Shown in pieces: positions 1-64,000 of a DNA stretch of 64,000 nucleotides. Source of the DNA: Deltaproteobacteria bacterium (lineage in GTDB: Bacteria > Myxococcota_A > UBA9160 > UBA4427). A program made the position numbers and the translations under genes. Each line of letters opens with the position of its first letter. Position 1 is the stretch's first letter. Below the pieces are notes generated by a model. The model saw only the letters and a program-made list of their open reading frames with translations. It did no database searches and was not told where the DNA came from. The stretch is from contig PBFW01000073.1 in NCBI GenBank assembly GCA_002719955.1, forward strand, positions 1-64,000. Reading direction: 5' to 3'.

Positions 1-305
1 GGGAGCGGATCGCGCTCGAGGACATCGGACTGGGTCCGGTCCTTGGCCGTCGCCATGATCTCCGCGGAGAGGGACTCGAAGTCGTCCGTATCGACCTCGT
101 ACGCAGCCAGGAATTTCCGACCTCCGAGATGAATACCGGGCGGAAGCGGCATCTGGCTTGCGCTGAGTTCGAAACGGCGAGCCGCGACCACGCTCGGGAG
201 CCGTAGAAATTCGGGGAGATGAGTACCGCTGTACCACTCGTTGAATTCCGACAGGCGTTCGGGTGCGCTCGGGTTGGAGAATACCAGGAGTATGCCGCGG
301 GCCAC
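1..305 (-). CDS. Dimeric alpha/beta-barrel (EthD/Dabb-like) protein, 3' end cut by window edge
   Basis: Reading begins at a GTG at 303-305, preceded in frame by TAG two codons upstream, with a GGAG about nine bases before it. The visible 101 residues begin ARGILLVFSNPSAPE and contain FNEWYSGTHLPEFLRLP. That W/Y-x-x-x-H-L-P-E pattern is typical of small EthD or stress-responsive A/B barrel proteins that often sit beside oxygenases and dehydrogenases in catabolic clusters. It is the last visible gene of the minus-strand ring-oxidation operon, 208 bases after the SDR. The C-terminus lies outside the window. Substrate is unknown; family assignment is by pattern only. Confidence 0.7.
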   Translation of the reverse strand, partial: MARGILLVFSNPSAPERLSEFNEWYSGTHLPEFLRLPSVVAARRFELSASQMPLPPGIHLGGRKFLAAYEVDTDDFESLSAEIMATAKDRTQSDVLERDPL

Positions 306-408
306 GTGCTAGGTCTCCGCTTCAGGGCTCGCGCCTCGCGGGCCGGACAATATAACGAGTAGGAGAAAATTCACTTTTACCCCTTCGGGTTCGAAGCGCC
401 TGATTCGA

Positions 409-435
409 GTCCAAACACGGATTTCGGGTTTGGAC
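409..435. repeat. Inverted repeat, 8-bp stem, in the SDR/barrel-protein gap
   Basis: GTCCAAAC (409-416) and GTTTGGAC (428-435) are perfect complements around an 11-base loop. With the neighbouring hairpin at 480-498 it could end or attenuate minus-strand transcription between the SDR and the last visible operon gene. No T-run follows, so a role is a guess. Confidence 0.4.
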
Positions 436-479
436 GAATGCGTCCGTGTCGTAATGGGTCCGAAGACATACTGGATCCG

Positions 480-498
480 GGGCTCAGGAGCTGAGCCC
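480..498 (-). terminator. GC-rich hairpin downstream of the truncated SDR (possible terminator)
   Basis: GGGCTCAG (480-487) and CTGAGCCC (491-498) form a perfect 8-bp stem with a 3-base loop, starting 16 bases past the SDR stop codon on the minus strand. There is no following U-tract, so it may be an attenuator, a processing hairpin or a non-canonical terminator. Confidence 0.35.
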
Positions 499-513
499 AG
501 CGACTGGCGATCC

Positions 514-942
514 TCAAGTCGGCGAGACCATTCCTCCATCGATCACGATCAACTGCCCCGTGACGTAACGAGCATCGTCGGAGGCGAAATAGACGGCCGT
601 ACCGGTCATGTCCTCGGGCTGAAACGCCGCGATTCCCATTGGGGTGAGACGCTCGCTCGCTTCGATCAATTCGTTGCGTCCGTCTGCATCCGTCAGCTTC
701 CGGCCCCTCTCTTCGACGATCCGCGCAGCACACTCTCGGGTCGAGCCCTCGTCGGAGATATCGACTTGAGCGAGAGACACGTCACCGAGACCGCGCAGCT
801 CCGCGACAGCATTCGCACCCCGCTCCGCGTCGATCTCAGCGATCACGACGCCGGCCCCCTCTTCGAGGAAGCGCCGGGCGTAGGCCATGCCCATCCCCTG
901 CCCTCCCCCCGTCACCACGACGATCCGATCTCGTAGGCGCAT
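514..942 (-). pseudogene. Short-chain dehydrogenase/reductase with internal in-frame deletion
   Basis: 142 residues against about 250 for the family. The N-terminus has the NAD(P)-binding Rossmann motif TGGGQGMG (residues 11-18) and continues normally to about residue 80 (AARIVEERGR). The text then jumps to a typical SDR C-terminus (PEDMTGTAVYFASDDARYVTG, ending IDGGMV). Roughly 105 residues are missing, including the NNAG strand and the Ser/Tyr-x-x-x-Lys active site. The junction is near base 700. As encoded it cannot be a normal SDR. The start has GGAG eight bases upstream and follows the Rieske beta gene by 30 bases, so it still sits in the operon. A real deletion or an assembly collapse are both possible. 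Confidence 0.75.
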
Positions 943-972
943 TCCGCTATCTCCACCCTGTTTCTGTTGCGC

Positions 973-1512
973 TCAGAGGAGGAAAGACAGGTTCTGGACG
1001 CCCAGAAGCGTCTGATCGCAATAAATGTGGCGCTTGAGGAGTTTCAAGCCGCCATCGATCGGGCGCAGCAGGTCACGTCGCTCCGCCGAGACCAACTCGT
1101 ACTCCTTCGCGTCCAGTCGGCTCCTGAGGACCAGATAATTCGACCGCACATAACGGTCCCCGTCCTGCGCCAGCCAAACGCGCACATTCGAAACGAATCG
1201 TCGCACGCGCGAGGGTGGATCTTCCACCCAGGCCGAGGACGTCTCCAGATAGCGCTGGACTCGCGCGGCCAAGGACGGCTTCGAATCGTCGTAAAATCCA
1301 GCATCCACGAATCCGCTCCCCCCCGTGCGCGCCTGCGTCGTCCGGATCGGCATCAGATAGCAAATATCATCCGAGAGCAGATCCAGCCACTCGTCCAGCG
1401 CACCGTCATCCAATAGCTGCGTCTCGTGATGCAGAAAATCCATGACTTCGCCGTAGGGCGCGCTCGCGAAGGGTGCTGGCTCACCCCGAATCTCGAATCC
1501 CAGATCGTTCAT
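973..1512 (-). CDS. Aromatic-ring-hydroxylating dioxygenase, beta subunit
   Basis: 179 residues, the normal size for the small NTF2-fold beta subunit of Rieske ring-hydroxylating dioxygenases (Ring_hydroxyl_B). Family features seen are the N-terminal FLHHETQLLDDGALDEWLDLL helix region, ICYLMPIR, and the SNVRVWLAQDGDRYVRSNYLV strand pair. It stabilises the alpha3beta3 oligomer rather than binding iron. It lies 51 bases downstream of the alpha subunit gene and 30 bases upstream of the deleted SDR. The ATG at 1510-1512 is chosen because GGAAGG lies five bases upstream; a GTG one codon earlier is also open. Confidence 0.88.
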   Translation of the reverse strand: MNDLGFEIRGEPAPFASAPYGEVMDFLHHETQLLDDGALDEWLDLLSDDICYLMPIRTTQARTGGSGFVDAGFYDDSKPSLAARVQRYLETSSAWVEDPPSRVRRFVSNVRVWLAQDGDRYVRSNYLVLRSRLDAKEYELVSAERRDLLRPIDGGLKLLKRHIYCDQTLLGVQNLSFLL

Positions 1513-1563
1513 CACACCCTTCCCACCGCGGGGCTGGCCGCGTCGCCCAGCGTCGATCGATCC

Positions 1564-2898
1564 TCAGGCGGTCATCAACTCGAAATATTTTCGATACATG
1601 TTCCATTGAACCGCATCGGACCAGGTTCCTTGATGGATCTCACCCGGCCCGGGCCACCCCTCGTCGTTGGGCTCTCGAAGGGCCGGGTAGACATGCATCC
1701 GGCGTCGGTTGACGACCCCCCCGAGAGTGCGCTGCATCCCGGTCCAATTCTCGAGATCATCGGCCTCGAAGACGCCACTGGGTCCGAACGCGAAATGTGT
1801 CGCACGAAGAACCAGGCGCTTGAATTCTTCGCTGGCCTCCCGCTCGGCGACGGCGAACGAAAGCATCTCCGTCCGGGTCGCCGAGATCGGGAAAAAGAGC
1901 CGGACCGTGTAGACAGAACTCAGCTCCTCACCCGCTGGAAAGGGACCGAATGCCACCCACGCCATGGCGGGAAAGATGGCTCCCGTCGTCGGGTAGCGAT
2001 TCGCGAGGACCCAGAGCTGTTCCTTGCTCAGATGATTCGGTAACTGGTCGACGAGATCGGCGGGCATTCCGGGCGGGGGATGCACCTTCAGATCCGCGAG
2101 AGGGCCGCCGGGTTCGGGCTCGTGATCGAGTTGCGGGTTGTGAAGCATGCTGTGCCCGTTGTGATTCGACGTCGTGCTGTGATGGCCTCGTTCTTCGGGA
2201 AAGAGCCCGATTTCGGCCAGCGATCGATGCGTCGTCCCGATATGCCCATGGTCGGAGGCAAAATTCTCGACGATCAATTTCCAGTTCGCCTCGACCACGA
2301 AACGCTGCGGCGGTGCGAGCACTTCCTGCCCACCATCACTTCGGCAAAGAAGCATCTCCATATACCAGCGGTGGTCACCGAGCATTTCGTCGAGAGGGGG
2401 TGCGGCCTCGTTCCAGGTCGAGAAAATCCATCCACCAAAAATCTCGACGCGGGCCTTTCTCAGCGCCAATCTTTCGCGCGAGAGCTTCTCGCCGTAGATC
2501 TCCGCCTCGTGGGGGGTGCCAGCCAGCTTTCCATCGAGTGTGAAGGCCCAGCCGTGGTAGGGGCAGACGAGCGAGCGAGCGTTCCCGCTATCCGCACGGC
2601 AGATCTGCATTCCGCGATGTGCACAGGAATTCAGTACGACCTGGACGCTGCGGTTCTCGCCTCGGCTGACGATCACGTGGTCGAGTCCCATTCGACGAAG
2701 AACGTAGTCGCCGGTTTCGGGAACCTCGCTCTCGTGGGCGAGCGTGATCCAGGTTTCGGCGAAGATCCTCTCCTGCTCCAGTTCGAAGACCTCTGTGTCC
2801 ACGAAGATGCGCCCCGAGAGCGATCGGGCCTCCTCGTCCCTGAGTGTGGCGAACTCGGTCCCGTCCGAGAGCACGACCCTTTGGCCAGAATTACTCAC
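1564..2898 (-). CDS. Rieske [2Fe-2S] aromatic ring-hydroxylating dioxygenase, alpha subunit
   Basis: 444-residue catalytic subunit. The Rieske cluster ligands are Cys92-x-His94 (CAHRG) and Cys112-x-x-His115 (CPYHGW). The mononuclear iron site is visible as Asp216-x-x-His219 and His224 in the stretch DHGHIGTTH. The enzyme would insert O2 into an aromatic or related hydrophobic ring and needs a ferredoxin/reductase, not seen nearby. The start is a GTG with GGGAGGGAG just upstream. It follows the LLM gene by 30 bases and precedes its beta subunit. The substrate cannot be read from the sequence. Confidence 0.93.
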   Translation of the reverse strand: MSNSGQRVVLSDGTEFATLRDEEARSLSGRIFVDTEVFELEQERIFAETWITLAHESEVPETGDYVLRRMGLDHVIVSRGENRSVQVVLNSCAHRGMQICRADSGNARSLVCPYHGWAFTLDGKLAGTPHEAEIYGEKLSRERLALRKARVEIFGGWIFSTWNEAAPPLDEMLGDHRWYMEMLLCRSDGGQEVLAPPQRFVVEANWKLIVENFASDHGHIGTTHRSLAEIGLFPEERGHHSTTSNHNGHSMLHNPQLDHEPEPGGPLADLKVHPPPGMPADLVDQLPNHLSKEQLWVLANRYPTTGAIFPAMAWVAFGPFPAGEELSSVYTVRLFFPISATRTEMLSFAVAEREASEEFKRLVLRATHFAFGPSGVFEADDLENWTGMQRTLGGVVNRRRMHVYPALREPNDEGWPGPGEIHQGTWSDAVQWNMYRKYFELMTA

Positions 2899-2928
2899 AC
2901 GGCTCCCTCCCGGAGCGGTACCGTCGAT

Positions 2929-3966
2929 TCATCGCTTCGTGAAAGCAGGAGTGACCTCCTTCATGAAGAGATCGATCGATCGCCGCGCTTGTTGCTGAGT
3001 CAGGTTCCCGAACGAAAAGCCCCCGATCAGATAGTTGGCGCCACTCTCATCGAAGAAACGCTCGACCTCCTCGCGTACAGTTTCAGGCGAACCCACGATC
3101 GCCACGTCCATTCCTCGCGCGACGTCGAGATCGGGTGTGTAGAAGGCCGGCACGGTGTTGAATTTCAGCCAGAGCTTCGTGATGTTTGCGTAGAACGCCG
3201 CGTAGGCCGGTGTGGCTTCCGCCAGCGCCTGATCGTCCGTCTCCGCGACGTAGATATGTCGAACCGCGCCGATGCGAGGGATTTCAATGTTCGGATTGAG
3301 GTCCTCGATGCTTCCTCGATGCTCCCGCCGACTCTCGCGATAGATCGTCGCGAGTTCGCCCGCAGGCGCATTCGGGCTGAAGCTGGCGACGTTCATCCCG
3401 CGACGCCCGGCCCACACCGCGTTCTCCGGAGTCGTCATGCCAAACCAGAAGGGTGGATTCGGCTTCTGAACGGATCGGAGCTCGATCGGAACGTCGGCAT
3501 ACCGGTGGAAGCGACCGTCGTAGTCGAGTCGTTCGTTTCGCAGGGCCAGTTCGAGAATCTCGAGGGTTTCATTGAAGCGCGCGCGCGATTCCGAGATCGG
3601 CACGCCGTGATAGCTGAGCTCGAAGGGCGAGATTCCACGCCCCACGCCGAGGTCGAGCCGACCATTGCTCATATGGTCGAGCATGCAGACCTCTTCGACG
3701 AGCCGGAGCGGGTTGTACATGGGCAAGCAGAAAACCAGTGCGCCCAGTCGAATCCGATGCGTCCGCGCGGCCGCGGCGGCGAGCAGCAACGCGGGGGATG
3801 GGGCCATACCGAGGGGTGTCGAGTGGTGCTCAGCGAGGAATACCCCCTCGAAGCCGCCCTGCTCCGCGGCCTCGATGATCGCAAGACGACCCTCGTACCA
3901 GGCGGCTGGATCCTGTCCCGGGCGCGTCTCCGTGTGATCAAAGAGGCCAAAATATCTTTCACTCAT
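2929..3966 (-). CDS. LLM-class flavin-dependent oxidoreductase (luciferase-like)
   Basis: 345 residues with a bacterial-luciferase-like (beta/alpha)8 fold. Recognisable landmarks are GLFDHTE near the N-terminus, FLAEHH (about residues 43-48), a LGALVFCLPMYNPLRLVEEV strand-helix and LDHMSNGRLDLGVGRG. Such enzymes use FMNH2 or F420 for monooxygenation or hydride transfer. It is the first gene of the minus-strand operon that encodes the Rieske dioxygenase and diverges from a TetR gene 165 bases away, so TetR control is likely. Cofactor and substrate are unknown. A GAGGT lies upstream of the ATG. Confidence 0.88.
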   Translation of the reverse strand: MSERYFGLFDHTETRPGQDPAAWYEGRLAIIEAAEQGGFEGVFLAEHHSTPLGMAPSPALLLAAAAARTHRIRLGALVFCLPMYNPLRLVEEVCMLDHMSNGRLDLGVGRGISPFELSYHGVPISESRARFNETLEILELALRNERLDYDGRFHRYADVPIELRSVQKPNPPFWFGMTTPENAVWAGRRGMNVASFSPNAPAGELATIYRESRREHRGSIEDLNPNIEIPRIGAVRHIYVAETDDQALAEATPAYAAFYANITKLWLKFNTVPAFYTPDLDVARGMDVAIVGSPETVREEVERFFDESGANYLIGGFSFGNLTQQQARRSIDLFMKEVTPAFTKR

Positions 3967-4074
3967 CTAAAAACGACCTCATCTGCTCGACCGGATGCGG
4001 CACCCCCTCTCACAATCGCGCGGGAGGGACCGCCATCGAGGCGCGACTTCTTGGGACCCGATGCGGGCATCCGG

Positions 4075-4104
4075 GAATTCGATACTATGGGTCTCGTATT
4101 CGAA
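4075..4104. promoter_or_regulatory. Imperfect palindrome, candidate TetR operator
   Basis: GAATTCGATAC (4075-4085) faces GTATTCGAA (4096-4104); TTCGATAC and its partner pair apart from a one-base bulge. It lies in the divergent gap between the LLM operon and the TetR gene, where an autoregulatory operator is expected, and covers a possible -10 (GATACT). Position and symmetry are seen; binding is inferred. Confidence 0.35.
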
Positions 4105-4131
4105 GTCAAGGCGAAGGATCCAAAAAAGAGG

Positions 4132-4740
4132 ATGGCCCGAAGTAACGCACAGACGTCTGCCTCGCGTCCGCCCGGCCGTGCGGGAAGGCCGCGTGATCCG
4201 GAAGCGGATCGGCTCATCATCGCTGCAACGCTCGAGATCATGGCGCAGCGGGGATACGAAGGAATTCGCGTCGCCGATGTCGCCGAACGGGCCGGGGTCG
4301 CGAAGGCCACGATGTATCGGCGCTGGGCCAGCAAGGCCGACCTTGTCGTGGCGGCGCTGCAATCCGCCCCGCCCCTCTCGCCGGTCGATACCGGGGACCT
4401 CCGACGGGATCTCCTGTCGCTGCTCGAGCAGTTTCTCGAACTCACGGAGAGCGCTCCGATCATCGGCTTGCTCGCGACGCTCGCCGCAGAACGACAGAAG
4501 AATCCAGAACTGGCACGTCGGCTCGATCCATTCGTGGCCGAACGCATGGCGCCGATCTCGCAGGCCTTTCGACGTGCAATCTCGCGAGGCGAGGTTGCGC
4601 CGGAAGCGGATCTGGATCTCGCGACGACCCTCCTGGGAGGCGCCGCCGTCATGCGCCTCTTTTTCGGAGGCGCCATGGATAACGCCGCGATCGAAGGACT
4701 GGTCGATCTGGTGCTCCACGCGCACGCTTCACCGCAATGA
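4132..4740 (+). CDS. TetR/AcrR family transcriptional regulator
   Basis: 202 residues. The N-terminal helix-turn-helix is clear at about residues 45-68 (RVADVAERAGVAKATMYRRW) after the typical GRPRDPEADRLI lead-in. The C-terminal ligand domain (LLATLAAERQKNPELARRL onward) resembles TetR_C domains. It is divergent from the LLM/Rieske operon and upstream of an acyl-CoA dehydrogenase-like gene, so it probably represses one or both in response to a pathway compound. An in-frame ATG at 4087 would add 15 residues but sits inside the palindrome at 4075-4104; the ribosome binding site does not decide between them. Confidence 0.87.
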   Translation: MARSNAQTSASRPPGRAGRPRDPEADRLIIAATLEIMAQRGYEGIRVADVAERAGVAKATMYRRWASKADLVVAALQSAPPLSPVDTGDLRRDLLSLLEQFLELTESAPIIGLLATLAAERQKNPELARRLDPFVAERMAPISQAFRRAISRGEVAPEADLDLATTLLGGAAVMRLFFGGAMDNAAIEGLVDLVLHAHASPQ

Positions 4741-4816
4741 GTCGGGCCCGATCAGATCATCGTCCGCTTTTCTCCCCCTTCACGAACCCTTCACCGATGA
4801 GGTCCGCGCGCAAACG

Positions 4817-5980
4817 ATGACGACCACAACGACCCCGAAAGATCTGATCGATCGCGCGCGCGCACTCGCGCACATCTTTGCCGAAGAGGCGGTGGCCTCG
4901 GAAAGACTGCGCCGACCGACGGATGAAGCGATCAAGGCGGCCGAGGAGACCGAGATCTTCAAGCTGATGGTCCCCCGAAGATATGGCGGTCTCGAATTCG
5001 ACGTCGACACCTTCATCGAGGTCGTCCTGGTGCTATCCGAAGGCGACGCCTCGCTCGCCTGGGTGACGGCCTTCCTGATCGAACACAACTGGATGTTCAG
5101 CCTCTTCCCGGAGAGCTTCCAGAAATCGCTCTTCGCCGACCGCAGCTATATCCTCGCCCCCGGCATGGTCTCGCCCTCGGGCATCGCGCGTCCCGTGACC
5201 GGCGGAAACGAATTGAGCGGCCGCTGGCCCTTCGCGACTGGCATCTCGCATTCGACGTGGGTGATCGCAGGTGCGATCCTGACGAATGAAGACGGTGCGC
5301 CTGACCCGCGCTTCTTTGCTCTCCCGCTCGAAGACGTCACGGTCGAGGATACGTGGCGCGTCGACGGGATGTGCGGGACGGGAAGTGCCGACATCGTGAT
5401 CGAAAACTGTTTCGTGCCGGAGGATCGCTCCGTTTCGATGATCGAGATGAATCGCGGTTGTACGCCGGGAGCGACGATTCACGACGCACCGCTCTATCGA
5501 ACCCCAATGGCCCCTCTGCTCACCGCAACGGCTGCGATGCCCTCGCTCGGGCAGGCTCGGGCCCTGGTTCGGGAATACGCGAAACGCCTACCGGAACGCA
5601 ATCGCATGGGAATGGATTCGAGCATGGCCGAATCCACGACCGCGCAAATCCGCCTCGCCCGTCTATCGATTGCTGCCCAGCAGACGGAACTCTTGTTCCG
5701 GGATACGATGCGCGAGGTATGCGCCCTGCGCGAACGCTCGCAACCCAAGGATCGCACGCGCCTACAGGCCCAGATCGCGACCGTCGTTCACCAGAGCAGG
5801 GAGATCGTTTCGGATGTCTGCGCCGCGAGTGGCGCCGGTGCACACCAACTCTCGGACAGGTTCCAGAGAGCGCGTCGCGATGCCGAGGTCATGGCCTGTC
5901 ACATGGCCTTCGACATCGATACCAACCTCGAGAACGCGGGCAAGGCGATGCTCGGTCTCGAACTCTCGCCGATGCTCTAA
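4817..5980 (+). CDS. Acyl-CoA dehydrogenase-fold flavoprotein, possibly a HsaA/DszC-like monooxygenase
   Basis: 387 residues with acyl-CoA dehydrogenase-type N-terminal helices (FKLMVPRRYGGLE at about 50), a middle beta domain (GRWPFATGISHSTWVIAGAI) and a C-terminal helical domain ending in DTNLENAGKAMLGLE. The sequence SGRWPFATG...W, and the absence of an obvious catalytic Glu of true dehydrogenases, fit the group-D flavin monooxygenases of this fold (HsaA, DszC, p-hydroxyphenylacetate hydroxylase), which need a separate flavin reductase. It lies 76 bases after the TetR gene and may be co-transcribed. Dehydrogenase versus hydroxylase is not settled. Confidence 0.82.
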   Translation: MTTTTTPKDLIDRARALAHIFAEEAVASERLRRPTDEAIKAAEETEIFKLMVPRRYGGLEFDVDTFIEVVLVLSEGDASLAWVTAFLIEHNWMFSLFPESFQKSLFADRSYILAPGMVSPSGIARPVTGGNELSGRWPFATGISHSTWVIAGAILTNEDGAPDPRFFALPLEDVTVEDTWRVDGMCGTGSADIVIENCFVPEDRSVSMIEMNRGCTPGATIHDAPLYRTPMAPLLTATAAMPSLGQARALVREYAKRLPERNRMGMDSSMAESTTAQIRLARLSIAAQQTELLFRDTMREVCALRERSQPKDRTRLQAQIATVVHQSREIVSDVCAASGAGAHQLSDRFQRARRDAEVMACHMAFDIDTNLENAGKAMLGLELSPML

Positions 5981-6076
5981 GTCCTTTCGGAGATCGCGCC
6001 CTCTTCCAGGCCACCGCGTCTCGTGGATCGATTCAGATTGGATGACTGCGTGTTTCGAGCACGCGAGGCCGGGGCG

Positions 6077-6517
6077 CTACCACTTCGTCACGTCCTCGTG
6101 GCGAACGACGATATCCGTATGTGCCGTGAGCAGGCTGAAACGACGTTGCTCCTCTTGCGCCAACTTGTCCTGATCCGGGTAGAGCTCCTCTTTGATACCC
6201 GGAAACGCCTTCCCGAAGGCATCCGTATCGGGAATGACCAGAGTCAGCCGAAAGTCCCAGCGGGACTCCTCGCTCGCATGGTTCACCGGAAAGGCCGCAG
6301 TCATCGACTCGATCAGTCCCTCCTCCTTCAAACGGGCGAGGATCGGATAATGATTCTTCTTGAAGAGCTCCATGAATTCGTCGAATCGGCCCCACTCGAT
6401 CCGATAATAGGCCTCCGTGATGAAGGGCGGTTTGTCGCCAGCAATGGAGGGAGGCGCCCCAAGCGCGAGAGTGATCAAGGCGCAAGTGGTGACCCACATG
6501 ATTCGGACGGTCTGCAC
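6077..6517 (-). CDS. Secreted small protein with dimeric alpha/beta-barrel-like fold
   Basis: 146 residues starting at GTG (6515-6517), chosen because GGAG lies seven bases upstream. This gives an N-terminal signal peptide (VRIMWVTTCALITLALG, cleavage near APPSIAG-DK). The mature part begins PPFITEAYYRIEWGRFDEFMELF and has NHYPILARLKEEGLI, resembling exported ferredoxin-like/Dabb proteins of about 120 residues that accompany catabolic genes. It is convergent with the acyl-CoA dehydrogenase-like gene. Function is unknown. Confidence 0.65.
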   Translation of the reverse strand: MQTVRIMWVTTCALITLALGAPPSIAGDKPPFITEAYYRIEWGRFDEFMELFKKNHYPILARLKEEGLIESMTAAFPVNHASEESRWDFRLTLVIPDTDAFGKAFPGIKEELYPDQDKLAQEEQRRFSLLTAHTDIVVRHEDVTKW

Positions 6518-6737
6518 AGGACTTCTCCTCGGGGCCTCGGCGGCCCCTTCCATTCGCCAGCAACGGATTCGATCCCACGAGCATGGGGCCAGCGCCCACG
6601 GATTTCAATGACTCGTCACGTTTTTGCCAGCGCGCGGCTCACGGCCTCATGGCCTTTCGCGGTGGGGCGCACCTCGACAGACCGCCACCTCTGTAATGCC
6701 GCAGTTTCCGTCGGGGGGCGGGTGGCCCCGCCCTCGA

Positions 6738-7199
6738 TCACATCATGGAAAGGCCAACCGGCCACAGCCCCATCGTGGGCCAGCGGGGAAGATCGGTCTG
6801 TTGGCTGGTCGCGATGCCGGTCCGGCACCAAGTTGCGAAATGCTCGCAGTTATTGAGGAGCGGATCGTAGAGGCCCTCTCCCAACCGACTCTCTGCTCGC
6901 GCGATGACAGCCTCGGGCGACGAATCGACTTCGCCCGCGAGATCACGCCTCCCGGTACTATCAACGAAAAAGTGAATCAGCGATCTCAGGCTCGGAGCGC
7001 TCGCTTCACGCCGAACTTCCTTCGCACGAACTCGAAGCGTCCCCCCCTGCTGAAAGGTCGCGAGATCACCCCGCTCGACGCGTCCGCGCAGGAGGTCCGG
7101 CCCCGTAAAGTGGATCACCATCCCATCCCCGCAATCGATTCCGTGATGTGAGTAGAGGCCGGCCATGCGCTCAACGAAGATATGATCGCCTCTCGCCAT
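6738..7199 (-). CDS. LRAT-domain (NlpC/P60-like) acyltransferase or hydrolase
   Basis: 153 residues. The LRAT family signatures are visible: an H-box SHHGIDCGDGMVIHF (about residues 17-31, catalytic His18 or 19) and the nucleophile motif NNCEHFATWC (Cys118, His120). LRAT/HRASLS proteins move acyl groups from phospholipids or hydrolyse them. Bacterial members are common but mostly uncharacterised. It follows the HAD-PlsC fusion by 144 bases on the same strand, so it may be a late member of the lipid operon. AAGGAG lies nine bases before the ATG. There is no signal peptide. Confidence 0.8.
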   Translation of the reverse strand: MARGDHIFVERMAGLYSHHGIDCGDGMVIHFTGPDLLRGRVERGDLATFQQGGTLRVRAKEVRREASAPSLRSLIHFFVDSTGRRDLAGEVDSSPEAVIARAESRLGEGLYDPLLNNCEHFATWCRTGIATSQQTDLPRWPTMGLWPVGLSMM

Positions 7200-7343
7200 C
7201 GGGTTGTGCTCCTTCTCTTTCGCTCAACGTGATCCCGGCTCGCCCAGGGCCCGTCCTTTCATCGCTTGCCGGGGCATGTTGCGGGAACGGCCTCGATCGA
7301 TTCTGCGGAGGCCTCCTCGCGACTTCGATTGAAGAGCGTCTCC

Positions 7344-8762
7344 TTAGCCCAAGGTCTCTTCGTAGAGCGCCTCGATCGCGGCGATCCGCTCGTCGAGTTG
7401 CTCCGGCTTCCAATCCGTCGTCGGGATCGGCGGATGGACGACGACGTCGACGGTCGTCGGGCGAATCACGATACCCTTGCGAGGAAGCGCGTCGAGCGCG
7501 TTCTTCAAGACGACGGGGACGATCGGCACGCCCGCAGCCATCGCCATGTGAAAAGCACCCTTCTTGAACTTCCCGAGCTTTCTGGTCGCGCTGCGCGTGC
7601 CCTCTGGTGCGACTACGACGGACAGACCCTTTCGCATGGCGTCCACCGCCGGCTTCATCGCCTCGATCGCCTTCCTCCGATCTCCCCGGTCGACGAAGAC
7701 CACGCCCGCCGCCTTCATGAGAGCACCGACGATCGGCGTCGACTCGAGTTCCTTCTTGGCGACACCCACGACATCGCGGCGCGTGAGCTTCGCCATCAGG
7801 ATCGAGTCGAGACCGCTCTGATGGTTAAAGATGAACACGGCCGGACGATGGGACCAGAGATGCTCCTCCCCTTCGACGTTGAGAGAGACGCCGGTCAAAT
7901 CCGTGGTCAACTCGGCATAGGTCGAGAGCATCAAATCGGCACCCTTGCGAAGGCTTCCGCTCGCAAGCGCCGCAGGCAATCCGACCATCGCCGCCGGGCC
8001 CAGCGAGGCAAGCGACCCGGCAAGCCCCGCGATTTCCCGCGCGCTCGGACGCCCTCGACTGCTGAATTCATAGACCGGCCAACCCCGGCGCGCGCCCACC
8101 CGTGCCAATTCCTGATCTGGATTCACCAACCTCGGTTTGCCGACCAGATCGAGCAACGCCAGATCGTCGTGGCTGTCGGAGTAGAAATAGCTCTGCGACA
8201 GGTCGACATCGTGCGCGGCGGCAAAGCTGCTTGCCGCTTCGGATTTTCCCTCCTGCCAGCACGCGGGTCGCTCGACCTTCCCGGTGAACTTCCCATCCTC
8301 GAATTCGAGTTCGGTGCATAATACGTGTTCGATCCCGAGCTCTCTGGCCAGCGCATCGATCTGGAAGTGCGTGGCGGAGGAAACGATCGCGACGTGATGC
8401 CCTCGCTCCTGATGGGCCTTGACGAGCGCCATCGATTCCGGGTAGATGTCGGCGACGAGGTGTTTTGCGAAGACGCGTTCTCCCTTCTCCAGCAGCTCCT
8501 CCTCGGTCAAGCCGATCAGATTCGTGGAGGTCTCCTCGAGAAAAGTCGGGAAGCTCGTACGCTTCGCCCCGAACCGAAAGGTCCCCGCAGCGGCCTCCAT
8601 TACATTGGAGAACGACATGCCCTCATTCGCAAACTTTTCCTTCATGAAACCGACGGCCGAAAAGCCAGCCAGCAACGTCCGATCGACATCGAAGAAGGCC
8701 GCAATTTTTGGACCACTCGGTGAGCGATCGATTTCCCGCGTGAGTTCTCTGCGCGAAGGCAT
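7344..8762 (-). CDS. HAD-IB phosphatase fused to 1-acyl-glycerol-3-phosphate acyltransferase (PlsC)
   Basis: 472 residues in two domains. Residues 20-235 form a HAD-IB hydrolase: FFDVDRT with Asp25/Asp27, then YSDSHDDLALL near 194-204 as the acidic motif. Residues about 280-460 form a PlsC-type acyltransferase with NHQSGLD (313-319) and PEGTRS (386-391). The fusion could make phosphatidate from lysophosphatidate and dephosphorylate a lipid phosphate, linking PlsB (upstream) to diacylglycerol for the WS/DGAT encoded just before it. Similar fusions are known in Actinobacteria and 'deltaproteobacteria'; which phosphate ester is cut is not known. GAGGAG precedes the ATG, and the gap to WS/DGAT is 23 bases. 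Confidence 0.9.
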   Translation of the reverse strand: MPSRRELTREIDRSPSGPKIAAFFDVDRTLLAGFSAVGFMKEKFANEGMSFSNVMEAAAGTFRFGAKRTSFPTFLEETSTNLIGLTEEELLEKGERVFAKHLVADIYPESMALVKAHQERGHHVAIVSSATHFQIDALARELGIEHVLCTELEFEDGKFTGKVERPACWQEGKSEAASSFAAAHDVDLSQSYFYSDSHDDLALLDLVGKPRLVNPDQELARVGARRGWPVYEFSSRGRPSAREIAGLAGSLASLGPAAMVGLPAALASGSLRKGADLMLSTYAELTTDLTGVSLNVEGEEHLWSHRPAVFIFNHQSGLDSILMAKLTRRDVVGVAKKELESTPIVGALMKAAGVVFVDRGDRRKAIEAMKPAVDAMRKGLSVVVAPEGTRSATRKLGKFKKGAFHMAMAAGVPIVPVVLKNALDALPRKGIVIRPTTVDVVVHPPIPTTDWKPEQLDERIAAIEALYEETLG

Positions 8763-8785
8763 GGTATTGATCTCCTCTCTTCGGG

Positions 8786-10234
8786 TCAGGAAGGGCTCTC
8801 ACCGCCGTCACACGGCCCATCGAACGTGACGCACGCAGCTTCGGCGATTTCGAGAAAGGACCCCTCGATCGCATCGGCGAAGAGTTCCAGGTCGGGAACG
8901 CTCTCGAAGTCCGCATTGAAGCCCCAACAGAGCTTCCCGGCATAGCTGACGAGAGCCACACCGAGCGCTGTGCTGTCTGCAATCGGCACCTGTGAATAGA
9001 GCGACTCGAGCCGCGCTCCGAGCAGATAGAGCGCCTGCTGCGGCCCCGGAACATTCGTCACCATCATGTTGTAGGGCGCCGAACCCGAGGCCGATCGGCT
9101 CGCGAGCGAGAGCAGGATCGTGGGCGTCCACTCGGCGATATTCATGATCAGATCGGCGTCGAGTGCCTGCTTCGACGCCTTGAGTTCTTCGGTCGCGGCC
9201 TGGATCTTTTGTACGCGAGCCCTGGGGTCGCTCTCGTCGAGCGGCGCGCGAACGAACCATTGGGAGACCCGATTGCCCATGTCTCGGTCGTCGGAGCTGC
9301 GAATACTCACAGGCGCGGCAATGCGAAAATCGACGCCCTCGAGTTCATGTCCACGCGCCTGGAGGAACCTGCGGACGGCCCCGGTCACGGTGGCGAGAAC
9401 GACATCGTTGATCGTGCAGCCCAGCGCTCGACGCACTTTCTTGACGTCTTCGAGCGGCATATCCCGCCAGTCGAATCGACGGTGCGGCCCGATCGCCTCG
9501 TTGAGCGGTGTCTTCGACGGCTCTTCTCGCATCGAACTCATCATGTCCGCAACCGAGCGCACCCGCGTCACGACCTCCTCACGAAGTTCGTAGAGCTCGT
9601 TCATCGCGTCACGCATGCCTCGTGCAGCCCGGCGCGGTAGCCCGACGTAACGACCCAATTCGTCCGTTAGAAGCCGCGTCGGACTTGGGGCCTTCCGCGG
9701 CGCCCACACCGGTGCTTTCTCACGCTCGGTCTCTCTCGGATCGGTCGAATGCAGAATCTGGGCCAGGTCTTTTCCAGCCATTCCATCCACCATGCAGTGA
9801 TGAATCTTGCTGATGACCGCGAAACGATCTCCCTCCAGCCCTTCGACCAGCCACGCCTCCCAGAGCGGTTTCGAGTGGTCGAGCGGTTGGGCCATGATTC
9901 GCGCGGACAGCTTCTTGAGCTGCTCATCCGTCCCAGGCCGTGGCAGACTCGTGTGGCGAACGTGGTATTCGAGATTGAATTCGGGGTCGTCGACCCAGAC
10001 GGGATGCCCGACGACAGGAATCCATTGAAGCTTCTGCCGGTATCGTGGGATGAGATGGAGCACGGACTCCGTCGCCTTTCGGTAGGCGGTGATGTCGATC
10101 CCGCCGTCTGCGTTCGCCATGGGTCCCGCCTCGTAGATCAGGGTGGCGGAGACGTGAAGCGGACTCCATGGCTTCTCGAGCACCAGAAAAGAAGTGTCCA
10201 TTGCGGTGAGTCGTTCATAGTGGGCCGTACTCAT
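8786..10234 (-). CDS. Wax ester synthase/diacylglycerol acyltransferase (WS/DGAT)
   Basis: 482 residues, full length for the bacterial WS/DGAT family. The catalytic HHxxxDG motif is present as HHCMVDG (His145, His146, Asp150). Other family landmarks are PLWEAWLVEGL, a C-terminal TNVPGPQQALYLLGARL and a final ALVSYAGKLCWGFNAD. It transfers acyl-CoA to diacylglycerol or a fatty alcohol to make storage lipid. Its ATG overlaps the plsB stop by four bases (ATGA) with GGGAGG upstream, so the two are translationally coupled. Wax ester versus triacylglycerol preference cannot be read from sequence. Confidence 0.95.
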   Translation of the reverse strand: MSTAHYERLTAMDTSFLVLEKPWSPLHVSATLIYEAGPMANADGGIDITAYRKATESVLHLIPRYRQKLQWIPVVGHPVWVDDPEFNLEYHVRHTSLPRPGTDEQLKKLSARIMAQPLDHSKPLWEAWLVEGLEGDRFAVISKIHHCMVDGMAGKDLAQILHSTDPRETEREKAPVWAPRKAPSPTRLLTDELGRYVGLPRRAARGMRDAMNELYELREEVVTRVRSVADMMSSMREEPSKTPLNEAIGPHRRFDWRDMPLEDVKKVRRALGCTINDVVLATVTGAVRRFLQARGHELEGVDFRIAAPVSIRSSDDRDMGNRVSQWFVRAPLDESDPRARVQKIQAATEELKASKQALDADLIMNIAEWTPTILLSLASRSASGSAPYNMMVTNVPGPQQALYLLGARLESLYSQVPIADSTALGVALVSYAGKLCWGFNADFESVPDLELFADAIEGSFLEIAEAACVTFDGPCDGGESPS

Positions 10235-12621
10235 GCCAAGACCTCCCGTTCATCTCCCAAGCGAAGCGCGCCGGCGCGACGCGCGGAGGCCAGGGCATCG
10301 ATCGTGTCGATGCGGCGAATCGTGTCGTGGAGCTCGTATGCAAAGCGAAGGCGCCGCTCCGCGAGCTCACCCCCCGCGGTGTCCAGGATCTGGACATTCT
10401 CCGCGAGTCGCACACCATTCTGAAGCAGCGTCTTCGAAACCGATTCCACACTTCGGATGCGCCGCTGCCTCAGATACTGCTTCCCCGAGACCAGGCACTC
10501 TCGAACGAGGTCGGACTCGTCTGCCACCGGTTCCTCCCCCCGCACGACGAGCCGGTCGGCCACGATGGCGTACGCCTCGAAGAAGGCTCTCAGAGTGCGG
10601 TGGGCATGAAAGGGCCGAATCGACTCGAGGAGTTCACGGGCCTCATCTGGATCGTTGACCCGCTCCTCCCAATCCCGAGCATTGAACGAGAGTTCCTCGC
10701 GGATCTCTTCGCGAAACTGCTCCTTGTCCGAAAAGAAGAAGTCGAATTTCAGCAGATCCCGAATTCTCAGGGTTTCGCTCCAGAACTTCTCGGCACCCTT
10801 TCCGACCGGAGCATCCGCCGCACAAAGCAGCGCGAGTTCGCCGATTGCGGCGGTCGTCAGGAAGTGAATCACCGTGTTGCGATAGTAGGCCGCGGCGAGA
10901 TGTTGCCCGGGCGCGACGGAATAGATCACCTCGGGTCCTTCGTCGAATCGCTCCAGCACATGGCTCTCGACGAGCAGATCAAGCGTTCCACTCACGTCTT
11001 CGACAGAATCGAATCGAATCTTCTCCGAGGTGGGCAGCCCGCGACTCGTGACGTAGCGGGCGAGGTCGACCAGCGCCCGATGGATCTCGGCAAGGCTCAT
11101 CGCCCGATCGCCCGCCCCCAGCACCGCGAGCATCGCCAACGAGATCGGCGTCATCGGCGTTACGCGATTGATACGCGCACAGACTTCGAAAGCGAGCTTC
11201 GGGACCATCAGGTCGTCGTTTTCGCTCTCTCCGGTCGAAGGACCCAGCGCATCCCGGAGCGACAGGGGTTCGCCGAATCGAAGATCGATATTGCCATATC
11301 GACGCCCGAGCCCCTTCAGGAAACGAAAGAGCCAACCGATACCCTCTCGTTGCTTCGGAGCGCCGCGCTGTTCGGCTGCGTAGTCGCCGACTTCGGAGAT
11401 CTGGTCGTAGGCGACGGAGACCGGAATGAGGATCACGTCGTCGCTCTTTCCTCTCAGATAGGAGTCGACCACGTAGGCGAGCAAACCGTAACGGGGAGGA
11501 AGCATCTTTCCCGATCGGGATCGCCCGCCCTCGATGAACCATTGCAACGGGAAGCGCTTCTCCACCAAAAAATCGATGTAGCTTCGAAGGACGAACTTGT
11601 AGATTTCGTTGTCCTTGAAGCTGCGCCGGATAAAGAAGATCCCGGCGCGGCGAGCCACCGGTCCAGCGGGGAAAAAATTCATGTTGTCACCACCCGCCGT
11701 GTGGCTCGGGGGGAGCCCTTCTTCGTGCAGGGCGCGAAAGACGACCGGGTGATCCAGATTCGACTTGTGGGTCGGCAGGAACACGACGGGATGTTCCGCC
11801 GTGAGTTTGCGAATCGAATCGATCTGCACGGGGTCCACGTTCAGATGGTCGTAGCCCCGCGTGGAGGAGGATCTGCATAGCCGAGCGAAGACGTCGATCC
11901 AGAGCGGGCTCTGATCCGCTGCGATTTCCCGGAGATAGCGAGCCGCATCTCTCTTGACCCGAGCGGCGGGACGCGCGAGATCGCGCGCCAGGCGATCCAG
12001 CCCGCCCTGAAAGGCCGGGCGCGCGAGCACTTCCTCCTCGAGGAAACGGGGGATCTTGTAGCGACCGCCGCGGAATCCACGCTCTGCCCGGTCGAGCGCC
12101 AGCGCCGCCTGCTGCGTCACGAAACGTTCGAAACCAACGGTCTCCGCGACGTCGGCGCCGAGCGCCTGCTGCCATCGGGCGCGCAGATCCGAAGCGAGCG
12201 CGGGCTCCCCAACAACGACTCTGCAGCGATCGGACGAAAATTTCCGGATCCATCCGGCCCGCACCCGTCCCGGGTCACGCGGATCCCCGAAACTGATGAG
12301 ATCGGAAACACTCGCCTCGCGACGTCCCTCGCGCTCTGGGGCGAGCCAGACGACGCGAAGGGGAACGACCGCCCGATTCTGCGTCATCGCGAGCGCCGCT
12401 TCGAGAGCGCCATTGCGCTGGTGTGGCCGGCGCTGACGGCGGCGAGAGCTCGGGATCCGGATCGCTTCGACGTCGGTCGGCGCGATCGAAGCCGGCCGAT
12501 TCGTCTCGAGCCAGTCGCGCAGCACCTGCTCGTCGAGGCCCGAGGCGGCGTCGAGAAGGAAAAGCGCCCGGCGGGGTAAGTGGCTCGGCCATAGCGGGCC
12601 CGGAGGTGGGGGCGTTTCCAT
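10231..12621 (-). CDS. plsB: Glycerol-3-phosphate 1-O-acyltransferase
   Basis: 796 residues, near the usual length of PlsB. The acyltransferase blocks are HKSNLDHP (285-292), GPVARRAGIFFIRRSF (320-335), and FIEGGRSRSGK (362-372) with PPRYGLL following. The enzyme puts the first acyl chain on sn-glycerol-3-phosphate at the inner membrane. It heads the minus-strand lipid operon (PlsB, WS/DGAT, HAD-PlsC, perhaps LRAT), which covers acylation from glycerol-3-phosphate to neutral lipid. GGAG lies eight bases before the ATG. It diverges from a LysR-type gene, a candidate regulator. Confidence 0.95.
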   Translation of the reverse strand: METPPPPGPLWPSHLPRRALFLLDAASGLDEQVLRDWLETNRPASIAPTDVEAIRIPSSRRRQRRPHQRNGALEAALAMTQNRAVVPLRVVWLAPEREGRREASVSDLISFGDPRDPGRVRAGWIRKFSSDRCRVVVGEPALASDLRARWQQALGADVAETVGFERFVTQQAALALDRAERGFRGGRYKIPRFLEEEVLARPAFQGGLDRLARDLARPAARVKRDAARYLREIAADQSPLWIDVFARLCRSSSTRGYDHLNVDPVQIDSIRKLTAEHPVVFLPTHKSNLDHPVVFRALHEEGLPPSHTAGGDNMNFFPAGPVARRAGIFFIRRSFKDNEIYKFVLRSYIDFLVEKRFPLQWFIEGGRSRSGKMLPPRYGLLAYVVDSYLRGKSDDVILIPVSVAYDQISEVGDYAAEQRGAPKQREGIGWLFRFLKGLGRRYGNIDLRFGEPLSLRDALGPSTGESENDDLMVPKLAFEVCARINRVTPMTPISLAMLAVLGAGDRAMSLAEIHRALVDLARYVTSRGLPTSEKIRFDSVEDVSGTLDLLVESHVLERFDEGPEVIYSVAPGQHLAAAYYRNTVIHFLTTAAIGELALLCAADAPVGKGAEKFWSETLRIRDLLKFDFFFSDKEQFREEIREELSFNARDWEERVNDPDEARELLESIRPFHAHRTLRAFFEAYAIVADRLVVRGEEPVADESDLVRECLVSGKQYLRQRRIRSVESVSKTLLQNGVRLAENVQILDTAGGELAERRLRFAYELHDTIRRIDTIDALASARRAGALRLGDEREVLA

Positions 12622-12687
12622 GGCAGGATCTCCAATTGGCTCAAGGGATTCTTAGATCGGGCCTTTGGATTACTCAAATGAATGATT

Positions 12688-12701
12688 ATGATAGATATCA
12701 T
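12688..12701. promoter_or_regulatory. Perfect 14-base palindrome at the LysR gene start
   Basis: ATGATA-GA-TATCAT (12688-12701) is a perfect 6-2-6 inverted repeat in an AT-rich patch of the divergent plsB/LysR gap, overlapping the chosen LysR start. LysR-type regulators commonly bind such dyads and repress their own genes. A site controlling both directions is inferred from position alone. Confidence 0.45.
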
Positions 12702-13656
12702 GCGTCAGACGCATTTAGCTGGAATTGACCTGAATCTGCTCGTGGCCCTGGATGCCCTCCTTCGAGAGCAAAGCGTCACGCGTGCCGCGACCGAGGTCGG
12801 CCTGAGCCAGCCTGCGATGAGCCGGGCGCTGGCCAGGCTTCGTGATCTCTTCGACGACCCGATCCTGGTGCGCGCTGGCCACTCGATGGTGCCGACGCCG
12901 AGGGCCCTGGAGATCGCCGTGCCCCTGGGCCGCTCGATCGAGGCGATCCGGCGAACCCTCGAGCCACCCGGCGATTTCGATCCCCTGCGCGCTCGGCGGG
13001 AATTCGCGCTGAGTGCGGTCGACACCACTCAGGCCTTCGTCTTGCCTCGGCTCCTCGGGCATCTCGGCGAGGCCGCTCCCGGCGTCGAGGTCACGACCGC
13101 ACCGATTCGATCGACGAGCGAGGCGTTCGCCGGCCTCGCTTCCGGCGACCGTGACCTCGCGATCGGACGTTTCGAATCCACGCCGGACGGAATTCGGCAG
13201 AGGGTCCTCTACCACGATCGAATCGTCTGCCTCGTTCGCAAGGAACATCCACGTATCCGTGGCAAGCTCACCCTGAAGGCCTATCTCGCGGAGGCCCATC
13301 TCGCCCAGGAATCTGCCAGCCCGATGGAGAGGCCCTTCACGATCGAGAGTCTTCTCGCCGAGCAGGGCTTGAACCGACGGGTGGCTTGCACGGTGGAGAA
13401 CCTGGCGATCGCTCCCTTCGTCGTGGCCCGCACCGACCTGCTGTGTTCCGCGCCGGGTCGGACGATCACCCCCTTCGCGGAGGGTCTGGGTGTCCGCATC
13501 CTCGAACCGCCCTTCGAGGCGCCTGGCTTCGACCTTCACCTGGCGTGGCACGAGCGCAACGAACGCGACCCGGGACATGATTGGCTCCGGAAGACGGTAC
13601 TCGGGCTATTCGGGGAAGGTGACGCTTCGCTCGGGGCGTCGGATCCGAGCAATTAG
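12700..13656 (+). CDS. LysR-family transcriptional regulator (NodD-like)
   Basis: 318 residues from the ATG at 12700. The N-terminal winged HTH is textbook: GIDLNLLVALDALLREQSVTRAATEVGLSQPAMSRALARLR (about residues 8-48), then the substrate-binding domain from about residue 95. The LAGIDLNLL start is typical of the NodD/NahR-like branch. Two further in-frame ATGs lie at 12682 and 12688, with no good ribosome binding site for any, so the exact start is uncertain. It is divergent from the plsB operon and may control it or the following amidohydrolase. The effector is unknown. Confidence 0.9.
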   Translation: MRQTHLAGIDLNLLVALDALLREQSVTRAATEVGLSQPAMSRALARLRDLFDDPILVRAGHSMVPTPRALEIAVPLGRSIEAIRRTLEPPGDFDPLRARREFALSAVDTTQAFVLPRLLGHLGEAAPGVEVTTAPIRSTSEAFAGLASGDRDLAIGRFESTPDGIRQRVLYHDRIVCLVRKEHPRIRGKLTLKAYLAEAHLAQESASPMERPFTIESLLAEQGLNRRVACTVENLAIAPFVVARTDLLCSAPGRTITPFAEGLGVRILEPPFEAPGFDLHLAWHERNERDPGHDWLRKTVLGLFGEGDASLGASDPSN

Positions 13657-13671
13657 TCCGACTTTCCCGAT

Positions 13672-13698
13672 AAACCCCGATGGACGGGTTTTTCTTTC
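13672..13698 (+). terminator. Rho-independent terminator of the LysR gene
   Basis: AAACCC (13672-13677) pairs with GGGTTT (13686-13691) around an 8-base loop and runs into TTCTTTCT. It begins 16 bases after the LysR stop codon. Confidence 0.6.
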
Positions 13699-13916
13699 TC
13701 GACGAGGGCCCAAACGCTTTTGCGGACGGCGGCTGTGCTGAAACACGCTGCGCAATCAAGGTCGGGCAGCGAGCGATTCAAGAGACCCTCAGAGAGGCCG
13801 CCCCTGGGCCATTCCATGGTGAAGGAGGAAGCCTTGAATGCAAAGACCACCGCATCCGACGATCCACCCGGAAATATCTCGCGGTCCGGAGGTGCCATCC
13901 GGCCTCCCGAGCCTTC

Positions 13917-13922
13917 TATACT
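13917..13922 (+). promoter_or_regulatory. -10-like element before the amidohydrolase/amidase pair
   Basis: TATACT matches the sigma-70 -10 box at five of six bases. No convincing -35 is seen 16-18 bases upstream, so the call is tentative. Confidence 0.3.
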
Positions 13923-13982
13923 CGGCCGTCGGACGGCCCTCGCTTTTCTCCCCATGACAACCGGCCGACCCAGGAGGCAGGA

Positions 13983-15626
13983 ATGGCACACGATCTCGTG
14001 ATTCGCGGCGGCACCCTCTATGACGGAACCGGCAAGCCCGGCGCACTGGCCGACCTGGCCATCGACGGCGATCGCATCACTCAGGTGGGGGGTGCCGTCG
14101 GTGCCGGCGAGCGCGAAATCGATGCCACGGGCCTCGCGGTGGCTCCGGGCTTCATCGATCCACACACCCACTACGACGCGCAGATCTGCTGGGATCGGGA
14201 CCTCACCCCGTCCTGCTGGCAGGGAATCACGACCGTCATCATGGGCAATTGCGGTTTCACCCTCGCGCCCTGCCGCCCGGAGGACCGCGACGGCGTCATG
14301 CGCATGCTGACGCGCGTCGAAGGCATGAGTCTCGAAGCGCTGCGGACCGGAATCGATTGGACCTGGGAGAGCTTTTCCGAATATCTCGGCATGCTCGATG
14401 CGAATCCGATGAGCCTCAACGTGGGCATGCTCGCCGGTCATTCGGCCGTGCGGACCTTCGTAATGGGTGCGGCCGCAACGGAGCGAGAAGCCACGCCCGA
14501 AGAGGTAGAGGCCATGCGCGCAGAGGTGCGCGAGGCCATGGAGGCCGGTGCGCTCGGCTTTTCGACCTCGATGGCCCCCACCCATGTCGGCGGCGACGGG
14601 AAACCGGTGCCGAGTCGATTGGCGAGCGATGAAGAAGTCATCGAGCTCACCAGCGTATTATCCGAATTCGGACGCGGTGCCTTTGGAATCGTCACCCGCG
14701 ACCTCACGGACGTCGACGTACCAATCGCCGTGGCGAAGCGAACGGGAAGACCCGTCACCCTGCTCGGCATCGTGGGCGACGAGGAGAACGCGAAACTCGA
14801 ACGCGCCACGGCCGAGGGCCATTGCATCCTCCCCCAGGTCACCTGCCGACCCACCAGCATGGAATTCCGTCTGAACGAGATGAGTTTTTTCGATCAACTC
14901 CCGAGTTGGCAGGAAACGACGAAGGTGAAGGGGAAAGCCCTCTCTGCGCTGCTTCGAGACCCCTCCTTCCGAGACCGTTTCCGGGAGGACCTCGAGGGTG
15001 AGTTCGAGGGCTATCGCCTCTTCCAGGGGGACTGGGACGGCTTGTCGATTCTCGCCGCCGAAGATTCGGAGCTGCGCAAGCACGTCGGGAGCAATATCGA
15101 GGCGATCGCGGCGGCGCGCGGCCAAGATCCCCTCGACGTCTTCCTGGACATCGCGCTCGAAGACGACCTGCATATGCAATTCGGCTACACGCTCGCAGGA
15201 GACGACACCCGTGGTCCCGGGCTGTGCGATGACAACCACATGATCGGCCTGTCCGACGCCGGCGCGCATCTCACCCTGCTCGCCGACCACGCGTACACGA
15301 CCTATTTCCTCGGCCGTTGGATTCGCGAGCGCAAGCTGATGCCTCTCGAAGACGCGATCCGAAAACTGACGAGCGTCCCCGCAGCGTTCTACGGCGTTCC
15401 CGAACGCGGGGAGCTCCGGACGGGCTATTTCGCGGATGTCGTGCTATTCGACCCCGAGCGGATCATCAATCACGAGCCTGAACTCGTGAATGATCTGCCT
15501 GGGGGCAACGCGCGATTGCTGACCCGCGCCGATGGCATCGAAGCCGTGATCGTGAACGGAGGCATCACTGTGGAGCGCGGAGAACTCACGGGCGTTCGCG
15601 GGGGGCAAGTGATCCGCGGCGCCTGA
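13983..15626 (+). CDS. N-acyl-D-amino-acid deacylase-family amidohydrolase
   Basis: 547 residues, the usual length for the D-aminoacylase branch of the amidohydrolase superfamily. The N-terminus DLVIRGGTLYDGTG and the metal motif HTHYDAQ (His61, His63) are characteristic, followed by NCGFTLAPCRP and a late SDAGAH (metal-site Asp). It would hydrolyse an N-acyl amino acid or a related amide or cyclic amide. AGGAGG lies five bases before the ATG. It is 12 bases upstream of an amidase gene, so the two may act in sequence on an amide or imide substrate. Cytoplasmic, no signal peptide. Confidence 0.9.
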   Translation: MAHDLVIRGGTLYDGTGKPGALADLAIDGDRITQVGGAVGAGEREIDATGLAVAPGFIDPHTHYDAQICWDRDLTPSCWQGITTVIMGNCGFTLAPCRPEDRDGVMRMLTRVEGMSLEALRTGIDWTWESFSEYLGMLDANPMSLNVGMLAGHSAVRTFVMGAAATEREATPEEVEAMRAEVREAMEAGALGFSTSMAPTHVGGDGKPVPSRLASDEEVIELTSVLSEFGRGAFGIVTRDLTDVDVPIAVAKRTGRPVTLLGIVGDEENAKLERATAEGHCILPQVTCRPTSMEFRLNEMSFFDQLPSWQETTKVKGKALSALLRDPSFRDRFREDLEGEFEGYRLFQGDWDGLSILAAEDSELRKHVGSNIEAIAAARGQDPLDVFLDIALEDDLHMQFGYTLAGDDTRGPGLCDDNHMIGLSDAGAHLTLLADHAYTTYFLGRWIRERKLMPLEDAIRKLTSVPAAFYGVPERGELRTGYFADVVLFDPERIINHEPELVNDLPGGNARLLTRADGIEAVIVNGGITVERGELTGVRGGQVIRGA

Positions 15627-15638
15627 AGGAGCCCGCCG

Positions 15639-17144
15639 ATGCCGCCGATGCCGCCGATCACGCCCGGGGAACTCACGAGACTCGCCGAATCGCTCGGCCT
15701 TCCGCTGGCAGAGGACGAGCGCGAGGAGATCGACACGCTCCATGCCCTCGCGGAGGGTTTCATCGGAGGACTCGACCTCATCACGTCGTGTCCGGAGCCC
15801 GAACGCCCGAGCGTGCCGTTTCGCGAATCAAGCGTTCCGAGCCCGGAAGCGAACCCCCTCGGCGCCTGGGTGACGCGGACCTCCGTTCGCGAACGAGCGG
15901 ATGGACGACTCGCAGGGCGGACGCTCGCGCTCAAGGACAATATCGCCCTGGCGGGCGTGCCGATGGCGGGGGGTAGCGACTTCCTGAATGGGTACGTGCC
16001 AGAGGAGGATGCCACCATCGTTCGCCGCGTGCTCGATGAGGGCGTCGAGATCGTCGGCAAGGCCACCTGCGAATACCTGTCCGCATCCGGCGGGAGTCAC
16101 ACGAGTGCGAGCGGACGGGTTCGCAATCCCCACGATCCAACGCGCACGAGCGGCGGTTCTTCGTCGGGCTGCGGCGCGCTGGTCGCTTCTGGAGAGGTCG
16201 ATCTCGCGATCGGCGGAGACCAGGGCGGCTCGATCCGCTTCCCCGCTTCCTATTGTGGCATCGTCGGCATGAAGCCGACCCATGGCCTCGTACCCTATAC
16301 GGGCATTCTGTCGATCGATGCGCATATCGACCATACGGGGCCGATGACCGCGAATGTGATGGATAACGCGATGCTTCTCGAGGTGCTCGCCGGTTCGGAT
16401 GGGCTCGACCCTCGCCAGGGCATCGTCGCGACGGAGAATTATTCGACCGCCGCCTCGCGGGGCGTCGAGGGGTTGAGAATCGGCGTGCTCACCGAAGGGT
16501 TTCACGAGTCCGTGGATCCCGGGGTGGAGGCGTCCGTCCGGGATGCGATCGCTTCCCTCGAATCGCGAGGCGCCCATGTTGTGCCCGTCTCCGTTCCCAA
16601 TCACGCTGTGCACGGTGGTCTCGTCCTGCCCTTTCTTCTGATCGGCGGTTTCGAATTGATCGCCGGGGGTGGGTTTCCATCCCACGCCTGTCAGCCGATC
16701 CCCTTCGGTCTGGCCGAGGCCTTTGCCCGTTGGCGGACACATAACGAAGAGATGCCGCCCAATGTCAAGCTGATGCTCCTGGTGGGTGCCCATGCACGAG
16801 CGCATGGCGGGGAGGCGGTCTATGCCAAGGCGGTGCGCTTGAGGGAGGCCGCAAGACAAGATTACGATCGGGTCCTCGCGGAGATCGATGCGTTGGTCAT
16901 GCCGACGACGCCGACGACGGCACCGCCGCTGCCGTCGGAAGCGCCCAGCTTCGTAGAAACGATGCGTGCGATCTCGACCGGTGTCGCCAATACCGCGCAA
17001 TTCGATGCAACCGGACATCCGGCGATTTCGGTGCCGAGCAACGCTTCGCGGGGCCTGCCCGTCGGCTCGATGTTCGTGGGCCGCTATTGGGACGAGGCGA
17101 CCCTCTACCGGCTTGCTGCCGCCGTCGAGGCCGACCGCGAGTAG
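15639..17144 (+). CDS. Amidase (amidase-signature family)
   Basis: 501 residues with the Ser-cisSer-Lys catalytic set: Lys99 in LALKDNIALAG, the Gly/Ser-rich loop TSGGSSSGCGALVASGEVDL (170-189) and the nucleophile Ser198 in GGDQGGSIRFPAS. It hydrolyses a carboxamide to acid and ammonia. It lacks GatA-specific context, so tRNA amidation is unlikely. AAGGAG stands seven bases before the first ATG; a second ATG occurs three codons later. It is probably co-transcribed with the D-aminoacylase-type gene 12 bases upstream. Confidence 0.92.
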   Translation: MPPMPPITPGELTRLAESLGLPLAEDEREEIDTLHALAEGFIGGLDLITSCPEPERPSVPFRESSVPSPEANPLGAWVTRTSVRERADGRLAGRTLALKDNIALAGVPMAGGSDFLNGYVPEEDATIVRRVLDEGVEIVGKATCEYLSASGGSHTSASGRVRNPHDPTRTSGGSSSGCGALVASGEVDLAIGGDQGGSIRFPASYCGIVGMKPTHGLVPYTGILSIDAHIDHTGPMTANVMDNAMLLEVLAGSDGLDPRQGIVATENYSTAASRGVEGLRIGVLTEGFHESVDPGVEASVRDAIASLESRGAHVVPVSVPNHAVHGGLVLPFLLIGGFELIAGGGFPSHACQPIPFGLAEAFARWRTHNEEMPPNVKLMLLVGAHARAHGGEAVYAKAVRLREAARQDYDRVLAEIDALVMPTTPTTAPPLPSEAPSFVETMRAISTGVANTAQFDATGHPAISVPSNASRGLPVGSMFVGRYWDEATLYRLAAAVEADRE

Positions 17145-17189
17145 GCCGGACCACCGACTAGTGACGTCCCGGGGGCCCGATCTCTCGCG

Positions 17190-17645
17190 TCAGTCCCCGA
17201 GCTGTCGATAGGCTCGCTGGATCTGCTGAGACTTCTCGTGCGCCAGAGCCCGAAGCTCCTCACCCAAATGAGCCACCTTGTCTGGATGATATTCTCTCAT
17301 CCGCGACCGGTAGGCGTCCCTGATCGCGTCGCTGGATGCGGAGCGCGCGACGCCGAGGATCTCGTAGGGATCGAACGCGTTCGGCCGCTCGGTTCCACCC
17401 GTCGCGTTCGGCCCGGTGTCCGCCCCCGTCGGGCGACGGGACGAGGCCCTCTCGGCTGCCCCGGCCTCGTATTGTCGGAGGTGGTGCCGATAGAACCAGA
17501 CGAGCCACGCCATGATCAAGACATCGTCGATGCGTCCCGGAATCCCGAAATAATCAGGGAAGAGATCGTGGGGCAACACGAGGTAGACGATCGCGACGAG
17601 GATCAAACCTTTCAGCAGAGTCCTGGGATCCGTTCGCTCGAACAT
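17190..17645 (-). CDS. DUF1232 membrane protein with C-terminal J-domain
   Basis: 151 residues. The N-terminal half is a short DUF1232-like membrane segment (LLKGLILVAIVYLVLPHDLFPDY, then IPGRIDDVLIMAWLVWFY, two hydrophobic stretches up to residue 52). After a low-complexity Gly/Thr/Arg linker (65-88), residues 90-150 are a J-domain with DPYEILGV and the essential HPD at 120-122. It probably tethers a DnaK-type chaperone to the membrane. It is convergent with the amidase gene and has AGGA six bases before the ATG. Confidence 0.85.
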   Translation of the reverse strand: MFERTDPRTLLKGLILVAIVYLVLPHDLFPDYFGIPGRIDDVLIMAWLVWFYRHHLRQYEAGAAERASSRRPTGADTGPNATGGTERPNAFDPYEILGVARSASSDAIRDAYRSRMREYHPDKVAHLGEELRALAHEKSQQIQRAYRQLGD

Positions 17646-17803
17646 CGGCCCATCCTAGCACCCGCCGCGATCTTCCCGGGCGCCCCGGCGGACGGCGGAC
17701 GGCGGCGAGGACGGCGAGGACGGCGCCTCGCGCGGCCGAGTGGGCGCGCGCTGGGGTCGTGGCATACTCGTCCCGCGTCGATTCAATCGGGTGGAGGTTC
17801 GTC

Positions 17804-18313
17804 ATGAAGAAGGTTTTGCGCGGGCTGGGGTCGATCGTCCTCGTCCTCATTGCACTGCTGATGGTCGTTGCCGTCTACGCCCGCATGCACGATGGCCCGG
17901 TCAGGGCCTTCGCCGGAGGGACGCTGGACTCCGGTCCCTGGAACGACAGTCATGGAATCGATTGGTCCTTCGCAGCGGACCTGCCCACGCTCGAACTCCA
18001 GTTGCTGGAACCGCCGCGGTCTCGCACGGTGTGGATGATCCACCACGACGGAAAGCTCTTCATTCCCTGCGGTATTCCGAACTTCACGCTCTGGAAGAAA
18101 TGGCCTCACGAAGCCGTCGCCAATGGGGAGGCCGTGATCCGCATCGAGGGCAGGCGCTACGCCGTGAAGCTGGTCAAGACCGACGACCGGGACGAGATCT
18201 CCGCGGTCCGGGCGGGCCTCGCTGAAAAATACGATGCGGCGGCTCCGGGCGCCGAAGAGGCGGGCGACCTGCTCTGGATCTTTCGAGTGGAGCCCCGCCA
18301 AGCCGACGCCTAG
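17804..18313 (+). CDS. Membrane-anchored protein of unknown function
   Basis: 169 residues. An N-terminal anchor (residues 8-27, LGSIVLVLIALLMVVAVYA) is followed by a periplasmic domain with SRTVWMIHHDGKLFIPCGI and GEAVIRIEGRRYAVKLVK. The strand pattern is reminiscent of split-barrel flavin-binding proteins (DUF2255 or deazaflavin-dependent nitroreductase type), but the resemblance is weak and I do not assign a function. GGAGG lies six bases before the ATG at 17804, which fixes the start against the longer open frame. A CATACT at 17763-17768 may be its -10. Confidence 0.7.
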   Translation: MKKVLRGLGSIVLVLIALLMVVAVYARMHDGPVRAFAGGTLDSGPWNDSHGIDWSFAADLPTLELQLLEPPRSRTVWMIHHDGKLFIPCGIPNFTLWKKWPHEAVANGEAVIRIEGRRYAVKLVKTDDRDEISAVRAGLAEKYDAAAPGAEEAGDLLWIFRVEPRQADA

Positions 18314-18320
18314 CGAAGCG

Positions 18321-18659
18321 CTATCTCGAAACGTTCTGTGGGCTTCCGCCTCGGCTCAGACAGTCGTTTCTGGACATGAATGGGGTCGCATTTCGCAGCC
18401 GACAACTCACGATTCCCGCTTTCGAGTCCATGGGCCCGAGAGAGGTCGCGCGCTTCCACCAGCGTTTCGACTCCGCAAGCAGCGGGTTCTCCCCGGTCGG
18501 ACCAGCGTCTTGCGGAGCGTCCGACCCCGCCGTCGCAGCGTCCTTGGATTTGTGCGTGGCGGGCGTCTTGGCCGCGGCCGAATCCAATTCGTCGAGGACC
18601 AGACAGCCGATCGAGGTCGAGAGACCAAGGAGCAGGCTGATCAGGAAGAGGCGTCGCAT
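18321..18659 (-). CDS. Small lipoprotein of unknown function
   Basis: 112 residues from the ATG at 18659, picked because it gives a clean lipoprotein signal MRRLFLISLLLGLSTSIGC with the lipobox Cys at residue 19 and has GATGAG six bases upstream. The body is low-complexity (Ala/Asp/Thr/Lys) and ends with two further Cys in VSCRLRNATPFMSRNDCLSRGG, a pattern I associate with short secreted proteins of related bacteria. Convergent with the gene ending at 18313. Function unknown. Confidence 0.6.
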   Translation of the reverse strand: MRRLFLISLLLGLSTSIGCLVLDELDSAAAKTPATHKSKDAATAGSDAPQDAGPTGENPLLAESKRWWKRATSLGPMDSKAGIVSCRLRNATPFMSRNDCLSRGGSPQNVSR

Positions 18660-19255
18660 GGGCATCTCATCGTCGATTTCTCGGCTCTGCTTGAACTGCC
18701 GGTGGGCTGCGTGTGGCTGGGGACCGGCTGCAAATTCCATCGCCGTCTGCCGATGAAGCGTGCCGGGCCTCCTCACCCTTGTAGGGGACCCGGCAAGTCC
18801 AAGGACGCGCCGCTTCGCCGACTGCGGCCGTGAGAACCACGCGTCGCTCAGCTCGGCTCGGCACGACCTCCTGCTTGTCGCTCCGCGTGCCCCCTGCCCC
18901 CGCTCAAGAGACTCTGCCTTTCCGATCGTGGGCTGTGACCCGTCCAGGGTTCAAAAACGCTGTCGAAGGCCGCCACATGAGGCGGGTCTGCGCCGCCAGC
19001 GGACGCATCCAGAGCGAGGTGAGGTATTCGCTCTCGTGCTGGGTCTGATCGGGCCCCAGATCGACCTGGTTGTGTGTATGAGGAGGGTATTCCACGATCG
19101 CGAGACGGAGGAACTCGAAGGCCAGCTGTGCGAAACGAGCTTGCTGGCGCAGCGAGATGGATGGTTGAAACCGCGAACGGTCTCTCTACGCTCCCGAGTC
19201 GAGCGCGCGGCGGGCGCGCCGCGCTGCACCGGGGGCGCCGTTGGGGGACGAGAAT
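18660..19255. other. Long gap with no intact gene; a possible remnant on the minus strand
   Basis: No full gene is supported in these 596 bases. On the minus strand, 18904 to about 19190 reads as a coherent, non-Arg/Ser-rich peptide (QQARFAQLAFEFLRLAIVEY ... TSLWMRPLAAQTRLMWRP) ending in TGA, but it is bounded upstream by a TAG and offers only an internal GTG at 19095 as start. It looks like the tail of a decayed gene. I cannot name the family. Confidence 0.4.
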
Positions 19256-21256
19256 ATGAGGCACGCAGACATTTCGAGGGGACGGGTCGGGCGGCTTCTC
19301 GGGGCGATCCTCGCCTTCTCCTTCTGCTGCTTCGCGGCGAACGCCCATCCCGGGGAGCAGGCTTCGATTCGTCTCGTGCTCCTCGACTGGGTGAACGGCG
19401 TCGCGACCTCGAATGCGGCCCTGCTCGACGCAGCGCTTTCCGAGCATTTCGAACACCTGACGCTCTTTGGCCCGCCCCAGGATCGGAAGAGCTACCGGGC
19501 CGCTGTCGCAAGGGGAGAAGCCCCGGTCAGCGATATCGATCTGCGTCACGCCCACTACGCAGTGAACGGGGACCGCGCACGAATCAGCGACATCCTGGGC
19601 ATCGTCATGCAAACGACGCAGGTCGCGCTGGTCGCCACGCTCACCAAGACCGCCAGCGGCTGGCGACTCGGAGCGATCACCTCGCAGCTCCAGCTCCCGG
19701 TCGCGGCCCGGCGGACCTATCCCGAACAGCTCGTGCGACAGACATTCGAGGTCGAGGTCGTCGATGCCCATCACGGCGATCCGATCTCGAGCCGGATCAA
19801 CGTGGTGGACGAAGCGGGGGATTATTGGGCGCCCGAAGGACATATGCGCGAGGTGTCGACCGGTTGGCGCGAAGACGTCGGCCACGATGTGGTCGTCGCG
19901 GGCAGGACCTGGGCCTATGTGCCCGGGCGGAGCCGTCTGCGCCTACCGCCCGGCCGCTACACCCTCGAAGTCATGCGCGGCTTCGAATACACGCCGGTCA
20001 AGACGGGCTTCGAGATCAAGCCCGGCGAGGATTCGCGTCTGCGCGTCAAGCTCGAGCGGTGGTCGGAGATTCGCCAGGCCGGATGGTATTCGGGCGATAC
20101 CCACGTGCATTTCGTCGATCCCGAGGCGGGACTCCTCGAACTCCTTGGGGAGGATCTCAATGTGCTCAATATCCTGGCCTCGAAATGGGGTGCGCTCGTC
20201 ACGAACGTCGAACATTTCACAGGCGCACCGAGCCGAAGCTCGCTTCCCGAACACGTTGTCTATGTCGGCCAGGAAACGCGCCACGGCTGGCTAGGCCACT
20301 CGATCCTGCTGGGCATCGAACGCCTCGTCTATCCGCTGACCTGGGGCGGACCCTCTGAAGGCGTGCCCGGTGGCTTCGACCATCCCCCGATGGCGACGCA
20401 GGCGGACGCGGCGCATGCGCAGGGCGGGTTGGTGACTGCTGCTCATTTCCCCTGGCCCAACGGCGAATTGGCAGTCGATATCGCGCTCGGAAAGCTCGAC
20501 GCGGTGGATGTATTCACCTGGGGCGATTCTTTTTCGAGCAAGAATGTCATGCCCGCGCCGCCCGCCGTGGCCACCTGGTATCGCTACCTGAATTGTGGCT
20601 TCGACCTGCCCGCCACGGCGGGTACGGACAAGATGTACAACACGCAGGTGTCCGGCTCCGTGCGCGTCTACGCAAAGGTCGACGGCGCCTTCAGCTACGA
20701 CGCCTGGTTGGATGGAATCCGTGCCGGTCGCACCTTCGTCTCCACGGCCCCGATTCTGACCTTCAGCGCGAACGACCGTGAGCTGGGTGAGACCCTCACG
20801 GCAGCGAGTGGAGACCGGATCCGCGTGAAAGCACGTTCGCGTTCGCGAATCCGGGTGGCACGACTCGAGATCGTCGAAGGCGGACGCGTGGTCGCGGCGG
20901 TCGAGAATCCCGATGGACAGCTCGACCTCAGCCTCGAGGCGTCGGTCTCGATCGCGGGCAGCACCTGGCTCGCTGCCCGCGCCTACTCGCCCGAGGAACT
21001 CGCCTACCAGACCTTCTCGATCGCCGGCTTCACAGGGATCCCTGTGATGGCCCATACGAGTCCCATCTACGTGAGTGTGGATGGCGCACCACGACGCTCT
21101 GCGGAGGATGCGCGGGTCCTGCTCGGGTGGGTCTCGGACGCCATCCGATGGGCTCGCAATCAAGGGCGCTTCGCGTCACCCGAAGATCGCGACGAAATGA
21201 TCGCGCTCTTCAGACGCGCCGAGAAGGTCTATCGATCTCAGCTGCGGGCCGAATAG
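19256..21256 (+). CDS. Secreted CehA/McbA-family metallohydrolase (PHP fold) with N-terminal NTF2-like domain
   Basis: 666 residues. A signal peptide (LLGAILAFSFCCFAANAHP) precedes an NTF2/SnoaL-like region (about 35-150: VLLDWVNGVATSNAALLDAAL ... WRLGAI). A carboxypeptidase-regulatory-like strand region follows, then a PHP-type metal domain opened by GWYSGDTHVHF (about 277-286) with TAAHFPWP and PATAGTDKMYN later. CehA/McbA hydrolases include carbaryl hydrolases, but this subfamily is large and substrates are mostly unknown. The ATG at 19256 is preceded by GGGGGA; a TTG at 19241 is also open. Single gene between oppositely oriented neighbours. Confidence 0.8.
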   Translation: MRHADISRGRVGRLLGAILAFSFCCFAANAHPGEQASIRLVLLDWVNGVATSNAALLDAALSEHFEHLTLFGPPQDRKSYRAAVARGEAPVSDIDLRHAHYAVNGDRARISDILGIVMQTTQVALVATLTKTASGWRLGAITSQLQLPVAARRTYPEQLVRQTFEVEVVDAHHGDPISSRINVVDEAGDYWAPEGHMREVSTGWREDVGHDVVVAGRTWAYVPGRSRLRLPPGRYTLEVMRGFEYTPVKTGFEIKPGEDSRLRVKLERWSEIRQAGWYSGDTHVHFVDPEAGLLELLGEDLNVLNILASKWGALVTNVEHFTGAPSRSSLPEHVVYVGQETRHGWLGHSILLGIERLVYPLTWGGPSEGVPGGFDHPPMATQADAAHAQGGLVTAAHFPWPNGELAVDIALGKLDAVDVFTWGDSFSSKNVMPAPPAVATWYRYLNCGFDLPATAGTDKMYNTQVSGSVRVYAKVDGAFSYDAWLDGIRAGRTFVSTAPILTFSANDRELGETLTAASGDRIRVKARSRSRIRVARLEIVEGGRVVAAVENPDGQLDLSLEASVSIAGSTWLAARAYSPEELAYQTFSIAGFTGIPVMAHTSPIYVSVDGAPRRSAEDARVLLGWVSDAIRWARNQGRFASPEDRDEMIALFRRAEKVYRSQLRAE

Positions 21257-21365
21257 TCGCCCGCTCATGAATGCGGTGGTTCCGCCCTGGGGTTCGGGCT
21301 CCGCGGGCTCGACCATCCCCCGACGGCTGTTCGGGAGTCGGCGCCCAGGGATCTTGCGCGCTCTC

Positions 21366-22244
21366 TCAGGACTCCAGATAGGGCCCGAGGATGACTCCAC
21401 GCGCGGGAGGATCCGTTCTGTCCTCAATCGACCGATGACGCGCCTTGATCGCATCTCGGTAAGCTTCGTCAGTTTCGATCCAGAAACGTTCCTCGACCAC
21501 GGCTGCCAACACGCGCTCGGCGACGTCGGCGGGCGTCTGTGAAATCGCTTCGAAGCGCTCGGAGAACTCCTCCAGATCGCCCGGCAGCTGCGCTACGACT
21601 TCGGCCTCCTCTCTGCTCGCGTTGGCCAGCTCCTTCGGGCGGTTACGTTCGGCCCCGGCGATATTCGTTGCCACGGCGCCTGGACACAGGCAGCTCACCC
21701 TCACCCGCGACCCCGCCTCCCGCAGCTCGCTATGCATCGATTCCGCGATCGACGCGGCCGCGTGCTTGCTGGCGTTGTAGGCCGCCATCCAGGGATAGGA
21801 GGTGAGCCCTGCCACGGATGCGGTCACGACGACATGCCCCTCGTCCCTTCTCTTCAGTTCAGGGAGGAAGACGCGAATCCCGTGGATGATTCCCCAGACG
21901 TTCACATCGAGAGTCCAGCGCCAATCGTTCGCTGTGAGTTCTTCCATCGGCCCCGTCGGTGCCGATACCCCCGCATTCAGGCAGATCAGGTGTGGATTCC
22001 CGAACGCCTCTCTGGCCGCCTCGCCCAGAAGCGTCATCGAAGCCTCGTCACCGACGTCGGTCACGACCGGAAGAACCGCCGCTCCGACAGCCTCGACACG
22101 AGCCGCAGCCCTTCTCAGCGCCCCTGCCTCGATATCCGCCATCACGACATTCATGCCCTCGCGACCAAAACACTCCGCGAAGGCCAGGCCGATCCCGCTG
22201 GCGCCGCCGGTGATGACTGCGGTCTTGCCTTCCAGATCTCTCAT
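21366..22244 (-). CDS. Short-chain dehydrogenase/reductase
   Basis: 292 residues of classical SDR. It has TGGASGIG (about 13-20), CLNAGV, catalytic Ser in VTASVAG and YNASKHA (Tyr-x-x-x-Lys), and an extended C-terminal substrate loop (EEFSERFEAISQTPADVAERVL). The ATG at 22244 has GAGGGG five bases upstream; a GTG six codons earlier is less likely. It oxidises or reduces an alcohol/ketone with NAD(P). Convergent with the CehA/McbA gene; its own regulator is not apparent. Confidence 0.92.
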   Translation of the reverse strand: MRDLEGKTAVITGGASGIGLAFAECFGREGMNVVMADIEAGALRRAAARVEAVGAAVLPVVTDVGDEASMTLLGEAAREAFGNPHLICLNAGVSAPTGPMEELTANDWRWTLDVNVWGIIHGIRVFLPELKRRDEGHVVVTASVAGLTSYPWMAAYNASKHAAASIAESMHSELREAGSRVRVSCLCPGAVATNIAGAERNRPKELANASREEAEVVAQLPGDLEEFSERFEAISQTPADVAERVLAAVVEERFWIETDEAYRDAIKARHRSIEDRTDPPARGVILGPYLES

Positions 22245-22356
22245 TATTTCCCCTCGTTCCACGCTTCCGCAAGGACTCGCCCGGTCGCAGAATACGACAA
22301 GGAAGCTCGCGCCCGAGACCTTAGATCCGCGTAGTCGGTGATTCCAGCGATCGAGC

Positions 22357-22362
22357 TACACT
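22357..22362 (+). promoter_or_regulatory. -10-like element before the frameshifted cNMP-domain gene
   Basis: TACACT lies 52 bases upstream of the ATG at 22415, in the divergent gap with the SDR. No -35 match is evident. Confidence 0.25.
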
Positions 22363-22414
22363 ATGGAGGGGCCCAAAAATAGAAGGCCGAAAGCCCGACA
22401 TCCCACTCGGGGAA

Positions 22415-23105
22415 ATGGTCGACATCCCGGAGCAGCGCCTGCCCCCCCCGAGCATCCAGCTGGAAAAGGCGCAGCCGACATCGATTGAAGCGCCGATTCA
22501 GGAGATCGTCCTCACCGAGGTCATCGCCAGTTCGCAGCCTCTACCGGAAGTGGACCTCGAGCAAGCGCCCTGCGCTCGAGAAATCTCACTCGGCCAGGAC
22601 AGCACTGAGGGAATTTTCCTCTCCCTCGACGAGATCGTCGAGGAGGATCCCGATCGCCAAATGGAATTCCTTCCGAAGCCGCGCGCGACGGCCGAGGAGA
22701 GCCAATCCCAACTTCTCTCAAAGCGCCTCTATCACGCGATTGGAAAGGACGGGATTCGCGAGCTCATTCAGCACGGGGAGATCCTCGAACTTCCCGCCGA
22801 CGTCGCTGTCATCCAACAGGGTGATCCATCCGATCGGCTCTACATCGTTCTCGAGGGAGCCCTCGTGACCTTGTCCCAGAAGTCGGACGGCCGGGGAGTG
22901 TTCCGAGATTTTCGACGAAGCGGCTCCCTCTTCAATCGTCGCACGCGGTGAATGCTGGCTCCTCATATTTTCACATCAGCGTCTAGTCGCGAGCACCGCA
23001 CGCAATCCCCAACTGACCGAACTCCTGCGCCGCCTTTCGACTCAAGCCGATCTCCTCCATCGCCCTGCACAAGCCGCTCCGCATTCTCCCCGACACGAGG
23101 CCTAG
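22415..23105 (+). pseudogene. Cyclic-nucleotide-binding-domain (CAP_ED) protein, frameshifted
   Basis: The first frame (22415-22951) gives 178 residues: a Glu/Pro-rich N-terminus, then the first half of a CAP_ED beta-barrel (LYHAIGKDGIRELIQHGEIL, IQQGDPSDRLYIVLEGALV). After about base 22895 the frame degenerates to RRSGSLFNRRTR and stops. In the +1 frame the second half of the same domain continues (SSIVARGECWLLIFSHQRLV, then NPQLTELLRRLS) to a TAG at 23103-23105. The glycine/FGE loop between the halves is missing, so this is more than a one-base slip. It was probably a small cAMP/cGMP-type sensor with a disordered N-terminus. A sequencing or assembly error remains possible. Confidence 0.7.
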
Positions 23106-23193
23106 CGCTGCGTGATGATCTGGAATCGACGGACACGCCGAAATTATTGCGGCCGCCGCCAGCCTTCTGGCCGTTCTCGTTTCCATCTCGATT

Positions 23194-23264
23194 GGTCGCT
23201 AGCGAGATCGCACCAGCTGAAGCGCCACGTCCTGAGCCGCTCTTGCGCCGAGTCGCTAGCGACC
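23194..23264. repeat. Two copies of the palindrome TCGCTAGCGA
   Basis: The 10-base palindrome occurs at 23196-23205 and 23253-23262. With flanks (GGTCGCTAGCGA and TCGCTAGCGACC) the copies are also an inverted pair, 57 bases apart, in the gap between the pseudogene and an acyl-CoA dehydrogenase gene. A protein-binding site is possible; no evidence beyond symmetry. Confidence 0.4.
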
Positions 23265-23396
23265 GCATTTCGCGGATCGGCGACGGACGAGTCCACCTGA
23301 TACTTGCACGAAACTCGCTTCCGAATGGTCTAGCATGGTGAAGGCTCGCGAGTGGGGCCTGCCGAATCATGTCAAGACGAAGGGGAGGCTCCATCC

Positions 23397-24701
23397 ATGG
23401 CCTGGGATTTCGCAACGGAACCTGAGTTTCAGGATAAACTCGACTGGATGGACGAATTCGTCCGCGAGGAAGTCGAACCCCTCGACCTGGCGTTTCCCGG
23501 GAGCGGCGCGCCCTTCGAGACGAAGAACGAGAAAACGAACGCGCTCATCAAACCCCTGCAGAAGATCGTCCAAGAGCAGGAATTATGGGCCTGCCATATG
23601 GGGCCCGAGCTAGGCGGACGGGGCTATGGACAGCTCAAGCTCGCGCTGATGAACGAGATCCTCGGTCGCTCGAGTTGGGCGCCACGCGTCTTCGGCTGCC
23701 AGGCACCGGATACAGGCAACGCAGAGATCATCGCCCATTACGGGAGCGAGGCGCAAAAGAAGAAATACCTCGAGCCCCTTCTGAAGAGCGAGATCGTGTC
23801 GTCCTACTCAATGACCGAACCCCAGGCAGGCTCGGACCCCAAGGAGTTCAAATGTGCCGCCTTCAAGAGCGGTGACGAATGGGTGATCCAAGGGGAAAAA
23901 TGGTACTCCTCGAATGCGACGCTGGCGGAGTTCCTGGTGGTCATGGCCATCACGGATTTCGACGTTCCGATCCATCAGGGAGCTTCGATGTTCCTCGTGC
24001 CAACGGACACGCCCGGCATCGAGTTCATTCGCAACGTGGGAATGCCCGGCGAGCCCATCGGTGAGGGGCACCACGGCTATATCCATTACAACGATGTTCG
24101 CGTTCCCGAGGAGAACCTGCTCGGAAGCCCAGGCGAGGCCTTCTCGATTGCACAGACCCGGCTCGGGGGCGGCCGAGTCCACCACGCGATGCGCACCGTC
24201 GGCCAGGTGAAGCATGCCTTCGACATGATGTGCGAGCGCGCCCTCTCGCGCTTCACGCAGGGGAGCATCCTCGCCAAGAAACAGAGCGTGCAGAATATGA
24301 TCGCCGACTCCTATATCGAGCTCGAGCAGTTCCGGCTGCTGGTTCTCAAGACGGCCTGGGTGATCGACCAGGGCGACAAGGACCTGGCGCGCACCCATGT
24401 CGCAATGGTGAAGGTACAGACCCCAAAGGTCATGCAGGATATCGTCGGACGCGCCCTACACGTCCACGGTTCCCTCGGTTGTTCGAACGAAATGCCACTG
24501 GCGAATATGTGGATGCAGGCTCCGATCATGGGCATCGTGGACGGCCCCAGCGAGGTCCATCGCGTCACGATCGCGAGACAGGTTCTGAAGAGCTACCAGC
24601 CCTCGGAGGGATTGTGGCCGAGCAAGCACCTGCCACCGCGCGTGCAGGCCGCGAAAGAGAAATTCGCCGCGATCCTCGAACTGGAGGTCGGAAACCTGTG
24701 A
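23397..24701 (+). CDS. Acyl-CoA dehydrogenase
   Basis: 434 residues of a true acyl-CoA dehydrogenase: N-terminal helices (FQDKLDWMDEFVREEVEPLD), the FAD/substrate strand SYSMTEPQAGSDP (about 140-152), GEKWYSSNAT, and the C-terminal domain with QDIVGRALHVHGSLGCSNEMP and DGPSEVHRVTIARQVL. It is closest by eye to the ACAD10/11 branch and is followed, 40 bases on, by an aminoglycoside-phosphotransferase-fold gene, the same pairing seen fused in eukaryotic ACAD10/11. That pair handles 4-hydroxyacyl-CoAs there. AGGGGAGG lies eight bases before the ATG. Confidence 0.92.
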   Translation: MAWDFATEPEFQDKLDWMDEFVREEVEPLDLAFPGSGAPFETKNEKTNALIKPLQKIVQEQELWACHMGPELGGRGYGQLKLALMNEILGRSSWAPRVFGCQAPDTGNAEIIAHYGSEAQKKKYLEPLLKSEIVSSYSMTEPQAGSDPKEFKCAAFKSGDEWVIQGEKWYSSNATLAEFLVVMAITDFDVPIHQGASMFLVPTDTPGIEFIRNVGMPGEPIGEGHHGYIHYNDVRVPEENLLGSPGEAFSIAQTRLGGGRVHHAMRTVGQVKHAFDMMCERALSRFTQGSILAKKQSVQNMIADSYIELEQFRLLVLKTAWVIDQGDKDLARTHVAMVKVQTPKVMQDIVGRALHVHGSLGCSNEMPLANMWMQAPIMGIVDGPSEVHRVTIARQVLKSYQPSEGLWPSKHLPPRVQAAKEKFAAILELEVGNL

Positions 24702-24741
24702 AGCCATCGCGACTCGGAGCAAGTCGGGAAGAGAGAGCGGC

Positions 24742-25800
24742 ATGAGTACCGGGACGAATGCAGAAGATCGACTCGAGGGATTGATCGAGATCGAAAAGCT
24801 CCAGAAGTGGATGGATGAGCGCGACCTTCCCGGTCGGGGCGAACCCCTCGAGGCAAGCTTCATCAGCGGCGGCGCATCGAACGAGATCTTCGAACTCAAG
24901 CGCGGCGAGCATCGCCTGGCGCTGCGTCGCCCTCCTCGCAAGGTCCCAAAGGGCCGAAACGAGACGATGCTGAGGGAGTATCGTGTACTCCATGCTCTGC
25001 GTGACACCGATGTACCCCACACCCACGCCTATGCGGTCTGTGAGGACACGGAACTGCTCGGTGCAGCTTTCTACATCATGGGCTTCGTCGACGGTTGGTC
25101 ACCGATGAATATGGGCGACACATGGCCCGCACCCTTCGACACGGACTTCGAGGCGCGCAAAGGACTCGCTTATGAGCTGGTCGATGCCATCGCGAAACTC
25201 GGGCAGGTCGACTGGCGAGCCGCGGGACTCGAGGGATTCGGAAAACCCGAGGGTTTCCTCGAGCGTCAGGTCGATCGCTGGATGCATCATCTCAAGGGTT
25301 TCCAATTTCGCGAGCTGCCCGGCCTCGACATCGCCGCCGAGTGGCTGCGCGCCCACACGCCCACTTCCTTTCGGCCGGGCATCATCCATGGTGACTATCA
25401 ATTCGCAAATGTGATGTTCGAGAGGGGGGCCCCCGCGCGCATGGCAGCGATCGTCGACTGGGAGATGGCGACGGTGGGCGACCCGCTGCTCGACCTGGCC
25501 TGGGTGCTGATGACCTGGCCGGACCCGGGCGAGGACCGGAGTCAAGGCTACGTCGACTACGAAGGCATGCCCACGCGCGACGAACTCATGCATCGCTATG
25601 CGAGTTCGAGCGGACTGCCCGTGGACGAGATGGATTACTATATCGTGCTCGCGCGATTCAAGATGGCCTGCGTTCTAGAGGGGGGCTATGCGCGTTTCGT
25701 ACAGGGAGGAGCCGATAATCCCAAGATGGAGGCCTTCGGGGATGTCGTGCTCGACATGGCCAGCCGAGCTGCCGAGCTCTCCAGAAATTCTCTTCTATGA
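24742..25800 (+). CDS. Phosphotransferase (APH/ACAD10-11 kinase-domain family)
   Basis: 352 residues with the APH kinase fold: an N-terminal nucleotide site (FISGGASNEIFEL, then LALRRPP), the catalytic loop HGDYQFANVMF (Asp of HGD) and metal-binding VDWEMATVGDPLLDLAWVL. Members next to acyl-CoA dehydrogenases are thought to phosphorylate hydroxyacyl-CoAs to aid dehydration, as in ACAD11; that function here is inference from the adjacency. Co-transcribed with the upstream dehydrogenase gene. Confidence 0.88.
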   Translation: MSTGTNAEDRLEGLIEIEKLQKWMDERDLPGRGEPLEASFISGGASNEIFELKRGEHRLALRRPPRKVPKGRNETMLREYRVLHALRDTDVPHTHAYAVCEDTELLGAAFYIMGFVDGWSPMNMGDTWPAPFDTDFEARKGLAYELVDAIAKLGQVDWRAAGLEGFGKPEGFLERQVDRWMHHLKGFQFRELPGLDIAAEWLRAHTPTSFRPGIIHGDYQFANVMFERGAPARMAAIVDWEMATVGDPLLDLAWVLMTWPDPGEDRSQGYVDYEGMPTRDELMHRYASSSGLPVDEMDYYIVLARFKMACVLEGGYARFVQGGADNPKMEAFGDVVLDMASRAAELSRNSLL

Positions 25801-25861
25801 CAGGGCCTTGGGAGCAAAATATGAGGCAGGAGATAAAGTCTGGTTTTGTGCGGACCGCATC

Positions 25862-25883
25862 ACCCGCCTCAGAGGAGGCGGGT
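25862..25883. terminator. GC-rich hairpin between convergent genes
   Basis: ACCCGCCTC (25862-25870) and GAGGCGGGT (25875-25883) form a perfect 9-bp stem with a 4-base loop. It overlaps the stop codon of the minus-strand acyl-CoA synthetase and lies 62 bases past the plus-strand kinase gene. No U-tract on either side, so it may slow both polymerases rather than be a full intrinsic terminator. Confidence 0.5.
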
Positions 25884-27413
25884 CTCATGGCCCAGCCAAT
25901 AGCGCTCCTTGAGACGCCGCTTGAATAGTTTGCCCGATTCGGCGCGGGGCAGCTCCCGCTCGAAGTCGATCGAGCGCGGACATTTGATCTTCGAAAGATT
26001 CTGCTTGCAGAACTCGAGCAGCTCCGCCCCGAGTTCCGGCCCGGCTGCACTGAAATCCATCGGTTGCACGACGGCTTTCACCTCTTCGCCGAAATCCTCG
26101 TTGGGAACGCCGAAGACTGCGACGTCTTCGACCTTCGGGTGGGTGATGAGCAGGTTCTCGGTCTCCTGCGGATAGATGTTGACGCCGCCGGAGATGATCA
26201 TATTGCTCTTGCGATCGGTCAGGTAGAGATAGCCGTCCGCGTCCACATAGCCCACGTCTCCGACCGTGGCCCAGCCGTTTCCGAGCTTCGCGCTCGCGGT
26301 CTTGTCCGGATCGTTGTGATAGCTGAAATCACTGCCCCCTGCGAAATAGATCGTGCCGGTTTCGCCATCGGGCAGCTCGGCACCCTCGTCATCCATGATA
26401 TGGATCACACCAAAGGTCGTCTGCCCGACGGAGCCCGGGTGAGCCAACCAATCCTCGGAGTCGATCGAAGTCGCGCCATGCCCCTCTGTCGCACCATAAT
26501 ATTCCGTGATCACCGGCCCCCACCATTCGATCATCTGCGCCTTGATCGGCACCGGACAAGGTGCGGCCGCATGCAAGACGACCTCTTGGCTCGAGACGTC
26601 GTAGCCGCTCTTCACGTGCTCGGGGAGCTTCAACAAGCGAACGAACATCGAGGGGACCCACTGACTCAAGGTGACCCGATATTTCTCGACTGCTGCGAGC
26701 GCCTGCTCAGCGTCGAAACGCTCCATAATGATCGAGGTCGCGCCGAGGCGCCCCATGCACATGTTGAAACGCAGCGGCGCCGAGTGGTAGAGCGGTGCAG
26801 GCGAGAGATAGACGGTCTCCGGGCACATCCCATATTGCCCGTTCAACATGCGCGCCAGCATCACGGGTGCACTTCCGATCTCGTTGCTGGGAAGGGGATG
26901 TTTGATTCCCTTCGGCAGTCCCGTCGTGCCGGACGAGTAGATGATATCCGAGCCCTCCTGCTCGTTCGGAACGTTCCGTGTGGGAAGCTTCACGATCGAA
27001 TCCTCGAGGCGATCGAAGCCCGGAATCTCCCCTCCCACGCTGAAACACCGGCGCAGCTCGGTCATCCGCTCTGCAATCGGAGCGGCGGCCTCGCTCAAGG
27101 CCTGCGAAGCAATGAAGACCGTGGCCCCACAGTCGCGCACGATATATTCGATCTCTTCGGCGGTCAGGTGGGTGCTGACCGGCGTAAAATAGAGCCCGGA
27201 GCGCTGCGCGCCCCAACACACCTCGAGGAATCCCACTTCGTTCTTCATGAAGATCGCAATTCCGTCACCCGGCTCGAGCGAGAGCTCACGAAAGAGCCAT
27301 GCGCACTGATTCGAGCGTTCGTCGAGCTCACGGTACGTCACGACCCGACCGCTGCCCGCCATGACATAGGCCGGCTTGTCCGGAGTCTCCTGTGCGTGTT
27401 TTCCCGGATACAT
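25869..27413 (-). CDS. AMP-forming acyl-CoA synthetase
   Basis: 514 residues of the ANL superfamily. The P-loop YSSGTTGLPKG (about 165-175), the A5-type motif TEYYGATEGHG, TVGDVGYVDADGYLYLTDR and the hinge/lysine region GGVNIYPQETEN are all present, ending with the catalytic-Lys motif ESGKLFKRRL. It activates a carboxylic acid to its CoA thioester. It is convergent with the acyl-CoA dehydrogenase/kinase pair and could feed it, but they are separate transcripts. Chain-length class is not readable. Confidence 0.93.
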   Translation of the reverse strand: MYPGKHAQETPDKPAYVMAGSGRVVTYRELDERSNQCAWLFRELSLEPGDGIAIFMKNEVGFLEVCWGAQRSGLYFTPVSTHLTAEEIEYIVRDCGATVFIASQALSEAAAPIAERMTELRRCFSVGGEIPGFDRLEDSIVKLPTRNVPNEQEGSDIIYSSGTTGLPKGIKHPLPSNEIGSAPVMLARMLNGQYGMCPETVYLSPAPLYHSAPLRFNMCMGRLGATSIIMERFDAEQALAAVEKYRVTLSQWVPSMFVRLLKLPEHVKSGYDVSSQEVVLHAAAPCPVPIKAQMIEWWGPVITEYYGATEGHGATSIDSEDWLAHPGSVGQTTFGVIHIMDDEGAELPDGETGTIYFAGGSDFSYHNDPDKTASAKLGNGWATVGDVGYVDADGYLYLTDRKSNMIISGGVNIYPQETENLLITHPKVEDVAVFGVPNEDFGEEVKAVVQPMDFSAAGPELGAELLEFCKQNLSKIKCPRSIDFERELPRAESGKLFKRRLKERYWLGHETRLL

Positions 27414-27596
27414 CCCTGGCCCCCGCTCCCTTCGATCTTGATTTCGAATCCAGAGTAGCCCGCTCTCTCCGGTTACCAGCCCTCCGGGCCACCCTCTTCC
27501 CGATTGGATACGCTATGCCCATCCAACACCGGCTGATTCCGCCCGGAGAGCCCAGGGTCGATTCGACCGATCAGGATACAGGACCACCGGAGTCAT

Positions 27597-27959
27597 CTGA
27601 TAGAGCCCGGAAAACTCTTCTGGCAGCTCGCCACAGAACTCGCGAAAGAGGATCTTCGGATCATCGACGGGACGATCATGAATGGCCCCTGCCTCCGCGT
27701 GGGGAAGGAGTTTCTCGCGCTCGTCAATCACAAGCATTCAGGCCTCGTCGTCAAGCTGCCCAGGACGCGCGTCGCTGAACTCATCGCGTCGGGCGTAGGC
27801 TGCTCCTTCGCATCGGCCGGGCGTCCTTTCAAGGAATGGGTCTCCGAGCTGAAACCGGATCGGCGCCTCTGGCAAGCGCTCTTGCGCGAAGGCATCGACT
27901 TCGTTGGAGGCGGCGAGCCGACCTCGAACGATAAGATCTCTCAGCAAGAGGGGCGATAG
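27597..27959 (+). CDS. Small YjbR/TfoX-like protein of unknown function, possible CTG start
   Basis: About 120 residues. LFWQLATELAKEDLRIIDG, FLALVNHKHSGLVVKLPRTR, VAELIASGVGCSF and PFKEWVSEL match a widespread family of roughly 110-residue YjbR/TfoX-like proteins. The family's N-terminal helix lies upstream of the first ATG (27678), and the only plausible initiator before it is CTG at 27597, four bases after a GGAG. Either this CTG is used or the 5' end has decayed. Function unknown. Confidence 0.5.
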   Translation: MIEPGKLFWQLATELAKEDLRIIDGTIMNGPCLRVGKEFLALVNHKHSGLVVKLPRTRVAELIASGVGCSFASAGRPFKEWVSELKPDRRLWQALLREGIDFVGGGEPTSNDKISQQEGR

Positions 27960-28097
27960 GGCGAGGCACGTCGATTGCGGTCAGGTCTCGGTGATGGGCG
28001 CGTTTGCAAGAACACATCGAGTACCTAAGCTGAGAGAGCCGACACGGGCTCACGTCGCGACGCGCGGTCGGATGATGGATCTGAAGAGGGTGACCCA

Positions 28098-29900
28098 ATG
28101 GACGAGATTCATGATGCACGGCCATGTACCATCCTTTCGATCGTGGCGATCTTACTCATCGCCACGGGATGCGACAGCGGACCGAGCGGGCCCGCCCCGT
28201 CGGACGCGAAAGGCCCGCCCGCGGCGTCTTTACCTGCGACCGTTCCCGCCGCCCGCACCGCGCTCCTGACGGGCGACATCCTCGACTATCACGGCCGACC
28301 CCTCGCCGGGGCGACGGTCACCGCCCGTGACGAGGGTCGCGGAATGAGCGTGAGCGTCTTCACCGACGGTCATGGCCATTATGCCCTCCCTCCGCTCGGG
28401 GTCGGTAGCTGGCATCTCTTCGTGAAGATCATTGGCTCCGAGTTCGGTGAACGAAGGATCGCCTTGACCGAAAATGGGTTGGACGTCGACTTCCAGCTCC
28501 GCCTCGCCGAGGAACCCCATACACAGCTCCCGGCCTCCTACTATTACGACCGCATCCAATGGCCCACCCCCACGATGCGTTCAAATTTCGCGTTGGCCTG
28601 TGCCAATTGTCATCAGATCGGCGATCCGCTGTGGCGCAAAGAGCGCACGCAGGCGGATTGGGAAGCGGTCGTTGCCCGCATGGAATTTCGCGGCCCACCG
28701 CTCCTGAAGGAAGCCAGGGCGATGCTGATTCCGAAGCTGGTCGAGAGCTTCGGCTCCGTCGGCCCCGACGCCTTCGAGATTCCCGGACCGCCCACGGGAG
28801 ATGCCGTGCGTGCGATCCTCTGGGAATACGAGGTCGATCCGGAGGGCCGTAACGGCTGTCACGACCTCGAGATTGCGCTCGACGGAACGCTCTACACAGA
28901 GGACGGCTTTTCGCTCCACCCAAGCAATCTGGAGCGGCAATATCAGCCCGTCCCCCCCGGTGCCCACTCCATCGAGCGCGCGCCCGATGGGAATATGTGG
29001 ATCACGGTCACCGGAGCGAATTTGATGACCAAGCTCGACGTCGAAACCGGCAACGTGACCAATCACGAACACCCGCAGATCGGTGACGACAAGGGCGTCT
29101 ATCCGCATACCCTGCGTTTCGATCGTCTCGGACGGATCTGGTACACGCTGACCGTTTCGAACCACCTCAACATGTTCGATCCCGACACGCAGTCGTTCAC
29201 CTACCATGATCTGCCGGGCGCCCTCGATTGGAAGGGACCCACGCCGATCCCGATCGCCTATGGACTCGACGTCGCGCCCGACCAGCGTGTTTGGTGGTCT
29301 CAGCTGCTGGCGGATCGCATCGGTGTATTCGATCCGACCACGGGTGAAATGCGCCATTGGCAATCCCCTGTGCGGGGTCCGCGACGCCTGCGAGTCGGCG
29401 GCGACGGCGTCGTCTGGGTGCCGGGCTACGGCTCCTCCGAGCTCGGTCGCTTCGATCCCGTGACGGAGACCTGGAAGGTCTATGACCTTCCGACGAAACC
29501 GAAAGGATCAGAACTCCCTTACGCCCTGTCGGTCAATCGGCGAACCGGCGACGTGTGGGTAGCGGGCTCGAACTCCGACACGCTGATCCGTTTCGAGCCC
29601 GAAAGTGAAACGTTCACCGCCTTCCCCTTGGCCTCGTCCGTGGATTTCATCCGAGAGATCGAATTCGACGACGAGGACAACGTCTGGACATGTGTGCCCG
29701 ACCGCGGGGTCGGACCCGAGGGCCCGCTCTCCGGGCGCTTCATCAAATTGGAGATTCTGCCGCGCGTGGGCCACTGCGGAGACGCGGAGATACAGCTCGG
29801 CGAACAATGTGATGACGGCGACACCGCGCCCGGCGACGGCTGCGATCCGAACTGCAACCTGGAATCGAGCAGGAGCGCTTTCCTGGAATGGCGAGACTGA
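28098..29900 (+). CDS. Lipoprotein with CarboxypepD_reg-like, cytochrome c, Vgb-type propeller and DUF4215 segments
   Basis: 600 residues. A lipoprotein signal ends in LIATGC (Cys25). Next come a carboxypeptidase-regulatory-like domain (about 55-135, LTGDILDYHGRPLAGATVTA), one c-type haem motif CANCH (168-172), and a beta-propeller of the virginiamycin-B-lyase/SMP-30 type with repeated 'FDRLGRIWYT / FDPDTQSFT' blades (about 240-550). The C-terminus is a DUF4215 Cys-rich repeat (GEQCDDGDTAPGDGCDPNC). The arrangement suggests an exported electron-transfer or sensor protein. GAGGGTG stands five bases before the ATG. The next gene, a small cytochrome c, overlaps its end by 13 bases. Confidence 0.85.
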   Translation: MDEIHDARPCTILSIVAILLIATGCDSGPSGPAPSDAKGPPAASLPATVPAARTALLTGDILDYHGRPLAGATVTARDEGRGMSVSVFTDGHGHYALPPLGVGSWHLFVKIIGSEFGERRIALTENGLDVDFQLRLAEEPHTQLPASYYYDRIQWPTPTMRSNFALACANCHQIGDPLWRKERTQADWEAVVARMEFRGPPLLKEARAMLIPKLVESFGSVGPDAFEIPGPPTGDAVRAILWEYEVDPEGRNGCHDLEIALDGTLYTEDGFSLHPSNLERQYQPVPPGAHSIERAPDGNMWITVTGANLMTKLDVETGNVTNHEHPQIGDDKGVYPHTLRFDRLGRIWYTLTVSNHLNMFDPDTQSFTYHDLPGALDWKGPTPIPIAYGLDVAPDQRVWWSQLLADRIGVFDPTTGEMRHWQSPVRGPRRLRVGGDGVVWVPGYGSSELGRFDPVTETWKVYDLPTKPKGSELPYALSVNRRTGDVWVAGSNSDTLIRFEPESETFTAFPLASSVDFIREIEFDDEDNVWTCVPDRGVGPEGPLSGRFIKLEILPRVGHCGDAEIQLGEQCDDGDTAPGDGCDPNCNLESSRSAFLEWRD

Positions 29901-30262
29901 GCCGCTCGGGATCGATGAGCGTGTGGCATCCACTCATCGTGGTCCTCGCCGCCTTGGCATGCGCAGTCCCCGACGTCGAGCGTTGGGGCGACCCGTCACA
30001 CGACGCGAAGTCGCGGGGCGAACGCCTATTTCTCGGGACCTGCGCTGGCTATTGCCACTCCCCTCCACACGGCGGGCGCGGCGATGCGCCGGACCTCTTC
30101 GACTGCGGATCGGTTCACGGTTCGACGAATGGGGCCCTCTTCCAGTCGATTTCCGAGGGCATGCCCGACACGGACATGCGTGCCTTTGCCGACCGGCTCT
30201 CGGAATCGGATCGATGGATCCTGGTGGAATGGATCCGCTCGCAGAGCCTCTGCAGGCCATAG
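29888..30262 (+). CDS. Small exported cytochrome c with CxxxCH haem motif
   Basis: 124 residues. After a hydrophobic signal (LIVVLAALACAVPD) the haem motif reads Cys52-Ala-Gly-Tyr-Cys56-His57, three residues between the cysteines instead of two. The rest (GRGDAPDLFDCG ... ISEGMPDTDMRAFADRL ... WILVEWIRS) is class-I cytochrome c-like with Met91 or Met95 as sixth ligand. The gene overlaps the haem-propeller lipoprotein gene by 13 bases, so they are likely coupled. It faces a convergent PQQ dehydrogenase, for which it could be an electron acceptor. An ATG at 29915 is an alternative start. Confidence 0.75.
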   Translation: MARLSRSGSMSVWHPLIVVLAALACAVPDVERWGDPSHDAKSRGERLFLGTCAGYCHSPPHGGRGDAPDLFDCGSVHGSTNGALFQSISEGMPDTDMRAFADRLSESDRWILVEWIRSQSLCRP

Positions 30263-30275
30263 CGTCGGGGACGAT

Positions 30276-32294
30276 TCAGTCCGGAAGCGTGTAGGCGATC
30301 ACGTAATCCCCCATCTGCGCGCCCTGGTAGCGCGCATAGAGATGATGCCCTCCCGGGGTGACCACCAGGAATTGTTTGCCACCGGGCCGCACGCGATAGC
30401 TGATGGGCCCGGCGTTCAGGCTCGCGGGCAATTCGATCGAAGCCAGCACCTCGCCGGTGTCGGCGTCGTGCGCGCGCAGCTCCGGCACCGACGTACCCCC
30501 ATGGAAGACCAATCCTCCCGCCGTCACGAGCGCCGGCCCGAATCCAGCGGCCCCATCGACCCCATCGGGTGTCTTGCCCGCCGCGACCCGCCACAGGATC
30601 TTGCCACGCGCGAGATCCACCGCGACGAGCATCCCCCACGGCGGCTTCAAACACGGTTGCCCGTTCACCCGGAACGGCCCCCCACCCCGCGGTTCGATTT
30701 TTTCCGCGGCTGCCTTCGCGACGCGACGGTGTCCGGGAAGAAGACCAGCAAAGACCGAGCGCCGCAACACATCGGGCAGAAGCGGAAGGGTCGTGACCAT
30801 GGCGATGTTCGTCACGGGTACGTAGAGGATTCCGGTACGCCGGTCCACGGCGCCTCCGGGCCAGTTGGCTCCCCCCGCGATCGCCGGGTAGAGAACCGAA
30901 CCCTTCTCGCTCGGCGGCGTAAAAATGCCTTCATTACGCAGGCCGGCCAGTTTCTGGGCACAGGCCTCCACGTGTTCTGGTGTGCGCGCCCAGAGATCAT
31001 CTCGCGTGAGTGCGTGCACGGGAGAGAGCGGCGGGGGGGCGGAGGGAAAGGGCTGGGTCGGCGAGGCGTGTTCGCCAGGTACGTCACTTCTCGGGACGCG
31101 TCGTTCTTCGATCGGAAAAAAGGGCTCGCCGGTCTCGCGGTCGAATAGGAACACGAAACCGGTCTTGGTGAGCTGTGCGGCGACATCCGTCGCGGCACCG
31201 TCGCGTTCGAGGGTCACGAGCAGCGGTTGTGAAGCGTTGTCGTAGTCCCAGAGATCATGGTGAACCGTCTGGAAATGCCAGACCCGCTCGCCGGTCTCCG
31301 CGCGCAAGACCACGAGGGAGTCCGCAAATAGGTTATCGCCGGGGCGTGCACCGCCGTAGAAGTCGGGACTCGCCGAACTCGTCGGGATGAAGACGAGGCC
31401 TCTCGCGGTGTCAGCGGAGAGGGGAGCCCAGGCATTCGCCCCAGCCCCACGTCGCCAGCTCCCCTCGCCCCACGTCTCGACGCCGAACTCCCCTTCCCGG
31501 GGAATCACGTGAAAACGCCACCGCAGACGGCCCGTTCTGGCATCGAAGCCACGTACATCGCCCGAGGGCTGGACCCTGCGGTTGTCGGCCAACGAGGATC
31601 CCACCACCACCGTGTCGCCCACCGCGACCGGCGGTGACGTCATCTTGTGGTGTTCGGGTCGAAGCAGGTTCTCGATGCCCACGTGAAGGTCGACGGTGCC
31701 TCCCTTCCCGAAGCCCGGGCAAACCCGCCCGCTCGTCAGGTCGAGGGCGATCAGGCGCGAGTCGATCGTTGCAACGAAGAGGCGTGCGGTGCAAAAGCCC
31801 TTGGCATGCGGATCTCGCCACGACTCCACACCGCGATTCAGGTAGCCGTTCGTGTAGCGGAGCGTGCGGTCGACGCGCGGATCGAAGATCCAGAGCTCAG
31901 CGCCGGTCTCGGCGTCGAGGGCGATGACCCGGTTATAGGGCGTGGAGACGATCAGCTTCCCATCGACCATGAGTGGCGTCGCTTCGAACGCCGTCCCCGC
32001 GACCCTGCCCGGATCCTCCGGAACATGGGCATCGCCGTGCCGATAGGTCCAGGCGACGCGAAGGGAATCGACATTTGTGCGGTCGATCTCCGCAAGCGGC
32101 GAGAAACGAGCGCCCCCCGCATCACCGCCAGGATGGGGCCACTCGGCCCTCTCCACGGGTTCGGCCGCTGCAACCGAGGCCAGCGCGACGAGGAGTCCGA
32201 CAATTGCGGAAACGAGCCGTAGACGATCTCCCCGACCGGTCTCGAGTCGGGTCTTCGACGGGCGAACCACACTCAGCGGGACTTCGAGCTGCAT
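30276..32294 (-). CDS. Exported PQQ-dependent dehydrogenase (quinoprotein, glucose/alcohol type)
   Basis: 672 residues. A signal peptide (LRLVSAIVGLLVALASVAAA) is followed by an eight-bladed quinoprotein propeller with ALDAETGAELWIFDP, QTVHHDLWDYD, TKTGFVFLFDRETG and GGANWPGGAVD, the landmarks of membrane glucose/quinate-type enzymes without their transmembrane domain. No adjacent Cys-Cys pair of methanol dehydrogenases and no fused cytochrome were found. It oxidises an alcohol or sugar in the periplasm. PQQ synthesis genes are not in this window. GAGGA lies upstream of the ATG; it is convergent with the small cytochrome c gene. Confidence 0.9.
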   Translation of the reverse strand: MQLEVPLSVVRPSKTRLETGRGDRLRLVSAIVGLLVALASVAAAEPVERAEWPHPGGDAGGARFSPLAEIDRTNVDSLRVAWTYRHGDAHVPEDPGRVAGTAFEATPLMVDGKLIVSTPYNRVIALDAETGAELWIFDPRVDRTLRYTNGYLNRGVESWRDPHAKGFCTARLFVATIDSRLIALDLTSGRVCPGFGKGGTVDLHVGIENLLRPEHHKMTSPPVAVGDTVVVGSSLADNRRVQPSGDVRGFDARTGRLRWRFHVIPREGEFGVETWGEGSWRRGAGANAWAPLSADTARGLVFIPTSSASPDFYGGARPGDNLFADSLVVLRAETGERVWHFQTVHHDLWDYDNASQPLLVTLERDGAATDVAAQLTKTGFVFLFDRETGEPFFPIEERRVPRSDVPGEHASPTQPFPSAPPPLSPVHALTRDDLWARTPEHVEACAQKLAGLRNEGIFTPPSEKGSVLYPAIAGGANWPGGAVDRRTGILYVPVTNIAMVTTLPLLPDVLRRSVFAGLLPGHRRVAKAAAEKIEPRGGGPFRVNGQPCLKPPWGMLVAVDLARGKILWRVAAGKTPDGVDGAAGFGPALVTAGGLVFHGGTSVPELRAHDADTGEVLASIELPASLNAGPISYRVRPGGKQFLVVTPGGHHLYARYQGAQMGDYVIAYTLPD

Positions 32295-32338
32295 CCTTCC
32301 ACGTCCTCTCTGCGAGCGACGCGACCCGATTTCCCGAC

Positions 32339-33160
32339 CTACGCCATCTGCGTCATGTCGATCGAGCCCGTCATCAATCCGCCCGACGCGCCACCGTCCG
32401 TGAACAGATTTTCGCCACTGATATAACTCGCCGCTGCACTGTTGAGATAGGCCAGAGCCCAGCCCTGCTCCTCCGCGGTCGAGTTCCGGCCGATGGGTTT
32501 CGGGAAATCATCCATGAAAGTCTGGCCCACGTTCTCGATGAAATGACCCATCATGGGCGTATCCGTTGGGCCGGGACTGATGCAGTTGATTCGAACGCCC
32601 GTCTCCTGCGTCAGGAGGGGACCCCTGTGAAGCGTGTACGCGATCGTGCACATCTTCGAAAAGGAATATCCCTCCAGGCTCCCTTCGGCTTCTGCCCCCT
32701 GGACCCATCTCAACGCCTCGGCGTGGTCGGAAAGGGCGAGCAATTCCTTCAGCCGGTCGAGAACCATCATGTAGGCCATGCCCGCACCGGAGGAGATCGT
32801 TGCAATCGAGTCGCCTCGCTTCATGCGCGGAACGCAGGCCTCCACCATGTGGCGAAGGCCGAGAAAATTCACACTCATCACGTCCACATTGGAGAAGGAG
32901 CCACCGGGCAGACCCGCGCAATAGAAAAGCGAGTCCAGGGGCCCTCCAGCCGCGATCTCCCCGACGACGGCATCGATGGCGGAAGGGTCACGGCAATCGA
33001 CTTCGAGATATTTCGAGTGCTCGACGCTGGGTTTCTTGATATCCACGGCCACGACCTCGGCCCCGAGTCCTCCGACGATGCGCGCCGTGGCCTCCCCCAT
33101 GCCGGAGTAACATCCAACGATGACGACTCGTTTATCCTCATAGTTCAAAAGATTCTTCAC
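32339..33160 (-). CDS. SDR resembling coniferyl-alcohol dehydrogenase / 3-alpha-hydroxysteroid dehydrogenase
   Basis: 273 residues from a GTG at 33160 with GGAG six bases upstream; an ATG four codons earlier is possible. The cofactor motif is the variant VGCYSGMGEA, typical of this branch, with LDSLFYCAGLPG, catalytic Ser in ATISSGAG, and YSFSKMC as Tyr-x-x-x-Lys. Branch members oxidise hydroxyl groups of phenylpropanoids or steroids. It is 45 bases after the PQQ dehydrogenase gene in genomic order but is read toward it on the same strand, so the dehydrogenase could be expressed downstream of this gene. Confidence 0.85.
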   Translation of the reverse strand: MKNLLNYEDKRVVIVGCYSGMGEATARIVGGLGAEVVAVDIKKPSVEHSKYLEVDCRDPSAIDAVVGEIAAGGPLDSLFYCAGLPGGSFSNVDVMSVNFLGLRHMVEACVPRMKRGDSIATISSGAGMAYMMVLDRLKELLALSDHAEALRWVQGAEAEGSLEGYSFSKMCTIAYTLHRGPLLTQETGVRINCISPGPTDTPMMGHFIENVGQTFMDDFPKPIGRNSTAEEQGWALAYLNSAAASYISGENLFTDGGASGGLMTGSIDMTQMA

Positions 33161-33482
33161 GGTAGTCTCCATGTGAGAGGTGGAGATGGACTCAGTCAAG
33201 CTAGCTCAGTGTCGGGTCTCGCGAGCACCACCTGGCGATCTGAACCATTCGCCGTGGAAGACGCCAGTCCGCCTCCTCCAATCCCAACCTCCAATCCCCC
33301 AAACCAGGCAAGCAGTATCGCATGAACTCGAGGGGAAGGGTCCCGATCCCAGTGCACCGGCGAATCGAGAAGCATCCCATCCGACCATGTGAAGGACGAT
33401 CGAGGGGCGGCGACCAAAGAGGCGTCTATCTTCGCCATCGAAGCGACTCGACCCAACGAACCCTCTCACAGGAATAGATGAA
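33161..33482. other. Divergent intergenic gap between two SDR genes
   Basis: 322 bases between oppositely oriented genes. It should hold both promoters, but I see no clear -35/-10 pair, palindrome or RNA gene. Confidence 0.5.
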
Positions 33483-34280
33483 ATGGATCTCCAACTCTCC
33501 GGGAAAAGAGCAGTCGTCACCGGCGGCAGCCGCGGTATCGGACGCGCAATCGCCGAGGTCCTCGCGCGCGAGGGCTGTGACGTGGTCATCTGCGCCCGCG
33601 GCGAGGCGGCACTCGTCGAGACGGCCACGGAGATCGCCGCAGCGAGCGGGCGGAAGATCACGCCCGCGGTCGCCGACACCTCGAAGGCAGAGGACATCGA
33701 AGCGATGATCGACTTCGTGGCCCGAACCCTGGGTGGAATCGACATCCTCGTCAACAATGCGGCGGCGGTCGGCGGGCGTGGCAAAGCGGACACGCTGCTC
33801 GAGGGCGACGATTCGATCCTGCGCTCCGACCTGGACACCAAGGTATTGGGCTATGTGAGAACGTCGCGTGCCGCGGCGCGACACATGGTCGAACAGGGTT
33901 GGGGCCGAATCATCCAGATCAGTGGTCTGGCGACGCGCATGGCTGCGGGGGTGAGCGGAGGGATGCGCAACGCCGCCGTCACGAACCTGAGCGTGGTCCT
34001 GGCCAACGAGCTCGGCCCTCATGGCATCACCGTGAATACGCTCCAGCCCGGATTGGTCGAGACCGAAACCTTTCGCGCCCGCATCGAGGCCGCAGCGCAA
34101 GCGCAGGGCGTCGCTGTCCAGGCCCTCCTCGATCAATTCGTGGGCAATAATTCGATCGGGCGGATCGTCCGGGCGAGCGAAATTGCCGAGGTCGCCGCCT
34201 TCATCGCATCTCCGCTCTCGGGCGCACTCACCGGCGAGTCGATCAGTGTCGGCGGCGGCAGCACCAACGTCTATTATTGA
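33483..34280 (+). CDS. SDR-family protein lacking the Tyr-x-x-x-Lys catalytic pair
   Basis: 265 residues. Cofactor binding is normal (TGGSRGIGRA, ICARGEAAL, DILVNNAAAV) and the Ser strand is RIIQISGLA. Where the family has Y-x-x-x-K the text reads SGGMRNAAV, so Tyr is replaced by Gly and Lys by Asn. The rest, NELGPHGITVNTLQPG and the C-terminal GGGSTNVYY, is intact and the length is normal. I recall a subgroup with an RNAAV signature, so this is likely an inherited variant rather than damage; its chemistry is unknown. AGGA lies nine bases before the ATG. Convergent with fhs. Confidence 0.85.
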   Translation: MDLQLSGKRAVVTGGSRGIGRAIAEVLAREGCDVVICARGEAALVETATEIAAASGRKITPAVADTSKAEDIEAMIDFVARTLGGIDILVNNAAAVGGRGKADTLLEGDDSILRSDLDTKVLGYVRTSRAAARHMVEQGWGRIIQISGLATRMAAGVSGGMRNAAVTNLSVVLANELGPHGITVNTLQPGLVETETFRARIEAAAQAQGVAVQALLDQFVGNNSIGRIVRASEIAEVAAFIASPLSGALTGESISVGGGSTNVYY

Positions 34281-34313
34281 TCCTGACCCCACCCGGAGCT
34301 GATCGCCGGCCCC

Positions 34314-36005
34314 TCAGAAAAGTCCGGTGATCCGACCGTCGTCGTCGACGTCGATCTTTTCGGCGGAGGGCACCCGCGGCAGCCCGGGCATCGTCATGAT
34401 CTCGCCGCAATAGACGACGACGAATTCCGCCCCCGCCGCCAGGCGGACGTCGCGCACGGTCAAATCGAATTGACTCGGCGCCCCGAGCAGTTTCGGATCT
34501 GAAGAGAACGAGTATTGCGTCTTCGCCATGCAGATTGGAAGCTGGCCGTAGCCCTCCTCGTCCAGATCACGGAATTTCTTTCGAACGCGTTTATCCGCTT
34601 CGAGGTCGCGTGCGCCATAGATCTTTCGCGCGATCGTCTCGACCTTCCGCCAGAGCGGCAGATCATCGGGATATAGATATCGAAAAGCCGGCGGGATATT
34701 TCCGATGACCTCGATCACTGTTTCGGCCAGTTCGCCACCGCCTCCCGAGCCCTCTTGCCATACCCTGCTCTCGACCAGATCGACTCCAAGTCGTGCGCAT
34801 TCCTCCTTCGCCAGCGTCACCTCAGCCGCGGTGTCCTGATCGAATCGATTGAGCGTCACGACGACTGGTACGCCGAAGGAATGAACGTTCTCGATATGAC
34901 GCTTTAGATTGTCGAGACCCTTCGAGAGGGCGGGCAGGTTCTCGCTGCCAAGGTCGCTCTTTGCGACCCCACCGTGCATCTTCAAGGCGCGAAGGGTCGC
35001 CACCATGACGACCACGTCGGGACTGAAACCCGCCTTGCGACAGACGATATTCATGAACTTCTCGGCCCCGAGGTCCGAACCAAAGCCGGCCTCGGTCACG
35101 ACATAGTCGGCCAGTTGCATCGCCGCACGCGTCGCGATGATCGAATTCGCGCCGTGAGCAATATTCGCGAAGGGCCCGCCGTGAATCAACGTCGGCGTGT
35201 GTTCCATGGTCTGGACGAGATTCGGGCGGATCGCGTCCTTGAGAAGCGCCGCCATGGCACCATCGACCTTCAGGTCTCGTGCGCAGATTGGCTGCCTGTC
35301 ATAGCCGTGTCCGATCACGATATTGCCAATCCGGCGCTTGAGATCGACGAGATCATCGCAGAGACAGAAACACGCCATGACCTCCGATGCCACGGTGATC
35401 TGAAACGAATCCTCGCGAGGGACGGAATTGCTGACGCCACCCATACCGACGACGAGTCCGCGCAGGGCTCGGTCGTTCATGTCGACCACCCGCGGCCAGG
35501 TGATTCTTCGGGGGTCGATCCCGAGTTCGTTGCCAAAATGGATATGGTTGTCGATGGCGGCGGAGAGCAGGTTGTTCGCGAGGCCGATCGCATGAAAATC
35601 GCCCGTGAAGTGGAGATTGATCTCTTCCATGGGAAGGACCTGGGAATAGCCGCCCCCCGCAGCCCCTCCCTTCATTCCGAAGCAGGGCCCCAGGGAGGGC
35701 TCACGAAGGCAGAGCATCGTATTCTGGCCGAGGGCCCGCAGGGAGTCCGCCAACCCGACACAGGTCGTCGTCTTGCCCTCGCCGGCTGGCGTTGGACTCA
35801 TGGCGGTCACGAGAATGAGCTTTCCACGCCCTTTCTCGCTACGCGCCAGCGACCTGCATTTTTCGGGGCTGAGCTTGGCGATATAACGCCCATAGCAATC
35901 GAAATCTCCATCTTGCAGGCCGATCTCCGCCGCGATTTTCTCGATCGGTTCGATCTCGGCGGCTTGAGCGATTTCGATATCGCTCGGGATGGTTGCAGCG
36001 GGCAT
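34314..36005 (-). CDS. fhs: Formate--tetrahydrofolate ligase
   Basis: 563 residues, full length. The nucleotide loop TPAGEGKTT (72-80), [24 protein letters not shown] split across 99-122, HFTGDFHAI and the C-terminal [13 protein letters not shown] are diagnostic. It makes 10-formyl-THF from formate, ATP and THF. Here it ends a minus-strand set of amidohydrolase and two barrel-protein genes, 37 bases after the last, so it may recycle one-carbon units released by that pathway. GAGAGGA lies seven bases before the ATG. Confidence 0.97.
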
Positions 36006-36042
36006 TCAGGTGTCCTCTCTCGGGCCGGTAGAACCCGGCGAT

Positions 36043-36699
36043 CTATTGCCATCCCAGGATCGTCGCATCCGCGTGACATAACGCATGCGCGAAATGCAGA
36101 TCGATGATCCGCTGTGGACATTCCGGGTCGAACCAGGCGTCGACCACGCCCCAATGATAGGGGTGCATCATATAGCTCGTGTCGAAGCCACTTTGGTCGA
36201 GATATTCCTGTTCCCAGACATGGGTCCACCGGGATGGAAGGAGGGAATGATCCACCCGGCTGAACGCCCAATTGCGGATCCCCTCGATTCGGTCGGGCAT
36301 GCCGAGAATGTCGCGCTCGAATTCGGTAACGACTTCCGCAGGCGTCTCGGGGAGAGTGCGGACCAACAAGGTACGCTTCAGGCAATTGGCGATGCCCGGC
36401 TCGGCGATGCCCGGCTTCTCGGACTCGAACGCCACGGAGTCGAGCCGCTCGATCACGTCGCCGCCATCGAGCAGGGCGAGCAAGCTTGGTGCCTCCAATA
36501 CGGCGCCCACATCCTCACCGTCGATCAGCGTATCCCAGGTGTAATGCCCCGCATTCACCTGACCCGAGAGTTGCCTGCCGAGATGCGCACGGCGAACAGC
36601 GGCGACTTCATTCGGCAATCCCGCCACGAAGGACTCGAACTCGACCACTCGCGCAGCATCGACCTCCGGCTGAAGATGGACGAGCGAAATCAGCCGCAT
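36043..36699 (-). CDS. Two-domain Dabb/EthD-like dimeric alpha/beta-barrel protein
   Basis: 218 residues from the ATG at 36699, with GGAG eight bases upstream. Two ferredoxin-like halves are visible: MRLISLVHLQPEVDAARVVEF at the start and CLKRTLLVRTLPETPAEVV from about residue 105, the latter with IRNWAFSRVDHSL and FVDAW-type WFDPECPQRI ending. This matches stress-responsive A/B barrel (Dabb) architecture. Its ATG overlaps the stop of the preceding gene by one base. The two proteins may form one complex; function is unknown. Confidence 0.72.
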   Translation of the reverse strand: MRLISLVHLQPEVDAARVVEFESFVAGLPNEVAAVRRAHLGRQLSGQVNAGHYTWDTLIDGEDVGAVLEAPSLLALLDGGDVIERLDSVAFESEKPGIAEPGIANCLKRTLLVRTLPETPAEVVTEFERDILGMPDRIEGIRNWAFSRVDHSLLPSRWTHVWEQEYLDQSGFDTSYMMHPYHWGVVDAWFDPECPQRIIDLHFAHALCHADATILGWQ

Positions 36700-37016
36700 C
36701 AAGAGATCTCCGCTCGGGTCATGATCTTGCGCTCCCGGCTCTGTGTCATCCGGTCGCTTTCGGCCCACCACGCCATGACCTCTGGAGCCGCGTTTGCGGC
36801 GCGCATCGCCCAGAACGCTTCGATATTGGGGAGGGACCAGAGCGTCACGAACTCATTGCCCTCCTCGAGTTCGACCGGAGGCGTGACCCAACTTCCGACC
36901 CATTCCATCCCGCGCTCGAGCGCACCGGGGAGGTAGCGATCGCGCATCGCCTGCTGATAGGCCGACACGCTCTTCGAGGGCAAGCTCACTCGATCGAGAA
37001 TATAGATGGCACCCAT
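36699..37016 (-). CDS. NIPSNAP/Dabb-like small barrel protein
   Basis: 105 residues: MGAIYILDRVSLPSKSV, YQQAMRDRYLPGALERGMEW and EEGNEFVTLWSLPNIEAFWAMR give the beta-alpha-beta pattern of single-domain NIPSNAP or Dabb proteins. Stop and following start overlap (TGATG) with the two-domain barrel gene downstream. The ACMSD-like amidohydrolase gene lies 117 bases upstream on the same strand. Function is unknown; pathway membership is inferred from the tight spacing. Confidence 0.72.
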   Translation of the reverse strand: MGAIYILDRVSLPSKSVSAYQQAMRDRYLPGALERGMEWVGSWVTPPVELEEGNEFVTLWSLPNIEAFWAMRAANAAPEVMAWWAESDRMTQSRERKIMTRAEIS

Positions 37017-37132
37017 CGCTGCGCGGTCTCCTGCCCTTTGATTGGCTCGTTTCGGGCCGTGCGCGGAGACGGATTCCCGACCTCCCTGCGCGGCGATTGG
37101 AAATGCGCTGGCTGGCGCGCGCGGCTGGGACC

Positions 37133-38359
37133 TCAGGGCAAGGGGCTCGAAGGCTCGCTGTGCCCAAAAAGATCCAGCGCGTTCTGCCAGCAGATCCTGC
37201 GCTGTTGCTCGATGGTCAGTTCCGCCAGATGCCGCGCCAGAAGGGGTTGGGTGTCAGGCCAGGTCGAGTCCGAATGGGGGTAATCGGATTCGACCAGGAT
37301 ATTCTCGATCCCGATCACGTCGACACATCGATATCCCGAGGGTTCGTTGAGCGCGCAGAACCAGAAATTGCGTCGGAAGAGATCCGCATCGACCGAACCG
37401 TCGCTGACGACATCACGGGCCCGCATATTCTCGATTCGATCGATGACCCCGGGGACCCACCCGATGCCGCCCTCCGACATGCAAATCTTGATCTTCGGAA
37501 ATCGAATCGGGACGCCCGAGTAGAGCCAATCGACGGCGTAGGTGAACCCCGAGGCCGCAAAGAGCTGGCCGATGACCATCGGGGGCGCGTCGGGCGAGGT
37601 CGTCGGCGTCTCTCCCGCAGAGCCGACGTGCAAGCAGATCACGGTCCCCGTCTCCTCGCAGGCCGCAAAGAAGGGATCCCAATAACCGCAATGGATCGTC
37701 GGTAGGCCGAGCTTGTAGGGCGCCTCCGAAAAGGTCACGGCTTTGAAGCCGAGTGCGGCGTTGCGGCGAATCTCTTCCGCCGCCTCGTCGGCATCACGCA
37801 GGTAGGCAATCTGCTGAGGGACGAAACGATCCGGATCCGCACCGCACCACGCCTCGAGATGCCATGTGTTGTAGGCGCGCATGGCCGCCTTGGCGAGCGC
37901 GTCGTCCTTGGGCCAGAGGGTGAGCCGTTGTCCGACGAATCCGGGCAGGAACGAGGGGAAGCAGACCGATGCCCAGACGCCGTTCAGATCCATGTCATGA
38001 AGCCGAGCTTCGACGTCCCAGGCTCCACGACGCATATGCTCGAAGCGCGTGGGCTCGAAGGATAGTTCCTCCGACGGACGTCCGGCCACGGCGTTGAAGC
38101 CGACGTTGGGCAGGATCTGATCTTGCCAGAGCCACGCCTGGCCACCCTCCTCCGTCTCTACGACGCGAGGAGCCTCGTCGGCGAATCGGGCCGCGAAGCG
38201 CCCATCGAAGATATCCGGTGGCTCGACCACATGATCGTCGACGGAAAAGATCGTCGCCCACCTCTCCCGAGGCGATGGCTCCGGCAAGAAGGTCACGGTC
38301 GTGGCGTGATCGCCGCCGATCCCGCTCTTCTTGATGAGATCTTCAACCGGCATGCCCAT
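37133..38359 (-). CDS. ACMSD-type metal-dependent amidohydrolase/decarboxylase
   Basis: 408 residues from the ATG at 38359 (AAGAAGG eight bases upstream). The N-terminal metal motif is the family variant VDDHVVEPPD (about 40-49). There is VICLHVGSAG in the middle and ESDYPHSDSTWPD (C-terminal metal Asp). Relatives decarboxylate or hydrolyse aromatic or open-ring acids (ACMSD, gamma-resorcylate decarboxylase). It leads the minus-strand set ending in fhs. Substrate is unknown. Confidence 0.88.
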   Translation of the reverse strand: MGMPVEDLIKKSGIGGDHATTVTFLPEPSPRERWATIFSVDDHVVEPPDIFDGRFAARFADEAPRVVETEEGGQAWLWQDQILPNVGFNAVAGRPSEELSFEPTRFEHMRRGAWDVEARLHDMDLNGVWASVCFPSFLPGFVGQRLTLWPKDDALAKAAMRAYNTWHLEAWCGADPDRFVPQQIAYLRDADEAAEEIRRNAALGFKAVTFSEAPYKLGLPTIHCGYWDPFFAACEETGTVICLHVGSAGETPTTSPDAPPMVIGQLFAASGFTYAVDWLYSGVPIRFPKIKICMSEGGIGWVPGVIDRIENMRARDVVSDGSVDADLFRRNFWFCALNEPSGYRCVDVIGIENILVESDYPHSDSTWPDTQPLLARHLAELTIEQQRRICWQNALDLFGHSEPSSPLP

Positions 38360-38607
38360 GATGATGCCCTTCTTAGAACGCGCGACCGCCCCGGCGCATG
38401 ACCTATTCGACGGTAGCACCTCGCAAAAGCTTCCGGGCAGAACAGGCGCGCGAGTGCCCGCACGACGGCCGACCCGAGCAAACGCCCTAGCGCTCACCTT
38501 CGCCACCCGCTCGGCGGCGGCCCCTCGACAGACCACCGCTGCCACGGCGGAAGCCCTCTCATCAACCCCTCGATCACAAGATATCCATCTTCCGCTCGAA
38601 CTCCGCG

Positions 38608-39306
38608 CTACGAAATCTCACGCCTGCGATGGCACTGGCTGCGACATCGCGCCTTGTTCCCGGGCCGAACGCGTTGGTCCGCTCCGGTCGAGATCTGCGA
38701 GATCTGCGAATAGATCGGCGTCGCCTTGACCGAGGTCACCTCGAACGCCGGCTCCTGCAGCGCCGCCATGAAGGCCTCGAGTCTGGTTCGCGCGGCCCCA
38801 CACCCTAGGAGTGCTTCACCGGGGAAGTTCACGGCCATGCGGACGCCCTGCGCTCGGCGCGCCTCGAGATGGGGCCGCAGGTGCCCCACCTCCCCCGGAA
38901 GAATCACGTTGACCGCCTCCTCCCGCATCTTCTCCTTGACCAGCGGGACCGAGACGCCCGGCAGATAGCCGCCAAAGGACTGGAAACCTTTCAGGAGTGT
39001 ACGGTCGAGCGCGCTGAAAAAAATCTGGGACGTTCTGGCCATCGAAGATTTGCGTCAGCTGATCGGCGACCCGGCGTGGCCTCCTGGCACGGAAGCCTGA
39101 TCGGTCATTTCGATGAGCGTGGCGCGATCGAAAACACTCTGAAGGATGCGCACGAGCTCCGCTTGCTGGCGCTTCTCCTCGCGGGTCTGCAACACCGTGA
39201 CGCGCGTCCGCAGGGGCTCAGCGACCGTGATCACACGCTCGATGATCGTCCCGCTGGTCGCAGCGAGCAGCTCCCGGAAAGCGAGGGTCGGATCGACTTC
39301 GATCAT
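38608..39306 (-). pseudogene. Remnant of a bifunctional proline dehydrogenase/P5C dehydrogenase (putA-like)
   Basis: The minus strand reads as the N-terminal part of a PRODH-P5CDH protein spread over two frames. MIEVDPTLAFRELL ... ATLIEMTDQ (from 39306) is in one frame. A one-base loss then shifts to RARRPRRVADQLTQIFDG, and an extra T in a run of seven near 39018-39024 shifts back to FSALDRTLLKGFQSFGGYLP ... VKATPIYSQIS. Homology stops at YSQIS, near a 9-base tandem duplication (GATCTGCGA twice), and the remaining PRODH barrel and the whole aldehyde dehydrogenase (some 800 residues) are absent. This is a dead gene unless the indels are errors, and the 3' loss is too large for that. Confidence 0.72.
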
Positions 39307-39395
39307 CGGCTCGAGAGGGTAGTCCGCCGCCGGCGGTCCTTCGAGGCGGTCAGCGCCGGCTGGAGACCCCAGCGCACCCCGCGGCCTCGATAACC

Positions 39396-39401
39396 TACTA
39401 T
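39396..39401 (+). promoter_or_regulatory. -10-like element before the RND efflux operon
   Basis: TACTAT lies 95 bases upstream of the adaptor start, in the divergent gap with the putA remnant. No -35 match is evident. Confidence 0.25.
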
Positions 39402-39495
39402 GATCCAGCGGTCCGTACCGTGGACGTCCGAGGGACGTCGGGTCGATTCTTTTTGGCGCAAGGAAACCCGGCGAGGGAGCGCGCCCGGGAGTTCC

Positions 39496-40683
39496 ATGCA
39501 CGTCGAGAGCATCCGCCGACAACTCTTCCTCGCAGCCCTGGTGCTGCTGGCTTTCGGTGGGATCTCGATGATCCTGCTGGCGAGTCCTTCACGGGTGGAG
39601 CTGAGCCCGCGGGTCGAGGAGGATCCCAGGGTACGCGTGCTCGAAGTCGCACGTGGCCCGATCGCACTCAGCGTCTTCTCCCAGGGAACGGTCGTCCCGC
39701 GTGTGCAGAGCGAATTCGTGCCCGAGGTCTCGGGACGCGTCGCCTGGGTCTCACCGGCGCTTGCCGACGGCGGGGCCTTCGAGGCAGGCGATCCGCTTCT
39801 GCGCATCGACGCGACGGACCACACGGCCGCGCTGCGACGCGCCCGAGCCGATGTGATCCACGAAGAGGCCGAGCACACCTACGCTCGTCAGGAACTCAGA
39901 CGCAGGGAAAGCCTGGCGGGTAACGCCGTTGTCTCGAAGGAGAAGCTGGCGGACGCCCACCGCGCCGAGCGCGTGACCTATGCCAACCTCGAAAACGCAC
40001 GCGTCAATCTGGAGGAGGCCCAGCGCAATCTCGATCGCACGGAACTCCGCGCCCCCTTCGCGGGGCGGGTGCGCGAAAAGCGCGTCGATGTCGGGGAGTT
40101 CGTCGAGCGGGGCCACTCGGTCGGGACTCTCTACGCGATCGACCATGCCGAGGTCCGGCTCCCGGTGCCCGACCGGGATCTCATCTTCCTCGATTGGCCG
40201 TCGACGAGCGGAATGCTGGCCCCGGACACCGGTCCCGAGGTCACCCTGCGCGCCGAGTTCGGCGGCGTCGAACGTTCCTGGCATGGACGCATCGTACGCA
40301 CCGACGGAAGCATCGACCCACGCACTCGAATGGTCAGCGTGATCGCCCGAGTGGAGGCGCCCTATGGCCAGCCCGGCGAGGGCGTCTCCGCGCCCCTGGC
40401 AGTCGGTCTCTTCGTGAAGGCCGAGATTCACGGGCGTGTCGAAAGCGAGGCCGTGGCCCTGCCGCGCCTCGCCCTGCGCGGAGAGAGCCGCGTGCTGGTA
40501 GTCGATCAAGAAGGTCGCCTGCGCGAACGCGAAGTCGAAGTATTGCGGGTCGAGGGCGACGAGGTCGTGGTGACGTCGGGCCTCCAGTCGGGTGAGCGCG
40601 TCTGCATCTCCGACATGCCGCTCTTCGTCGAGGGGATGGCGGTCATCGTCGCCGGCGCCCCCGTGATCGAGGCCGACCCATGA
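39496..40683 (+). CDS. RND efflux periplasmic adaptor (membrane fusion protein)
   Basis: 395 residues from the ATG at 39496 with GGGAG five bases upstream. An N-terminal anchor (LFLAALVLLAFGGISMILLA) is followed by the lipoyl half GRVAWVSPALADGGAFEAGDPL, a coiled-coil hairpin (ALRRARADVIHEEAEHTYARQ ... NARVNLEEAQRNLDRTEL), the second lipoyl half APFAGRVREKRVDVGEFV, and beta-barrel/membrane-proximal domains. It links an RND pump to an outer-membrane channel. Its stop overlaps the pump start by four bases. No TolC-type gene is adjacent. Confidence 0.93.
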   Translation: MHVESIRRQLFLAALVLLAFGGISMILLASPSRVELSPRVEEDPRVRVLEVARGPIALSVFSQGTVVPRVQSEFVPEVSGRVAWVSPALADGGAFEAGDPLLRIDATDHTAALRRARADVIHEEAEHTYARQELRRRESLAGNAVVSKEKLADAHRAERVTYANLENARVNLEEAQRNLDRTELRAPFAGRVREKRVDVGEFVERGHSVGTLYAIDHAEVRLPVPDRDLIFLDWPSTSGMLAPDTGPEVTLRAEFGGVERSWHGRIVRTDGSIDPRTRMVSVIARVEAPYGQPGEGVSAPLAVGLFVKAEIHGRVESEAVALPRLALRGESRVLVVDQEGRLREREVEVLRVEGDEVVVTSGLQSGERVCISDMPLFVEGMAVIVAGAPVIEADP

Positions 40684-43600
40684 GCCGCATCATCGCCTGG
40701 TTCGCGACCAATCCGATCGGTGCGAACCTGCTGATGGGCTTCATCCTCATCGCCGGCCTGGTGATTGCCAGCGGTCTCTATCGCGAGGAATTCCCCGACA
40801 TCAGTCCAGGCATCATCCAGGTCACCGTGGCCTATCCCGGCGGCTCTCCCGCGGAGATCGAAGAATCGATCTGTGTGCGAATCGAGGAAAGCCTCGATGG
40901 CGCCGAGGGGGTCGAACATCTCCAGTCGCTCGCGATCGACAACGCCTGTCGCGTCACGATCGAACTCCTGGAGAGTGCGGACCCCCACGTCGTGCTCGCC
41001 GATATCAACGGTCGGATCGACACGATCGAGCGTTTTCCGGACAACGCCGAGAAGCCGATCGTCGATCACGTCGTCGTACACATTCCGGTGATCGACCTCT
41101 CCCTCTCGGGAAACGCGAGCGAGCATACACTCAAGCGCGCGGGCAAGCGTCTGCGCGACGAGTTGCTCTCCCTGCCGGGCATCACCCAGGTCGAACTCCA
41201 TTTCGCCCGGCCCTATGAGATCGCCATCGAGGTCTCCGAAGAGGCGCTGCGGCGCTATGGGCTCAGCTTCGACGAGGTGGCGAACGCCGTTCGCCGCTCC
41301 TCGCTCGACCTGCCCGGTGGCAAGCTGCGTGCGAGCGATGGACAGATTCGATTGCGCACGACCGGGCAGGCTCATTGGGGCCGTGACTTCGAGCGACTGA
41401 TTCTGCTCACGGATATCGACGGAACCGAAATCGCGCTGGGTGACGTCGCCCGCGTCCTGGACGGCTTCGAGGAGCGGGATCTCGAGATCCGGATCGACGG
41501 AGATCGAGCCGTCATGGTTCGGGTGCTGCGGGTGGGGCGTCAAGACGCGCTGGATATCCGCGATCGGGTCGGGGCCTATCTCGAGCAGGATACGGGCTGG
41601 CTGCCCGAAGGGATCCGCGTCGGGATCTGGCTCGATCACTCGGACGAAATCCGCCAACGCCTCGGCACCCTCTTCGAAAACGCAATGCTAGGCCTTGCAC
41701 TGGTATTGAGTGTGCTGGCCCTCTTTCTGCGCTTTCGGCTGGCGTTCTGGGTCGCCGCCGGCCTACCGGTCGTCTTCCTGGGAGCGCTGACCCTCTTTCC
41801 CTGGCTGGGTTTTTCCCTCAACACCATCACGGTGATGTCCTTCATCCTCGCGCTGGGGATCGTCGTGGACGATGCGATCGTGGTCGGCGAGAATATCTAC
41901 AGCCATCAGCAGCGCGGGGTCGCCGGGCTCCGCGCCGCGATCGAGGGGACGAAGGAGGTGTATGTCCCCGTGATCTTCGGGGTGCTCACGACGATGACGG
42001 CCTTCGCCCCGCTGATTCTGGTGGGCGGGAATATGGCCGCGATGTTCTCTGGGGTTGGAATCGGCGTGATGGCCTGCCTGGTCTTCTCGATCGTCGAGTC
42101 GCAGTGGATTCTGCCCGCCCACCTCGCCACGGTGCGCCTGGCAGAACAGCGAGGGGGGACGGGTTGGTACGCCATCCAGGAAAGGGTGAGTGCCGCCCTC
42201 GAACGCTTCGTGACCCACCGATATCGGCCTCTGCTCGAGCGTGCGATCGGACAGCGCTACCTGGTCCTGGCCGGCTCCGCGGGTCTGATCGTGCTCCTGG
42301 TGGCCCTGCTCGGAAGCGGCCGCGTCGCCTACGAGTTCCTACCGCCCGTCGAGGGGGACCATGTGTCCGCGGTGCTCAAGATGGCACCGGGCACATCCAT
42401 CCAAGCGACCCGCGCAATCGTGCGGGAAATCGAGCATTCGGCTCACACACTTCGTTTAGAACTCGAAGAAGAGCGCGCCCCGGACGAGGCCCCGATGGTG
42501 AATCATGTGATCTCCTCGATCGGCGAACAGCCCTTCCGACAGATGCTGACAGTCTCCTTCGGTGCCGAGGCGGCGAGGGATGCGAGCATCGCCGAGGTCA
42601 CATTGGCGCTGAGTCCGGGCTCCCAGCGCTCGCTGGGAGCCCACGAGATCTCCGATCGCTGGCGCGAACGGGTATCGCTCCGGCCGGAGATCACGAACCT
42701 GGTGTTCTCGGCCGACATGTTCAACGCCGGACGCGCCATCGACATCCAGCTTCGTGGCGCCGACCTGGGAACGCTCGAGCGCGCCGCCCGCGAGGTGCGC
42801 GCTCGTCTCGAAGTCATCCCGGGCGTCATCGACCTGCAGGATTCGTTTTCCTCGGCCCAGCGGGAGATCGAGCTGCGAATTCGCCCCGAGGCGCGACCTC
42901 TGGGGCTCACTCTCGAGGATCTGGCGCGGCAGGTCCGGCAGGCGTTCTACGGCGAGGAAGTGCAGCGGATCCAACGCGGTGTCGATGAGGTGCGCGTGAT
43001 GGTTCGCTACCCCCTCGCGGAGCGGCGCTCCCTGGCGGGCCTCGATGCGCTCCGGGTACGGACCCGGGAGGGCGCCGAAGTACCGCTCTCGACGGTCGCT
43101 CGCTTGACGCCACAGCGAGCCCTGCCCTCGATCCGCCGGGTCGACCGCGCGCGCGTGGTCAACGTGGCCGGAGACGTGGATCGCGCGCGCACGACACCCG
43201 CGCGCGCCACCCGTGCGCTGGTCGAGCAACTCCCCGATCTGCTCGCGGGCTTCCCCGGTGTGAGCTACCGACTCGAGGGCGCTCAACAAGAGGACGCCGA
43301 GGCCAGTACGGGCCTGCTCGGAGGATTTCTGTTGGCGCTGGCGGCGATCTACGCGCTTCTGGCGATCCCGCTTCGCTCCTACCTTCAGCCGCTCATCATC
43401 ATGAGCGTGATTCCCTTCGGAATTCTGGGCGCGATCCTGGGCCACCGAATCATGGGGATGCCGCTCACGTTCTTTTCCGTCGTCGGGATGGTCGCGCTGG
43501 CGGGCGTCGTTGTGAACGCGAGCCTGATGCTCGTCCACTTCAACAATCGCTTGAGGACGCAGGACGTCGACGCCGCGAAGGCACTCGTCACGGCGGGCAC

Positions 43601-43847
43601 GAGTCGCTTCCGCCCGATCCTGCTCACTTCGCTCACGACCTTTGCAGGGCTCCTCCCCTTGATTCTCGAGCGAAGCGTGCCCCTGCAGATGATGGTCCCA
43701 ATGGCGGTCTCCCTGGCCTTCGGCGTCCTGCTGTCCACCGCATTCACGCTCCTGCTGGTCCCCTGCGAAGTCGCAGTGCTCGAGGACCTGCGGAGCGGGT
43801 TCCATCGGCTCAGGTCCTCGACCAAAGATCCGGAAAAGCCTCTCTAG
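40680..43847 (+). CDS. RND-family efflux pump, inner-membrane transporter
   Basis: 1055 residues, the standard HAE-type length, with two repeats of transmembrane helix 1 plus periplasmic loop plus five helices. The proton-relay pair is seen as GIVVDDAIVVGENI in TM4 (Asp-Asp), after LNTITVMSFILALG. The second half has PFGILGAILGHRIMG and GVVVNASLMLVHFNNRL. It would expel hydrophobic compounds, plausibly substrates or intermediates of nearby catabolism. Translationally coupled to the adaptor gene. Drug profile is not predictable. Confidence 0.95.
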   Translation: MSRIIAWFATNPIGANLLMGFILIAGLVIASGLYREEFPDISPGIIQVTVAYPGGSPAEIEESICVRIEESLDGAEGVEHLQSLAIDNACRVTIELLESADPHVVLADINGRIDTIERFPDNAEKPIVDHVVVHIPVIDLSLSGNASEHTLKRAGKRLRDELLSLPGITQVELHFARPYEIAIEVSEEALRRYGLSFDEVANAVRRSSLDLPGGKLRASDGQIRLRTTGQAHWGRDFERLILLTDIDGTEIALGDVARVLDGFEERDLEIRIDGDRAVMVRVLRVGRQDALDIRDRVGAYLEQDTGWLPEGIRVGIWLDHSDEIRQRLGTLFENAMLGLALVLSVLALFLRFRLAFWVAAGLPVVFLGALTLFPWLGFSLNTITVMSFILALGIVVDDAIVVGENIYSHQQRGVAGLRAAIEGTKEVYVPVIFGVLTTMTAFAPLILVGGNMAAMFSGVGIGVMACLVFSIVESQWILPAHLATVRLAEQRGGTGWYAIQERVSAALERFVTHRYRPLLERAIGQRYLVLAGSAGLIVLLVALLGSGRVAYEFLPPVEGDHVSAVLKMAPGTSIQATRAIVREIEHSAHTLRLELEEERAPDEAPMVNHVISSIGEQPFRQMLTVSFGAEAARDASIAEVTLALSPGSQRSLGAHEISDRWRERVSLRPEITNLVFSADMFNAGRAIDIQLRGADLGTLERAAREVRARLEVIPGVIDLQDSFSSAQREIELRIRPEARPLGLTLEDLARQVRQAFYGEEVQRIQRGVDEVRVMVRYPLAERRSLAGLDALRVRTREGAEVPLSTVARLTPQRALPSIRRVDRARVVNVAGDVDRARTTPARATRALVEQLPDLLAGFPGVSYRLEGAQQEDAEASTGLLGGFLLALAAIYALLAIPLRSYLQPLIIMSVIPFGILGAILGHRIMGMPLTFFSVVGMVALAGVVVNASLMLVHFNNRLRTQDVDAAKALVTAGTSRFRPILLTSLTTFAGLLPLILERSVPLQMMVPMAVSLAFGVLLSTAFTLLLVPCEVAVLEDLRSGFHRLRSSTKDPEKPL

Positions 43848-43860
43848 GAAGGGAACTTCG

Positions 43861-44328
43861 ATGTCCAAGCTGTCCTGGTTCTGGCGCCTCGTTCTCGCAG
43901 CGATCCTGATTGCGATGCTCGCCCCCCTTGCCCTGGGCGTCGACTCGGGCCTTTCGCCCGAGTCGCCGTGGTCGGGACAGGTCGAGGAAGTCCCCCTCTG
44001 GCTGCGCGTCTGGCTGCTCGGCGTCCTCTTCCCGGTCTTTCTCGCGAGTCTCTTCTTCGTGCCCCGTTCGCTCGAAGCACGGGCCGCCGCTGCCGGCTTC
44101 ATTCTCAGCCATGTGCCCATGGCCGTTCCTCTCTTCGACGTGACCGTTGGCGTGGTTGGATTGATGCACCTCATCTGCTGGGGACCAGCGCTGGTCCTTC
44201 TCAGCCGGAAACGGGCGAAAGTCGATCCAAAAACGCCCTTTGGCCTCTGGGTGCACGCGATGCTCGGCGTGCTCGCTGGCAGCCTTGCCTTCGATCTGCG
44301 AGACGCGCTGCTCTATTTCGTCTTCTAG
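43861..44328 (+). CDS. Small multi-pass membrane protein
   Basis: 155 residues with about four transmembrane segments (residues 7-27, 47-67, 80-115 as one or two, and 128-145). AGGAAGGGAA precedes the ATG and the RND gene ends 13 bases upstream, so it is in the efflux operon. I do not recognise the family. Confidence 0.7.
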   Translation: MSKLSWFWRLVLAAILIAMLAPLALGVDSGLSPESPWSGQVEEVPLWLRVWLLGVLFPVFLASLFFVPRSLEARAAAAGFILSHVPMAVPLFDVTVGVVGLMHLICWGPALVLLSRKRAKVDPKTPFGLWVHAMLGVLAGSLAFDLRDALLYFVF

Positions 44329-44433
44329 CGAGGAGGGGGACGAAGATCGAGCTGCAACGCTGCGAGAGACGCCTGGCAGCTCGGATCCACTACTGAACGG
44401 ACCATCCTCGATCGGGATGGGGGAGGAAGTTTG

Positions 44434-44979
44434 ATGAAACGATGGACTCTGGCTCTGCTCTGGGCTTGCCTGGTCACCACCTCTTGCGCGCAGCACGGGA
44501 GCGACGGCGGACATCACGCTCGACATCAACGAGCGATCGCCGAAGTCGAGATCGCGCGGCTTCCGATCACCTACGCGTGGGCCGTCGATACGAAGGACAT
44601 CGACCGCTTGATGACCATCTTCAGCGAGGACGTCGTCTACGACCTCTCGGTCTACGGCTTCGAATCCGCGACGGGCAAAGAACAACTTCGAGAGATCTTC
44701 GTCACCAGAATCCTGCCCAACGTCAGGTGCTCGTTCATCTCGATCTCCAATATCGAGGTGAAGGTGACGGGAGACACGGCGACGGGCGGCGACTATTTCG
44801 TGCACGCAGGCTACGACCCTCAAAATCGACCGAAGAACACGCGAAGCCACACCGAGGGTCAGCATTTCTATGAGTTCAAATTGGAGTCCGGCGCCTGGAA
44901 GATCTCTCGAATGCGAGGGAGCCCCTTCTTCGAAAAATGGGAGACCTACGACCCCGCCGGCCTGCTGCGCTGCAAGTAG
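44434..44979 (+). CDS. NTF2/SnoaL-like lipoprotein
   Basis: 181 residues from the ATG at 44434 with GGGGGAGG seven bases upstream. Lipoprotein signal MKRWTLALLWACLVTTSC with the lipobox Cys at 18. The mature domain (IARLPITYAWAVDTKDIDRLMTIFSEDVVYDLS ... FYEFKLESGAWKISRM) is a SnoaL_4/NTF2-like cone, a fold used by small isomerases, cyclases and dehydratases. Here it is exported and anchored, so a binding role is as likely as catalysis. It is the last gene of the efflux-region run. Confidence 0.8.
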   Translation: MKRWTLALLWACLVTTSCAQHGSDGGHHARHQRAIAEVEIARLPITYAWAVDTKDIDRLMTIFSEDVVYDLSVYGFESATGKEQLREIFVTRILPNVRCSFISISNIEVKVTGDTATGGDYFVHAGYDPQNRPKNTRSHTEGQHFYEFKLESGAWKISRMRGSPFFEKWETYDPAGLLRCK

Positions 44980-45013
44980 CTTCCGCCGATGACCGATCGA
45001 ATCGCTGCGGCGG

Positions 45014-45244
45014 CTATCGCCAGCGCCGCGCTGAATCCCGATACGCCCCATCAGACGTCCCGAATTTCTCTTCGAGATAGGCCTCTTCATGACGGATCGC
45101 GATCACATAGATCACGAGCCAGGTGACGGGGACCAGCCCGACTATCCAGGCATTGGAGAGAAGGAGCCCGGTCCCGCCCTGGAGCAGACCCATGGCGAGA
45201 TACATCGGGTTTCGTGTCCGGGTATAGATCCCCGTCTCCTGCAA
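45014..45244 (-). pseudogene. 5'-truncated isoprenylcysteine methyltransferase-family (ICMT/PEMT) gene
   Basis: 76 readable residues: the C-terminal half of an ICMT/PEMT-type membrane methyltransferase (TGIYTRTRNPMYLAMGL, a hydrophobic pair of helices, then IRHEEAYLEEKFG and YRDSARRWR). Full-length relatives have about 150-200 residues; the N-terminal helices are absent. Upstream in frame only some 20 further residues are open and they do not match. A start is available only as TTG. The remnant lies 102 bases past the LLM gene on the same strand. Truncation by deletion is the simplest reading. Confidence 0.65.
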
Positions 45245-45346
45245 AGACGACCCGACGCGAGCCGAGAGGGCCGTCCGGGCGATCGGCTGACTAAGATCCC
45301 GCGGTCAGGGCGGTTCGTACTCGGGCTTTGCTCCCCGATACTGCCC

Positions 45347-46519
45347 TCAGCCATCGAAATGCGGAATCAGGTATTTGCCCACGTTCGAAATCGCCTCGAG
45401 GACTTTCTCCTGGGGCAGGTCCGCGATCTGGGTAAAGCACATCAGATGATCGATTCCGAGATCGCGATAGCCCTCCGCCTTGCGGCGACAGGTCTCGGGA
45501 TCCCCGACCATCACGGACGCGATGGGGGAAAGCACCTCGTAGGCTTCCTCATTCGAAATTTCGTCTCCTGCCGCATAGCGCTTGATGAGCTCGATCGCGG
45601 GAAGTTCTTCGTCCTCCGCCGGAACATCCGCAGGATTCGAATCCGTCACCGATTGCATCGCCGTCGGATCGTTGGGCAGCAGCCCCCCACGAATCAGATT
45701 CCAGAGCGCGTCGGGCGGAGCATGAAAGACCACGGGCATGCGCGCCATGTACCAGAGCGCCGCTTTGCAGGCGCCGCTGTCGATGGCCGCTCGTTCGCTC
45801 TCCGCAACGTGCACGAAGGTGAAGACGGCCCGCTGTTCGTTGATGAAGCGACCGGCGGGCTCCGTGCATTCCGAGATCCCGCGGTCGTACTCCCCGAGCA
45901 GCACCTGGAGCCCCTCGAGTCCCGTCAGCAAGGTATTGGCGTGCACGCCGACGCCCATCGTGCCCGCCAGGTGAAAGGACGCGGGGCTGCCAGCGGCCTG
46001 CCAGAGAGGAGGATGGGGGCGCTGAACCGGCTTCGGAATGATATTGCGCTCCGGAATCTTGATCGCCGGCGAATCCCAGGAGAATTTGTCCTCGGTCCAC
46101 ATCCTGGGAATCATCTGCATCGCTTCGATGAGCTGATCGCGGGTACGCTCCCCATCGACCTCGAAGACATCCCATTCGCCACCGAGGGATCGCGCCAGAC
46201 CCAACTCGACCCGACCACCGCTGATATGGTCGAGCATGGCTGCGCGCTCGGCGGCGCGGATCGGGTGGTTGATGCGGAAGGGCGCCAAGACCCCCGCATG
46301 TCCCAGGCGAATCTGACGGGTCTGGGTGGCAATCCAGGAGAGCAGCAATTCGGGTGCCGCGCTGTAGCTGTACTCGACCGCGCCATGATGCTCGACGGCC
46401 CACCAGGTCCCGAACCCGAGCGAATCGGCCAGCCGCGCTTGTTCGAGCACATCGCGATAGACGCTCGCCTCGTCAATCGGCCCGACCCGTTGGGATTCAC
46501 AAAAGATATCGAACTGCAT
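45347..46519 (-). CDS. LLM-class flavin-dependent oxidoreductase
   Basis: 390 residues of the luciferase-like superfamily: MQFDIFCESQR start, WWAVEHHG (about 39-46), IRLGHAGVLAPFRINHPIR, LDHISGGRVELGLARS, and LWQAAGSP. An extended C-terminal part (VMVGDPETCRRKAEGYRDLGIDHLM) is usual. It may be an FMN-dependent monooxygenase or an F420 enzyme. GAGGAAG lies four bases before the ATG. It diverges from an ACMSD-type amidohydrolase gene; both stand near a Rieske gene, repeating the gene mix of 1-3966. Confidence 0.88.
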   Translation of the reverse strand: MQFDIFCESQRVGPIDEASVYRDVLEQARLADSLGFGTWWAVEHHGAVEYSYSAAPELLLSWIATQTRQIRLGHAGVLAPFRINHPIRAAERAAMLDHISGGRVELGLARSLGGEWDVFEVDGERTRDQLIEAMQMIPRMWTEDKFSWDSPAIKIPERNIIPKPVQRPHPPLWQAAGSPASFHLAGTMGVGVHANTLLTGLEGLQVLLGEYDRGISECTEPAGRFINEQRAVFTFVHVAESERAAIDSGACKAALWYMARMPVVFHAPPDALWNLIRGGLLPNDPTAMQSVTDSNPADVPAEDEELPAIELIKRYAAGDEISNEEAYEVLSPIASVMVGDPETCRRKAEGYRDLGIDHLMCFTQIADLPQEKVLEAISNVGKYLIPHFDG

Positions 46520-46679
46520 GACGCTTCCTCGTCGGTTGTCCGTTCGCCCGGAACGCTACACCAGATGGGCGGCCTGCTGGTGTTCCTCAAGCCTGCGGAT
46601 GCGAAGGTGTCGTTCTGTCACGGTGCTAGAGTGAGATCCGCCGCGTCCATCCAGGCCGAGCGAGACAGGAGCGAGCGCG

Positions 46680-47876
46680 ATGACGACGACCACCGTCGGC
46701 GAACTAGGGTACGGACTCTTTGACTGTGATCATCACATGTACGAGCCGCGCGACTCTTTCACTCGCTACATCGAGCCACGCCTTCGCGACCAGGCGGTTC
46801 GCACCGTCATGAAGGAGGGCAAGGAAATCCTGATGGTCGGTGATCGACCGATGAAATTCGTCGACGGATACGAGGTTTATGACCAGGTCGGCCGGCCCGG
46901 CTCCCTCAAGGAAATGCTCTACCAGATGAAATCGGGTGTCGTCAACGAGGGCGATTACGAGTGGGAGCCGCCGCGCCCCGAATATCATGATCGCGATCAG
47001 CGGATCGCTTCGCTGGACGAGCAAGGCGTCGAGGCGTGCCTGCTCTTCCCGAGCGTCGCGATCGTCGTGGAACCCCTCTTCGACGACACGGAGCAGCTCT
47101 ACGCGAATTACCATGCCTTCAATCGCTGGCTCGAGGAGACCTGGGGCTTCGCCTATCAGGACCGCATCTTCGCGCTGCCGACGATCTCGCTTCGCGATCG
47201 CGACAAGGCCGTCGAAGAACTCGAGTGGGCCCTCTCGAAGGGAGTGCGCGCCATCAGCATGCGACCGGGAGCGGTCGACGGGCGTGCGCCTTCCGACCCC
47301 TATTTCGACCCCTTTTGGGCGCGTCTGAACGAAGCCAGCACGACCGTGGCCTTGCATCTCACGGACTCGGGGTACAACCGGAATGTCTCCACCCAGTGGG
47401 GCGAGGATGGCGACCCGACGAATTTCGGGATGTCAGCCTGGCAGTGGACCAATTGCTATGGCGATCGCCCCATCATGGACACGCTCTCGGCCTTCATCTT
47501 CGACGGTCTCTTCGGGGCCTTCCCCAATGTGAAGGTCGTGAGTGTGGAAAACGGAGCCGAATGGGCACCTTATATCGTCCGGCGTATGGACAAGATGAAG
47601 GCCATGGGACGCAACGGCCCCTGGCGGCGTGGACGCCTCGATGAGCGCCCGAGCGAGATCTGGAACCGACATGTGCGCGTGACGCCCTTCCCCGAGGACG
47701 ATATCCCCTCGATCGTGAAGGCGATGGGCGCGGAGTCTCTCGCGATGGGTTCCGACTGGCCGCATCCGGAGGGCACCAAGTTGCCTGGGGATTTCGCAGA
47801 ACTGGTGAAGTCACTGACGGCGAACGAACAGCGCCTGATCCTACGGGATAATGGCTTCGACCTGATCTCGAACTGA
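46680..47876 (+). CDS. ACMSD-type metal-dependent amidohydrolase
   Basis: 398 residues. Metal motif FDCDHHMYEPRD (about 14-25), EACLLFPSVAIVVEPLF, IFALPTISLRD, VALHLTDSGYN, and GSDWPHPEG with the late metal Asp. Such proteins hydrolyse or decarboxylate products of ring oxidation. AGGAG lies eight bases before the ATG. Convergent with the Rieske gene at 47912-49027 and a paralogue of the amidohydrolase at 37133-38359. Confidence 0.9.
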   Translation: MTTTTVGELGYGLFDCDHHMYEPRDSFTRYIEPRLRDQAVRTVMKEGKEILMVGDRPMKFVDGYEVYDQVGRPGSLKEMLYQMKSGVVNEGDYEWEPPRPEYHDRDQRIASLDEQGVEACLLFPSVAIVVEPLFDDTEQLYANYHAFNRWLEETWGFAYQDRIFALPTISLRDRDKAVEELEWALSKGVRAISMRPGAVDGRAPSDPYFDPFWARLNEASTTVALHLTDSGYNRNVSTQWGEDGDPTNFGMSAWQWTNCYGDRPIMDTLSAFIFDGLFGAFPNVKVVSVENGAEWAPYIVRRMDKMKAMGRNGPWRRGRLDERPSEIWNRHVRVTPFPEDDIPSIVKAMGAESLAMGSDWPHPEGTKLPGDFAELVKSLTANEQRLILRDNGFDLISN

Positions 47877-47911
47877 TCGAAGCGGAGCGATCCAGCTTCG
47901 AGTCACGAGGT

Positions 47912-49027
47912 TCAATCGGCGACGAATTGATCGATCAGCCGGTGAAAAGCGCTGATCCGACACTCGAGTCGATTGTAGATATTCTTCGAATACCCGAAGG
48001 AATGCTTCATCGCATCGACCTCGGCGGCGATCGAGAGATCCTCTTCCATGATGCGATCCATCACGCCGAAGCTCGATTCGACGCTGCGATCCCAGGTCGC
48101 AGCGTCCGTTCCCTCTGGAGCGGTCTTGCGCGCCATCACATATCCCTGACATGAGGTCCGGTTTTCGTCGATCGGATACACGGTGATCAGATAGCCCTGA
48201 TCCGGAAACATATTCAGGAAGGCACAGGGGAATAGGAGATATTGGCAATCCGCGTATTGCTGATGCTCGACCGGCTCGGGCGCCGAATCGATATCGAGCG
48301 CCGTGAGCGGCACGACCATCATGGAGTGTGGGTCGAAGGTCGCGAAGGTCGAGCGCGCGACGTCGAAGCCCCCCCGGACGCTGCGGGCGTGGACCGTCGG
48401 CGTGTGCCATGACTCGAGGAAAGCCTCGAGAACGACCTTCCAGTTGGCGTCGGCGACCCAGTTCGACCCGCCATGATATTTCCAGTCCTCCATCCCGTAC
48501 CACCCGATCTCGTCGACGAGCTCGCCGAGATAGGATTCGATCGAAGGCGCCTTTGCGGGGTCGAAATGGATCCAGATCCACCCCCCCCAGATTCCGACGG
48601 CCACTTCGGCGGTGCGCAGGCCCACGAGCTGGGCGGGATCGAAGGTCTCCTTTTCGGGCACGCTGACCAGTTTTCCCTCGAGATCGAATACGAAACTGTG
48701 AAAGGGGCAGGTCAACCGGCCGCTGTCGCAATGACCGCTCTTCCCGACGATCCGGGCTCCGCGATGGGGGCAGACATTATGGAAGGCCGTGAGTCCGGCA
48801 TCGGGTTGACGCGCGATGACGACCGACTGGCCCAGCTCTTCCCAGACCAGAAAATCCCCCGGATCGGGGAGTTCCTCCACCCGTCCGGCCATATGCCACG
48901 TGTTGCGAAAGAGCCGATCGCGCTCGAGCGCGAAGCGCTGTGGATCCGAATAGACCGACGCGTTCACCTCACCGGGGCCCAAATCCTCCGATTGATCCCT
49001 TCCTTCACCCCACCTGATGACACCCAT
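47912..49027 (-). CDS. Rieske [2Fe-2S] oxygenase (alpha-subunit type, no beta partner nearby)
   Basis: 371 residues from the ATG at 49027 (GGAAGGT six bases upstream). Cluster ligands are Cys86-x-His88 (CPHRG) and Cys107-x-x-His110, written CPFHSF rather than the usual CxxHGW. The iron site is in EAFLESWHTPTVH (His208, His213). The protein is shorter than the dioxygenase at 1564-2898, and no beta-subunit gene is adjacent, so an alpha3-type monooxygenase or demethylase is plausible. Divergent from an EthD-like gene 199 bases away. Substrate unknown. Confidence 0.9.
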   Translation of the reverse strand: MGVIRWGEGRDQSEDLGPGEVNASVYSDPQRFALERDRLFRNTWHMAGRVEELPDPGDFLVWEELGQSVVIARQPDAGLTAFHNVCPHRGARIVGKSGHCDSGRLTCPFHSFVFDLEGKLVSVPEKETFDPAQLVGLRTAEVAVGIWGGWIWIHFDPAKAPSIESYLGELVDEIGWYGMEDWKYHGGSNWVADANWKVVLEAFLESWHTPTVHARSVRGGFDVARSTFATFDPHSMMVVPLTALDIDSAPEPVEHQQYADCQYLLFPCAFLNMFPDQGYLITVYPIDENRTSCQGYVMARKTAPEGTDAATWDRSVESSFGVMDRIMEEDLSIAAEVDAMKHSFGYSKNIYNRLECRISAFHRLIDQFVAD

Positions 49028-49213
49028 GTTATTCACCTTCCGGCCATTCGCATCGGGACTCGGCCCTTCCGGCCACAAAAGATGAGAGACCGCTCCGGCA
49101 TGGTCCCATGCTGTCCCCGCGCCCGTCAAGACACCCTGTGGAGAAGAGTCGACTCGGCCGCGGCGGTCCCAGAATCAGTCCACCCGACAGGCCGATTCGT
49201 CCGCTGGACTCGG

Positions 49214-49219
49214 TACACT
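49214..49219 (+). promoter_or_regulatory. -10-like element implying a leaderless transcript
   Basis: TACACT ends seven bases before the ATG at 49227, so transcription would begin at or beside the start codon. The gene has no Shine-Dalgarno sequence in CAAACG just upstream, which fits a leaderless mRNA. No -35 is evident. Confidence 0.35.
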
Positions 49220-49226
49220 CCAAACG

Positions 49227-49919
49227 ATGGAGAAACTGATCTATCTGCTCGGCGAGGCACCACCGGGGACGATTCCGCATTCGCGGCGGGATCTGCACGA
49301 CGCTCTGCTCGGGGCCGCTCCCGCGCTCGAGGCCGCCGGAGCGCAACGCGTGAGCTTCGGCGTCGCGGACGTCACCGACTCCGACGCCGAGCGCGTTCCA
49401 CAATTCAACAGCTCCGGACTGCTCGATGCGCAACTGTCGCTCTGGATCGATTGTCTCGATGAACGGGAACACATCGAGTCGATCGTAAAGGAGCTCGCGC
49501 CGAGAATGGCGGGCTACCTCGTGACCGAATCGATTCTTCGCGATCACGTGCGCCGCGACTGGAGGAGCGGTGAACCCTGTCCCGGAATCGCCCTCGTCAC
49601 GACTTTCCCCAAGCCCCGGACGCTCGACGACGACACCTTCTATGCCCGCTGGCAGGGCTCCCACGGACCGCTTTCCCTCGCGTTACACCCCCTGCAGCGC
49701 TACGTCCGCAACGCCGTCGCCCGGGCGCTCACATCCGGCGCGCCGCCGATCCGCGCGATCGTGAGCGAGACCGTCGCGTCCGCGGCGATCGCGGCGGATC
49801 CCGAACAATTCTACGGCGGTCGCGGGAATCGAAAAAGAGCCGTGAAGGACCTCCTCTCATTCGCAGAACTCGACAGCATGAGTACCATCGTGATGAGTGA
49901 AACCATTCTCAGCACCTGA
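49227..49919 (+). CDS. EthD-like two-domain alpha/beta-barrel protein
   Basis: 230 residues with two ferredoxin-like halves. The second (GIALVTTFPKPRTLDDDTFYARWQGSHGPLSLALHPLQRYVRN) carries the F-x-x-x-W-x-x-x-H-G-P-L signature of EthD domains. EthD-type proteins accompany oxygenases and some handle reactive intermediates. No ribosome binding site is seen; a -10-like TACACT seven bases upstream suggests leaderless expression. Divergent from the Rieske gene, followed 44 bases later by a VOC gene. Confidence 0.75.
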   Translation: MEKLIYLLGEAPPGTIPHSRRDLHDALLGAAPALEAAGAQRVSFGVADVTDSDAERVPQFNSSGLLDAQLSLWIDCLDEREHIESIVKELAPRMAGYLVTESILRDHVRRDWRSGEPCPGIALVTTFPKPRTLDDDTFYARWQGSHGPLSLALHPLQRYVRNAVARALTSGAPPIRAIVSETVASAAIAADPEQFYGGRGNRKRAVKDLLSFAELDSMSTIVMSETILST

Positions 49920-49963
49920 CGCGCCTCCCACGACCCCACTCACCCAACCCAGGAGAAACGACC

Positions 49964-50482
49964 CTGTCCTCAAAAAAACAGACGACACCCAGCGCCGCCG
50001 GAACCCCCCTCGTCCAGCTCGGCCCGATCTCCCATGTCGGGATCGTCGTCGAGGATTGCGCCCAGGCCGCGGCGTGGTGGGAACGCGTCTTCGGAATCGG
50101 ACCCTTCTCGATCGACGACTACCAGCTCGATGCATCGACGAATTTCAAATTCAAGGGAGAACCCGCGGAGGCGAAGATGAAGGCGGCCATCGCCTATACG
50201 GGAAAGGTCTTCGTCGAACTCGTCGAGGTCCTCGAAGGCGAATCACCCCACACCGAGTTCTTCCGCGAGCATGGTGAGGGCCTTCAACACGTCGCGTTCG
50301 CCGTGCGCGATATCGATCAAGTCGTGGCCGACCTCGCGCCCGAGGGATTGAAGCCGATCCTCGAATACGCATTCGAGACCGAACAGGGCGGCCAGCTCTG
50401 CCGGGTTCAGGAGGTCTACCTGAACAGCGCCGAGTTCATCGGGGGCTCGACGGTTCAGCTGATCGAGATCACGCAGATCTGA
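49964..50482 (+). CDS. VOC-superfamily (glyoxalase/dioxygenase-like) protein with a CTG start
   Basis: 172 residues. The VOC half-barrel is clear: LGPISHVGIVVEDCAQAAAWW (about 18-38), FGIGPF, then HTEFFREHGEGLQHVAFAV and VQLIEITQI at the end. The family N-terminus lies well upstream of the first ATG (50177). In that frame no ATG, GTG or TTG exists back to the previous gene; CTG at 49964 is preceded by AGGAG at eight bases, which marks it as the start. VOC proteins of this Glyoxalase_4-like kind include epimerases, lyases and ring-cleavage enzymes. Follows the EthD-like gene by 44 bases. Confidence 0.8.
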   Translation: MSSKKQTTPSAAGTPLVQLGPISHVGIVVEDCAQAAAWWERVFGIGPFSIDDYQLDASTNFKFKGEPAEAKMKAAIAYTGKVFVELVEVLEGESPHTEFFREHGEGLQHVAFAVRDIDQVVADLAPEGLKPILEYAFETEQGGQLCRVQEVYLNSAEFIGGSTVQLIEITQI

Positions 50483-50584
50483 CAGCGAAGCAGGAATATG
50501 GATGATCGAAACCTCGGAACGTCCTATGGTCGGGCCGCGCGACGCTCAGTTTGCCGCAATGAACCAGTGCCAGGGAGAAATCCA

Positions 50585-51004
50585 GTGAATAATGACGTTG
50601 GCAAAAAGAATATCCTTTTCGGGCTCGTCTATTTCCTGACCACCTTGGGGTTGGGAATGTTCCTGGCAAATAAGGGGCAGGCGGGTGATCCCGAATGGAG
50701 CCAGAGCACCGCTAAACACCTGCTCGCCATGGCGCATTCACATGGCAATCTCGAGGCCCTCCTCAATATCATCTTCGGCGCCTTGATCTGCCGAATCGCC
50801 GATCCCCAGTCGACCCTGACCAAGGCGGCCTCGATCCTGCTGATCGTCGGTGCCGCGTTCCACTCGGGCACCCTCTATCTCGCAGGCGCCGGTCTCGACT
50901 TCGCCATGAACTTCACGCTTCTCGGAGCCGTTTCTACGGTGCTCGGCGTGGCGGCCATGGTCCCGATCGTGTCGCGGGGGATCGGGAACAACGAATCCTC
51001 CTAG
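50585..51004 (+). CDS. Small four-helix membrane protein
   Basis: 139 residues from a GTG at 50585 with GGGAG seven bases upstream. Hydrophobic segments at about 9-29 (ILFGLVYFLTTLGLGMFLA), 56-72, 79-97 and 104-127 suggest four transmembrane helices. It follows the VOC gene by 102 bases. I do not recognise the family. Confidence 0.68.
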   Translation: MNNDVGKKNILFGLVYFLTTLGLGMFLANKGQAGDPEWSQSTAKHLLAMAHSHGNLEALLNIIFGALICRIADPQSTLTKAASILLIVGAAFHSGTLYLAGAGLDFAMNFTLLGAVSTVLGVAAMVPIVSRGIGNNESS

Positions 51005-51041
51005 CCAGCACGGGCTCGTCGGCACGGCGTGATCGGTGTGC

Positions 51042-51962
51042 TCAGACGCCCAGCTCGGCGAGCAACGCCTCGGTGGCCCGCCAGAGTCTGCCGGCCGCTT
51101 CGGCGTCGGAGGCTACCGGCGTGAGTTCCGTGGCCTCGGAGTCCGCGAAATAGCGTCCCGTGATCCCTTCGACGTCGGGCGCTGAGGCGACCCGGATCGA
51201 AGTCGCCGCACCCTCTTCCGGCGTGAGCGGCGCTCCGAGCGAGGACAGGTCCGGCCCGCCTCCCGCGCCGGCCTGCTTTGCAGGTTTCTCCTCTTCGCGC
51301 ACGAAGCGAGCCTTGTCCTCGGGTCGAAGATGTCCGAGTTCCGTGTCGACGAGGCCGGGATGCACGGCGTTCACAGCGATGTCCGCCCCTTCGAGACGCC
51401 GAGCCAGCTCCGTCGTGAAATAGATATTGGCGAGCTTCGAGTGCCCATAGCAGGGGAAGCCCTTGTAGTCCTTCTTGGACTGGAGATCGTCGAAGTCGAG
51501 GCCATCGGGGGCCAGCAGGTAGCCGGCGGAGGAGAGATTCACGATGCGCGCCGGCGCACTCTTTCGGATCAGCGGCAGGAGCAGTTGGGTCAATCGGAAA
51601 TGACCGACGTGATTGACCCCGAATTGCATCTCGAGCCCGTCGTAGGTCTCCTGGCGCGGGCCGCGTGTGAGCGCGATCCCGGCATTGTTGATGAGTACAT
51701 CGAGGCGATCGGATTGCTCGCCGAAAGCCTCGGCGCACCTGCGGACCGAGGCGAGTCGAGCGAGATCGAGTCCGAGCAATCCGACATCGTCGCGACCGGA
51801 CGCCTGACGAATCTCGTCCAACGCGATCTTGCCACGCGCGTCGTCGCGCGAGGTGAAGGTTACCCGGGCGCCCTTGCGGGCCAGCGCGATCGCCGTCGCC
51901 TTGCCGATGCCCGCATTACCTCCGGTGATCAAAACGACTGCACCGTCGATATCGAATGCCAT
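51042..51962 (-). CDS. SDR of the retinol-dehydrogenase-like branch
   Basis: 306 residues from the ATG at 51962 with AAGGAG seven bases upstream. ITGGNAGIGKATA (about 12-24), TSRDDARG, VLINNAGIALT, catalytic Ser in IVNLSSAGY and YGHSKLANIYF (Tyr-x-x-x-Lys), then VNAVHPGLVDTEL. The RDH/DHRS-like branch acts on retinoids, steroids or other hydrophobic alcohols. Convergent with the small membrane protein gene. Confidence 0.92.
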   Translation of the reverse strand: MAFDIDGAVVLITGGNAGIGKATAIALARKGARVTFTSRDDARGKIALDEIRQASGRDDVGLLGLDLARLASVRRCAEAFGEQSDRLDVLINNAGIALTRGPRQETYDGLEMQFGVNHVGHFRLTQLLLPLIRKSAPARIVNLSSAGYLLAPDGLDFDDLQSKKDYKGFPCYGHSKLANIYFTTELARRLEGADIAVNAVHPGLVDTELGHLRPEDKARFVREEEKPAKQAGAGGGPDLSSLGAPLTPEEGAATSIRVASAPDVEGITGRYFADSEATELTPVASDAEAAGRLWRATEALLAELGV

Positions 51963-52137
51963 GCTGGATCTCCTTCGCCCCCGAACCCGAGACTCTACCC
52001 CACGTCGGCGGTCTGCGGACGACGTCCGACCCGGGCGAGCGATGAAGATGGGTTTCAGTCGGGACCCGATTCTCCGTTGAGTCTCATGCCCGAGAGAGAT
52101 TGGAGCCATAAGCGAGTCATCGCTGAGAATCGTCCGA

Positions 52138-52779
52138 GTGAAGCACGCCGGAACTCCGGTCGACTGGCGCCTCAGGCGCTGCGAGATCTTCATGGCCGGC
52201 GAGTTCACGGGTAACGTGAATTGGTATCTGGACTGCGATGCGAGCCTCGAGCCAATCGTGCAGAAGTGCTTGTCTCTACAGGATCCCGGGCGGGACACGA
52301 GTGTGGAATTCCTCAGCTCTGGTGGACCCGACGATGGCGTGATGTTGGGCTTCCACAGCGAAGCGATCGAGTTCCTCGCGGAACTTCCCGAGCATCTCGA
52401 TCTCCTGTGGTGCGGAGAGCCCCTGGGTTCGGTCCGCACCGCGCTCCAGCAGTCGGTGCCGCTCGAAGAGGTTCATCGCCTGCTCGATCCGTCGGAGATC
52501 ATGCCCCGACGCGCGCTGCCGTCTTCGAACCCTTACCGGCTCGGTGCCGAACGGATGAGGCTCTGGCTGCTTCCCAGCCTGATCGTCGTCACGATCGGCC
52601 ACGCCCTGTGCTTCGAGGATCTGGGATTCAGGACGAGTCAAATTTCCCTGGTTCGATGGGCGGGTTGCGCTCTGGTTTACGGGGAGCCGCGATCGCCTTC
52701 GTTGGGGCTGGTCTGCCGAAACGTCAAATCTTCTTCGACCGCGACCGCGACCGCGACCGGGGCGAGGTTCTGTTCGTAG
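52138..52779 (+). CDS. Uncharacterised protein, probably with a shifted or chimeric C-terminus
   Basis: 213 residues in one frame from a GTG at 52138 (ATG at 52192 is an alternative; neither has a good ribosome binding site). Codon use is high-GC3 and protein-like through about base 52640 (VNWYLDCDASLEPIVQK, EAIEFLAELPEHLDLLWCGEP). The tail then turns low-complexity (SSSTATATATGARF) over a CGACCG hexanucleotide repeat at 52736-52759. Another plus frame is open from there to 53018. The original gene may have been disrupted here. I do not recognise a family. Confidence 0.4.
   Translation: MKHAGTPVDWRLRRCEIFMAGEFTGNVNWYLDCDASLEPIVQKCLSLQDPGRDTSVEFLSSGGPDDGVMLGFHSEAIEFLAELPEHLDLLWCGEPLGSVRTALQQSVPLEEVHRLLDPSEIMPRRALPSSNPYRLGAERMRLWLLPSLIVVTIGHALCFEDLGFRTSQISLVRWAGCALVYGEPRSPSLGLVCRNVKSSSTATATATGARFCS
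52736..52759. repeat. CGACCG hexanucleotide tandem repeat, four copies
   Basis: Four perfect copies of CGACCG in a row. It lies in the doubtful C-terminal part of the open frame at 52138-52779. Such repeats are prone to slippage in multiples of six. Confidence 0.8.
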
Positions 52780-53233
52780 AAGGCCGTACGTGCTCGGTCG
52801 CGAAATCGCTGGTCGCCACCACGCGTCGAAGCGCCGAAGGCTTCACCCACGTACGAATCTGCCCACGCGAACACGCTCCGGAACCGAGGAGCGAGTCGGA
52901 GGCCACCCAAACGGAATATCTGGTGCGGCTCGAGGGACCGATTCCCTTCGCTTCCGGTGATGGCCGCGCGGACAGCCGAAGCGATGCGCTGTACCTCACC
53001 CGTTTCGCTGGGAGGTGACGAGCAAGACGTTTCGCGGCCGAGATCGGAACGCATACCGGCCTTCCCATCCTGATCGCCAGCGACTGGTCATCCGCACTTC
53101 CGTCGTCCGAGTTGTGGCCTCGCATTTCGACAGGTGCCAGCCCCCGCCAATCGATCGACGTCTGCCTGCGTTAGAATCCTCGGGGAGAGCGAATCCATCT
53201 CCGGCACTCGAGGACCTCTTTTCAAGACCGAAC
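52780..53233. other. 454-base gap without a supported gene
   Basis: Several overlapping frames are open on both strands but none looks like a protein family. TAGAAT at 53172-53177 is a possible -10 for the PAS-LuxR gene. No hairpin or RNA gene is seen. Confidence 0.45.
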
Positions 53234-53860
53234 ATGGCTGAACCCAATCCTTCGATGGACCTGATCGACTATTTTTCGCGCCTCGTCGTGGGCGCGGGAG
53301 ATGCACTCAGTATTACCACCGCGAGCGGCCGAATCGTCTATTGGAACAAGGCGGCGGAGGAAGTGACCGGCTGCCCCGCGACCGTGGCGGTCGGTGCCCG
53401 CCTACCAGATATTCTCTCGACCCCCGAGACATTGGAGGCGAGCTGGGGATTCCACCTGGTCATGGTCGCCGCCCACGCCTCGGGGAGCCCACCGCGACGC
53501 CGCTCTTATGCAACCCGGACCTACGCGGACCGGGCCACCCGCGTGTTCGTTTCGACGCTCCAGATACGAGGTCCCGAAGGCGCCCCGGCCTGTTTCATGT
53601 TCAGCTTCACCTCCGCGCCACTCGAAACGGAGATCGACGAGCCACCCGCCCCGGAACTCGGCCTTCGGCCGCGCGAGTGGGAGATTGCTTCGCTCATGAT
53701 GAGCGGACTCGATACCCAGGGGATCTCCGTGGAACTCGGAATCACCCAGGCCACCACCCGGACCCATATACGAAATATCCTGCAGACACTGGGTGTTCGA
53801 TCGCGGGTCCAGGCGCTCACGCGCATCTGGTCGCTCTATGGTGATCCATCAGCCACATAG
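53234..53860 (+). CDS. PAS-domain LuxR-type transcriptional regulator
   Basis: 208 residues from the ATG at 53234. Residues 10-120 form a PAS-like domain (AGDALSITTASGRIVYWNKAAEEVTG is the usual opening, seen at about 20-45). Residues 145-200 form a GerE/LuxR HTH (LRPREWEIASLMMSG, then ITQATTRTHIRNILQTLGV). It lacks a receiver domain, so it probably senses a ligand or redox state through PAS. It lies directly upstream, same strand, of the ketone-carboxylase operon, with a terminator-like hairpin between, making it a candidate regulator. Confidence 0.87.
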   Translation: MAEPNPSMDLIDYFSRLVVGAGDALSITTASGRIVYWNKAAEEVTGCPATVAVGARLPDILSTPETLEASWGFHLVMVAAHASGSPPRRRSYATRTYADRATRVFVSTLQIRGPEGAPACFMFSFTSAPLETEIDEPPAPELGLRPREWEIASLMMSGLDTQGISVELGITQATTRTHIRNILQTLGVRSRVQALTRIWSLYGDPSAT

Positions 53861-54013
53861 ACGATTCGGCGCGCATCCATCCGGTGCCACACCGCCCTGT
53901 GCTCCTTCATCGACGCGGGGATTCCCGATCCCTCTCGAAACCCTCCCACCCCGCCTCATCGTGGGGCTTCGGAGGCCTGACCGCGGTCCAGGAACCCGCG
54001 CGGAGACGGCAAT

Positions 54014-54038
54014 GTCGTTCGTTCCTGGGCCGAACGAC
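54014..54038 (+). terminator. Terminator-like hairpin between the regulator and the carboxylase operon
   Basis: GTCGTTCG (54014-54021) pairs perfectly with CGAACGAC (54031-54038) around a nine-base loop, followed by TGATTTTG. It lies 153 bases past the LuxR-type stop and 121 before acxA, so the operon should have its own promoter after it. Confidence 0.5.
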
Positions 54039-54159
54039 TGATTTTGTACCGCCAATACCTCACCCGGCGTATTGCGGAGGCCCCTGCGTTTTCGCGATTC
54101 TCCCTGCCGAGTTTCCCGACCACTCCTCGCCCAGCTTCGAAGCCAACCATGAGGCCCGA

Positions 54160-56301
54160 ATGTCCCGCTACTTGATTGCCTGTGACGCCGGCGGCACGAT
54201 GACAGACGTAATCATCGTCGACGAGAATGGCCACTCCGTGATCGGCAAGGCGGCGACGACGCCGCATGATGAGAGCATCGGCTATATGGAGTCGCTCGAG
54301 GAAGCGCTCCGCTATATGGGCCTCGATCCCGATCGGGATATGGCCCAGGTCTGCGGATCCGCCGAAACCGCGATCTATACGGGCACGAGTATGCTCAATT
54401 CGCTGATCAACCTGTCGGGCCTGCGAACGGGCCTGCTCGTCACGCGCGGCTTCGAGGACATGATCGTTCAGGGCCGCGGCTCTCAGTCCTTCATCGGTTA
54501 TCAGTGGTCCGAGATCACGCATATGCAATACCGCAAGCATCGCGAGCCCCTGATCCCGCGACACCTTACGCGTGGGGCGACCGAGCGAATGGATCTCTTC
54601 GGGGACCCGGCGATCCCGCTCTACGAGCACGAGGTCGAAGCAGCGGTCCGGGATCTGGTCCAGAAAGAAAAGATCGAATCACTCGCCATCGTCTTCCTCT
54701 ATTCCTTTGCCAACCCGGCCCATGAACAGCGCGCCGCTGAAATCGCGAAAAGTGTCTGCCAGGAGCTCGGTGTCGATGTCCCGGTCACACTCTCGAGCGA
54801 CGTCGCCCCCACCGTGCGCGAGATCTCGAGGGCCAATGCAACCGCGATCCAGGCGTATGCCTCCGTTCCGGCGCGGGTTCAGCTGCAACGCATCGAGGAT
54901 GCCCTGGTCAAGTCGGGTTTCGAACATTCGCTGAATACGGTGCTCTGTTATGGAGGCGTCACGAATATTCGCTACCCGCGTCTGTTCGAGACGGTCATGT
55001 CCGGCCCGGTCGGAGGGATCATGGGTGCCCAGCATCTATCGGGCACGCTCCGGGAGGAGAATATCGTCTGCTCCGATGTGGGCGGAACCAGTTTCGACGC
55101 CGGAGCCATCACGGGCGGGAATCTTCCGATCAACCGCGAGCCCCCCTTCCAACAGATGTTCGTGAATGTCCCCATGCTCGATATCCAGTCGATCGGCGCC
55201 GGAACGGGGACCTATATCCGACTCGATCCCGAGACCGGCCGAATCAAGCTCGGCCCGGACAGCGCGGGGGGAACGCCCGGCCCGGTCTTCCAGGAATCGG
55301 GGAATGAGATCCCGACCGTCAACGACTGCAATCTGATGCTCGGGCTCCTGAACGAGGACTACTATCTCGGCGGTCGCGTCCACGTCAACAAACAGAAATC
55401 GATCGATGTCTTCACGGAGAAGATTGCGGCCCCCCTCGGACTCGACCCCTACGCCGCCGCCGAACAATGCCTCGAACTCGTGAATATCACGATGCGCGAG
55501 CATCTGGTACGCAGTCTGATGGTCGGACACGATCTGCGTGATTACGTTCTGCTCGGCTATGGCGGCGGCGGCCCGCTCCATCTATTGGGTTACGCGGCGG
55601 ACGATCCCTGGAAGGCCGTCTGCACGGTCCCACACGCGGGGGCTTTCTCGGCCTGGGGCGGAGCCTGCATGGATTACGCCCATCGCCGCCATCGCAGCCT
55701 CACGAAGATGATCGGCCGCGAGGACTCGCCCGAGAATCGTCAATCCGCCGAGGCGATCTCCGAGATCTGGGACTCCCTCGAAACCGAGCTGGTCGAGGAA
55801 CTCCGCGCCGAGGGCTTCGATGCCGGCCAGATCTCCGTCCACCCGATCGCCTATATCCGGCATTACGGACAGCTCGAGGACGTCGAGGTCGAGGCCCCCA
55901 CCACCCGCCTGGACACCGCGAGGGATGTTGGGCGACTCCTCGACCTCTTCGACCGGACCTTCCGCCAGATGTTCACGCTCGCCGCCCAACCGACGGATCC
56001 GCAATATCAGGTCACCGAAGTCGGCGTGATCGCCCAGGTCGACACCGTGAAGCCGATCCTGGCCCGCCAGATCCTCCAAGACGAATCGCCCCCCCCGCAA
56101 TCGCGCAAGGGCATCCGCCCCGTCTTCCAGAAGGGTCGATGGCAGGACGCGGAGCTCTTCGAGATGAGCGAGCTTCAGCCGGGCAATCGCCTCGACGGTG
56201 TCGCCGTCATCGAGGCGCCCAATACCACGCTCTTCATCCCCGAGGACTGGAAGCTCCGAATCGACGAGCACGCCATCTTCTGGTTGGAGCGAAAGGCATG
56301 A
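54160..56301 (+). CDS. acxA: Acetone-carboxylase-type ketone carboxylase, beta subunit (HyuA family)
   Basis: 713 residues, the length of AcxA. The ATP-site motif is DAGGTMTDVIIVD near the N-terminus, and the series PRHLTRGATERMD, CSDVGGTSFDAGAITGG, GAGTGTYIRLDPETGRIKLG and LRPGNR-like LQPGNRLDG follows the acetone carboxylase beta subunit closely rather than hydantoinase or oxoprolinase. This subunit activates bicarbonate and ketone with ATP. GAGG lies five bases before the ATG. The stop overlaps the acxB start (ATGA). The ketone may not be acetone given the downstream genes. Confidence 0.93.
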   Translation: MSRYLIACDAGGTMTDVIIVDENGHSVIGKAATTPHDESIGYMESLEEALRYMGLDPDRDMAQVCGSAETAIYTGTSMLNSLINLSGLRTGLLVTRGFEDMIVQGRGSQSFIGYQWSEITHMQYRKHREPLIPRHLTRGATERMDLFGDPAIPLYEHEVEAAVRDLVQKEKIESLAIVFLYSFANPAHEQRAAEIAKSVCQELGVDVPVTLSSDVAPTVREISRANATAIQAYASVPARVQLQRIEDALVKSGFEHSLNTVLCYGGVTNIRYPRLFETVMSGPVGGIMGAQHLSGTLREENIVCSDVGGTSFDAGAITGGNLPINREPPFQQMFVNVPMLDIQSIGAGTGTYIRLDPETGRIKLGPDSAGGTPGPVFQESGNEIPTVNDCNLMLGLLNEDYYLGGRVHVNKQKSIDVFTEKIAAPLGLDPYAAAEQCLELVNITMREHLVRSLMVGHDLRDYVLLGYGGGGPLHLLGYAADDPWKAVCTVPHAGAFSAWGGACMDYAHRRHRSLTKMIGREDSPENRQSAEAISEIWDSLETELVEELRAEGFDAGQISVHPIAYIRHYGQLEDVEVEAPTTRLDTARDVGRLLDLFDRTFRQMFTLAAQPTDPQYQVTEVGVIAQVDTVKPILARQILQDESPPPQSRKGIRPVFQKGRWQDAELFEMSELQPGNRLDGVAVIEAPNTTLFIPEDWKLRIDEHAIFWLERKA

Positions 56302-58520
56302 CCGCAGGAGAAGCACCGATGCAGCTCAAGGATGAACTGGCCAAGAGCGACCGCCTGCTCACCGAAACCGGCCATATGTTCGGGCTGAAGACCCTCGCGC
56401 GAAAGGAGGCCGATCCCGGGAACTACGAAGCCCTTTGGCAGATCCTGCTCAATGTATGCGGGATGGCGTGGACCGTCGGCTGCAAGGTTTCCTCATCGCC
56501 GGTCGCCGTCGAAGGCGGAGATGCGCTGTGGAGCATCCATCTTCCGACGGGCGAAGCCGTCGCGACCTCCCGCGGCATCGTCTCCCATCCCGGGCTCCTC
56601 TCGCTGCTCATCCGCAAATATATCGAGAGCGATTACGAATCGATGCCCGGCTTCCATCCCGGCGATATCTTCGAAAACAATGACCCGCATTTCGGGGGGA
56701 TCCACTCGCCGGATTTCCAGACCGTCATTCCGATTCATTTCGAGGGTGAACTGATCGCCTGGGCCGCCTCCGTGAGTCACGTGATGGACGCCGGTTCAGT
56801 GCTACCCGGTGCGATCAGCTTCATGAACCCCGATTCGTTCTCCGACGGCATTCCCTTCACGATGGAACGCGTGGGTGAGAACGATCGTTTCTACCCCTGG
56901 TACGCGAAGCGCATCCAGAGTCGTACCCGCATCCCGGAACTCGTCATAGGTGATTCGCGGGGACGCCTCGCCGGCTGTCTCACGATTCGCGATCGGCTGA
57001 TGGAGGTCGTCGAAAAATTTGGCGCCGATTTCTTCAAAGAAGCCATGCGGGAATACATCGAAGATTCGCGTCGCTATGCGGTGACGCGCGTTCGAACCCA
57101 GACGATTCCGGGGCGCATCCGAAAATCGGCTTTCAAGGATCTCGCCATGAAGGGCAAGCGCGTGATCATGCCCGACCAGGACGCCGATTACCTGATGAAC
57201 CTGAACCAGGAAATCACGATCGACGCGGATGCACGCATCCGCTTCTCCCTGCGCGGCGCGAGCGCCTGGGTCCCCTTCGGAGAGAACATCACACCGGACG
57301 CCATCGTGTCCGCGCTCCTCAACGGCTTCTCCCATATGGTCGGCTTCGACATGTTCAACTGGGGGACGGTGGCCGCCTGGGATCTGGAGACTCCACCTGA
57401 AGGATCCTGGGCAAACCCCTACCCTGCTAACTATTTTGCCGCCTCCGGGTTGGCGTGGGCGCCCGCGGTGCTCTGGCTCTCGTCGCTCTATGAATCCCTG
57501 GGCCGCCTCTACTATGCGCGCGGGTTCGTCGAGGAGGTCGCAGCGGGCGGCGCCACGACCATGGTCGGCGAGTTCGCGGGCGAGAATCAATACGGCGTCT
57601 ACACCATCGGGCAGACACTGGAGCAGGCGAGCAATGGCTCGCCCGCCCGGGCGATCGGTGACGGCGAGAACGGCGCCTGGTCGATCTACACGCCGAATGC
57701 TGATTTCGGAAACGCCGAAATCACCGAGTTCTTCTACCCGATCCTCTACCTGGGCCGAAACCTGGAACCGGATTCCGGAGGCTTCGGGAAATTCCGGGGT
57801 GGCCTCGGGCATACCGTCGTGTGGATGGTGAAGAACACACCGGGGATCGAGTATATCTGTGGTTGTGCGGGGCTGCGCAGCAAGATCATTCCGAACCACG
57901 GAATGTTCGGTGCCTACCCGACGCCGCCCGATCGGCCCTCTTATGCGCGCGGGACCAACGTCAAGGCGCTGATCGACGCGCGCAAGCCGCTCGTTCACGA
58001 GCGTGGCGATCCGGAGGATCCGACCCTCGCTCGCAATATCGAAGCGGAAGATCTTCAGACCGATGTGATCGCTCCCTTCGCGACCGGCGACATCCTCAAG
58101 GAGCACGATCTCATCATCCAGCCGGTCTCGGGCTCTCAAGCTTTCGGCGATCCCATCGAACGAGATCCCGAAAACGTTCGAGAGGATCTCGAGCGTTCCT
58201 GGACGCGCGAACGCCTGGCGCGGGATGTCTATGGCGTCGTGGCGCACCGGGACGAAGACGACCACTGGACCGTCGACGCCGGAGCGACTGAAAAGGCACG
58301 CGCAGAGATCCGGCAGGAACGCAAGAAACGCGGCGTGCCATTCAAGAACTGGTGGCGCGCGGAGAGAAAACGCGTGGAGGCCAGCGAGGGGATGTCATCT
58401 GCCGTAACGAATATGTGGCGGACCTCGATGGAGCTCACACCGGAATACGGCCAGGAACTCCGGGCCTTCTGGAAGCTGCCCGACGATTTCTGCTTCGAAA
58501 CAAAGGAGGCGGAGAAATAG
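56298..58520 (+). CDS. acxB: Acetone-carboxylase-type ketone carboxylase, alpha subunit (HyuB family)
   Basis: 740 residues, HyuB/AcxB type: FHPGDIFENNDPHFGGIHSPDF (split here at 137-158) has the metal-ligand Asp/His set of this family, with SHVMDAGSVLPG, GGFGKFRGGLGH and a typical C-terminal helical tail. It holds the manganese carboxylation centre in acetone carboxylase. Slightly shorter than Xanthobacter AcxB. The ATG at 56298 overlaps the acxA stop by four bases; an ATG at 56319 is an alternative. Complex partner of the genes on either side. Confidence 0.92.
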   Translation: MTAGEAPMQLKDELAKSDRLLTETGHMFGLKTLARKEADPGNYEALWQILLNVCGMAWTVGCKVSSSPVAVEGGDALWSIHLPTGEAVATSRGIVSHPGLLSLLIRKYIESDYESMPGFHPGDIFENNDPHFGGIHSPDFQTVIPIHFEGELIAWAASVSHVMDAGSVLPGAISFMNPDSFSDGIPFTMERVGENDRFYPWYAKRIQSRTRIPELVIGDSRGRLAGCLTIRDRLMEVVEKFGADFFKEAMREYIEDSRRYAVTRVRTQTIPGRIRKSAFKDLAMKGKRVIMPDQDADYLMNLNQEITIDADARIRFSLRGASAWVPFGENITPDAIVSALLNGFSHMVGFDMFNWGTVAAWDLETPPEGSWANPYPANYFAASGLAWAPAVLWLSSLYESLGRLYYARGFVEEVAAGGATTMVGEFAGENQYGVYTIGQTLEQASNGSPARAIGDGENGAWSIYTPNADFGNAEITEFFYPILYLGRNLEPDSGGFGKFRGGLGHTVVWMVKNTPGIEYICGCAGLRSKIIPNHGMFGAYPTPPDRPSYARGTNVKALIDARKPLVHERGDPEDPTLARNIEAEDLQTDVIAPFATGDILKEHDLIIQPVSGSQAFGDPIERDPENVREDLERSWTRERLARDVYGVVAHRDEDDHWTVDAGATEKARAEIRQERKKRGVPFKNWWRAERKRVEASEGMSSAVTNMWRTSMELTPEYGQELRAFWKLPDDFCFETKEAEK

Positions 58521-58521
58521 G

Positions 58522-59067
58522 ATGTCCGAGTACAACCCCCACGAGATCCGACGCCTGGTCGATGGAGAACTGCCCTGGCTGCGCGTCCAGGAAATCATGC
58601 GCAGCCCGAAGGACGCCAACCGATTGCTGGTCTGGATCGAGATCCAGCAGGAACGCGTCGACTGGAACGAGCGCATCCTGCTCCCCCTCACGCCTGCGCT
58701 CTTCATCGTCGAGTCGGGAGCGCGGCGCGTCGTCAAGTGTCGCTGCGGCTTCGAATTCGGGGACGACTACCGCGTCAACTGGAAGCTCGAGGCGCTGATC
58801 TATGTGCACGAGGATCGCGAATCGCTCGACCGGATCTACCGCGGAATCGACCAGCCCGATCCAGATTGGATACAACTGCGCGAATATTCCTGTCCGGGCT
58901 GCGGCACCCAACTCGAGGTAGAGGCGGTCCCGCGCGGCTGCCCGCCGGATTTCGAGTTCCTGCCCGACCTCGACACCTTCTACCGCGACTGGCTCGGCAC
59001 CCCCCTGCCCGACACCAGGACCTTCGAAGACAAGACGCTCTCCGAAATCGCACGCTGGGAGGTGTGA
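58522..59067 (+). CDS. acxC: Acetone-carboxylase-type ketone carboxylase, gamma subunit
   Basis: 181 residues. RRLVDGELPWLRVQEIM, SPKDANRL, RILLPLTPALFIV, CRCGFEF, NWKLEALIYVHE and YSCPGCGTQLEVEA match the small zinc-binding gamma subunit specific to acetone carboxylases, with the paired Cys-x-Cys and Cys-x-x-Cys. Its presence separates this cluster from hydantoinases. One base separates it from acxB, and GGAGGCGGAG precedes the ATG. Confidence 0.93.
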   Translation: MSEYNPHEIRRLVDGELPWLRVQEIMRSPKDANRLLVWIEIQQERVDWNERILLPLTPALFIVESGARRVVKCRCGFEFGDDYRVNWKLEALIYVHEDRESLDRIYRGIDQPDPDWIQLREYSCPGCGTQLEVEAVPRGCPPDFEFLPDLDTFYRDWLGTPLPDTRTFEDKTLSEIARWEV

Positions 59068-59071
59068 GCGC

Positions 59072-60304
59072 TTGAGCGAAATGCCTGCTCCCCCGCTATC
59101 CGCCAGCCACGCGGCGCTGGATGATCTGAGGGTCATCGATCTCTCTCGCTCGTTCTGGTCGGCGCTCGCCGGGACGATGCTCGCGGATTTCGGGGCCGAT
59201 GTGATCCACGTGCACGATCCCGATATGCCGCACGCGTGGCAGGCCGAACTCGAACCCGAGGCGCAGTGGGATTACCTCGCCGAACTCGCCCACCGAAACA
59301 AGCGCAGCGCAGCGATCCGCTCGGACGACGCGACCGGCAGCGATCTGATCGAGCGGCTCTTCGATCGAGCCGATGTGTTGCTGGTCGATTGGCCGATCGC
59401 GGAGCTCACCGCTCGGGGTTGGAGCGCGGAAGCATTGCGGGCCGACCGGCCTCACCTGATCGTGGCACGCGGCAGTGGCTTCGGTCCCGAGGGACCCGAC
59501 TGCGATCTGCCCGCGGACGATGCGATCGCAGCGGCGCGAACCGGCGTGATGCCCACCCTCCCCCAGCCGGGGCAGCCGCCGGTCTTCCCCGAATCCGGTT
59601 CCATGTATACCGCCATCATGCTCGCGTTCGGGGTCATGGCCGCCGTTCATCACCGCGCCGAGAGTGGACAGGGTCAGATCGTCGATGCCTCGCTGCTCGG
59701 GGGCAATATGTACGGCGCGAGCCTCGATCTCCAGGCCTATCTCGCCATTCGGGGGGAGGCCTTCCTGGGACCCATGGCCCAGGCCGACCGAGGCAACCCG
59801 ATGAGCGGCACCCTCTTCATGACGAAGGACGATCGCTGGGTCACGCTGACGATGCCGGACACGGATCGCTGGTGGCCTGACTTTTCGACGTTGATCGGCG
59901 TCCGGCCCGACGACGCGCGTTTTGACGACCACCTGAAACGAACCGAAGAGCATCGAAGCGAGCTGATATCCGTGATCGAAGACGCGATTCGCCTGCGAGA
60001 CGCGGCGGAGTGGCGGGCTTCCTTCGAAGCGCGCGGACTCTCCGCCGATGTGATCGAGGAATTCGACTATCCGGCGGAAGATCTCGAGGCCCGACGGAAT
60101 CGTTATGTGTTGGCCCTCGAGGATTCGAGCCGCGGGGCCTTCAAGACACTCGGATTTCCGATCCACATGTCGCAGACCCCCGCTCGACTCGACCGACGGC
60201 CACCCACACAAGGTCAGCACACTGCGCGCATCCTCCACGATCTTCTGGACCTTTCCGAGGGGGAGATCGACGCCCTCGGAACGCAGGGGGTGATCCGTGC
60301 CTGA
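59072..60304 (+). CDS. CaiB/BaiF (class III) CoA-transferase paralogue lacking the catalytic Asp
   Basis: 410 residues from TTG at 59072 with GGAGG nine bases upstream (ATG at 59081 is an alternative). Fold landmarks: LRVIDLSRSFWSALAGTMLADFGADVIHV, the GFGPEGP turn, and SGQGQIVDASLLGG. At the catalytic position the text reads ESGSMYTAIM where active members have G-D-x-x-G, so the Asp that forms the mixed anhydride is replaced by Ser. Likely a non-catalytic partner of the next CoA-transferase, which overlaps it by eight bases. Confidence 0.85.
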   Translation: MSEMPAPPLSASHAALDDLRVIDLSRSFWSALAGTMLADFGADVIHVHDPDMPHAWQAELEPEAQWDYLAELAHRNKRSAAIRSDDATGSDLIERLFDRADVLLVDWPIAELTARGWSAEALRADRPHLIVARGSGFGPEGPDCDLPADDAIAAARTGVMPTLPQPGQPPVFPESGSMYTAIMLAFGVMAAVHHRAESGQGQIVDASLLGGNMYGASLDLQAYLAIRGEAFLGPMAQADRGNPMSGTLFMTKDDRWVTLTMPDTDRWWPDFSTLIGVRPDDARFDDHLKRTEEHRSELISVIEDAIRLRDAAEWRASFEARGLSADVIEEFDYPAEDLEARRNRYVLALEDSSRGAFKTLGFPIHMSQTPARLDRRPPTQGQHTARILHDLLDLSEGEIDALGTQGVIRA

Positions 60305-61535
60305 GGCGAGCGAAACACCGACGACCCGGGGTGCGCTCGATGGAATCCGGGTGATCGATCTCACCGTCTGGTTCCAGGGACCCGTTTGTGCACAGCATCT
60401 TGCAGATTTCGGAGCCGACGTGATCAAGGTCGAAAGACCCAAGGGCGGCGATCAGGGCCGCGGCGTCATGAGCCTGAAGGCGCTGCCGGTGGGCGACTGG
60501 AATCAATATTTCCTCGTGATCAACCGGAACAAGCGGAGCGTCGCCCTCGATCTCAAGACGGACGAGGGTCGTGGGATCATGTATCGGATGGTCGAAAACG
60601 CGGATGTCTTTCTTTCGAATCTCTCGCCGGCGCTGCTCGAACGCTGGGGCCTCGACTACGAAAAGCTGCGAGCGATCAATCCGCGAATCGTCTACGCCAT
60701 GAACACGGGCTACGGCCCCCATGGATCCGCCGATCGCCCCTCCTTCGACATGACCGTGCAGGCGCTCACCGGCATCATGGCGCACCTCGGGGAGCCGGGT
60801 CAGCCGCCGATCTATCTCGGCATGGGCTCGGGCGACGCCTATGGCGGGCTCATGTCAGCCCTCGGAATCCTGATCGCGCTCCATGCTCGACGACGGACGG
60901 GAAGGGGGCAGATGCTCGATGCGTCCCTATACGGCGCCCAGCTCTTCCTCGCGGCGCCCGCGATCCAGGCCTATCTGGCGACCGGCGATCGCCGGCTGGC
61001 GCGCCAACAATCTCGCTTAGACCGCCCACAGCCCCTGCGAAATGCCTTTCCGGTGGAGGACGGTTGGGTGGTGTTGGCCCTCGACGGGAGCGAAACGTCC
61101 TGGTCGAAGCTCTGTGGCACGCTCGGTGACGATGACCTCGTCGGCGACCCACTTTTTGCGGACGCCTCGCTTCGGAAAGACAACGCGCGTGCGCTCGTCG
61201 GGCGTCTCGACAAAATCCTCTCGAGCCGCCCCGCCGAGCAATGGCTCACCCGCTGGCAGAAGGCCGGAATTCCCGCCTCGGCGATCCGAACCTTTGAGGA
61301 CCTCGTGGCGGATCCGCAGGCGTGGCACAATCGTTACCTGATGACGACGCACTGCGAAGAGGTCGATCGCGAGGTGGATATCCGTGGACTGCCCATCGGC
61401 CTGAGCGAGACACCCGGCGCCGTCGAAGGGCTCGGTCCCGAGCTCGGCGAGCACACGGAGATCCTGTTAACGGAACTCTTCGGCTACACCTGGGACGACA
61501 TCGAACGATTCAAGACGGCCGGGGCGATCCCCTAG
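60297..61535 (+). CDS. CaiB/BaiF (class III) CoA-transferase
   Basis: 412 residues from GTG at 60297, with GCAGGGGG six bases upstream inside the end of the preceding gene. IRVIDLTVWFQGPVCAQHLADFGADVIKVERP opens the fold (quoted in part), then NRNKRSVALDLK, GYGPHG, and the catalytic-Asp segment GSGDAYGGLM, then GRGQMLDASLYG. Class III transferases move CoA between acids via an Asp anhydride. In this operon the acceptor would be the beta-keto acid made by the carboxylase. Overlap with the inactive paralogue suggests a heteromer. Confidence 0.92.
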   Translation: MPEASETPTTRGALDGIRVIDLTVWFQGPVCAQHLADFGADVIKVERPKGGDQGRGVMSLKALPVGDWNQYFLVINRNKRSVALDLKTDEGRGIMYRMVENADVFLSNLSPALLERWGLDYEKLRAINPRIVYAMNTGYGPHGSADRPSFDMTVQALTGIMAHLGEPGQPPIYLGMGSGDAYGGLMSALGILIALHARRRTGRGQMLDASLYGAQLFLAAPAIQAYLATGDRRLARQQSRLDRPQPLRNAFPVEDGWVVLALDGSETSWSKLCGTLGDDDLVGDPLFADASLRKDNARALVGRLDKILSSRPAEQWLTRWQKAGIPASAIRTFEDLVADPQAWHNRYLMTTHCEEVDREVDIRGLPIGLSETPGAVEGLGPELGEHTEILLTELFGYTWDDIERFKTAGAIP

Positions 61536-61557
61536 GCAGATCGGAAGGGGCTCGCAA

Positions 61558-62391
61558 ATGAGTTGGAGTGAGTGGCAGCGCACAGAAGGAGAGGGACTCG
61601 ACTTCGAAGAGATCGTGTACGAAAAGAAAGAGCATCTGGAGCTCCACGGTTGCATCGCTCGGGTCACGATCGACAAGCCCGAGAAATACAACATCATGAC
61701 GCTCGACACGGTCGAAGAAATGTTCCGCGCCTTCTATGACGCCAATCACGACCCCTCGGTGGGCGTGATCGTCCTCTGTGGTAGCGGTAAGAATTTCGGG
61801 ACCGGCGGGGACGTCGAATGGGAGAAATGGGGGCTTCGCCAAGCCTTCTACAACCGCTATCCACACAACCGCCTGATGCGCCTCTCGCGCAAGCCGATCC
61901 TCGCCGCAGTTCAGGGCTATTGCATCGGTGGCCACAACCATATGGCCTATTGCTGCGATTTCACGATCGCCGCCAGCAATGCGATCTTCGGCCAGGCGGG
62001 GCCCAAGGTCGGCAGCCCCGCCGACGGTTTCTTCGTTCCCTATCTCTCGAAGGTGATCGGCGCGAAACGGGCCCGCGAGATGTGGATGCTCTGCCGCAAA
62101 TATCCGGCCCAGCGCGCCTACGAGATGGGACTCGTAAACGAGGTTGTCGAACTCGAGGATCTCGAGGGCGCCGTCGACTGCTGGTGCGAAGAAATGTTGA
62201 GCTTGAGCCCTGGCTGTCTCGAGATCCTCAAGGCTTCCTTCGACCAGGAAATGGATGGCTACTCTGAGATGGGCGTGATCTCCCATTCGATGTATCCAGA
62301 CTGGTTCGACTCGGCGGAGTGCGCAGAAGGCCCGGCGTCGTTCTCCGAGAAGCGCAAGCCCAATTTCTGGGACATCCGCCGCGGCTCCTGA
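61558..62391 (+). CDS. Crotonase-fold enzyme of the MenB/BadI type
   Basis: 277 residues. ARVTIDKPEKYNIMT, the oxyanion region KNFGTGGDVEW, GYCIGGHNHMAYCCDFTIA and NAIFGQAGPKVGSPADG follow MenB (DHNA-CoA synthase) and BadI (2-ketocyclohexanecarboxyl-CoA hydrolase), as does the C-terminal KRKPNFWD. BadI cuts a cyclic beta-ketoacyl-CoA by hydrolysis. The Asp that MenB/BadI carry as GS-x-D is displaced by one position here (GSPAD), so the exact chemistry is open. Menaquinone synthesis is unlikely since no other men genes are near. It follows the CoA-transferase by 22 bases. Confidence 0.87.
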   Translation: MSWSEWQRTEGEGLDFEEIVYEKKEHLELHGCIARVTIDKPEKYNIMTLDTVEEMFRAFYDANHDPSVGVIVLCGSGKNFGTGGDVEWEKWGLRQAFYNRYPHNRLMRLSRKPILAAVQGYCIGGHNHMAYCCDFTIAASNAIFGQAGPKVGSPADGFFVPYLSKVIGAKRAREMWMLCRKYPAQRAYEMGLVNEVVELEDLEGAVDCWCEEMLSLSPGCLEILKASFDQEMDGYSEMGVISHSMYPDWFDSAECAEGPASFSEKRKPNFWDIRRGS

Positions 62392-62444
62392 TCGCGCCGC
62401 CAGAGGCAGCGCCGTCGGCGCGATCGAAAAGGGAGCATTCCGCC

Positions 62445-63647
62445 GTGGGGGATGAAAAGGGCATCGTCGCCGACCGCATTCGCAGCGATGCAAGCGCGGT
62501 CGCGGGCTTAGACGACCCCGAGGCGTATCTCTTTGATGCGAATCTCGAGGCGCTGGTGGATTCGGTCAACCGCGAGGGTGACCTGCCGGAGTCCGGTTTG
62601 AAGGAGACCCACAGCGAATTCACCCACGCCCTGGCGAATCGGCTCCTCACGCTGAAATGGGTTGGGGATCACCCCGAAATCCTCGATGAGCCCATCACTG
62701 GCCCGATCTTCCTGACCGGCTTGCCGCGCTCGGGAACCACCTTCTTCCAACAACTCTTCGATCGCAATCACGACCTGCGGCTGATCAGGACCTGGGAGAC
62801 GATTTCGCCCTGCCCCCCCCCGGCGATCGACCCCGAATCACGCCAGCAGCGAATCGCGACCGTTCGCGCCCACGACGACGCATTGCGGAAGAAGATCAGC
62901 GAATTCGACGCGATTCACCTTCGCGACGCCGAGGGTGCCGAGGAATGCCATCATTTTCTGGCGCAGACGTTCTCGGCCATCGGCTTCCACAATTACATGA
63001 ACGTGCCCTCCTACGTGGAGTACCTATTCTCGGATCTGGATCTAGCGGCCGCCTATCGCGCGCACAAGCGTCAACTCCAGCTCCTACAATGGGGCGGGAC
63101 ACGCAAGCGGTGGGCTCTGAAATATCCGAACCACCTCATCGCCATGGAAGAGATCCTGCGCGTCCACCCGGACGCGACCTTCGTCATGACCCACCGCGAC
63201 CCGGTTCAGACCCTCGCTTCCCTCTGTCGGCTCACGGCCGCTTTCCGCGTGCCCAGAATGCGGCGGATCGATCCCGGCGAAGTCGGCGCCCAGATGTTCG
63301 ATTTTATCGCCCGCCACCTCGACCGTCTGATGCGCTTCGCGACATCGGAAGAGGGGCCCGCGCGCATCGTCAACGTCGATTATTATGATCTGGTCGTTTC
63401 GCCCGCCGACACATTGGCGAAGGCCTACCAAGGACTCGGCATGGAAATGCCGGCCTCCCTCAGGCACGACGTGGAGCAATGGCGCCTGGCCAACCCGAAA
63501 GGCAAACGCGGCGTGGCCCCCTACACGTTGGAGGAATTCGGTCTGATCGACGACGAGGTCGCCGAACGATTCTCTTCCTATACCCGCCATTTCGACATAC
63601 CCCGCGAAGGGGAGGCCGAACGACGGCATGCGAGTCCCCACCCATGA
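62445..63647 (+). CDS. PAPS-dependent sulfotransferase-family protein
   Basis: 400 residues from GTG at 62445 with GGGAG nine bases upstream. The 5'-phosphosulfate loop is TGLPRSGTTFFQQLF (91-105) and the 3'-phosphate segment is MTHRDPVQTLASLCRL (about 246-261). This is the Sulfotransfer_3-type family common in these lineages, where many members have no proven activity. Its place after the crotonase and its four-base overlap with the next gene put it in the operon. A role in modifying a hydroxylated substrate is possible; unproven. Confidence 0.85.
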   Translation: MGDEKGIVADRIRSDASAVAGLDDPEAYLFDANLEALVDSVNREGDLPESGLKETHSEFTHALANRLLTLKWVGDHPEILDEPITGPIFLTGLPRSGTTFFQQLFDRNHDLRLIRTWETISPCPPPAIDPESRQQRIATVRAHDDALRKKISEFDAIHLRDAEGAEECHHFLAQTFSAIGFHNYMNVPSYVEYLFSDLDLAAAYRAHKRQLQLLQWGGTRKRWALKYPNHLIAMEEILRVHPDATFVMTHRDPVQTLASLCRLTAAFRVPRMRRIDPGEVGAQMFDFIARHLDRLMRFATSEEGPARIVNVDYYDLVVSPADTLAKAYQGLGMEMPASLRHDVEQWRLANPKGKRGVAPYTLEEFGLIDDEVAERFSSYTRHFDIPREGEAERRHASPHP

Positions 63648-64000
63648 GTGCTGGCTACCAGGCCCTTCTCGATGTCCAACGAAAAGGACTGGCCGCCATC
63701 ACAGCGGCCGCTCCGGATGCCACGACCCGCGCGGAGGGCGTGGCCTACCTGACCCGTCTCTCGGCCTCCATCATGGAACGCAGCCTCCCGGCGCCATCAG
63801 CCTCCACGGCCGCCTTCGGCTACAACCGGTTCCCGATGGCCGGTGCGAATCCGGATTGTCGGATGGGGCAGATGCAGCTCGACCCGCAGGCGCATTATCT
63901 GATCGAGGGGGTGCGCCATGGAGCGGATCGGATTGCCTTCGGGCTCTACACGCCCAGACCCGGCGCTGGGCTCGATCTCGACGACTACTTGAACCTCGAA
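63644..64000 (+). CDS. Uncharacterised protein, possibly DUF1214-like, cut by window end
   Basis: 119 residues visible from the ATG at 63644, which overlaps the sulfotransferase stop (ATGA). AEGVAYLTRLSASIMERSL, NPDCRMGQMQLDPQAHYLIEG and ADRIAFGLYTP look like the N-terminal part of DUF1214-type proteins, which follow sulfotransferases in similar operons. The C-terminus lies outside the window, so the assignment is tentative. Function unknown. Confidence 0.6.
   Translation, partial: MSAGYQALLDVQRKGLAAITAAAPDATTRAEGVAYLTRLSASIMERSLPAPSASTAAFGYNRFPMAGANPDCRMGQMQLDPQAHYLIEGVRHGADRIAFGLYTPRPGAGLDLDDYLNLE

Follow-up and report, generated by a model that had tools for sequence, protein, structure and literature searches.

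Six consecutive genes of the window (the whole stretch of 64,000 nt that was analysed, from an uncultured Myxococcota bacterium) may encode a route by which a ketone, CO2 and ATP give a beta-keto acid, then a beta-ketoacyl-CoA, which would be split by hydrolytic C-C cleavage. We lean towards this explanation as the best one, and the judgement is a joint one, covering the whole route as well as the six genes forming one catabolic unit. The gene set is common to several bacterial phyla, and looks like an undescribed means of ketone breakdown that relies on CO2 and ATP rather than on oxygen. A single route of ketone carboxylation and cleavage, perhaps undescribed, had been predicted from the sequence of the window. 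The branch of the carboxylase and the linkage of the genes stood up to analysis, but the two CaiB proteins are probably one heteromeric enzyme, and the crotonase scores below the BadI family cut-off. As to novelty, a set of carboxylase, class III transferase and crotonase had no precedent among the open-licence papers listed, in agreement with the prediction. No published precedent was found for the carboxylation of menthone or cyclohexanone, and none appears in the accessible part of a menthone review (PMC7794910).

An ORF check of positions 54160–62391 recovered six co-directional genes (Table 1). The three carboxylase subunits, two CaiB-type proteins and one crotonase that had been predicted in one run are all present and their families were confirmed; the gaps, predicted not to exceed 22 bases, measure 17, 1, 4, −8 and 22 bases (negative value, overlap). 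A PAS-LuxR type protein is a candidate regulator of the operon: the sole other operon-bearing genome of the same genus has a homologue (430 bits) encoded immediately 5' of the operon (L031/L056).

Table 1. Genes of the operon and candidate local regulator
Gene	Product	Positions	Strand	Evidence
Regulator	PAS-LuxR type regulator, candidate local	53015..53860	+	PAS + GerE domains; ORF bounds, true start maybe internal
beta (PDB naming)	Ketone carboxylase nucleotide-binding subunit, Hydantoinase_A type, 713 aa	54160..56301	+	5m45_B 540 bits, residues 5-710
alpha (PDB naming)	Ketone carboxylase metal-site subunit, Hydantoinase_B type, 733 aa	56319..58520	+	5m45_A 387 bits
gamma	Ketone carboxylase zinc subunit, 181 aa	58522..59067	+	Acetone_carb_G PF08882; 5m45_C 134 bits
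Cai1	Class III CoA-transferase homologue, probably non-catalytic subunit	59072..60304	+	CoA_transf_3 224 bits; TTG start
Cai2	Class III CoA-transferase, probably catalytic subunit	60297..61535	+	CoA_transf_3 368 bits
CRO	MenB/BadI-branch crotonase, proposed C-C hydrolase of beta-ketoacyl-CoA	61558..62391	+	ECH_1 180 bits

Carboxylase subunits are designated here by the PDB names of acetone carboxylase; PMC5214803 uses alpha for the product of the first gene. The nearest solved relatives of all three are the acetone carboxylases 5m45/5svb (scores in Table 1). Acetophenone carboxylase scored lower (333, 150 and 30 bits for beta, alpha and gamma), 5-oxoprolinase/hydantoinase PDB entries were also well below, and the NCBIfam equivalog cut-offs for ApcC, ApcD and ApcB were not reached (338/1500, 160/1500 and 29/250 bits). 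In a profile search, gamma matched Acetone_carb_G at 116 bits, for a cut-off of 21 bits. The gene order is acxA-acxB-acxC, the first criterion given for acetone carboxylases (Acx) in PMC5214803. As in Acx, the HydB-type subunit is close to 720 aa long and gamma exceeds its Apc counterpart (129 aa); gamma also has the four conserved Cys of Acx (Cys73, 75, 124 and 127), which are both Cys pairs of 5m45_C. In alpha, the Mn ligands His150, Asp153 and His175 of Acx are conserved as His129, Asp132 and His154, and the fourth ligand, Glu89, is conservatively replaced by Asp68; an alignment of 14 sequences shows no variation at any of the four positions. In beta, Tyr402 aligns to the adenine-stacking beta-Phe405 of 5m45, and Asn388 to Ser391. 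Gene order, subunit lengths, gamma Cys residues and metal ligands together support placing the enzyme in the acetone carboxylase branch, as had been predicted.

That acetone carboxylases are the nearest solved proteins also speaks for ordinary acetone or butanone assimilation, in which acetoacetate would be the product of the carboxylase and the transferase would convert it to acetoacetyl-CoA, CRO being a bystander or a beta-oxidation hydratase. However, in a tree that contained no Apc sequence, alpha fell in its own clade, beside Acx and apart from eight plasmid acetone-carboxylase sequences; two Hyd sequences from the host fell outside, on very long branches. Among the matches listed, seven of the eight plasmid sequences share about 32–33% identity with the window alpha. 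Among eight plasmid loci examined, six are annotated acetone-carboxylase operons with a sigma-54 or helix-turn-helix regulator, and the gene table, which is incomplete, lists no CaiB or crotonase within 7 kb of them (6 kb for L101); the other two either have a CoA ligase (L124) or are without annotation (L127). We consider acetone or butanone assimilation an unlikely function of the operon.

Both CaiB-type proteins exceed the Pfam CoA_transf_3 cut-off of 23.3 bits, so that their predicted family membership holds. The catalytic Asp is present in Cai2 (Asp180, within GSGDA), and is kept in 35/35 distinct relatives. Cai1 has a two-residue deletion and, at the same column, Ser177 (Met178 next); none of its 34 distinct relatives has Asp there (24 Gln, 4 Pro, 3 Ser, 1 Glu, 1 Gly, 1 Ala). 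Because the residue is found in one protein and missing from the other, the two enzymes of the prediction are probably a single heteromeric CoA-transferase, with Cai2 catalytic and Cai1 structural. Two independent CaiB enzymes are disfavoured by the missing Asp of Cai1. Such a split suits a two-gene class III enzyme, and a two-chain example has been solved (9fn0).

The best PDB match of CRO is the MenB-type 2iex (202 bits). In a Foldseek search, the best 50 of 1750 matches to a CRO model, which had a mean pLDDT of 65, with active-site loops under 50, and served for the fold only, were all MenB-type enzymes. CRO scored 204.7 bits with the BadI model TIGR03210 (cut-off 467.6), and 231.6 and 200.1 bits with MenB NCBIfam models (cut-offs 380 and 342.7), below the cut-off in each case; it is 43% identical to MenB and 42–44% to BadI. 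The MenB/BadI-like crotonase of the prediction was right as to the branch, but CRO is as near to MenB as to BadI, and some columns conserved in these two are changed in it. Phe250 replaces the C-terminal Tyr that MenB and BadI share, and the Asp of the SxD motif is displaced by one column; we take both of these columns to be catalytic. His128, Ser153 and Asp156 were present in 29/29 distinct relatives, and Phe250 in 28/29, the remaining one having a gap. At two columns where two compared hydratases have Glu, presumably their catalytic residues, CRO has His128 and Gly148, which disfavours an enoyl-CoA hydratase role, including the one it would have in acetone assimilation. Judged by its sequence, CRO represents a conserved subtype that carries His at a Glu position of hydratases and Phe in place of the MenB/BadI Tyr, and it is distinct from BadI by the family cut-off. 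Its chemistry may differ from that of MenB and BadI, since the C-terminal Tyr is absent and the Asp is shifted, and hydrolysis of a cyclic beta-ketoacyl-CoA in the manner of BadI is a possibility. Among the best 20 of 1472 plasmid relatives, the one with the highest bit score (46% identity) has its gene immediately 5' of an annotated acetoacetate-CoA ligase gene, which points to a beta-ketoacyl-CoA as substrate.

A lack of conserved linkage in relatives had been named as one of the findings that would count against the original prediction, but linkage was found. Among the 31 named loci that could be tested (those with at least 4.5 kb downstream), gamma was followed by both CaiB genes in 24, belonging to several phyla. 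The pair was absent from seven, one from Halieaceae (L060) and six from Actinobacteria, including both loci with a gamma fusion (see below). As in the window, carboxylase, Cai1, Cai2 and CRO are consecutive on the same strand in L056 and in L095, a Gammaproteobacterium, and the carboxylase clade was found in Myxococcota, Actinobacteria, Chloroflexi and Gammaproteobacteria. Over 60 related draft genomes, host included, alpha, Cai2 and CRO were all present in 21 and all missing in 29 (thresholds: CRO at E 1e-60, the other two at 1e-100; counts ignore kinship). Alpha and Cai2 were both found in 24 genomes, alpha without Cai2 in 1 and Cai2 without alpha in 4; the corresponding numbers were 25, 3 and 2 for Cai2 and CRO, and 21, 4 and 6 for alpha and CRO. 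In families f6 and f8, the three were either all there or all missing, and in family f1 they varied together, with three exceptions (G009, G019, G029). Because the order recurs in other phyla and the genes co-occur over whole genomes, the linkage of carboxylase, CaiB and CRO is real and beyond chance.

The three are nevertheless separable, since four relatives have Cai2 and CRO without the carboxylase (G019, G032, G035, G043), one of which, G019, retains a 33-residue gamma fragment immediately 5' of Cai1. Two genomes have CRO without alpha or Cai2 (G029, G030), and four have alpha without CRO (G009, G049, G053, G056). In relatives, CRO often adjoins instead a Mo-hydroxylase, a hydratase and a retro-aldolase-type SCPx/DUF35 pair. 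The transferase and CRO might hence be the real unit, handling beta-keto acids or dicarboxylates of several sources, with the carboxylase as one exchangeable feeder. The consecutive arrangement in three loci and the presence of Cai2 in 24/25 alpha-bearing genomes argue against this, and we find it quite improbable. An ATP-dependent lactamase, like the hydantoinase-branch gamma-lactamase that shares the pathway of anaerobic indoleacetate breakdown with a CoA-transferase, is very improbable. In its favour, a family member acting as gamma-lactamase in indoleacetate metabolism is named in PMC5214803, whose reference list includes a phenylsuccinyl-CoA transferase of that pathway, and relatives carry Mo-hydroxylase and BbsAB-like thiolase genes. 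Against it, Hyd complexes have two subunits whereas a gamma subunit is present here, their HydB-type subunit is about 150 residues shorter, three of the four metal ligands are identical to those of acetone carboxylase, and the host Hyd sequences lie outside in the tree.

For the favoured route, from carboxylation to cleavage, the sequences show the families, the conserved residues, the linkage and the co-occurrence; from these we infer the substrate, the CoA donor, the order of the steps and a hydrolytic outcome, as follows. The three-subunit, metal- and ATP-dependent carboxylase would use bicarbonate to carboxylate a ketone, probably a larger one than acetone, at its alpha-carbon, and the product would be an unstable beta-keto acid. 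This would be trapped by the heteromeric class III CoA-transferase, which would put CoA, perhaps from succinyl-CoA, on the new carboxylate. Cleavage of the beta-ketoacyl-CoA by CRO would then follow, as a hydrolytic retro-Claisen reaction; the products would be an acid and an acyl-CoA from a linear ketone, and from a cyclic one the mono-CoA ester of a dicarboxylic acid, with the ring opened. The net result would be an oxygen-independent counterpart of Baeyer-Villiger cleavage, at the cost of ATP. A CoA activation step seems to follow the carboxylase also in kin without CaiB, which we count in support: in L060, AMP-binding ligase genes begin about 1.2 and 3.6 kb past gamma, behind a luciferase-like gene, and in Natronorubrum one is directly 3' of gamma.

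In relatives, the ketone may be supplied by retro-aldol removal of a side chain, perhaps through a hydratase/retro-aldolase module (EchA19-like, and Sal/Ltp2-like SCPx with DUF35), because CRO adjoins the SCPx/DUF35 module and because gamma is fused to DUF35 and a hydratase in two Acidimicrobiia loci. Neither a CaiB pair nor CRO was found within the stretches fetched for these two loci. The module was present in Myxococcota, Actinobacteria and one Gammaproteobacterium. A tentative extension, which we think rather doubtful, is the O2-free ring opening of terpenoid- or steroid-like compounds: hydratase and retro-aldolase/DUF35 would take off the side chain, and the resulting cyclic ketone would be carboxylated, loaded with CoA and opened by a new, His-type hydrolase of the MenB branch. 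Nothing in the window indicates a cyclic ketone.

It is well established that the usual cleavage of ring ketones is by Baeyer-Villiger oxygenases, which require O2 (also in PMC7794910). If true, a route driven by CO2 and ATP would account for how uncultured lineages might dismantle these carbon skeletons with no need of oxygenases. A new substrate class would also be brought to the carboxylase family; in the accessible parts of the literature examined, its characterised carboxylases act on acetone, butanone (from a reference title) or acetophenone. Six concrete genes are now defined for expression and assay.

Compared with known systems, the operon shares with AcxABC of Xanthobacter the three-gene order, the subunit lengths, the His/Asp/His metal site and the gamma Cys residues. 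It differs by the separate clade of alpha relative to the Acx sequences used, by Asp68 for Glu89, and by the class III CoA-transferase and crotonase genes that follow the carboxylase. Acetophenone carboxylase (ApcA-E) offers a parallel in logic, as a ketone is carboxylated and the beta-keto acid is then activated with CoA by benzoylacetate-CoA ligase, encoded within the same operon (PMC5214803). However, Apc contains two further subunits, a second one for ATP and epsilon, its CoA step is a ligase, and the accessible part of that source states no crotonase for it. Benzylsuccinate CoA-transferase (9fn0) is a two-chain class III enzyme, as Cai1 and Cai2 together probably are, but a weak sequence match (62 bits for Cai1 and 146 bits for Cai2, better chain). 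BadI, the 2-ketocyclohexanecarboxyl-CoA hydrolase, shares with CRO the crotonase branch, the FGQxGPKV core and Ser153 (identity measured to two annotated BadI), whereas CRO falls under the family cut-off and has Phe250 for Tyr, the Asp one column off and His128 for Val. Finally, the mycobacterial steroid ring hydrolase EchA20 is a MenB-clustering crotonase for which hydrolytic opening of a ring beta-ketoacyl-CoA was shown with purified enzymes (PMC5380842); it is likened to CRO by description, and, as described there, its partners are IpdF, IpdC and IpdAB, without carboxylation.

The original prediction described a run of six genes with overlaps or gaps of at most 22 bases, and this layout was recovered: the genes lie on one strand with intergenic distances of 17, 1, 4, -8 and 22 bases (see table). 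Comparison to Pfam and PDB assigned the products to the Hydantoinase_A type (beta), the Hydantoinase_B type (alpha), acetone-carboxylase gamma, two CoA_transf_3 proteins (the class III, or CaiB, transferases Cai1 and Cai2) and a crotonase (CRO). None of the six attained the cut-off of any NCBIfam family listed for it (for the crotonase, among the best 25 of 68 families), and none can therefore be called a plain member of a named enzyme in that database. The end of the crotonase gene is overlapped by a Sulfotransfer_3 ORF, whose real start is probably later than the ORF bound and which had no match in the same-genus locus L031. Upstream of the operon, at a distance of about 5 kb, lies the gene of a Rieske-type oxygenase subunit.

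Coordinates of the operon and of further features in the window and in stretches of relatives
Stretch	Position	Strand	Feature
Window	54160-62391	+	Six-gene operon
Window	47912-49129	-	Ring-hydroxylating oxygenase alpha subunit (Rieske + Ring_hydroxyl_A)
Window	62319-63647		Sulfotransfer_3 ORF, other frame, overlapping 3' end of crotonase gene
L055 (G019, contig C47)	~178222-178317		33-residue gamma fragment just before Cai1
L064 (Acidimicrobiia)	18842-20647		Fusion of gamma, ChsH2-type DUF35 and enoyl-CoA hydratase (crotonase) domain
L064 (Acidimicrobiia)	12224-12850		Second, free gamma gene
L080 (Acidimicrobiia)	18872-20635		Same fusion as in L064
L049	14956-19901		FabK/NMO-like, ETF beta, ETF alpha, DUF35, BbsB-like thiolase
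L124 (Natronorubrum haloarchaeal plasmid)	399-5084		Acetone-carboxylase-like genes, CoA ligase directly downstream of gamma

The six-gene unit is real and conserved. Among 41 named loci, 31 extended at least 4.5 kb beyond alpha and formed the linkage sample, in which gamma was present in 28 loci, Cai1 and Cai2 together in 24, and CRO within 14 of the stretches; the gene linkage in other genomes, proposed as a check of the original prediction, was thus found. Neither CaiB gene was seen in the remaining seven, namely the Halieaceae locus L060 and six Actinobacteria loci. Across 60 whole genomes, host included, alpha was found in 25, Cai2 in 28 and CRO in 27, with all three in 21 and none in 29 (one-sided Fisher p, uncorrected for kinship, from 2e-7 for alpha/CRO to 1e-11 for alpha/Cai2). 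Genome G019, with a gamma fragment before Cai1, gave no alpha match at E 1e-100, and has apparently lost the carboxylase genes and retained the transferases.

The host genome (5.85 Mb in 77 contigs, 94% completeness, 8.6% contamination; the window is contig C73) shares the operon with one of the eight other same-genus genomes searched. Its nearest named match, with 94% identity in alpha, is L056, a MAG called Myxococcota bacterium. In a midpoint-rooted alpha tree of 48 rows, omitting L003 (too short) and including no acetophenone carboxylase (Apc), the 38 members of this carboxylase family formed one clade (support 100/99) and eight plasmid acetone carboxylases a separate one (84/92), with two Hyd (hydantoinase-branch) rows of the host outside on very long branches. 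Weakly supported (82/71) as neighbours of L058 and L092, the window and L056 fell outside a 31-row clade (98/99) containing most Myxococcota rows, a position that an old paralogue would explain, as would horizontal transfer.

With a HydB-type subunit of 733 aa and a gamma of 181 aa with four Cys, the carboxylase fits the acetone carboxylase branch by gene order, HydB-type length and gamma cysteines, as these criteria stand in the available portion of PMC5214803. In HMMER alignments to PDB relatives, the Mn ligands His150, Asp153 and His175 and the residue Glu89 (numbering from the accessible text of PMC5543143) correspond to His129, Asp132, His154 and Asp68 of the window alpha, all four invariant across 14 aligned rows.

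A CoA-loading role of the CaiB pair is supported by kin in which ligases take its place. In locus L060, gamma is followed by a luciferase-like gene and then by two AMP-binding ligase genes; the Natronorubrum plasmid has one ligase gene, and the Apc operon, according to the available portion of PMC5214803, includes a benzoylacetate-CoA ligase. The plasmid also carries an additional HydB-type gene nearby.

In an alignment of 13 Cai1, 6 Cai2 and 4 Cai3 rows (Cai3 being a third transferase, next in many relatives and absent from the window and L056), all 13 Cai1 rows had a two-residue deletion and lacked an Asp that is present in Cai2 and Cai3. We take this Asp to be the catalytic one of class III CoA-transferases; that of Cai2 is also conserved in 4ed9. 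When distinct matches spanning 250 residues or more were counted, with the window excluded, Asp occupied the column in 35/35 Cai2 and 32/32 Cai3 and in 0/34 Cai1 (24 Gln, 4 Pro, 3 Ser, 1 Glu, 1 Gly, 1 Ala). A solved class III enzyme built of two different chains is the benzylsuccinate CoA-transferase 9fn0, on whose structure no paper was found in the open-licence literature.

A second module often accompanies CRO in relatives. Of 16 further stretches, 13 held a CRO orthologue, and all 13 of these an XdhL-type Mo-hydroxylase. The order in L112 is XdhM-XdhS-XdhL, a 317-aa ORF without Pfam match (its position is taken in L064 by an Amidohydro_2 gene), an SCPx protein, a DUF35 protein of the ChsH2 type and lastly a hydratase most similar to EchA19 (284 bits versus a cut-off of 400). 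The best PDB match of the SCPx protein, at 252 bits, was 6ok1, deposited as a lipid-transfer protein and presumably the aldolase Ltp2. Its motif is YDCF in 17 of 17 distinct rows. Set against the motifs in the available text of PMC12329534 (Ltp2 YDHF, Sal YDCY, SLP YDCF, SCP-2 thiolases HDCF), this makes the protein a likely retro-aldolase; as a ketone source it carries the caveat that the Sal product is an aldehyde, not a ketone. Both Acidimicrobiia stretches scanned encode a single protein fusing gamma to DUF35 and crotonase domains, and neither the CaiB pair nor CRO was seen in them. XdhL had no match in the host genome at E 1e-80, and the best SCPx match there (49% identity, 355 bits) is not a close orthologue; the host's operon is therefore a minimal version of the system. 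At E 1e-60 this genome yields 11 SCPx-thiolase/aldolase homologues. In relatives a divergent set lies upstream of the carboxylase, as in L049, and ETF and thiolase families were found in 15 of 26 stretches.

The route of the six-gene unit is probably new; no such gene set was found in titles and abstract openings of the papers listed in searches of the open-licence PMC literature. Beyond the family level, we infer its chemistry from sequence. By sequence search of the PDB and by fold search alike, the nearest match to CRO was MenB; its identity is 42-44% to two proteins annotated as BadI and 43% to one annotated as MenB. Among 29 distinct relatives, His128, Ser153 and Asp156 were kept in all and Phe250 in 28, the remaining row having a gap. 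The two hydratases compared have Glu in the columns of His128 and Gly148, and the corresponding residues of BadI and MenB are Val and Gly; at Phe250 the MenB/BadI rows differ from CRO in having Tyr. Which of the compared columns (His128, Gly148, Phe250 and others) are catalytic is our assumption. A Leisingera protein 46% identical to CRO has the same His and Phe, and its gene directly precedes one annotated acetoacetate-CoA ligase. Another MenB-clustering crotonase, EchA20 of steroid catabolism, performs a hydrolytic ring opening according to the accessible part of PMC5380842, and for CRO ring opening is one option among several.
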